Shown here piece after piece: positions 1-24,385 of a stretch of 24,385 nucleotides of DNA (position 1 is the first letter of the stretch; the number at the start of each line of letters is the position of its first letter). The position numbers and the translations under genes were made by a program. The notes beneath the pieces were generated by a model. The model made no database searches. It was given only the letters and a program-made list of their open reading frames with translations, and was not told where the DNA came from. The stretch is from a virus. Where the stretch lies: positions 1-24,385 of IMG/VR virus record IMGVR_UViG_3300017996_000017. The stretch is one strand, 5' to 3'.

Positions 1-25
1 ATAAGTATGTACCACAAGTATCCAA

Positions 26-376
26 ATGAACCAAATAGCAAAACAAGGAAATCGCGTACCTCAGCCACCCAGCCAAGGCGAAGAAACTTTCGCCTTTCAC
101 TGTAAGGTCAACAAACTCAGCCCCACGCGCGAGTACCCGTTCCACGAAACCCGCAAGTGGCGCATCGATTTTGCGTGGCCAGATCTGAAATTCGCCGTCG
201 AAGTGGAATCAAGCGTGCACCGTATCCGGTCGCGCTTCGCCAGTGACCTCGACAAATACAACGCGATGTCCATGGCCGGCTGGAAGCTCCTGCGCTACAC
301 GCGGAAGATGATCGAGAGCGGCCAGGCCATCAACGAAGTGCTTGAGGCGCTAGCTCAGCTAGAAAGGAAAGGTTGA
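26..376 (+). CDS. PD-(D/E)XK-fold endonuclease (DUF559/VSR-like)
   Basis: A 116-residue protein resembling the small phage endonucleases of the DUF559/VSR-like superfamily. The visible nuclease core is E36, then D48 in WRIDFAWPD, then the E59-V-E61 pair in FAVEVES, followed by KYNAMSMAGWKLLRYT, the usual 'cut-and-join' helix and strand of this family. Family knowledge predicts metal-dependent DNA cleavage; the substrate cannot be read from sequence. In many relatives the EVE is followed by a glycine-rich turn; here it is SSVHRIRSR. The ATG has no clear Shine-Dalgarno, but ATG/TGA overlap at 26-29: the frame ending at TGA 27-29 is open to the window edge, so the start may be coupled to an upstream gene that is cut off. 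It lies 1.4 kb before terL, so a role in genome processing or packaging is possible, but that is inference. Confidence 0.72.
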   Translation: MNQIAKQGNRVPQPPSQGEETFAFHCKVNKLSPTREYPFHETRKWRIDFAWPDLKFAVEVESSVHRIRSRFASDLDKYNAMSMAGWKLLRYTRKMIESGQAINEVLEALAQLERKG

Positions 377-380
377 AAAC

Positions 381-740
381 ATGGAACACCTGACTGAATT
401 CACCTGCATACGTTGCCAAAAACCGATTCCGCTTGCGCGGTTTCTCAAAAAGTCCTACACCTGCAGCGACCCTTGCGCGACCGCGGTACGAAAAGAGCAG
501 TCGCGCCTCGACCATGCCAGGGCATGTCGTCTCTGTCATCGCCCGGCGACGCCGGAACAGATTCGAGACTGGCAGGCATGGGCCAAGGCAAAGGGCCTCG
601 TCTTAAAAGTCGGGCGCCCGCGCAAACAGGCGACCGTCGAGGAGCTGGCAGCGAAACCACTTGCCGAAGTCGCGCCGCCGGTGCAATCTGGTACCACGGT
701 TCAAAAACGGAACCAATCTCAATCTCGAAAAGAGGTTTGA
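381..740 (+). CDS. Small zinc-finger protein with AT-hook-like motif
   Basis: 119 residues. Two cysteine clusters are visible: C9-x2-C12 with C28-x3-C32, and C49-x2-C52 followed by H53. This fits one zinc-binding knuckle plus a second half-site. A GRPRK sequence at residues 78-82, within a basic stretch, resembles an AT-hook core, the minor-groove-binding motif. The C-terminal 35 residues are polar and probably disordered. Together this suggests a small nucleic-acid-binding protein; its target is unknown. It starts 4 bases after the upstream nuclease gene and has an AGGAAAGG ribosome-binding site. I do not recognise the family. Confidence 0.7.
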   Translation: MEHLTEFTCIRCQKPIPLARFLKKSYTCSDPCATAVRKEQSRLDHARACRLCHRPATPEQIRDWQAWAKAKGLVLKVGRPRKQATVEELAAKPLAEVAPPVQSGTTVQKRNQSQSRKEV

Positions 741-743
741 CAA

Positions 744-1316
744 ATGAGCAGTCTCGCGATTAAACGCGCCCAGCCGGCGACAGCGGTCGTCGCCAACACC
801 GGAAACGCCCAGGTCTTTGCCCTGGCCTCTAACACTGCAGTTCCCGTCACCATTCCCGTGCCAGGCAAACTGATCCTCGAAGGCAAGAGGTTCATGGTCC
901 GCGCCGAGGGAAATCTCTACACGGCCGGAAACTACACCGCGAAAGCCTCGCTGATTGCTGGGCTCACGATCCCCGGCACTCCGTTCACCATCGGCAACTG
1001 GACGGTGCTCGGAGCAGGAACCGCGCGCGCCGTGAATAACACCTGGTCAAGCTGGAACATTCAAGCCGATCTGCAGTTCGACTCACTGAGCGGCTACCTG
1101 CTGGGAATCTTCCAGCAGCTGATCAACAACCTGTATGACGGGTCGGCCGCGATCGCCAACCAGCTTTCGGGCATCAACGGCACCAACGCCAACGTGACCC
1201 AGGGCGCCACCGTCGTCGCACCGGCGGATCCAGTGTTCTATGTGGGCGTCGCGCTGACTTTCGGCACGGCAGGACTCAACATCGGCAACCTCTACAATTT
1301 CGAGCTTGGCTTCTAG
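744..1316 (+). CDS. Beta-rich virion-type protein (decoration/head protein candidate)
   Basis: 190 residues, cysteine-free, no signal peptide, rich in Gly, Ala, Thr and Asn with alternating hydrophobic residues, as in beta-sandwich virion proteins. It has a recognisable order of elements: a GKRFMVRAEGNLYTAG strand pair (about 47-62), then WTVLGAGTA (about 86-94), then WSSWNIQADLQFDSLSGYLLG (about 101-121), and a final FYVGVALTFG...LYNFELGF (about 165-190). The same order occurs in the exported protein at 10615-11331, so the two look like diverged relatives. Likely a capsid decoration or other surface protein, by analogy with beta-rich phage structural proteins. It starts 3 bases after the upstream stop, with an AGAGG site. 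Confidence 0.68.
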   Translation: MSSLAIKRAQPATAVVANTGNAQVFALASNTAVPVTIPVPGKLILEGKRFMVRAEGNLYTAGNYTAKASLIAGLTIPGTPFTIGNWTVLGAGTARAVNNTWSSWNIQADLQFDSLSGYLLGIFQQLINNLYDGSAAIANQLSGINGTNANVTQGATVVAPADPVFYVGVALTFGTAGLNIGNLYNFELGF

Positions 1317-1328
1317 TCGAGCTTGAAT

Positions 1329-1368
1329 CGCGGCGGCTCGACGCTGGGGAGCGAACCGGGCCGCCGCG
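1329..1368 (+). terminator. GC-rich hairpin, weak terminator or attenuator candidate
   Basis: Between two genes, 9-bp perfect arms CGCGGCGGC (1329-1337) and GCCGCCGCG (1360-1368) enclose a 22-base loop that itself contains a 4-bp hairpin (CGCT 1342-1345 with AGCG 1350-1353). A run of five T lies at 1379-1383, about 10 bases past the stem, too far for a classical intrinsic terminator. It could attenuate transcription into the His-rich gene or protect the upstream mRNA end. Confidence 0.35.
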
Positions 1369-1404
1369 TCACTTCCCATTTTTCAACCTGAAAAGAGGAA
1401 TCCG

Positions 1405-1737
1405 ATGGAGACACACGAGGCAGTAATGCGAGGGCTGGACGGGAAAAAGAAGAAAGGTCCGACCCACGCGCACGGCGTGCACTACGAGCGCGCAGACAAT
1501 GGCGGCTACGTCGCGCACGTCCACATGCACCACGGCAAAGGCCCGCGCAGCGAGGGCCACAGCCACACCGAGGAACACGTTCTGGCCGACAAAAAGGCCA
1601 TGAAAGAACACATGGAAGAGCAGATGGGCGACCAGCCGCCGGCGGGAGAGATGCCTCAGGAAGCGCAAAACCCAGCCGAGCAAGCCGAAGGCACAGCTGC
1701 AGCGGGAGCGGAAGCGCCTCCGCAGCCAGGAATGTAA
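1405..1737 (+). CDS. His-rich small phage protein
   Basis: 110 residues. Ten histidines lie within residues 21-58, in HAHGVH, HVHMHH and HSHTEEH clusters, a composition that suggests divalent-metal binding. An NGGY motif (32-35) sits in the middle. Residues 60-73 are a charged helix (ADKKAMKEHMEEQM), and the last 35 residues are Ala/Pro/Glu-rich and likely disordered. I recognise the general style from phage late regions but cannot name a function. The start is supported by an AAGAGGA site 6 bases upstream. It sits 3 bases before terL and is probably co-translated with it. Confidence 0.65.
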   Translation: METHEAVMRGLDGKKKKGPTHAHGVHYERADNGGYVAHVHMHHGKGPRSEGHSHTEEHVLADKKAMKEHMEEQMGDQPPAGEMPQEAQNPAEQAEGTAAAGAEAPPQPGM

Positions 1738-1740
1738 GAA

Positions 1741-3411
1741 ATGGAAGATGTGATCGATGTCGCGCGGATCGAGGCAGACGACGAGTACCGTTTTGCGCTT
1801 CGCTACCGCATGATCACCGACCTCTTCTGGTTGACGAAATATGTGCTCGGCTACGACAAGGTGACGGAGCATGATCACCGCGTCGTGGCCGATCACTTCG
1901 TCAAAAAGGATCCCACGCGCTCGATCGACCATCAAGACACGCGGCGCCGGCGCATCCTGCTGCTGCCGCGAAAAACTTTCAAAACCACCTTCAACATCGC
2001 CGACTCTGTGCAGTGGATCCTCGGCTTTCCCGACGTGGCCATCATGGTGATGACGGCAAGCAACTCCGACGACTCCCCGCTGGCCGACGCTTTCGTGACC
2101 GAAGTCGCGGAGCACTTTGTCTGCATCGAGGGCCAGCCCAAAAAGCCGCTTCATCTATGTTTTCCCGAGCACGTCATCACGAAGCGGCCAAAGAACGGCG
2201 TATTTCACGATTTCATCTCGCCGGCGCGCACCAAGTACCGTCGCGATCCAACTGTGACAGGCGTCTCGATCGAGCAGAGCCTCTCGGGGTGGCACCCGGA
2301 CATCATCAAGAGCGAGGACGTGCAGGACAATCGCAACTCGCAGACCGCCTACGCTCTGAAAAAAGTTCGCACCAACTTTTACATCAACCTCAAAATGCTC
2401 GGCGAGACGGGATTCCTCGACATCACGGGCACGCGCTACGGGCCGATGGATCTCTACGGCGACCTCATGCAGAAGTCCGACGACAATACCATCGTGCTTT
2501 GGAAGCCGGCCTACATCCGGAAGCCACACGCGATGAAGGTCGACGACGACTTATTGACCGTCGACGATGTGATCATGCAATTCCCGCAGCAACTCTCCTG
2601 GCCATTTTTGAGAAGTGAGAAGATCCTCGACGAAAGCAGCTTCTGGACGCAATATATGAACGTCGCCGAGGGCAATTTCAAACCCACCTTCCCGATTGAC
2701 CGGCTCAACGCAGCCAAAGTGAAAGACGAACACTCGGAACACGAGGGCAAGGTTCACATCTGCTGGCGTTTCGAGTACGCGGAGTGTAAAAACTCAGCCG
2801 GCGCCGCCGGCATCGAGCACGAAGGGCGCATGACAATCGTCGACATCGCCCGCGGGATCTACACGCCCACCGCGCTCGCGACCAGATTCGTCGGCATGGC
2901 CAAGCGATGGAATTGCCACAGCGTCGAAGTCGAGGATACGCCTGGCGCCGAAAGCATGGTCACTCACATTCGCAACGAAGCGATCGAGCAGGACTGGCGG
3001 ATCCAGATCACCTGGAGCCCCTACCTGCAGGATGAGACAGCCAGGCAGTTGAAGATCAAAACGGCCGAGCCTCACCTTATGGCCGGCCGACTGCTTTTTG
3101 CCGACGGGATCAGCAATGTGCAGGAGGCGTTCCGGCAGCTCTATCACTTCGGCATGGTCGAGGAGAGCGAAGTCGCGAACGTAATCTCGCGCGTGGCTGG
3201 TAAACTGCCCGCGTCGATCGCGAGCGACGAGCTCGCGGATCTCGATGAGGAGCAGCTCACCAACTACATCGAGCGCGACGCCTACGATCGCGTGTACGGC
3301 CGCGGCCAGTATGCCGCGATCGAACCTGCGCCTGATTTTGAAATATATGATTTTGTACCGAACCGGGCACCCGCCGACCTGGACGACATCATGCCAGGCC
3401 TGTCCGGATAA
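1741..3411 (+). CDS. terL: Terminase large subunit
   Basis: 556 residues, the usual length for a phage packaging motor (ATPase plus nuclease). The N-terminal ATPase carries a deviant Walker A, PRKTFKTT (residues 76-83), preceded by a hydrophobic strand RILLL. It resembles the HFKST-type P-loops of many terminases in which the glycine before Lys is replaced by an aromatic residue. WHPDIIKSED (184-193) fits the Walker B region with the acidic pair E192/D193, followed by the Q/N-rich DVQDNRNSQ. The C-terminal RNase H-like nuclease is suggested by TIVDIARG (D368), SVEVEDTPG (E396/E398) and LLFADG (D454). It would dock on the portal, whose gene follows after one small gene. The ribosome-binding site is weak, so translation is probably coupled to the upstream gene. 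Confidence 0.9.
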   Translation: MEDVIDVARIEADDEYRFALRYRMITDLFWLTKYVLGYDKVTEHDHRVVADHFVKKDPTRSIDHQDTRRRRILLLPRKTFKTTFNIADSVQWILGFPDVAIMVMTASNSDDSPLADAFVTEVAEHFVCIEGQPKKPLHLCFPEHVITKRPKNGVFHDFISPARTKYRRDPTVTGVSIEQSLSGWHPDIIKSEDVQDNRNSQTAYALKKVRTNFYINLKMLGETGFLDITGTRYGPMDLYGDLMQKSDDNTIVLWKPAYIRKPHAMKVDDDLLTVDDVIMQFPQQLSWPFLRSEKILDESSFWTQYMNVAEGNFKPTFPIDRLNAAKVKDEHSEHEGKVHICWRFEYAECKNSAGAAGIEHEGRMTIVDIARGIYTPTALATRFVGMAKRWNCHSVEVEDTPGAESMVTHIRNEAIEQDWRIQITWSPYLQDETARQLKIKTAEPHLMAGRLLFADGISNVQEAFRQLYHFGMVEESEVANVISRVAGKLPASIASDELADLDEEQLTNYIERDAYDRVYGRGQYAAIEPAPDFEIYDFVPNRAPADLDDIMPGLSG

Positions 3412-3420
3412 AGGAGAAAG

Positions 3421-3612
3421 ATGCCAGCGCCGATCTTGAAATATTTCGCGTTTAACCACCTGCCGCAGAAGCTGCAGGAAGTCTCCGAACCGATTGCGCT
3501 GATCGCCCAGGCGATGGACACTTGCCTGCCCGACGGCGCTGAAAAATCCGCAGGTCTGCGGAAACTGCTCGAAGCAAAAGACTGCTTCGTGAGAGCGAGG
3601 CTCGACGCATGA
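3421..3612 (+). CDS. Acb2/Tad1 hairpin-domain family protein (predicted anti-CBASS cyclic-nucleotide sponge)
   Basis: 63 residues. The layout is that of the Acb2/Tad1 hairpin family: an N-terminal aromatic strand KYFAFNHLP (7-15), a first helix QKLQEVSEPIALIAQAMDT (16-34), a CLPDGAEKS turn (35-43), and a second helix GLRKLLEAKDCFVRARL (45-61). Family members such as Acb2 of phage PaMx33 and T4 Vs.4 form hexamers that sequester cyclic di- or trinucleotides and block CBASS effector activation. Many short phage proteins have the same HLP...LPDG.EK..ALRKLLEAKD..VRA signature, and not all have been tested. It has an excellent AAAGGAG site, starts 9 bases after terL, and its TGA overlaps the portal ATG (ATGA, 3609-3612), so it would be made late with the structural proteins. 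Assignment is by motif recall, not by search. Confidence 0.68.
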   Translation: MPAPILKYFAFNHLPQKLQEVSEPIALIAQAMDTCLPDGAEKSAGLRKLLEAKDCFVRARLDA

Positions 3613-5750
3613 CAGTACTCAAAGACGAAGTAGTTGGCAGCCAGCGCATCGAGAAAAACGATGTTGAAGTGGTGGGGCCGAAGCTCGATCCCAAATACAC
3701 CGACGACGGCGCCGTGCAGCTCACGATTCAAGACGCCAGGCGCGCGCAAACTTTCCTGGACCAGAAGCAGTGGAACCTCTACTGGCGCGAGAGCGATGTG
3801 CTCTACCAGGCACCGCGCACAAACTCGACCTTCGACGGCTCGACCGTGGCGCGCGCGAATATCTCGCGGTTCACCGTAGCCAAGCACGTCAACAGCCTGG
3901 TACCGGCGATGAAGTCGGGGATCTTCTACGAAATGCCGCCCTTCGTCATTCGTCCCAGGCCTGCGACCAGCCAGACGACCGCGCGCGCGAAAACCGCGCT
4001 CTATGGCGCACTCATGGACGATTGCGGATTCGAAAATCTGGCGGAGGACGCGCTCGAATCGATGACGTGCTTCGGCACTGTGATCGTCAAGCCTGGCTGG
4101 CGCCGGGACGTGAAGAAAAAGAAAATTCGCCGGCCGCGCGCCGCGCCGATCCGCAAGACGCTGCCCTTCGGCGGCGAACTTGTCGTGCACACCCGCGAGA
4201 GCGATGAGATCGTCAAAACCGACGCCGAGGTTGTCGAGGAGGGCATGACGTTCGAGCCCCGCGAGCTGGGGAGCGTGCTGATCGATCCGACCTGGAAGGG
4301 AAAGAACGAGCTGCACAAAACGGCGAAATATGTGATCTACGTCGACTACCCGACCTTCAAGGATCTCGACGGGCTGCGCGAACAGCAGGTCTTCGATGAA
4401 GATGGCAAACAGATCGGCGGCTTCGACATTCCGCCCGCAGAGGATCTGAAAGATTACTTTTTTTCACACGAGCAAAATGCGGCCACGCCGAGCCAGGTGC
4501 AGCAGAACCAGGGCGGCCAGAATTGGGCAATCCATCACGCACAGTCGCCAGACGAGCCTGCGAGCGACGATCCGCTCCTGCGCCCGATTCAGATGCTTGA
4601 GCGTTGGGATCCAACTTACGTTTACACCGTGCTACGGCCCGACGGCGGCGATCGCGGCGTCCTCATTCGCAAGGAAGAGCACGGGCTGCCCTTCATTCCC
4701 GCCTTCGCCGCAAACTTTTGGAACATTCCGAACGCCGGCTACGGCATCGGAGTCGGCCGCTTGGCCGGCAGCGATCAGCGCATCGAGAAGGGAATGGTCG
4801 ATGCCCTGCTCGACATGCTGAGCTACGCCGTGAACCAGACCTACGTGCGCGACCGCGGCGCCAACGTGCCAACACAACAGATCCGCATGCGTCTCGGCGG
4901 CATCGTCGACGTAGACACGAAGCCAGGGCAAAAGGTTTCAGACGTGTTCGGCATCATCGAGTCCCCGAAACCGCCGGCTGAGATCTTTCCGATCCTACAG
5001 AACGCGGCGCAGGACGCGGAGACGACGACGGGCGCAGATCAGGCCTTCAACCAGGGCAGCCTGCCCGGCAAGGGCAGCTCCGCGGCGCGCACCGCTACCG
5101 GCGCCGGCGGCATCATCGCCGCCAACGCGGCGAAGATCCAGGGGCCGGTCGGTCACTTCGTGCAGGGAGTACTGCTGCCATTCATCGAGCTCATGGATCA
5201 CTTCGTCAAGGACCGCATGAGCCCGAGCCGGATCCGCGAGACGCTGAGCAACGACCTGGCCACGGCGTTCGATCTCGACGCGCAGAACTTTTACGAGTCT
5301 GAGGATCGCTTCGAGTGCCTGGCTGGCGCGCACCTGGCTGCGAAAAAAGCCATGGCGCAGGCGTTGCCGCTCATGGTGCAGATCTTCGAGAATCAGCCGC
5401 TGATTCAGCAGCTCAACGCGCTCGGCTGGATGGTCGACGTGAAGCAGCTGCTCGAGATGTTCATGGAAGTGAGTGAATGGAAAAATGCTCGCGAGCTGAT
5501 TCGCCCCATGAACAAACAGGAGCAACAGAAGTACCAGCAAAACAATCCAGGCGTGCAGCGCGTGCAGGGACAGATCGCGGCGATCGGCGCGCGGCACCAG
5601 GCGAAGGCCGCGGAGATCGACCAGCAGAACGAAGCCGACCTGGCAAAGAGCCTGATCGGGAACGCCAGCGACGAGGCGGCGCTATTCGACGAGCGTCGCT
5701 GGGACCGCATGGCCGACAACCAAAGCGAATTCGCGCCACAAGGAGCGTAA
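3609..5750 (+). CDS. Portal protein (P22-like, podovirus type)
   Basis: 713 residues, close to the length of P22-type portals. The protein forms the dodecameric ring through which TerL pumps DNA and to which the tail attaches. The sequence shows the family layout: a charged N-terminal region, the segment AKHVNSLVPAMKSGIFYEMPPF (about 91-112), a wing region rich in charged residues (about 165-330), then LPFIPAFAANFWNIP (360-374), GYGIGVGRLAGSDQRIEKG (377-395), a long helix through 415, PGQKVSDVFGI (439-449), and ETTTGADQAFNQG...ARTATG (471-498), which matches the conserved TG(V/A)...RTA(T)G element of portals. The C-terminal 180 residues are helical and Gln/Ala-rich, as expected for the barrel. 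The 4-base overlap with the upstream gene suggests coupling. Confidence 0.88.
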   Translation: MTVLKDEVVGSQRIEKNDVEVVGPKLDPKYTDDGAVQLTIQDARRAQTFLDQKQWNLYWRESDVLYQAPRTNSTFDGSTVARANISRFTVAKHVNSLVPAMKSGIFYEMPPFVIRPRPATSQTTARAKTALYGALMDDCGFENLAEDALESMTCFGTVIVKPGWRRDVKKKKIRRPRAAPIRKTLPFGGELVVHTRESDEIVKTDAEVVEEGMTFEPRELGSVLIDPTWKGKNELHKTAKYVIYVDYPTFKDLDGLREQQVFDEDGKQIGGFDIPPAEDLKDYFFSHEQNAATPSQVQQNQGGQNWAIHHAQSPDEPASDDPLLRPIQMLERWDPTYVYTVLRPDGGDRGVLIRKEEHGLPFIPAFAANFWNIPNAGYGIGVGRLAGSDQRIEKGMVDALLDMLSYAVNQTYVRDRGANVPTQQIRMRLGGIVDVDTKPGQKVSDVFGIIESPKPPAEIFPILQNAAQDAETTTGADQAFNQGSLPGKGSSAARTATGAGGIIAANAAKIQGPVGHFVQGVLLPFIELMDHFVKDRMSPSRIRETLSNDLATAFDLDAQNFYESEDRFECLAGAHLAAKKAMAQALPLMVQIFENQPLIQQLNALGWMVDVKQLLEMFMEVSEWKNARELIRPMNKQEQQKYQQNNPGVQRVQGQIAAIGARHQAKAAEIDQQNEADLAKSLIGNASDEAALFDERRWDRMADNQSEFAPQGA

Positions 5751-5753
5751 AGC

Positions 5754-5936
5754 ATGGAACCCGAAAGCCAGATCCTCTGGCGCGCCATCGTTCCTCGCAC
5801 CCGCCGGGCTCGCTTCGCTGTCTGGATGCGGCGGACCGGCATCGAGTACCTGGCGCTCGGTTGCGCCTTCCTTTTCACACTCGCTGTTTTAGCCTGCGCT
5901 GGCGCACTGCTGGCCCGTGCCTTACTTAACCACTAG
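5754..5936 (+). CDS. Small single-pass membrane protein
   Basis: 60 residues. The first 27 are polar and Arg-rich; residues about 32-54 (YLALGCAFLFTLAVLACAG...) form one clear hydrophobic segment, so the N terminus is predicted in the cytoplasm. AAGGAGCG lies 5-6 bases upstream of the ATG, and the gene begins 3 bases after the portal stop. It could be a holin-like or spanin-like lysis component, or a small membrane accessory protein. No other lysis gene is next to it, so function is unassigned. A small 5-bp hairpin (GCGCC 5939-5943, GGCGC 5948-5952) follows its stop and abuts the ribosome-binding site of the next gene. Confidence 0.6.
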   Translation: MEPESQILWRAIVPRTRRARFAVWMRRTGIEYLALGCAFLFTLAVLACAGALLARALLNH

Positions 5937-5962
5937 AAGCGCCTACCGGCGCGGAGTGTGAG

Positions 5963-6394
5963 ATGAAAACTATTCACGAAGTTGCAAGCTGGATCGACGG
6001 CGCCACTGAGGAATTCGGCGATCCGTCCGACGTAATCTGCCAGGTGTTCGCACGCTGGGTCGAGCCACTCAAAAGCTATCGGGGCGACGATGTAGCCGCC
6101 GGCGTCATCAATGGCCAGGTGTGCCTGAAACTCGGGCCCGCAGCCACCCTTCCCCTGCCGATCGGAGAGCGCGGTCACGAAGGGATCGACGGCGAAGGGC
6201 TCTGCCACTACAGCATGGAGAAGATTTCGACCGGGGTCTACTCGCTCTATCCGTCGCTCAACATCCCCGGCGTGATCCACGCGTTTCTTACTCTGTACGA
6301 CGTGCCCGCGCGGGTTCCGTGGAAGAACCGCATTGTTCTGGTCGCCGGGTTCAACGACCGCAGCGCCATCGCCGTTATGGGAGGATGCCAGTGA
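5963..6394 (+). CDS. Hypothetical phage protein
   Basis: 143 residues, not recognised. It appears to be a compact globular protein: an N-terminal acidic helix region (MKTIHEVASWIDGATEEFGD), followed by alternating hydrophobic strands, including VYSLYPSLNIPGVIHAFLTLYDVP (about 93-116) and RIVLVAGFNDRSAIAVMGG (about 123-141). No catalytic motif, signal peptide or membrane segment is visible. GGAG lies upstream of the ATG. Its stop overlaps the GTG start of the next gene (GTGA at 6391-6394), which implies coupled expression with the HTH protein. Confidence 0.6.
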   Translation: MKTIHEVASWIDGATEEFGDPSDVICQVFARWVEPLKSYRGDDVAAGVINGQVCLKLGPAATLPLPIGERGHEGIDGEGLCHYSMEKISTGVYSLYPSLNIPGVIHAFLTLYDVPARVPWKNRIVLVAGFNDRSAIAVMGGCQ

Positions 6395-6741
6395 AAGACG
6401 AAAGCTACAAAGAGAAGGCCATCGTGCTGTTCACTGCAGGCAAAAGCGTCGCCGCAGTTTCGAAGGAACTCGGGATCACCTGGGCGAAGGCAGCCACGGT
6501 AAAGAAGCATATGAACGGCGCCGCTGGCAGCGGCGACGAGCCGGAAGCAGAAACCGGGGAAGGCGAAGATCCGCAGGATTGGGAAATTTCGATGACCGTT
6601 CCGATGGACAAGCTCGACGATCTTTTGAACCGCGCAGAGGCTCAGGAGATTGCCCAGGCGGTACGCAAGTGCGACGGACAAACGCAGGCCAACGTGTTCC
6701 AGGCGCTGATGCAGAGGCGACTCGATCAGCTGCTTTGCTGA
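6391..6741 (+). CDS. HTH-domain protein; small-terminase candidate
   Basis: 116 residues from a GTG start that overlaps the upstream stop (GTGA) and is preceded by GGGAGGA at 6379-6385. The reading frame is open further upstream, but GTG with this site fits the coupling seen throughout the window. Residues 8-41 (EKAIVLFTAGKSVAAVSKELGITWAKAATVKKHM) form a Homeodomain-like helix-turn-helix. An acidic linker follows (about 42-65), then an amphipathic helical C terminus (MDKLDDLLNRAEAQEIAQAV, VFQALMQRRLDQLL) suited to oligomerisation. An N-terminal HTH plus C-terminal oligomerising helices is the layout of small terminases, and no other candidate is visible near terL. A transcriptional regulator is the alternative. 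Confidence 0.6.
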   Translation: MKDESYKEKAIVLFTAGKSVAAVSKELGITWAKAATVKKHMNGAAGSGDEPEAETGEGEDPQDWEISMTVPMDKLDDLLNRAEAQEIAQAVRKCDGQTQANVFQALMQRRLDQLLC

Positions 6742-6755
6742 GCGGAGGCCGAACG

Positions 6756-7235
6756 ATGAATCACAGATACGGACTCGACAAAGATCGCCAGCGTGGGATC
6801 GAACTGCGCATCGCGAGCGGCCGCCTGGTTCCGACGCGAGAGATCGCGCTCGACCTGGTGCGCCGCTATCCTGGCATTAAAGGGATCTGCAGGATCTGCG
6901 GCTGCACAGAGTTCAACGCGTGCCATGAAGCCCAAGGTCGCTATGAATGTAAAACCTGCGGCTGGGCTGACCAGACGCAAACGCTCTGCAACGCGGCTAG
7001 CTGCATCGAAGCCGCGAAATCCACAACCAAAACCGGACAGCCGGAAGGCTACAATCCAACACCAGCAACCAAAGCGCCGCCGGCGCTCAACCTAAAAGAG
7101 GAGAAAAATCATGGAGCAAACCACACCGAGCGGCCTGGCAGCAGACGCGATCGGCGCAATCACAATGATCTCGAAGGCCGCAATCGAGGAAATCAGGGAG
7201 ATCTCTCAAGCGGCCGGGAACAGCAGCCCAGCTGA
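6756..7235 (+). CDS. Zinc-binding small phage protein with overlapping C-terminal tail
   Basis: 159 residues. The core is ICRICGCTEFNACHE (44-58) and YECKTCGW (64-70), with C45, C48, C50, C56, H57, C65, C68, C78 and C83. The CxxCGCTxxxAC opening is a frequent zinc motif of small phage and bacterial proteins of unknown function. AGCGGAGG precedes the ATG. The last 41 residues lie in the +1 relation to the next gene, whose strong ribosome-binding site and ATG are at 7111, giving an unusually long 125-base overlap. That tail is polar and Arg/Asn/Gly-rich, and may be a stop-codon-loss extension. Function is unknown; nucleic-acid binding is plausible. Confidence 0.6.
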   Translation: MNHRYGLDKDRQRGIELRIASGRLVPTREIALDLVRRYPGIKGICRICGCTEFNACHEAQGRYECKTCGWADQTQTLCNAASCIEAAKSTTKTGQPEGYNPTPATKAPPALNLKEEKNHGANHTERPGSRRDRRNHNDLEGRNRGNQGDLSSGREQQPS

Positions 7236-7605
7236 GAGCCCCTGGCCAGCTGCAAACGCGGCCATGGAGGCGATCCACGCCGGCAGGCAGCAGCTGGCAA
7301 CCGAAGAAGACGCCTCGGACCAGCCCGAAGTGATCGACCTCAAGCCGATGGAAGCAGCATTGGCGGCCGAGGCCGAAGCGGAAAGCGAAGAACTGGCAAC
7401 CGGAGCACCGCAGAAACTGAGCCCTAACGACCTGGTGCGCGCAGCGATGGGTGGGGCGCCGCCGGCAGCATCGGCCGGGACCGGCGTCAACGCGAAGCTC
7501 GCGGCCGCGGCAACCAGCGGCGGCACAGCGGAAAGCGAAGCAACCGCAACTGACCCGGCAGCGGGCGCAACGGGCGGCGATGACACCAGCACAGAGAGCG
7601 CCTAA
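7111..7605 (+). CDS. Ala-rich acidic low-complexity phage protein
   Basis: 164 residues, dominated by Ala, Glu, Ser, Gly and Thr. The start is well supported by AAGAGGAG upstream of the ATG. Residues about 8-35 (GLAADAIGAITMISKAAIEEIREISQAA) form an amphipathic helix; the rest is mostly disordered, with one ordered-looking element around LSPNDLVRAAMGG (107-119). I do not recognise a family. The position three genes before the capsid gene and the composition would suit an assembly chaperone or minor head component, but this is only inference. It overlaps the upstream gene by 125 bases and the downstream gene by 26. Confidence 0.6.
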   Translation: MEQTTPSGLAADAIGAITMISKAAIEEIREISQAAGNSSPAESPWPAANAAMEAIHAGRQQLATEEDASDQPEVIDLKPMEAALAAEAEAESEELATGAPQKLSPNDLVRAAMGGAPPAASAGTGVNAKLAAAATSGGTAESEATATDPAAGATGGDDTSTESA

Positions 7606-8005
7606 GCGAAAGCCGGCATCGCTGAAAGGAATCAGGACGACGCGAACCTTACGAGTAACTGAGGTTCGCGTCGACCCTGAGAGAGAACGCCTGCTGGCCG
7701 AACTCTACAAAACGAACTATTGGGAAGCGCTGCTCGACGAGATGGAGGCAAGCTGCATCCAGATCGAAACCTGTCTCATCGACGCCCCGATCGGCGACCC
7801 GGAAGAAATTCTCGGCGCTCACGCGGTGACCAAGGCGGCCTGGTTATTCTTTCAACATGTTCAGAAAAAAGTGTATAGTGCTTACCAGAAACATGCAGGG
7901 CAGGAAATCCCAGCTCCGAAACCGAGCCTCAACGATCTGATTCAGAGCATGGAAGGCGTACCGATCGAGCCAGGCGACAGCCAGGACGATCCAGGAGAGC
8001 GGTGA
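7580..8005 (+). CDS. Hypothetical helical phage protein
   Basis: 141 residues from ATG 7580, which overlaps the end of the upstream gene by 26 bases. The frame is open further upstream, but that extension is Arg/Gln-rich and looks like a shadow of the neighbouring Ala-rich gene. The N terminus is basic (PAQRAPKRKP), followed by a beta hairpin (RTLRVTEVRVDP), then helices (ERLLAELYKTNYWEALLDEM; AHAVTKAAWLFFQHVQKKVYSAYQKH). The last 30 residues are acidic and Pro-rich. No catalytic motif is visible. Next to the scaffold and capsid genes, it may be a head-assembly accessory protein. The ribosome-binding site is weak (GGGCGGCG), consistent with translational coupling. Confidence 0.6.
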   Translation: MTPAQRAPKRKPASLKGIRTTRTLRVTEVRVDPERERLLAELYKTNYWEALLDEMEASCIQIETCLIDAPIGDPEEILGAHAVTKAAWLFFQHVQKKVYSAYQKHAGQEIPAPKPSLNDLIQSMEGVPIEPGDSQDDPGER

Positions 8006-8817
8006 TGGCGCGAGAGTGGCAGGATCTAGGCGGCGCTCGGAAGAAACTCACGATCACCGACGACAAAGGCCGGGTACCCCCAGTCTACGTCTACGGCACC
8101 GAGCAGGAGATCCTCGACAAGCTCGCCGATTCGAAAATCAATGGCGACGTGGCCATTGCCGCCGCAAAGAACGCGGGGCCAGCACTGACCCCAGGCGACC
8201 GGATGCAGCTTGTCGCCGATCTGAGAGATCCAGCTAAGGTCGATACCGCGATCACAAAGGTTGTCGAAGCCGCCGTCGGGCCGCTCGAAGAGATCCGGCA
8301 GGACCGGAGAGAGGACCGCCAGGAACGCCAGATCCGGCTGGCCACGGAAGCAGCAACAGCTTTCGCCGACAGCACGCCCGACTGGTACAACAGCGAGCAC
8401 AACAAAAAGACGCTCGTCAACTACATGAGGCGCATGGGGCTCGACAGCACGAAGGTCGAATCCTATCGCAACGCCTTCGATGAACTGAACAACGCGAAGC
8501 TCCTGCAGGCCCGACCGGCCCAAGGTGACGGCGGCGAAGGTGAAACCGCAACGGAATCCCAGGCAACTCAGAACGAGCGCACTGCTCCCGCGCCCACAGC
8601 GCAGCCCCGGACTCCAACCAGGTACTCGACAGGCGTCCGCCCGAGCGATGTGAGCGGAACGCAGCCGAGGCCCACCAACCGGCTGAAGTACACACGGGAG
8701 CAGATTGATCGCATGAGCGCCGCCACGATGAAAAGTCTGATGAACGATCCGGACTTCATTAAGGCGTCGGAATTCTATGCCGCCGAGGATAGAAAGCTGC
8801 AGCGCCGCGCGAGCTGA
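8005..8817 (+). CDS. Scaffold-like head assembly protein
   Basis: 270 residues. Start choice: AGGAGAG (7993-7999) is 7 bases from ATG 8005 once AGGAG is aligned; an in-frame GTG at 8002 is possible but too close. The ATG overlaps the previous TGA (TGATG). The protein is highly charged, with a helical middle (PLEEIRQDRREDRQERQIRLATEAATAF, about 93-120), a short conserved-looking segment WYNSEHNKKTLVNYMRRMGL (127-146), a disordered Gln/Thr/Pro linker, and a C-terminal helix pair (YTREQIDRMSAATMKSLMNDPDFIKASEFYAAEDRKL). Such a charged, extended protein with a C-terminal interaction helix directly before the capsid gene is the typical setting of a phage scaffolding protein. No protease motif is seen. 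Confidence 0.68.
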   Translation: MAREWQDLGGARKKLTITDDKGRVPPVYVYGTEQEILDKLADSKINGDVAIAAAKNAGPALTPGDRMQLVADLRDPAKVDTAITKVVEAAVGPLEEIRQDRREDRQERQIRLATEAATAFADSTPDWYNSEHNKKTLVNYMRRMGLDSTKVESYRNAFDELNNAKLLQARPAQGDGGEGETATESQATQNERTAPAPTAQPRTPTRYSTGVRPSDVSGTQPRPTNRLKYTREQIDRMSAATMKSLMNDPDFIKASEFYAAEDRKLQRRAS

Positions 8818-8856
8818 AACTTCCGTTCCCTTCATGCCAGACAGGGAGCGAATACC

Positions 8857-10020
8857 ATGAACCAGTCCGACAAATTCCTTCGCCAACGCGCGTGGGTCGT
8901 CGAGAACGTCCTGCGCCCAATTCTCTATGTGCTGGCCCTGATGGGCTCGGCCCTGGCCTACGTGGTCACGAACGAAGCCCACGCCCTGGCCACGGTCGCG
9001 CGCCTCGGCACTGGCTACTCGCCGGCGTCGAACCTCACGTCGAATCTCACGCAGACCCAGGTGAACTACTACGACAAGAACTTCATCGACAACCTGAAAG
9101 CCGAGACGCCTCACTACCGATGCGTGGAGCGGCGCCCGCTGCCTGAGAATAGCGGCAACACGCTCAACCTGTTCGAGTACGTCCCGTTTGGTCCGGATCT
9201 CTCGCAGGCGCCGGAAGGCACGGTGATGGCGGGCGAAACCATCTCGATCCTCACCGACAAGATCGTGCTCGGCAACTATGCCGACTACCTCAACTATTCC
9301 AAGTTCTCGTTGCAGCTCGCCATCGATCCCGCGCTCGAAAACGGCGGCAAGGAGCTCGCTTACCAGTGCGCTCTGACCGTGGCCTACCTGATCAAGAACA
9401 CCACCGACACGTTGAACACGATCGATTCGAGCACCCTCGAACAGAACGCCTACAATGCGCCGTTCAACAAAAACAACATCACGACCGCGATCGCCAGCCT
9501 CCGCGGCCGCAATGTGAAGCCGTTCGAGCAGGGAAAATTCTGCGGCATCATCACCCCCTTCTGCTGGGGCGACGCCCTGAATGACAACTCAAACAACAGC
9601 TTCACCGATGTGCTGAAACGGTCGATCGAAGGCGTCGACATCCTGCGCGAACTGCCAGGCGGCGAAGGCGATATGGTCGAGTGCATGGAGTGGGCCGGCG
9701 CCCGCTTCTACGAGTCGACTGTCGTCACGCAGACGGCCAACTACCTTGGCCACGCCGGCGTGACCGCGTACCGCACCTACATCTACGGCAAGGACGGCAT
9801 CATCACGATCTCGATGGGTGCGAAGGAAAACACCAACATCGGCGATGGCGACTGGCGCAACCTCAAGGTCATCACCAAGCGTTACGACGACGCCAGCGTG
9901 AGCGATCCGGCCATGATGATCGGCGGCAGCGTGGCGTACAACTTCAATTTCGCGGTCGGCGTTGTACCGGATACCACGGGCCGCGTTCGCATGATCGACG
10001 CGCCGACGCTGATCTCCTAA
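8857..10020 (+). CDS. Major capsid protein, N4-gp56 family
   Basis: 387 residues. It matches the N4-gp56 capsid family pattern (HK97-like fold): YYDKNFIDNLKAETPHYRCVERRPLPENSGNTLNLFEYVPFGPD (about 71-114), TVMAGETISILTDKIVLGNYADYLNYSKFSLQLAIDPAL (about 122-160), a helix-rich middle, and a C-terminal YIYGKDGIITISMG...GDWRNLKVITKRYDDASVSDPAMMIGGSVAYNFNF. AGGGAG (8843-8848) is 8 bases before the ATG, so this start is well supported. Odd feature: residues about 18-46 (VLRPILYVLALMGSALAYVVTNEAHALA) are as hydrophobic as a signal anchor, preceded by a basic N terminus. The family core starts only near residue 70. The segment could be a cleaved N-terminal delta-like region, a scaffold-binding helix or a membrane anchor. 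Confidence 0.87.
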   Translation: MNQSDKFLRQRAWVVENVLRPILYVLALMGSALAYVVTNEAHALATVARLGTGYSPASNLTSNLTQTQVNYYDKNFIDNLKAETPHYRCVERRPLPENSGNTLNLFEYVPFGPDLSQAPEGTVMAGETISILTDKIVLGNYADYLNYSKFSLQLAIDPALENGGKELAYQCALTVAYLIKNTTDTLNTIDSSTLEQNAYNAPFNKNNITTAIASLRGRNVKPFEQGKFCGIITPFCWGDALNDNSNNSFTDVLKRSIEGVDILRELPGGEGDMVECMEWAGARFYESTVVTQTANYLGHAGVTAYRTYIYGKDGIITISMGAKENTNIGDGDWRNLKVITKRYDDASVSDPAMMIGGSVAYNFNFAVGVVPDTTGRVRMIDAPTLIS

Positions 10021-10035
10021 GCTAACCCACCACAC

Positions 10036-10065
10036 GGGGCGACCGGAGAAACCGCCGGGCGCCCC
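10036..10065 (+). other. Hairpin behind the capsid gene
   Basis: Arms GGGGCG-a-CCGG (10036-10046) and CCGG-g-CGCCCC (10055-10065) pair with one A/G mismatch around an 8-base loop. Eight A follow at 10066-10073, not T, so this is not a plus-strand intrinsic terminator. On the minus strand the T run would precede the stem, so it is not one there either. Located 15 bases after the capsid stop; a role in mRNA stability or processing is possible. Confidence 0.4.
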
Positions 10066-10095
10066 AAAAAAAATCTCGCACTGAGAGGATTCACA

Positions 10096-10548
10096 ATGGC
10101 AACTCGAAACAACGCGGAAGAGATCGAGCTCGAATACAAACGGATGCAGGTCGAGATGATGCGCGAGCAAATGGCCGAACGCCAGGAGCGTCGCGATCGC
10201 ATGGAACACGACCGCAAGCGGCGCTACGCAGATTTCTTGAAGTCGCAGGAGGAGCTCGAACGCAGGCAGCGCGTGTGCCAGCACAAAAAGGGCGGCAAGA
10301 ACAACAACTTCGCGCGCGGCAATTCTGCCGACCACTCCGTGATCCAGAACACCTATCCCGATGGACGTGTGTGCATCCAGTGCACGCGCTGCGGGAGAGA
10401 AGTCTGGCAGCCGGCGCGGGAGCTCAAAAAGACGGACCCGAAGCTCTACGCCCAGCAGCTTGAACTCTGGCGCACCTGGCTCGCCTTCCCAACCGATAAC
10501 ACGCCATCGGGCGGCAAGATCTTCGAGATCTACCGCGACGCGGCCTAA
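10096..10548 (+). CDS. Coiled-coil / zinc-binding phage protein downstream of capsid
   Basis: 150 residues. Residues about 7-58 are a long, highly charged helix with many Glu, Arg and Met (EEIELEYKRMQVEMMREQMAERQERRDRMEHDRKRR...), likely a coiled coil. A zinc module follows: C61-x-H63 in CQHKKGG, then VIQNTYPDGRVCIQCTRCGREVW with C93, C96 and C99. The layout CxHKKGG...G...CxRCGxxW recurs in small phage proteins next to capsid genes, but I know no assigned function. GAGAGGA precedes the ATG. It is the last gene before a strong hairpin, so it closes the capsid transcription block. Confidence 0.68.
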   Translation: MATRNNAEEIELEYKRMQVEMMREQMAERQERRDRMEHDRKRRYADFLKSQEELERRQRVCQHKKGGKNNNFARGNSADHSVIQNTYPDGRVCIQCTRCGREVWQPARELKKTDPKLYAQQLELWRTWLAFPTDNTPSGGKIFEIYRDAA

Positions 10549-10553
10549 CCATC

Positions 10554-10592
10554 GAAAAGTATGCTTCCGCACCGCCGGGAAGCATACTTTTC
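10554..10592 (+). terminator. 15-bp perfect hairpin, likely intrinsic terminator
   Basis: Perfect 15-bp arms GAAAAGTATGCTTCC (10554-10568) and GGAAGCATACTTTTC (10578-10592) with a 9-base loop. Read as a terminator, the 10-bp core stem is preceded by an A-tract and followed by TTTTC. The A/T-rich ends make it potentially bidirectional. It sits 6 bases after a stop codon and 12 bases before the ribosome-binding site of the next gene. It is the strongest transcription-stop candidate in the window. Confidence 0.65.
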
Positions 10593-10614
10593 CATCCCAA
10601 ACCGGAGGATCCAC

Positions 10615-11331
10615 ATGAAACTGAGTTTCGCAGCCTTCGCCCTCGCCGCCGCAATCCTGGTACCGACCCCCGGCGTCGCGCAATTCGCCACGGTCGACAA
10701 TGGACCTTCGGCAACGAGTACCTGCCAATCAGCGCCGGCGCTCTACTACGACCAGCAAAACCAGCTTTTGCAAACCTGCGGCAGCAACCACACGCGTCAG
10801 TACGATGAGACAGCCCTCGGCGTGTTCAACGCGCAGACTGCGGTTACCAGCGTCACGACCGCGAAGACCATGGCCTCTCTGGCCTTGAACGCCAACGCGC
10901 AGAACTATCTCGGCCGCACTTTCAGGATCTGCGCCTCGGGAATCTACACGACGGCCGGCACAACAACTCCGACCTTGACCTTCTCAGTGATTGAAGGCGG
11001 CATTACGCCCTGGTCTGTTACCACGGGAGCGACCAGCGCAACGGCCTCGACGAGCCTGCAGTGGAGCTTCTGCACGAACATCACCACGGCGTCGATTTCG
11101 ACTTCGGCGAGTCCGTCGACGACAGGCACTCTCGAGGCGCATGGCAACCTGGCTGTGAACCTCAGCGCCAATTCGCCGGGCGCGGCTCTGACCGTCTACG
11201 GCGATCAAAACACGGCCGTATCGAGCGCCATCAATCTTTTCAGCGCAAACACTCTGGCCGTCCAAGTTGCGGCGAGCGGCACCGTAACCAGCGTGCAGCT
11301 TCGCCAGATGACGATCGAGCTGATCTCGTAG
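10615..11331 (+). CDS. Exported beta-rich virion-type protein (Sec signal peptide)
   Basis: 238 residues from ATG 10615, with GGAGG (10604-10608) 6 bases upstream. An in-frame ATG at 10561 lies inside the hairpin and is rejected. The N terminus is a Sec signal peptide: MK, hydrophobic LSFAAFALAAAILV, then PGVA|Q with cleavage after A22. The mature part is Thr/Ser/Ala/Gly-rich beta structure with four cysteines (C37, C55, C106, C153). GRTFRICASGIYTTAG (100-115), TPWSVTTGATSATA, SLQWSFC and the final VQVAASGTV...QMTIELIS repeat the order of elements in the cysteine-free protein at 744-1316. An exported copy with an even Cys count suggests folding in an oxidising compartment. It may be a surface-exposed or lysogenic-conversion protein, or a virion component; the role is unknown. 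Confidence 0.68.
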   Translation: MKLSFAAFALAAAILVPTPGVAQFATVDNGPSATSTCQSAPALYYDQQNQLLQTCGSNHTRQYDETALGVFNAQTAVTSVTTAKTMASLALNANAQNYLGRTFRICASGIYTTAGTTTPTLTFSVIEGGITPWSVTTGATSATASTSLQWSFCTNITTASISTSASPSTTGTLEAHGNLAVNLSANSPGAALTVYGDQNTAVSSAINLFSANTLAVQVAASGTVTSVQLRQMTIELIS

Positions 11332-11370
11332 TCAGGCATCATTACCTGTAACTACAGGCGAGAGGCAGAA

Positions 11371-12378
11371 ATGGGTTCGAGCACCACAACGCTGCAGAGT
11401 GTCGTCGACTATGTGACCTCGCTCGGCGAGATGAGCCCGGTGATTCCAGCCAGCGGCTACAGCGTCTCGACGGCTCTCACCATGGGAACCGACGTGATGC
11501 TCGAACTGATCTCCCAGCGGTTCAACTTCAAATTCAACCGCATGAAGATCCCGCCTTTTTACACCATCAGCTGGCAGCAGGATTACGCGCAGCTGACCTC
11601 ACTTTTGCCCGGCCCGATCGGATGGCTCGAACATGGCTATTGGGTCGACATCAACAACACAGCCCTCCCCAAACCATCGTTCCCCGTCGAAACCGTGCGC
11701 GACCTCGAATACACTTCGATCTCGGGCAACCCGCCCGGCCAGGTCGCGTGGCAGTACAACAACCAGCTCACGCAGGGCGCGTGGCCAGGTCCGAACACGC
11801 TTTACGTGAACCCGGTCGGCGTGCTCAACGTGACGCCCACCAATCCGCCGATCAACATCCTCGACGTGAACGGAAACATTCTGGTGCTCACCACATTCGG
11901 CACCACGGGAGCGGTGCCGCCCGCGGCGCCGGCAAATTCGGCCGAAGGCGTGACGGTGGACGACGGCAGCTGCGTCTGGACCGTGGCCGCGCCGCTCTCG
12001 CAGGGTTTCAGGATCCGGCCGCTGCCGCCGCAGCAAGGCGTGTGCTACCAGATCAACCTGATCGCGCAGCAGAAGGCGCCCCCGCCGTTCACCAACCTCA
12101 ACCAGTTCATCAATCCAATTCCGGACGATTACGCTCATTACTTCCGCGACGGGTTTCAGACCTACTGCTACAAGATGAGCCCGGATCCGGCCATCAGAAA
12201 AATGTTTCCCGTGATGAAGCAGAACTGGCTCGCGAGCATCACCGCGGCTTTGAAGCAGGGCGATCACGAGGCCGACAGCGCGGGGTTCATTCCCGATCGC
12301 ACCGTCGTCGCGCCGCAGGGCGGCATCGATATCGGCCCCGCAAATCCGTACCTTTACAACGTCTGGCCAGGGAGATAG
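11371..12378 (+). CDS. Neck/tail structural protein with inserted beta module
   Basis: 335 residues. The N-terminal third (TLQSVVDYVTSLGEMSPVIPASGYSVSTALTMGTDVMLELISQRFNFKFNRMKIPPFYTISWQQDYAQL) and the C-terminal third (YAHYFRDGFQTYCYKMSPDPAIRKMFPVMKQNWLASITAALKQGDHEAD) are helical and look like one domain. The middle carries INILDVNGNILVLTTFGTTGAV...GVTVDDGSCVWTVAAP (about 160-210), a beta module also present in the large protein at 13329-16193. The position after the capsid block fits a head-tail connector or tail accessory protein, comparable in place to P22 gp4-type proteins; no clear homology to those is visible. GAGAGG precedes the ATG. A 5-bp hairpin lies in the short leader. Confidence 0.62.
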   Translation: MGSSTTTLQSVVDYVTSLGEMSPVIPASGYSVSTALTMGTDVMLELISQRFNFKFNRMKIPPFYTISWQQDYAQLTSLLPGPIGWLEHGYWVDINNTALPKPSFPVETVRDLEYTSISGNPPGQVAWQYNNQLTQGAWPGPNTLYVNPVGVLNVTPTNPPINILDVNGNILVLTTFGTTGAVPPAAPANSAEGVTVDDGSCVWTVAAPLSQGFRIRPLPPQQGVCYQINLIAQQKAPPPFTNLNQFINPIPDDYAHYFRDGFQTYCYKMSPDPAIRKMFPVMKQNWLASITAALKQGDHEADSAGFIPDRTVVAPQGGIDIGPANPYLYNVWPGR

Positions 12379-12381
12379 GCG

Positions 12382-12552
12382 ATGCCGCTGCTCAAAGGTC
12401 GATCACTCAAGACGTTCAGGACCAACATCCGCGAGTTCCACACGGGCAAAACCTACGCGCGGACGAAAGCTAAGTTCGGCAAGCGAAAGGCCGACAAACA
12501 GGCTGTCGCAGCTGCCTACGCGCAAAAGCGACGGAGCACAAAATCACGGTGA
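12382..12552 (+). CDS. Small basic phage protein
   Basis: 56 residues, about one third Lys/Arg. Translation begins MPLLKGRSLKTFRTNIREFH and ends KQAVAAAYAQKRRSTKSR. The ending resembles the KQAVAIAYxxxR signature of very small phage proteins of the MPLxKSxSKKxxxxN type, here with a basic insertion (TGKTYARTKAKFGKRKAD). AGGGAG stands 8 bases before the ATG, and the gene starts 3 bases after the previous stop. Likely binds nucleic acid or is a minor virion or packaging factor; function unknown. A second Lys-rich small protein starting with LKGR is found at 22433. Confidence 0.6.
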   Translation: MPLLKGRSLKTFRTNIREFHTGKTYARTKAKFGKRKADKQAVAAAYAQKRRSTKSR

Positions 12553-12586
12553 AAGGAGGTCGCGGACAGTCGCCAGAGCATTGTGC

Positions 12587-12604
12587 GGAGGCCTTCGGGC
12601 CTCC
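12587..12604 (+). other. UUCG-tetraloop hairpin in intergenic leader
   Basis: A perfect 7-bp stem GGAGGCC/GGCCTCC closed by a TTCG tetraloop, an exceptionally stable RNA hairpin type. It sits in the 75-base gap before the gene at 12628. No T run follows (TCACGC), so termination is unlikely; transcript processing or stabilisation is more plausible. The gap also holds an AAAGGAGG at 12553-12559 with no ATG close behind it. Confidence 0.45.
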
Positions 12605-12627
12605 TCACGCTTGAGGATTGAGGAACC

Positions 12628-13329
12628 ATGGCAAACACGCTCACACTTCGGAACACCCTAAACTGGTGTGCAGCATTTCTTGAACAGCAGCCCGTGCTGA
12701 TCAATGGGATGGAACCTGCGCTGAGCTCGGCGAACCTCGTGCTGCAGACCACGCTCGGGCCGCCGTTTGCGTGGCCATTCAATCGCAGGGTGCTCAACTT
12801 CGTTTCGACGGGACAGGATTACGTCGCGGGCGGCTTGAATGATTTCGGGTTTCTCGAAGGCGGCAGCGTGGCGCCGCCGGCAGGAAATCCGTTCGAGGTT
12901 GCGGTGCGCGGGGTGCTGCAGCTCGAAGGCAACACGGCGCGGCCGAACTTCGTTTCAGAACTGACCGACGACGGCGCCGGCAACATCACGTTTCGCCTGA
13001 ATCCGACCCCGGCCGTCGAATCGAGCGTGACGCTGCTCTACCAGAAAAAAGCGCCCATCATGCAAAGCATGGCTTACACCTGGTTTCCTTTTCCCGACGA
13101 AAAGAACTATGTGCCGCAGTGGGGATTTCTCTCGCTCATGAGCCTGATCACGAACGACGCGCGCTTCAACGCTTATAACCAGAAGTTCATCACTTCGCTG
13201 CTCGCGCAACACGGAGGCCTGACTGCGCTTGAGCGCAACATCTTCCTCGCGAACTGGACAGCGGTGCTCAAAGAAGTGCAGAGCGCCCAGCTCGGAACAG
13301 CCGAACGCTTCAAGGCGAGGGAAGTGTAA
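12628..13329 (+). CDS. Neck/tail structural protein
   Basis: 233 residues. The N-terminal half is beta-rich (LTLRNTLNWCAAFLEQQPVLINGMEPALSSANLVLQTTLGPPFAWPFNRRVLNFVSTGQDYVAG). The C-terminal half contains VTLLYQKKAPIMQSMAYTWFPFPDEKNYVPQWGFLSLMSLI and ends in a helical stretch (GGLTALERNIFLANWTAVLKEVQSAQLGTAERFKARE). The WPFNRR and PxPDEYxxxxxxGxxxxL-like features are reminiscent of podoviral tail or stopper proteins, but I cannot give a precise homologue. GAGGA stands upstream of ATG. Its TAA overlaps the next ATG (TAATG), so it is made with the 954-residue protein, likely as part of the same tail substructure. Confidence 0.62.
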   Translation: MANTLTLRNTLNWCAAFLEQQPVLINGMEPALSSANLVLQTTLGPPFAWPFNRRVLNFVSTGQDYVAGGLNDFGFLEGGSVAPPAGNPFEVAVRGVLQLEGNTARPNFVSELTDDGAGNITFRLNPTPAVESSVTLLYQKKAPIMQSMAYTWFPFPDEKNYVPQWGFLSLMSLITNDARFNAYNQKFITSLLAQHGGLTALERNIFLANWTAVLKEVQSAQLGTAERFKAREV

Positions 13330-16193
13330 TGCCGGAAAGCCCTCTCCAAGCCGCAGGCGCACAGATTGACCCGTCGGCAGCGGCGCCGCTGCACACAAAC
13401 GAATGGTTCACGGGGATGCTCACGAACGGCAACCCGCTCGGGCCTGGCGCCGTTCCCTACCTCTACCAGAAGTTCTACTCAGCCAGCCGATATGATCGCC
13501 TGGTCGGCGGCGCGAATTCTGAAATCACCGCGCGCGCGACTCTCGGGCGCAGGCCTGGCAATACGGCCGTCAATGCCTCACCAGGATCTGCAGCGCAGAG
13601 GCTCTACTTATTTCCCGCGGTCAACACCAACGGCCAGAACAGCCGGCTGCTCGCCGATCTCGGGACGACGGTCGCCGACGTGACGGGAACCAGCACCGAC
13701 CCGCTGTTCACCAAATCCGGCGGCGCCGGCCGCGCCTGCTTTCAGGCCGTCGGCAACACATGCTACATAGGCGACGGCATCGATCTCAAAAAGTACATGC
13801 AGGCCGGCCAGGTGTGGCAGCCGAACACCGTCTATTCGCAGGGCGCGATCATCATCGACCCCAACGGCAATGTGCAGGTTGCCGAAACTTTCGCAACCCT
13901 CTCGATCACCGGCGTTCAGATCATCAAGTACGCCGGCAACTTCTATGCCATTGTGAGTTTCAGCAGCGAGGTGCTGTGGGGAGCAGGGCCGAATGTCACC
14001 TTTAGCGGGCTGCAGGCGTACCAGGGGCTCAACGGGGTGACGACCGCAGGGATCAACCCCGCAACGATCGGCTTCAACAACAACTCGAACCAGTGGGCAT
14101 TTGCTCTGCCCGGCGCCCAAGCCATCTATGGGCCGGCGCCAGACGTTGGGAGCGCGACGACCCAGCCGGCAGCGACGACAGGCCAGAGCGGAGGGTTCGC
14201 GCCGACCTGGTCGACAGTGCCTCCGAACTTCACGACGGACGGAAATATTTTTTGGCAGTGCTTCGGAGCGCCTGTATATCCATGGGCGCCGCCGGCCCCG
14301 ACGCAGCCGCCTACTTACTACCTCGGCAGCGGCAACGTGCTCAACTACTACCTGCGCTTTTGGGTTCCGAGCGCGCTCCTTTCAAACGGCGGCGGCACGC
14401 CTCTTTATCGCTCGATCATCGACGGAAACAATAATGTCGAACTGCTGATCATCCCAGCGGCGACGACTCTGTTTAGCGGCGCGATCGTACCAGCCTGGTC
14501 GCAGGTAACGCCGAGCGCCACATCGGCCGGCGGCGTCACGGTGGACGGAACGGCAAGCTGGCAAAACTGCGGGCCCGCGGGAAGCTGGGTGACGGCCTTC
14601 ACCTTCTACGCCAACCAGTGCATCCGGGACACGAACGGAAATCTGCAGGTGGTCACAGCGGGAGGAGGCGGCGCGAGCGGAGGAGCAGCGCCCGCGTGGG
14701 CAACGGCCGTGGGAGCAACCACAAACGACGGCGCGCTTACCTGGACCAACGTCGGCGCCGGCTACGTGTTTCTTACCGCGGCGCGCCAGTATTTTTATGC
14801 CTACCACACGATCAGCGGCCAGGTCACCACGCTTTCGCCGGCGAACGTTCTCAATCCGAATGGCAGCGCGATCGGAACCTACGGCGGCCTGATTGCACAG
14901 ATCGGCGCGCCAAAGCCTGCAGCGCCGGACATCGACGAAGTTTGGTTCTTCGCAACCGCGCAGGGCGGATCCGTGCCACTTCTGCTGGGCAGAGTTTCGG
15001 TCAACAATCTCTCAGCTTTCACCATCGGGTTCGTTGACAACTTTCCCGACAGTTTTCTCAACGCTGAGATCGTTGGCCCGCAGAATCATTTGAACGATCC
15101 GCCGCCCATGTACTTCGTGCCGGCCGCTTACCATCTCGGCCTGGTGTGCGGCTTCGTTGGCAATGTGCTTTTTTATTCCAATGGCATCGCGCCCGTCGGC
15201 AATCCAAACGAGAGCTTTCCGCCGAGCAACTTTTTTCAGCTTCCGTCGACGCCGATCGCGGCCTGGTCTACATCGCTCGGCCTGATCATCATGCGCATCG
15301 ACGGGATCTCTGTGATGCTGGGATCGAACACCGCCTCAAACCCGCTCTATGTCGTGAACATTTTCGACAGCGTGGGCCTGGCAGCGCGCGACGCTTTCGC
15401 GACGCGCGGTAACTCGCTTTTCATGATGACGACGACGGGCAAGGTGATGCGCTTCACCACGTCGCAGTTCATCGCGGCCATCCAGGGCGAGGAGGGCATC
15501 AGCCAGGCGCTGCCCGACGATGAGATCGGATTCCCGATCGGAGATCTGCTGGCCGAGTTTACGCCGGCGAATTGCTATCTCGCCTGGTACGAGGGGCCCA
15601 GCAACGACTCGGGCCTGTTTGTGTGCGACGGCGCGGGCAGCTGGTACATGATGCGCGTGATGAAACTGCCCGACCAGGCCACGCCATGGAGTCCGAAGGC
15701 GACGATCGCGACCGGGATCTCCTCGATCTATTCAGCTGAGACATCGCCGGGCACGACGAGCCTTCTGATCGGCACGCCGGCGGGCCCGATCTGGAAGCGC
15801 GACACGTCAACCAACGTCGACGCCGGCATGAGCTACGCCGCTTCGGCCATCGTCTCGCCGATCGTGCTTTCGGAACCCGGCAACACCGTCGCGCTGCAGT
15901 TCATCACCACCGAAGAAGTTAAAATTTCGGGCGCGACGCCGCTCACGGTCGGAGTGCTGTTCGACGAGATCAGCGGCACGTTCAACAGCCTGGTCCACGT
16001 CACGAACGATCCGCCGAACCTGCCCCCGAGCAAGACCATCGCGGTGCAGCGCTTCAGGGCGCAGCAGAGCGCCGGCGTGATTCCGGTCTGCCGCTACGTG
16101 CTCGAGCAGATTTCCTGGCCGGCGCAGAATTTTCCGAACGAGCTGTTGACAAACACCCTTTACGGGAGGCTGCCGGCGCGCACGCACCGGTAA
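13329..16193 (+). CDS. Large beta-rich tail / DNA-stabilisation-type protein
   Basis: 954 residues, almost entirely beta-rich. After an N-terminal region (WFTGMLTNGNPL...YSASRYDRLVGGANSEITARATLGRRPG) there are three copies of a module ending in P-x-W...T-x-DG...W: FAPTWSTVPPNFTTDGNIFW (near 14200), VPAWSQV...VTVDGTASW (near 14490) and APAWATAVGATTNDGALTW (near 14690). They are partly preceded by Y-x-x-G...D-x-NGN-x-Q elements. The C-terminal 450 residues (DIDEVWFFAT..., LVCGFVGNVLFYSNGIAP, IIMRIDGISVMLGS, ...NSLFMMTTTGKVMRF) have repeated four-strand units typical of a beta-propeller, as in P22 gp10-type packaged-DNA stabilisers. That comparison rests on fold impression. Start overlaps the previous stop; GAGGGAAG is the ribosome-binding site. 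Confidence 0.65.
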   Translation: MPESPLQAAGAQIDPSAAAPLHTNEWFTGMLTNGNPLGPGAVPYLYQKFYSASRYDRLVGGANSEITARATLGRRPGNTAVNASPGSAAQRLYLFPAVNTNGQNSRLLADLGTTVADVTGTSTDPLFTKSGGAGRACFQAVGNTCYIGDGIDLKKYMQAGQVWQPNTVYSQGAIIIDPNGNVQVAETFATLSITGVQIIKYAGNFYAIVSFSSEVLWGAGPNVTFSGLQAYQGLNGVTTAGINPATIGFNNNSNQWAFALPGAQAIYGPAPDVGSATTQPAATTGQSGGFAPTWSTVPPNFTTDGNIFWQCFGAPVYPWAPPAPTQPPTYYLGSGNVLNYYLRFWVPSALLSNGGGTPLYRSIIDGNNNVELLIIPAATTLFSGAIVPAWSQVTPSATSAGGVTVDGTASWQNCGPAGSWVTAFTFYANQCIRDTNGNLQVVTAGGGGASGGAAPAWATAVGATTNDGALTWTNVGAGYVFLTAARQYFYAYHTISGQVTTLSPANVLNPNGSAIGTYGGLIAQIGAPKPAAPDIDEVWFFATAQGGSVPLLLGRVSVNNLSAFTIGFVDNFPDSFLNAEIVGPQNHLNDPPPMYFVPAAYHLGLVCGFVGNVLFYSNGIAPVGNPNESFPPSNFFQLPSTPIAAWSTSLGLIIMRIDGISVMLGSNTASNPLYVVNIFDSVGLAARDAFATRGNSLFMMTTTGKVMRFTTSQFIAAIQGEEGISQALPDDEIGFPIGDLLAEFTPANCYLAWYEGPSNDSGLFVCDGAGSWYMMRVMKLPDQATPWSPKATIATGISSIYSAETSPGTTSLLIGTPAGPIWKRDTSTNVDAGMSYAASAIVSPIVLSEPGNTVALQFITTEEVKISGATPLTVGVLFDEISGTFNSLVHVTNDPPNLPPSKTIAVQRFRAQQSAGVIPVCRYVLEQISWPAQNFPNELLTNTLYGRLPARTHR

Positions 16194-16201
16194 GGATGAC
16201 A

Positions 16202-16726
16202 ATGAGATTTCTGGCAGAGTTCGACGGTTTGAGGTTGCGCGAAGTGACTGAGGCGGATTACGCCCAGCTCGAGGAGTGGATCGCCGCGGATCCGGCGCAC
16301 GCGTCGCTTTTTGAGCCCGACTTCTTTCTGGGCCGCGAGGTCGATGCGACAGGGCAATTGGCAGCTGATCCGCGCGCGACTTGCTACGCGCTCGATGACG
16401 ATCAGGGAACCGTTTTTTACATTCGGCTCTCGCGCGCTGCCCGCGTGCACATGCAATTTCCGCCGGCGAGAGAGATCCAGGGCCAGGTGCGGCGCACCGC
16501 GATCGCTTTGGTCAAAGGCATGGCCTTCCTCGAAGTCGGACTGAGCAGAGCAGGAGCTGCCGAGTGGATCTTCTCGACCGAGAGCACGGGACTCAAAAAG
16601 ATCGCCGAAAGGGCGCTGGGGTTCGCGGAGAGCAAAACCGAGATGATCAGGCCCATAACCCGATTAGACGGGCCAGAAAAACCGTTGCAAGCGTTGCAAC
16701 TGGCATCAGAAAAGGGAGCGCAATAG
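16202..16726 (+). CDS. GNAT-like acetyltransferase-fold protein
   Basis: 174 residues from ATG 16202, where AAGG (16192-16195) gives a 6-base spacing. An in-frame ATG at 16196 abuts that site and is less likely. The start MRFLAEFDGLRLREVTEADYAQLEEWIAAD resembles the opening strand and helix of GNAT N-acetyltransferases, and TVFYIRLSRAARVHMQFPP (about 73-91) could be the central strands. VGLSRAGAAEWIFSTESTGLKKIAERALGFAESKTEMIRPI (about 111-151) resembles the C-terminal half. The Q/R-x-x-G-x-G/A acetyl-CoA loop is not obvious (only RREIQGQVRRTA-like basic residues near 92-100), so activity is uncertain. Similar proteins occur in phage virion operons with unknown substrates. Confidence 0.55.
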   Translation: MRFLAEFDGLRLREVTEADYAQLEEWIAADPAHASLFEPDFFLGREVDATGQLAADPRATCYALDDDQGTVFYIRLSRAARVHMQFPPAREIQGQVRRTAIALVKGMAFLEVGLSRAGAAEWIFSTESTGLKKIAERALGFAESKTEMIRPITRLDGPEKPLQALQLASEKGAQ

Positions 16727-16729
16727 CCT

Positions 16730-17365
16730 ATGTGCGGTGGAGCGAGCAACACGCAAAACGAGCTGCAGGATGAGCAGGCGCCGTTCTATGCCACGCAGAT
16801 TCAGGCATATAACAACGCATACGCCAATTACACCCAGCTGCAGAACACCCTGACCCAGCAATTTGCCCCCGTATTGGCGGCCGGGCCAGGCCAGGCAGGC
16901 TACACCGCGCCCGAGCTGACTGCGCTGCAAACCGAGGCCAAGCAGGGAACGGCGACAAATTTCAATCAGGCCGAGCAGGCGGCCAACGCTGCCATCAATG
17001 CGCGCGGCGGCGGCAACGACACAACCAACATCACGAGCGGATCCGCGCAGGAGCTCGAAGGCTCGATCGCGTCGACGGCCGCGGCGACAGAAAGCGCCGA
17101 GGAGCTCGGCATCACGCAAAGCGACTACGTTCTCGGCAATCAGAACTACGAGAACGCGGTCGCCGGCACGGAAGAGGTCGCGAGCGGATGGAATCCGAAT
17201 AGCTTTGCCGGCTCGACGGTGAGCGCGGGAAATTCTGCAGATGCAGAAGCCAACGCGGTCGCCGAAGAAAACAACAGCGTGTGGAGCAACGTGCTCGGCG
17301 CGCTGGGCGGCGTGGCAGGAGCAGCGGTCGGGAACGGCGGCGCATTGACGAAGTTGATCCCGTAA
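16730..17365 (+). CDS. Putative ejection / internal virion protein, small
   Basis: 211 residues beginning MCGGASNTQNELQDEQ. The composition is Ala/Gln/Asn/Gly-rich with long amphipathic helical stretches (FYATQIQAYNNAYANYTQLQNTLTQQFAPVL; FNQAEQAANAAINARG; AQELEGSIASTAAATESAEELG) and a glycine-rich hydrophobic C terminus (WSNVLGALGGVAGAAVGNGGALTKLIP, about 185-211) that could insert into membrane. This is the typical appearance of internal virion proteins expelled with phage DNA, and many such genes start with an MCxG sequence. GGGAGC precedes the ATG by about 11 bases. It leads a set of three such genes. Confidence 0.6.
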   Translation: MCGGASNTQNELQDEQAPFYATQIQAYNNAYANYTQLQNTLTQQFAPVLAAGPGQAGYTAPELTALQTEAKQGTATNFNQAEQAANAAINARGGGNDTTNITSGSAQELEGSIASTAAATESAEELGITQSDYVLGNQNYENAVAGTEEVASGWNPNSFAGSTVSAGNSADAEANAVAEENNSVWSNVLGALGGVAGAAVGNGGALTKLIP

Positions 17366-17377
17366 GGAGCAGTCGCG

Positions 17378-19228
17378 ATGGAACTAGGTTTTAACAGCAG
17401 CAGTCCGGATCAGTCGCAGGGCTCATCGCCTTCGCCCTTGCCGAGCGCGGCGAACGAAGCGAACACGGCTTCGATGCCGGCGCCTGCGATCGCGACAGAG
17501 CCCACGCAGAACGACACAAATCTGCCGGCAGAGAAACCCACATGGGGCGATCGCGTTTATCACGGCATCCTCAACGCGCTCGGCGGCTCCGACCAGGTGG
17601 CTCTGCAGCGGGATCCGCAAACCGGAAAAATGGTCGCGACGCAAGTCAAGAGCGGGCCTGGCCAGCAGTGGAAGCAAATTATTTCCGGCGCGCTGTCTGG
17701 TTACTCCGCCGGCGCGGGAATCCGCGGACCGGGCGCAGGCGCCGCAAAATTCGGCGCCGGCTTTAACGCAACAAAGGGCGAAGCGCAGCAGCGGCAGCAG
17801 CAGGCGCGCCAGCAGGCGAACGAAGATTTCGATATGCAGTTGAAGGCCGCGACGAGCAACGCGCAGAATGCACTGCTCACGCATCAGATTACGAAATCGA
17901 CCTTCGAGCTAGGCCGCGAGCAGGTGCAGGCATCGGCAGAGGACTCCAACCGTGAAAACACTTTCGCAGATCTGATTTCGCAAGGCGGCGCAGGTTCGCA
18001 GGATCTCGGCGTGTTTCCCGACTTTGATTCCGTCGTGAAAGCCTTCAAGGCAAATCCCGACCTGCACGATCACCAGGCCGGCGGCCGCATCGTGGCGATT
18101 CCGCACGTCAACGGCGATGGCAAAGTCGACGGCGTGCACGCCGCGCTTGTCTCGCCGGACTGGCTGAATTCGAAGATCAACCAGGATCTTCCGATCACCG
18201 AGCGCACCTACCAAAACGGCAAACTCGAAGAGAGCACCTACACGATTCCCGCCGGGACTCTGACCGGCGATCAATATTCGAAACTGGTGATGAGCCAAAG
18301 CGCCGACGCGCTCAAAGCCTACACAGACGCCGCAACGCAATCGCGGGAAGCTAACCGCGCGATGCACGAGAACAGAGCCAGCGACGCGACGGCCGCGCAC
18401 GAAAACGCGGAGACGGCCATGCTGAACGGCGCAAATCCCGGCGGCGGACCTACGCCTGCAGGCGGCGGCGCCCCCACCGTTGTCGACATGATCGGCACGG
18501 GCCAGATGCCGGTCGGCCGCATGGCCTACTTGCTCAGCCGCAATCCAGGCCTCGCCAACGCCGTCGCGCAGAAGTACCCCGCTTTCGACGGATCGAAGAT
18601 CGACGCCTACACGGCGGCCTACAAGGACTTCACTTCCGGAGACGTGTCGAAAAAATTAAATTCGGGCGCAACCGCCCTGCAACACCTCCAGGAGCTTTTG
18701 AAGTTAAACACCGTGGAAAGCCACATTCCCGGCACGGGCGATTACAACGCTTACATGAACAAGGCGGACACCGTGAGCTCGGAGCTCGCGCAGTTTTATG
18801 GAACCGACACCATTCCGGGGATCGCAAGCATCAAGAAAACGCTCGTGGCAACGCTGCCCTATATGCGCAAACGCGGTATCCAGACGCAGGCGCAGTCCAT
18901 GGCGGATAAGTTCGGCAACTACGTGCAGCAATGGAACAATGCGGCACCGAGCGCCACCTATCAGGCGCGCATGCCGGGGATCTCCGACAACGCGATCGAA
19001 GCACTCAAGTCGCTCGATCCGGACTACGACAAGAGCAGCGTGGCGCAACTGGAAGGCCTGCGCGCAAGGATGAGCCCGGCCATCCAGGGCGCGCGGCAAC
19101 CGGCGCCGACGCAGTTGCCGCCGCAGGCGGTCTCGCAGCTCAAAGAGGGAGTGAATACGACTTTCGCAAACGGACAGGTGTGGACGTTGAAGAACGGCCA
19201 GCCAGCACAGGTGAACAATGGCCAGTAA
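17378..19228 (+). CDS. Putative ejection / internal virion protein, medium
   Basis: 616 residues. The first 50 are Ser/Pro/Ala-rich and disordered. Then comes a short ordered domain, WGDRVYHGILNALGGSDQVALQRDPQTGKMVATQVKSGPGQQWKQIISGALSGYSAGAGIRGPGAGAAKFGAGF (about 56-129), Gly-rich and weakly hydrophobic. A Gln-rich coiled segment follows (GEAQQRQQQARQQANEDFDMQLKAATSNAQN, about 134-164). The centre contains VDMIGTGQMPVGRMAYLLSRNPGLANAVAQKYPAFD (about 367-402), and helices continue to residue 570. No enzymatic motif is visible. AAGGAG stands before ATG. Size and place match the P22 gp16/gp20 or T7 gp15-type ejection proteins; the assignment is by position and composition. Confidence 0.58.
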   Translation: MELGFNSSSPDQSQGSSPSPLPSAANEANTASMPAPAIATEPTQNDTNLPAEKPTWGDRVYHGILNALGGSDQVALQRDPQTGKMVATQVKSGPGQQWKQIISGALSGYSAGAGIRGPGAGAAKFGAGFNATKGEAQQRQQQARQQANEDFDMQLKAATSNAQNALLTHQITKSTFELGREQVQASAEDSNRENTFADLISQGGAGSQDLGVFPDFDSVVKAFKANPDLHDHQAGGRIVAIPHVNGDGKVDGVHAALVSPDWLNSKINQDLPITERTYQNGKLEESTYTIPAGTLTGDQYSKLVMSQSADALKAYTDAATQSREANRAMHENRASDATAAHENAETAMLNGANPGGGPTPAGGGAPTVVDMIGTGQMPVGRMAYLLSRNPGLANAVAQKYPAFDGSKIDAYTAAYKDFTSGDVSKKLNSGATALQHLQELLKLNTVESHIPGTGDYNAYMNKADTVSSELAQFYGTDTIPGIASIKKTLVATLPYMRKRGIQTQAQSMADKFGNYVQQWNNAAPSATYQARMPGISDNAIEALKSLDPDYDKSSVAQLEGLRARMSPAIQGARQPAPTQLPPQAVSQLKEGVNTTFANGQVWTLKNGQPAQVNNGQ

Positions 19229-21539
19229 CCCGTGGGCAATAGTTAGCCAAGCACCCGCGCAAACCGCGGCAGCGCCGGCAAACGATCCGTGGAGCGTCAC
19301 GTCGCAGGCGCCGGCAACGCAGCCGGCTCCTGCCTCAGCCACGCCGTCGGAACCGCATGGACTCGGCGGCTTCGCGGAAAATCCCTCTCACGCCGACGAT
19401 GCCGCGATATCAAAGGGCGGCCTGTTTGGCTTGGCTGCCCGAGTCACCAAGCCCATCGACGAGCTCGGGGCGGGCGCGATTAAAAGCGCGGGCCAGGTCG
19501 TAGGCAACATCCTCGATTTTTTCTCAGCGCCCAGGCCGATCGGCAATGCCGCACCGGAACAGCAGACACCGCTGCAGCAACGTACCTCGCAGCATTTGAA
19601 AGACGCGGTGAACTGGTTGAGGACAGGCGATCAGCCCAGCGGATTTCTTGAGCATGTCGGGGCAATCGGCGAGCAGGTACTCGAATTGATGGGTACAGAC
19701 GGACTGCTCAAACTGGCCGGGAGAGCGCCGCAGGCCGCCGAAGCGGTGAGCGGGGCAATGCGTGCCGGCGAGGATCTCAAGAACGCCCAGCAGATCACGG
19801 CGACTCTCGCGCGCAACCCGAAGATTGCAGGCCTGCTCGCCATCGGTCTTAAGGCGACGCGAGATGCAACGATGCTCGGTGGCCAGACCTACGCGCACAC
19901 CGAGGATCCAGAGCAGGCGCTGCTCGCCGCCGGTACCGCCGGCACGCTGCGCTTCGGAGCCGAAGGCCTCGGAGCGGCGGCGCGCTGGGTGCAGAAGGTG
20001 CGACCCACAGCCGTCGACATCGCCGGCGTCAAGATCCCCGTGCTCGCGCCTCAGCTCAACGAAGCGAAAATGCCGATCGAGGGCGGAGCCGAAGGCGCTC
20101 CGGAGATTGCGGCGGAACAGCAAAAGGGCGCGCAGCAAGTGATCGGCAACGTGGCGAAGAATGCCACGCAGACCGCGCTCGATCGCGTGAACCAGACCAG
20201 GCCCGCGATCGCAGCGACGACGGACGCGGCCAGGATGCTCCCAGCGCCCGAAGGAGCGCAGCCCTTCACGTTCACGCTGGGAGGCACGCCGACGGCCGAG
20301 GAGCCGACAGGCCAGATCGCGCATCCCGCGGGAAAGGTGCAGCAGCCCGCGGCGTTCCCGCCGAAGTTCACGACAGCCAGCGGGCCGGAACCAGTCGCCG
20401 GTGGAGAAGGAACCACAGGCGCAGATGTTTCGACAGCCACGGCGCCCGAAGCGCGAGGCGAAACAGTCGGCGGCGGCGGCGTGCTGCAAACCACAAATCC
20501 GGCCACGGCCGAGTCCTGGCTGCGGCAGCTCGAAGAGGTCGAACAAAGCTCGGCATTCAAGAGCCTCAAGCCCGCGCAGCAGGAAGCAATCTCGGCCGAA
20601 CGCGAGCGCCTGGCCGACCAGCTCGGCATGTATCACGCTTCGCCGTACGCGCAGCACTTCGGCCAGGTCGACACTGAGAACGCGCTCAGCCACGTTAGAA
20701 CCTTCGGCGATGCGGCCGACCAGATCCAGGCTGCGGTGAAGCCCGTCTACGAAAAGCTCGACCAGGTGAGCAACGGCGACTTTAACAAGTACAACCAGGC
20801 CGCAAAGCAGGCCCTTCGCATCATGCGGTCGGCTACATCGACAGACGCCTACGAGGCAGCGGAGCAGCGTTACCGCGAAGCCACAGGCGCGATCGACGAT
20901 CTGATCAACCGGCACGCCGGCGATGTGAGCACCAAGGATTACAGCGCGGCAAAGATGGCATGGCGCGACAGCTCACGCCTCAACGAACTGCACTCGGTTT
21001 TCGAGCGCATGATGAACGGCATCACGGCCGAGGAAAGCGATCAGGGACTGAGTCGCGTGATGACCGGCCGCACAAAGCAGCTCGAGGCCTACCTCTCGAA
21101 AGGCCAGAACCGCGAACAGATCGAGGGGCTGATCGGGACCGACGGCGTGACGAATCTCAAGAAGCTCACGCAGCTGATGTCGAAAGCAAACACCAACCGC
21201 CAGACGGTGAGTGCGGCGCGCGAGATCTACAACCGGATCGCCGAGCACGCAAGAGTGGGCGGCGGCGGCGGCCTGATCGGCGGCGCCGTGGCGCACTGGA
21301 TGGGCGCGCCGTGGTACGAAGGCATGCTCGCCGGCGCGGCTACAACCGAGGGGATTCGCGCGGTCATGCGCGACGCGATGACCAACCCGCGGATCGGCAA
21401 CCTGCTAGATTACGCGGTCGAGCACGGCGTCTCGCCCTCGGTCTATGCTCCGCTGATAGCACGCGCGATTGTCGAGCCTTTGGAGGAACCCGAGCCCCAG
21501 CAGCCAGAGCAAACAGACCAAGAGGAGAACCAGCAGTAA
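19218..21539 (+). CDS. Putative ejection / internal virion protein, large
   Basis: 773 residues; the start overlaps the upstream stop by 11 bases. The N terminus has two copies of (N/D)PWxVxSQAP (residues 4-13 and 23-32), a short motif I know from the N termini of phage internal proteins. Hydrophobic or Gly-rich segments (about 64-95, 142-170, 200-250) alternate with disordered Ala/Pro/Thr linkers (about 330-420). A helical region of about 430-670 resembles a long coiled rod. Near the C terminus GGGGGLIGGAVAHWMGAPWYEGMLAGAATTEG (about 680-711) is a Gly-rich, membrane-active-looking stretch, and the tail is Glu/Gln/Pro-rich. It is probably ejected with the DNA and may help span the envelope. 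No lytic transglycosylase signature is evident. Confidence 0.58.
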   Translation: MASNPWAIVSQAPAQTAAAPANDPWSVTSQAPATQPAPASATPSEPHGLGGFAENPSHADDAAISKGGLFGLAARVTKPIDELGAGAIKSAGQVVGNILDFFSAPRPIGNAAPEQQTPLQQRTSQHLKDAVNWLRTGDQPSGFLEHVGAIGEQVLELMGTDGLLKLAGRAPQAAEAVSGAMRAGEDLKNAQQITATLARNPKIAGLLAIGLKATRDATMLGGQTYAHTEDPEQALLAAGTAGTLRFGAEGLGAAARWVQKVRPTAVDIAGVKIPVLAPQLNEAKMPIEGGAEGAPEIAAEQQKGAQQVIGNVAKNATQTALDRVNQTRPAIAATTDAARMLPAPEGAQPFTFTLGGTPTAEEPTGQIAHPAGKVQQPAAFPPKFTTASGPEPVAGGEGTTGADVSTATAPEARGETVGGGGVLQTTNPATAESWLRQLEEVEQSSAFKSLKPAQQEAISAERERLADQLGMYHASPYAQHFGQVDTENALSHVRTFGDAADQIQAAVKPVYEKLDQVSNGDFNKYNQAAKQALRIMRSATSTDAYEAAEQRYREATGAIDDLINRHAGDVSTKDYSAAKMAWRDSSRLNELHSVFERMMNGITAEESDQGLSRVMTGRTKQLEAYLSKGQNREQIEGLIGTDGVTNLKKLTQLMSKANTNRQTVSAAREIYNRIAEHARVGGGGGLIGGAVAHWMGAPWYEGMLAGAATTEGIRAVMRDAMTNPRIGNLLDYAVEHGVSPSVYAPLIARAIVEPLEEPEPQQPEQTDQEENQQ

Positions 21540-22423
21540 TGCCAAATATCATCATTCGCCCCGAGGACCAGGCCGCGCCGAATCTGAAATACGACGGCGG
21601 CCTGGCGCGCGCCGCGGCCGAGTTCAGAAATCCTAACGAGGGCAAGCGTCGCGATTGGGACGAATTTGATTACCGGCACATGCAGGGCGCTTTGGCGCAA
21701 CGCCGGACGATGCACAACGACGACTTCGATCGAGAGATGTGGGCGCCAGGCCACGACGATCCTGCGATCGCGCTGCTCAGCCGGGCCGAGACTTCGCCCA
21801 GCCAGTACGTCGAAGAGAATCTCGAACTGTTTGAATCGAACCGCATGAAGGCCAGGGATCAGTGGCTGCCAGGCCAGGAACGCTGGGAAGAACAACACGA
21901 GAAGGATCGACTCGTGAACATCCTGCATCCCAGCGCGGTGATGAGGAAGCTGCGCGCCGCCGGCGTCGACGCGCGCGAGGAGGAACATCCAAACGCGCGG
22001 ATCTGGCTCAACAGCTTTACCCGCGCGGGCCTGGTCGGCGTGAATGCCTGGATGAAGCCCGAACCGATGGAGGAGGAAGGCTACCTGCTCGAACTGAGCT
22101 ACGCGACGACGCAGCGGCAAAAGGATCTGCTCACCGATAATTTCCTGGCGTGCCGCGCCGGCCGCAAGGTGAGGCGCACGCTCACGAGCCTGCAGGATCC
22201 TTACGGCCCGGAATGGTCAGTCATGCGGTTTAATCCTCACGGCGTCGCTACCAAGGAAAAGTTCCGCGGCTGGCGCACGGCCATGCTCGTACTGATTTAT
22301 GCGGGCGTTGTCACCGAGGAAGAGGTAGACCGCGCGTTCGGCCGGCCGAGTGGAGACGCCGGCGACTTTTACCGTCAGATGATGAAGTCGTATCGACAAA
22401 TCAAGATCGGGCGATCGATCTAG
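21539..22423 (+). CDS. Hypothetical phage structural protein
   Basis: 294 residues from ATG 21539, overlapping the preceding TAA (TAATG), with AGAGGAG about 9 bases upstream. The same frame is open farther left, inside the preceding gene, but that extension is Arg-rich shadow sequence. The protein is charged and mainly helical: MPNIIIRPEDQAAPNLKYDGGLARAAAEFRNP (1-32), then EMWAPGHDDPAIALLSRAETSPSQYVEENLELFESNRMKARDQW, and a C-terminal ordered part with KEKFRGWRTAMLVLIYAGVVTEEEVDRAFG (about 240-270). One mildly hydrophobic segment (TAMLVLIYAGVV) is present. It follows the ejection-protein set and may belong with it. Not recognised. Confidence 0.58.
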   Translation: MPNIIIRPEDQAAPNLKYDGGLARAAAEFRNPNEGKRRDWDEFDYRHMQGALAQRRTMHNDDFDREMWAPGHDDPAIALLSRAETSPSQYVEENLELFESNRMKARDQWLPGQERWEEQHEKDRLVNILHPSAVMRKLRAAGVDAREEEHPNARIWLNSFTRAGLVGVNAWMKPEPMEEEGYLLELSYATTQRQKDLLTDNFLACRAGRKVRRTLTSLQDPYGPEWSVMRFNPHGVATKEKFRGWRTAMLVLIYAGVVTEEEVDRAFGRPSGDAGDFYRQMMKSYRQIKIGRSI

Positions 22424-22432
22424 GAGGGTGCG

Positions 22433-22630
22433 ATGCTCAAGGGAAGAAAAGTCAAGTGGATCCAGGCCGCGACCGAGAGAATGAAGCGCAGGGGTACGGT
22501 CGGCAAATTCGGAAAGGCCACGCCGAAAAAGATCGCCGCGGCCAAGCGCGAAGGTGGAACGCGGGAAAAAGAAGCTGTGTTCGCGCAGAACATGAAGAAA
22601 GCGGCCGCCAAAAGGAAACACGGTAAATGA
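22433..22630 (+). CDS. Small Lys-rich phage protein
   Basis: 65 residues, about one third Lys/Arg, beginning MLKGRKVKWIQAATERMKRRG and ending KKAAAKRKHGK. The middle, GTVGKFGKATPKKIAAAKREGG, followed by REKEAVFAQNMKK, resembles small basic phage proteins with a GGxxxKxAxFAxNxKK ending. AGGAGGGTG precedes the ATG. Its TGA overlaps the next ATG (ATGA 22627-22630). It shares composition and the LKGR opening with the protein at 12382. Nucleic-acid binding is likely from charge alone; function is unknown. Confidence 0.62.
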   Translation: MLKGRKVKWIQAATERMKRRGTVGKFGKATPKKIAAAKREGGTREKEAVFAQNMKKAAAKRKHGK

Positions 22631-23040
22631 CGATCGAAACGTACATCCGCGCGCAGATGGTTCGCTTTGCAATCCAGCAGGGCGCGCGCTACGGCGGCAC
22701 GAGCTGCATGATCGCGATCGCGTTCACGCTTCGCAACCGGGTTTTTGCCGGCTGGGGAAGCTGGCTCGAAATGGTCGAGAAGGCACCGTCGCACCTGGCG
22801 AACCGGGAAATTCCCGAAGAGGACATCGGCCGAGTACTCCGCAGCGGCGACGGCCGGATCATGCTCGCACGGATCGATGAGATCTACGCGCGGCCGGAGT
22901 CAGAGGACATCACCGGCGGCGCGCTTTTTTGGGTGGATCCAAACCTGCCGATCGTCGAGGCGTTCAAAAAGGACGTGATCGGAAGGCCCGAAGAGCACGC
23001 GCGCATCGCGCACATTGGGCCGTTGTGGTTTTTCAAGTGA
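22627..23040 (+). CDS. SleB-like (cell wall hydrolase family) protein, probably degenerate
   Basis: 137 residues. CMIAIAFTLRNRVFAGWGSWLEMVEKAP (27-54) and LARIDEIYARPESEDITGGALFWVDPN (80-106) fit the C-terminal pattern of SleB-type cell wall hydrolases, where the DxTGGALxF element is conserved. The usual N-terminal GEARGE motif with the catalytic glutamate is absent; that position reads QQGARYGGTS. The protein may therefore be a non-catalytic relative, perhaps a virion-associated wall-binding or structural protein, or it may use another acid. It is the only lysis-type candidate in the window. Overlap with the upstream stop implies coupled translation. Confidence 0.5.
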   Translation: MTIETYIRAQMVRFAIQQGARYGGTSCMIAIAFTLRNRVFAGWGSWLEMVEKAPSHLANREIPEEDIGRVLRSGDGRIMLARIDEIYARPESEDITGGALFWVDPNLPIVEAFKKDVIGRPEEHARIAHIGPLWFFK

Positions 23041-23046
23041 GGAAGC

Positions 23047-23700
23047 ATGGCAACGAACATCACTCTCGAAGTTAGTCTCGAAAGCATCCTCGGCGGCGCG
23101 AGCCTGCAGGGATACGTCGACGTTGTGCTCTGCAACTTCGGGACCGTGCCGCCGGCAGTCGCCGGCGTGGGCATGCTGGCCGATGCGGGGATCCCGCAGC
23201 TCGAAGGGCCTGCATCTTCCTTCACTTTCAATCTGTACGGAAACGATCAGATCACGCCCAGCGGCAGTTTTTACGCGATCACGATCTACGACGAGAACAA
23301 ACAGCCCGTGCAGACCGGCAACTACATCCTCACGGGAACAGCCACGCTGCAGCTCTCGAACCTCACGCCGATCGTTGAACCGCCGCCGAACAGCCCGTCA
23401 AACTACATCATCAACAACAACGCGAGCGGCGCGCTGACGATCAACGTGGCAGGCTACAGCGGCCCGGTCGTCATCGATCTGACCTTGACGGGCAACCTGG
23501 TCCTCACTCTTTCGGGATTTACCCGCGGCCAGCTGATCCAGTTCATCATTCAGCAGAACGGAATCGGCGGCTACGGCATCACCTGGCCGGCGAATGTGAT
23601 CAACCCGGCAGCGATCGATCCGACAGCAAACAGCATCACAACTCAGAATTTTGTGGTGAGCGCAAACGGCAACATTTACCCTGCGCTTGGATGGAGCTAG
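23047..23700 (+). CDS. Tail fibre / receptor-binding accessory protein
   Basis: 217 residues, all beta-type. The central part, SFTFNLYGNDQITPSGSFYAITIYDENKQPVQTGNYILTGTATLQLSNLTPI (about 58-109), matches a common N-terminal adaptor segment of phage tail fibres (GND.ITP.GTFY.I...D..G). A Pro/Asn linker follows, then a beta region with repeated hydrophobic strands (VVIDLTLTGNLVLTLSGFTRGQLIQFIIQQNGIGGYGITWP) like carbohydrate-contacting fibre domains. GAGGAA precedes the ATG. It is directly followed by a second fibre-like gene. Confidence 0.62.
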   Translation: MATNITLEVSLESILGGASLQGYVDVVLCNFGTVPPAVAGVGMLADAGIPQLEGPASSFTFNLYGNDQITPSGSFYAITIYDENKQPVQTGNYILTGTATLQLSNLTPIVEPPPNSPSNYIINNNASGALTINVAGYSGPVVIDLTLTGNLVLTLSGFTRGQLIQFIIQQNGIGGYGITWPANVINPAAIDPTANSITTQNFVVSANGNIYPALGWS

Positions 23701-23702
23701 AA

Positions 23703-24385
23703 ATGAAACTCTGGTCACGAATCTTTTATTTCGCGCTCACCCTGGCGGCGCCGGCGATCGCGCAGCAAAACATCCCGCCCTTCACGACGACCTACGGAAA
23801 TTTCAGCGCCGGCATCAAGCTGCAGGGAAGCTACGGGCTCGCTGGTTACTGCCTGATTTCGACCGGCTCGGGAAGCGCGTGGCTTCCTTGCTCATCCGGA
23901 TCCGGAATTACGCAGCTCACCGGCGACGCGATCGCTGGACCCGGCACGGGCTCGCAGGTTGTCACCGTGAAGGGCCTCAACAGCGTGCCGTTCTGCACCG
24001 GCTTTTCGCCGACCAACGGCCAGGCCGTGACGCTCACCACGGCGAGCTCGCCAAATCCATGCTGGACGGCCGCGACACCGAGCGGATCGGGAATCTCGCA
24101 ATTAACCGGCGACGTGGCGGCAGGGCCAGGATCTGGATCGCAGGCCGCCACGGTGAACGGCCTCAAAGGCGTGCCGTTCTGCACTGGATTCACGCCTACC
24201 AACGGCCAGGCCTTGACGCTCACGACGGCGAGCTCTCCGAATCCCTGCTACACCGCAGCCAGCCCCAGCGGATCTGGAACCGTCAACAGCGGATCATCTT
24301 ACGCGCCGACTTACTATCCGAGCCCTGGCGGAACAGCGGTAAGCGGTGCAACGCCGTTCAGCGGGATCCAGTACGACTCGACGAG
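23703..24385 (+). CDS. Exported repeat-containing fibre-like protein (partial, runs off the window)
   Basis: At least 227 residues; open to the right edge. GGAG (23693-23696) is 6 bases before ATG 23703. A Sec signal peptide is evident: MKLWSR, hydrophobic IFYFALTLAAP, and an AIA|Q cleavage after residue 20. The mature protein is Gly/Ser/Thr-rich. Residues 69-130 and 131-192 are two tandem 62-residue repeats, each opening (I)(T/S)QLTGD..AGPG.GSQ and carrying one FC...PC cysteine pair (C98/C120 and C160/C182). C50 and C63 form a third pair before the repeats. QLTGDV.AGPGSGSQ is a typical phage-fibre element, but a Sec signal on a fibre is unusual. It may be an exported adhesin or a surface-displayed fibre-like protein. 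Confidence 0.66.
   Translation, partial: MKLWSRIFYFALTLAAPAIAQQNIPPFTTTYGNFSAGIKLQGSYGLAGYCLISTGSGSAWLPCSSGSGITQLTGDAIAGPGTGSQVVTVKGLNSVPFCTGFSPTNGQAVTLTTASSPNPCWTAATPSGSGISQLTGDVAAGPGSGSQAATVNGLKGVPFCTGFTPTNGQALTLTTASSPNPCYTAASPSGSGTVNSGSSYAPTYYPSPGGTAVSGATPFSGIQYDST
23907..24278 (+). repeat. Two tandem 186-bp (62-residue) repeats
   Basis: Unit 1 covers 23907-24092 and unit 2 covers 24093-24278, in frame within the fibre-like gene with no insertion between them. Identical protein stretches include TGF, PTNGQA, TLTTASSPNPC and PSGSG, with conservative changes elsewhere. The units have diverged at the DNA level, so the duplication is not fresh. Further copies may lie beyond the right edge. 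Confidence 0.85.

Follow-up and report, generated by a model that had tools for sequence, protein, structure and literature searches.

What is the 63-residue protein encoded between the terminase large subunit (terL) and portal genes of this virus, and what could it do during infection? The window analysed here is the whole stretch of 24,385 bases from a virus record; megablast against 50,697 phage records left it unmatched. A sequence-only reading had taken the small protein for an Acb2-like anti-CBASS candidate.

The locus and its predicted protein

In the ORF list, the 63-aa ORF ran from ATG to TGA at 3421-3612 on the plus strand. Its ATG was 9 nt downstream of the terL stop, and its stop shared the ATGA at 3609-3612 with the start codon of the portal ORF. 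These coordinates, together with the matches of the two neighbours to phrog_38 and PF23899, agreed with the earlier description of an ORF wedged between terL and portal and coupled to portal by ATGA. The features of the locus are as follows.

1741 to 3411, plus strand: terminase large subunit, upstream neighbour, 556 aa (phrog_38, E 1.5e-27)
3413 to 3416, plus strand: GGAG, likely ribosome-binding site, 4 nt 5′ of the ATG (read from the letters)
3421 to 3612, plus strand: gene for the 63-aa hairpin protein, distant Acb2/Tad1-hairpin relative (ORF, PHROG, AlphaFold model, BFVD, hhalign, BLASTP)
3451 to 3465, plus strand: residues 11-15, F-N-H-L-P loop preceding helix 2 (model)
3466 to 3525, plus strand: helix 2, residues 16-35 (model)
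3526 to 3549, plus strand: LPDGAEKS joining the two long helices, residues 36-43 (alignment, model, hhalign)
3538 to 3606, plus strand: helix 3, residues 40-62, including RKLLEAKD (47-54) and R58 (alignment, model)
3609 to 3612, plus strand: ATGA overlap of the hairpin-gene stop and the portal start (ORF list)
3609 to 5750, plus strand: portal, downstream neighbour, 713 aa (PF23899 SU10_portal, E 1.7e-10; PHROG head-tail adaptor and portal families)

A 116-aa ORF at window positions 26-376, which precedes the packaging genes, matched phrog_503 (1.1e-25), with DUF559 just under its cut-off; it possibly encodes a small endonuclease-like protein.

The AlphaFold model of the 63-aa protein (pLDDT 95.6, pTM 0.80) contained helices at residues 4-9, 16-35 and 40-62. 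The motif order that had been pointed out from the letters, HLP, a helix, LPDGAEKS and a helix with LRKLLEAKD..VRA, was present as claimed. The 'aromatic strand' described with it was not reproduced in the model, which showed a short helix (residues 4-9) and a loop, and no strands. The predicted layout, one short helix followed by two long ones, resembled that of the Acb2 protomer as described in PMC12043709. A fold search of BFVD was also carried out (best 50 of 110 matches). The first six matches resembled kin, with 38-49% identity, and 11 of the 15 in rows 7-21 were named Acb2/Tad1 hairpin domain-containing protein. The match at rank 7 had a probability of 1.00, a TM of 0.74 and an E value of 0.044, while the E values of those named Acb2/Tad1 in rows 7-21 ranged from 0.04 to 1.4, some with an rmsd of about 10 Å.

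Relationship to the Acb2/Tad1 hairpin superfamily

The window family was represented by hand-chosen alignments. A1 held the window protein and 45 of 80 viral loci, and A5 held the window protein, 12 of 80 viral loci, 42 of 80 genome loci and 5 phage records (60 rows). The canonical Acb2 alignment, A2, had 33 rows including Vs.4; p26 was named among canonical Acb2. The sequence-only reading had suggested a search against the Acb2/Tad1 hairpin entry of Pfam, PF24729. The window protein gave no match to it up to E 10, leaving the curated cut-off unreached, and was not filed as Acb2; T4 Vs.4, used as a control, matched at 7e-20. The entry was weakly matched by 13 of the 60 family rows at E ≤ 10 (best 0.0036), and the next Pfam family by 5. 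Neither the window protein nor its family profiles matched the solved Acb2 chains of the PDB in a sequence search, BLASTP of the window protein against Vs.4 gave no match, and hhalign found nothing when A1 and A3, the close alignments, were compared with Acb2. The comparison of A5 with A2 gave nothing either, being at the level of noise, as 141 of 300 column-permuted controls scored as high. Two other candidates were set aside as probable chance, the Gp22 phage chain of PDB 8jaj (E 0.005-0.006) and Occludin_ELL, a weak match of 5 of the 60 family rows. Residues 426-471 of 8jaj chain a matched the family profile over the HLP helix and the turn, a likely chance match.

A link was found through an intermediate family, phrog_1454, which was matched by the window protein (0.003) as well as by Vs.4 (7e-4). 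At E ≤ 1, it was matched by 50 of the 60 window-family rows (best 1.7e-5). Lactococcus phage 1706 orf70 (phrog_1454 2e-26; PF24729 7.5e-16) and Microbacterium phage ISF9 gp33 (phrog_1454 9e-19; PF24729 2e-13) both exceeded the PF24729 cut-off, these E values being for one record. A relative of ISF9 gp33 in Microbacterium phage Wolfstar carries the name 'cyclic oligonucleotide sequestering protein'. Fourteen collected intermediates of this YHxP family, which has members in Lactococcus phage 1706 (orf70), Gordonia phage Anon (gp46) and Paenibacillus phages, formed alignment A4, and all of them matched PF24729 at E ≤ 10 (best 1.9e-27). By hhalign, A5 matched A4 (92.1%, E 6.2e-7) with window residues 20-59 in register, and A4 matched A2 (97.2%, E 3.1e-11). 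Column permutation was used as the control because the set of unrelated natural families, two in number, was too small. The trimmed score of A5-A4 was 37.9 and was reached by 0 of 300 permuted controls (maximum 18.9; reversed 7.6); that of A4-A2 was 56.3, again reached by 0 of 300 (maximum 17.9).

Pairwise similarities were also measured. In single BLASTP comparisons, the window protein matched Gordonia phage Anon gp46 at 2e-7 and phage ScoobyDoobyDoo gp210 at 4e-6, with shuffle Z values of 11.4 and 8.5, respectively. None of 1000 shuffles reached the score of the 2e-7 pair, whose partner is a PF24729 member. The shuffle Z was at least 4.6 for 11 of the 14 A4 rows and at most 1.2 for the other three, and its median over the 33 A2 rows was −0.1. 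Homology of the window family to the Acb2/Tad1 hairpin superfamily, by way of the intermediates, is well supported by these comparisons of sequences and profiles. Because PF24729 was unmatched by the window protein and weak in its relatives, the protein is a distant branch of this superfamily and not canonical Acb2. The kinship that had been proposed stands at the profile level, through the intermediates (hhalign and BLASTP), and is favoured by the predicted fold.

When the window model was searched against the PDB with Foldseek and VIA-align, Acb2 chains were absent from the lists, and the fold matches were weak, of many kinds and none significant. As a control, a canonical Acb2 model (locus L090) found 8h2x, 8h2j and 7uq2 at ranks 1-8. 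Given that the canonical model finds the solved Acb2 structures and the window model misses them, the window protein appears to be more distant from canonical Acb2 of solved structure than from the intermediates. The occurrence of the intermediates was surveyed as well. At 1e-6, phrog_1454 was found in 0 of 149 genomes from the phylum of genome G009. At 0.001, PF24729 was found in 1 of 396 genomes from that phylum (under the cut-off) and in 9 of 398 from the phylum of genome G001. Scans of viral contigs with the proteins of phages DelRio, 1706 and ISF9 gave zero matches or one identical match each. In Gordonia phage ChisanaKitsune, the gene for gp20 (L240:195-410), an intermediate-family gene matching PF24729, was directly 3′ of the portal gene.

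The window protein was then compared with its named relatives. It shares with the YHxP intermediates a significant profile similarity, several pairwise similarities, a P-x-G-x-E-K-S-like turn and a similar size. It differs in lacking the PF24729 match found in 14 of 14 sampled intermediates and in having R58, where most A4 rows have A; one intermediate, L237, has 5 extra residues in the stretch from the H-x-P loop to the turn. Acb2 homolog 43 (PDB 9ptq, 76 aa, 6 chains) reads LPEGREKS...KLEEA where the window protein reads LPDGAEKS...KLLEA. This pair had a Z of 4.7 with 0 of 1000 shuffles as high, and 42 of the 60 family rows had Z ≥ 4, but the window-family profile did not match the chain. 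With Acb2 proper (T4 Vs.4, Pseudomonas phage p26; PF24729), the predicted protomer layout and, by a two-step register, the C-terminal helix are alike, whereas direct matches to Pfam, the solved chains and the canonical profile are missing and the window family has a core motif, LPDGxEKSxGLRKLLEAKDCFVR, that sets it apart.

PMC10097602 describes Vs.4 as hexameric and as having three sites for cGAMP, every one of them located between two chains; the contacts to cGAMP are Y8, H11, K23, R79 and F82, and the interface includes L29, A66, A73 and A77. In the two-step hhalign register, R58 of the window protein fell on the contact R79, while G45, A52 and F56 fell on A66, A73 and A77, which places small residues at two of the interface positions. 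Other contacts were changed, with S22 at the place of K23 and, by gapless extension of the register, L61 at that of F82. H13 was near Vs.4 H11, and F11 appears, by motif and outside the hhalign range, to sit roughly where Y8 sits, an aromatic residue in both. In a motif-anchored set of 130 distinct sequences, R58 was kept in 129, G45 in 126, A52 in 130 and H13 in 127; a Ruegeria phage relative had F in place of R58. The invariance of residues 47-54 was partly built in, since the patterns that collected the loci included RKLLEAKD, D[GS][AP]EKSAG[LM] or window-protein peptides. Five phage-record relatives found by BLAST varied within residues 47-54, and four of the five retained R58. This residue pattern would be compatible with an Acb2-like assembly that has an altered pocket.

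A candidate sponge: spread, conservation and neighbourhood

The window family, which is conserved but has diverged within the Acb2/Tad1 hairpin superfamily, probably acts as a sponge that binds an immune signal made of nucleotides. Its helical hairpins would assemble, several at a time, into an oligomer, and this oligomer would hold the signal so that the effector stays off. The signal would most likely come from CBASS or type III CRISPR, as a cyclic oligonucleotide, and less likely be an ADP-ribose signal of Thoeris. Translated together with portal after terL, the protein would be made late.

The window protein fell in phrog_1761 (5e-29) and phrog_5120 (7e-24), both function-unknown PHROGs. 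By tblastn at E ≤ 10, relatives were present in 370 of 50,697 phage records, with 311 spanning at least 80% of the query. Pattern scans found at least 592 relatives in at least 599 viral stretches and 196 relatives in 277 genome stretches, whose record titles included Pantoea, Streptomyces, Stenomitos, Leptolinea, Lacicoccus and Bdellovibrionaceae. Moreover, 25 plasmid records matched the family (E ≤ 0.001). Judging from genus names, we take the family records to belong to Pseudomonadota, Actinomycetota, cyanobacteria, Chloroflexota and others. Among the matches listed (60 + 60 rows), relatives with a name were called 'hypothetical' or 'uncharacterised', with two exceptions, H35, called 'endopeptidase Rz', and H114, where 'structural protein' stands next to 'hypothetical protein'. 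In Brevibacterium phages H102-H104, the matching stretch was 243 bp compared with 192 bp in the sister phages H93 and H94, and, unlike in H93 and H94, it overlapped features named 'repeated sequence in phage genome'.

Mean column identity was 78% in the 46-row alignment of the window family. The median dN/dS was 0.25 over 1,359 non-independent pairs with 0.1 < pS < 0.65, from 155 of 161 sequences (130 distinct) that were also anchored on the core motif. The 370 matching records and this dN/dS value indicate that the 63-aa ORF is not a chance ORF. Compared with contig L004 over 51 codons, the window protein showed 80% identity with a pS of 0.88 at synonymous sites, which looks like constraint rather than recent transfer. 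The small protein encoded by L004 and four contigs nearly identical to it (L007, L008, L010 and L011) was 79% identical to that of the window, against 22% for the portal and 23% for the major head protein; terL was 29% identical in the two L004-type contigs carrying part of it. The hairpin gene in these five contigs was located 13 bp 3′ of portal, not 5′.

Such strong conservation seems unusual in a counter-defence protein. It would suit a hairpin-superfamily descendant that has lost immune-signal binding and performs a constant late job, for instance binding a conserved small metabolite or some host factor, or contributing to head or lysis assembly, an alternative that we regard as credible yet unlikely. 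The neighbours of the gene bear on both sides of this alternative. From 160 loci, 2 were dropped for an in-frame stop and 24 as near copies, leaving 132 upstream and 132 downstream ORFs. These were called by length alone, and 88 + 88 of them were hand-picked, many of those dropped being short or on the opposite strand. Among the 25 families listed of 109 upstream (88 ORFs) were Rz-like spanins, terminase, portal, head-tail adaptor, head morphogenesis and endolysin; among the 25 listed of 143 downstream (88 ORFs) were terminase, scaffold, head protease, portal and HNH. The next ORF was on the same strand in 97 of 132 loci, and in 46 this same-strand ORF began at −20 to +30 nt. In single phages, the hairpin gene was found by head connector genes, between minor tail and lysin genes, or after an ORF adjoining thymidylate synthase.

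Late modules were thus frequent around the hairpin gene, which speaks for a constant late job, while the slot was not fixed. The late location proposed from the window alone is supported as a frequent one by the neighbour families listed, with genes for terminase, portal, head and lysis functions among them; a constant place beside terL and portal was not seen in the 88 + 88 ORFs, whose families varied, nor in the related contigs with the gene 3′ of portal. Because its neighbours and its position differ between loci, a structural role as a small packaging component was discarded as the leading explanation. Against a constant late job, no fixed partner was seen, the commonest neighbour PHROG among the families listed accounting for 6 of 88 ORFs upstream and 2 of 88 downstream. 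The gene lay on the other side of portal in the five near-identical contigs, and most phage records carried no recognisable copy.

The sponge reading can be extended to explain conservation and location together. The family would then be a large, multi-phylum and slowly changing sponge branch, directed by a remodelled pocket at one invariant immune signal and often serving as a late-module antidote co-made with the triggers of immunity; we hold this extended version as rather doubtful. Triggers made alongside the antidote could be, for example, the CBASS-activating terS/terL RNA of staphylococcal phages, and in the window the hairpin gene would be read from one transcript with terL. Late expression had been called unexpected for such an inhibitor, although with a timing that could fit. 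According to PMC10686824, terS/terL-derived RNA activates a staphylococcal CBASS cyclase, and a late antidote is therefore not odd.

Ligand class, origin and fused relatives

If the window family is a sponge, its ligand could also be a Thoeris-type ADP-ribose signal instead of cyclic oligonucleotides, which we consider improbable. Tad1 binds gcADPR, as stated in PMC12043709, and its C-terminal helical hairpin was weakly reached in the PDB by the intermediate profile (best E 0.03). However, the same profile fitted the 'Acb2 homolog 43' chain (3.8e-9) and Vs.4 (1.8e-4) better. Moreover, the N-terminal beta-sheet domain described for Tad1 in the same source, whose solved chains have 123-138 aa, is absent from the strand-free window model. 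Convergence of an unrelated helical hairpin on the Acb2 likeness is very improbable. In its favour, hairpins of this helical type are widespread, fold matches in the PDB were weak and of many kinds, and direct comparison with canonical Acb2 was at noise; but the in-register profile match beat the permuted and reversed controls, the BLASTP match at 2e-7 to a PF24729 member withstood 1000 shuffles, and PF24729 was touched by more relatives (13 of 60) than any other Pfam family.

With a sponge as the preferred reading, the window protein can be set by description beside Acb4 of phage SPO1, a widespread phage sponge to which it would be alike by mechanism and unlike in assembly, Acb4 being a reported tetramer (PMC11722364). 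If the family is sponge-like, the superfamily would reach phages, prophages and plasmids across several phyla, hundreds of 'hypothetical' genes would gain a testable role, and the conservation would point to a single fixed ligand. The PDB entry 'Acb2 homolog 43' hints at surveys of Acb2 homologues by other groups, in which the window branch may be included. Print accounts were searched for 9ptq, PF24729, phrog 1761, phrog 5120 and the motifs, and none was found; one review says 'Acb2 homologs'.

Several relatives were longer than the window protein. At L155:2089-2490, a crAss001_48-related domain (PF21825, 2.1e-13) followed the family member as a C-terminal fusion, and the member at L076:4001-4507 was extended by about 105 residues at its C-terminus, with zero Pfam matches. 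In BFVD, A0A6G6XYP8 of Ochrobactrum phage vB_OspP_OH (122 aa, named Anti-TRAP domain-containing) matched the hairpin over 58 columns with 48% identity, a possible fusion of the hairpin with another domain.

Follow-up and report, generated by a model that had tools for sequence, protein, structure and literature searches.

An accessory jelly-roll protein and the tail spikes of SU10-type phages carry predicted export signals

Introduction

Tailed phages are taken to build their whole virion in the reducing cytoplasm. The tailspikes of phage P22 attach late to heads in vitro, and we know of no tailed phage in which an exported spike reaches particles assembled in the cytoplasm. Many superinfection-exclusion proteins, not all of them, are anchored in the membrane or as lipoproteins. 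Jelly rolls of the TNF-like kind are common in phage fibres. In the open-access literature, a scope that makes this weak evidence, we found no report of signal peptides on the spikes or fibres of tailed phages. Exported bacterial proteins have been described as characteristically preferring even numbers of cysteines (PMC7678975 and references there).

Here we analyze a stretch of 24,385 bases, referred to as the window, from a virus record in an uncultured-virus collection. A first-pass annotation had singled out the gene at 10615–11331, whose product we call P0002, as an exported relative of a cytosolic protein, P0001, and had proposed that P0001 was duplicated and its copy retargeted to the envelope, possibly for superinfection exclusion or surface display. 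Comparison with related phages suggests another reading, in which P0002 could be an exported virion appendage and the tail spikes would take the same route.

Results

From its genes, the window appears to be the late region of a short-tailed phage of the SU10 type (Table 1), and we regard this phage as a soil-type, SU10-like one. The portal matches Pfam family PF23899 with an E of 1.7e-10, above the gathering score, and the adaptor gave a weak SU10-type match, below cut-off, in a profile search. Profile searches for a host or prophage found no relative of the capsid protein in 84,980 species genomes and, with the P0002 family, no host or prophage among genome contigs.

In the major head protein, the N-terminus is extended by a conserved stretch of about 45–50 residues with a hydrophobic segment, for example ILRPVLYVLAMWGSAIAFLIQEQGNALA before GYSPASN. 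The extension is also found in L001, L002, L005, L006, L008, L009, L013–L015 and L038–L052; in L019/L053, L020/L057, L021/L056 and L023/L054 it is absent, and the protein starts with MAGYSPASN or similar. The segment looks like a membrane anchor or a propeptide, which is odd on the capsid protein of a tailed phage.

Table 1. Features of the window; some genes are assigned by weak profile matches or by their order
Feature	Position	Strand	Remarks
Window	24,385 bases		Virus record from an uncultured-virus collection
P0001, predicted cytosolic TNF/C1q-like jelly-roll protein	744–1316	+	Group core gene; probable remote homolog of P0002
Terminase	1741–3411		
Portal	3609–5750		Pfam SU10_portal match above cut-off
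Major head protein	8857–10020		
Inverted repeat before P0002, 18 nt	10551–10595		A- and T-tract flanks
Shine-Dalgarno of P0002	10604–10609	+	GGAGGA; from sequence
Predicted Sec signal peptide of P0002, residues 1–22	10615–10680	+	Cleavage before Q23-F24
N-terminal module of mature P0002, residues 23–65	10681–10809	+	Contains Cys38 and Cys55
Predicted TNF/C1q-like jelly-roll domain of P0002, residues 66–238	10810–11328	+	AlphaFold2 model, alignment
Adaptor-like genes	11371–13329		
Large tail gene	13329–16193		
Core-like genes	16730–21539		
Cell-wall-hydrolase-like gene	22627–23040		
217-residue gene	23047–23700	+	Precedes the exported spike gene in all relatives read
Start of tail fibre/spike gene	23703–24385	+	Runs off the window; signal MKLWSRIFYFALTLAAPAIA before QQ, then fibre-type repeats

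P0002 is a 238-residue protein whose reading frame, with an ATG at 10615, coincides with the one proposed earlier. An upstream in-frame start at 10561 was dropped as a candidate; it lies inside a hairpin and is unconserved. The 18-nt inverted repeat upstream, possibly a terminator or a 5' UTR element, was not found at that place in four relatives, and a promoter and terminator scan called neither near P0002. The N-terminus of P0002, MKLSFAAFALAAAILVPTPGVA followed by QF, has an n-region, an h-region and a −3/−1 type site, with a predicted cut before QF at residue 23. Judged by rules and by eye, the exported homologs likewise have the n-region, the h-region and the small residues at −3 and −1 of a Sec/SPI signal. 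In the AlphaFold2 model the signal residues form a low-confidence segment that is not part of the fold. Cysteines are present at residues 38, 55, 106 and 153, the last two within the jelly-roll domain. The Sec signal and four cysteines of the first-pass annotation are confirmed, as is its observation that P0001, a protein of 190 residues, has neither. No lipobox or second hydrophobic segment, as expected for a lipoprotein or membrane anchor, was found in P0002.

Protein families were assembled from related virus contigs, giving 18 members for P0001 and 8 for P0002. In the alignment, exported P0002 homologs retain a signal while its sequence diverges. The mature parts of the five complete exported homologs contain 4, 2, 4, 6 and 4 cysteines; Cys106 and Cys153 are invariant, and the Cys38/Cys55 pair is jointly absent in L001. 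The cysteines of P0001 homologs number 0–2 and are scattered in position. The only signal-less P0002 homolog found, in L009, begins with an ATG, preceded by a good Shine-Dalgarno of its own, exactly at the cleavage site (M-SAPFAKM compared with VAQFATV). Both invariant cysteines are replaced in this protein (RIIEIS and LNFWF), and it retains the gene position and fold of P0002. Loss of the signal together with the disulfide cysteines is expected if the signal leads to an oxidising compartment. Export of P0002 is well supported by these sequence features.

The hydrophobic N-termini might instead be anchors that are retained and plug the protein into the tail or head. Attachment through the N-terminus is frequent among virion proteins, and a hydrophobic N-terminal segment also occurs in this group's capsid protein. 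However, the cleavage-site pattern lies before a Q and is directly followed by a conserved mature motif, the L009 protein starts exactly at the site, and the proteins are enriched in cysteines, present in even numbers. We consider retained anchors very unlikely.

Export signals are not confined to P0002. The tail-spike gene encodes a Sec signal in all 13 distinct phages read, including the window (23703 onward). In the 12 other phages, a signal-bearing spike or fibre of 0.75–1.3 thousand residues is encoded directly after the homolog of the 217-residue gene. Most of the mature spikes open with a motif of the type Q..NP.T.I.WP..C, and several match pectate-lyase-like, laminin-G-like or tail-fibre profiles. 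One simple rule assigns a signal to 11 of 13 spikes and 3 of 4 P0002 genes (14/17), compared with 19 of 282 other ORFs (Fisher p=1e-12), among them four capsid proteins of relatives and one of the window. An independent scan of all viral contigs with a DNA pattern for the mature spike motif gave 12 stretches, and all those retaining upstream sequence have a signal; one match, in L070, belongs to a phage with a different type of terminase and portal. A sequence search of solved structures with one spike returned nothing.

In other virion genes the median cysteine content is 0.43%; in the spikes it is 2.0%, with a range of 1.5–2.9% (Mann-Whitney p=1.8e-7). Even cysteine numbers, typical of disulfides, were counted in all five exported homologs of P0002 and in 15 of the 16 spikes whose mature part is complete; over both sets (20 of 21 proteins) a coin-toss model gives about 1e-5, a figure that treats related sequences as independent. 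From these sequence features, the tail spike itself is probably exported, and we find the group-wide signal on spikes more surprising than the delivery route of P0002. Signals on both kinds of protein suggest that the host-binding parts of these phages may mature outside the cytoplasm.

Could the spikes and P0002 be free secreted enzymes or lectins that loosen slime or decoy receptors, with other proteins binding receptors on the virion? Signals, cysteines and pectate-lyase-like or laminin-G-like domains are also typical of secreted enzymes, and neighbouring genes encode further exported proteins. Against this, the exported spike is the only spike-like candidate in near-full-length relatives, its gene sits where a receptor-binding gene is expected, and one spike has tail-fibre profile matches. 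Free secretion seems to us improbable.

Two further features of signal-bearing genes were observed. In L060 (827–3217) and L062 (2670–5006), the N-terminal module of the mature spike is repeated several times, each copy resembling INPxTQITWPxxCN...YxxxxNxCxD with two cysteines. In other phages, L077 (3107–6528) and L012 (4898–14682) contain runs of adjacent genes for signal-peptide proteins, of which, by eye, some are fibre-like, one FN3-like and one SGNH-hydrolase-like.

The first-pass annotation had related P0001 to P0002 through a shared order of sequence elements, with the caveat that this could be convergent beta-composition. At the sequence level the likeness is weak: pairwise BLASTP finds nothing, identity is 15.8% over 171 columns, and hmmsearch of P0002 with the P0001 profile gives no significant match (E 6.3). 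Profile-profile comparison of small alignments gave P=0.13, with the proposed motif (GKRFMVRAEGNLYTAGNYT in one protein, GRTFRICASGIYTTAGTTT in the other) as the best segment. With the 18- and 8-member alignments, hhalign gives a score of 26.3 (P=0.004, probability 8%). This score was not reached in any of 400 permutations, 200 of columns (maximum 25.7) and 200 of blocks of ten columns (maximum 24.7), and the reversed profile scores 11.7.

AlphaFold2 models of both proteins (pLDDT 89 for P0001 and 80 for P0002, the latter from a shallow alignment of only 8 sequences) are all-beta with collinear strands. In VIA-align, the N-terminal TNF-like lectin domain of BC2L-C (2wq4) matches P0001 with Z 8.7 and P0002 with Z 9.1, the latter over 121 residues; the C-domain of chlamydial Pgp3 (4jdo) gives 8.8 and 9.0. 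These Z values come from predicted models, and a Z near 8 can reflect a common arrangement. IBDV VP2 and a cyanophage A4 tail chain are in the match lists of both proteins, and the BFVD matches, A0A6J5L0H5 among them, include depolymerases and fibres. Foldseek also returned PDB entries outside lectin and TNF-type folds (fructofuranosidases and others), which we disregarded for their poor TM scores. Both proteins are thus predicted to be TNF/C1q-like jelly rolls over the whole domain, the same fold class. The permutation results, the collinear strands and the shared best TNF-like matches indicate that the resemblance exceeds shared beta composition; P0001 and P0002 are probably homologs, though distant ones.

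A shared fold alone does not imply duplication, since jelly rolls of this kind are so widespread in phage fibres. The nearest outside relative of P0002 is the C-terminal domain (residues 564–769) of a 770-residue exported fibre-like protein of another phage, L012, at 31% identity and a profile E of 2e-70. P0001 is present as a single copy in 18 of 18 SU10-type records and P0002 in 6 of 18; three long records (43.3, 42.7 and 34.1 kb) are without P0002. P0001 is a core gene and P0002 an accessory one, and absence from most relatives indicates that P0002 is not needed for assembly. For a duplication of P0001 within the lineage speak the common fold, the weak profile similarity and the adjacent arrangement of the two homologs in L006. 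However, P0002 resembles the L012 fibre domain far more than it does P0001 (16%), and relatives that have diverged from each other carry both families. There are simpler accounts than duplication with retargeting, whose probability appears slight; what stands of the earlier interpretation is the fold class, a homology that is weak but above chance, and the export signal with its paired cysteines, while direct duplication lacks support.

Searches of Pfam and PHROGs assigned neither protein to a family, and member-by-member PHROG scans gave only weak matches. In 50,697 phage records, tblastn with P0002, P0001, the L009 and L012 relatives and one spike as queries found no match. Further scans that started from the homologs in L009 and L006 returned nothing beyond these proteins.

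Several other genes were noted at related positions. L006 has three consecutive beta-rich genes upstream of the terminase (7013–9094): a P0001 homolog, a third protein (7810–8364) and a signal-bearing P0002 homolog, an arrangement that is split in the window. Genes with an Ig/BIG2-like region by eye occur in L015 (12084–12677), L005 (13020–13589) and L031 (11295–11936). They may encode head fibres or decoration proteins, and those of L015 and L005 occupy the post-capsid slot held by P0002 in the window. A small gene of L005 (4041–4328), between the P0001 homolog and the terminase region, has a Tat-like N-terminus (MVTRRGFFGMLAGALA).

The envelope role proposed earlier would make P0002 an exported, moron-like surface protein that serves superinfection exclusion, at the level of adsorption or entry, or lectin display and never enters the virion. 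Its patchy presence as an accessory gene, its export signal and disulfides, and its lectin-like fold would all suit such a protein. Against it stand the missing lipobox or membrane anchor, the export of the same phages' spikes, the same domain at the end of a fibre-like protein, and a promoter scan in which P0002 had no promoter-like site of its own. Furthermore, the L009 homolog keeps its gene position and fold without a signal, which argues that P0002 function is independent of an envelope location. A purely envelope-based role is unlikely in our view, and superinfection exclusion is less likely than a virion appendage. It could still be a role or side effect, because the envelope would hold phage receptor-binding proteins before lysis.

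Discussion

We propose, with about even confidence, that P0002 serves as an accessory appendage: stabilised by disulfides, it would fold in the periplasm alongside the spikes and join virions at lysis. P0002 would then be a phage TNF-like appendage domain of a known kind with an unusual delivery route. A location in the virion is suggested by its position among head and tail genes and by its fibre-type fold; for P0001, gene position likewise points to a virion protein. The broader proposal, that short-tailed soil phages route spikes and TNF-like appendages through Sec, form their disulfides in the periplasm and add them only at lysis, we hold to be a balanced possibility. The sequences support the signal, the disulfide-type cysteines, the fold class and, in every relative read, a similar signal on the spike.

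In the proposed pathway, Sec would export the P0002 precursor, and a cut before QF would release the mature protein. In the periplasm this would adopt the TNF-like jelly-roll fold, probably trimerise, and be locked by a Cys106–Cys153 disulfide, usually with Cys38–Cys55 as a second. It may serve as an accessory mini-fibre, a fibre tip or a receptor-binding tip, presumably recognising a receptor or glycan. P0002 would be one of a set of exported proteins, among them the tail spike, that stay outside the cytoplasm until lysis breaches the envelope and lets them bind particles that are complete in all other respects. We infer the oxidation and trimerisation in the periplasm, the attachment to virions and the timing at lysis; late attachment is feasible, since P22 tailspikes bind heads late in vitro.

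If this is correct, these phages make part of the virion in a second compartment and add it late, a split-compartment assembly. The cysteine-rich spikes would be explained, and assembly would be tied to Sec, Dsb and the timing of lysis. Before lysis, receptor-binding proteins of the phage would already be present in the envelope of the infected cell, and this could affect superinfection. For annotation, phage genes with a signal peptide do not necessarily act in the envelope.

SU10-like short-tailed phages (genus Kuravirus; PMC9509320) have in common with the window the portal, with its above-cut-off Pfam match; they differ in that P0001 and P0002 are unmatched in PHROGs or the phage records searched, and that the spikes of the window's group bear signal peptides. 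Phage-encoded envelope proteins with signals, of which Lom (PMC12309495) is one, and superinfection-exclusion proteins share with P0002 a signal peptide and a late-gene neighbourhood. In contrast to Lom, a beta-barrel outer-membrane protein, P0002 is predicted to be a soluble jelly roll without an anchor. The fold of the P0001 and P0002 models is common to 2wq4, 4jdo and the cyanophage A4 tail chain 9k09, the first two being the best structural matches (Z about 9 over 115–121 residues, rmsd 2.5–3.0). None of the three has meaningful sequence identity to P0001 or P0002, and P0002 has three additions: the signal peptide, a cysteine-containing N-terminal module and a disulfide predicted inside the sandwich. 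The P22 tailspike, which has no signal peptide and folds in the cytoplasm, can bind finished heads late and spontaneously; binding of this kind would allow an exported spike to be added after lysis.
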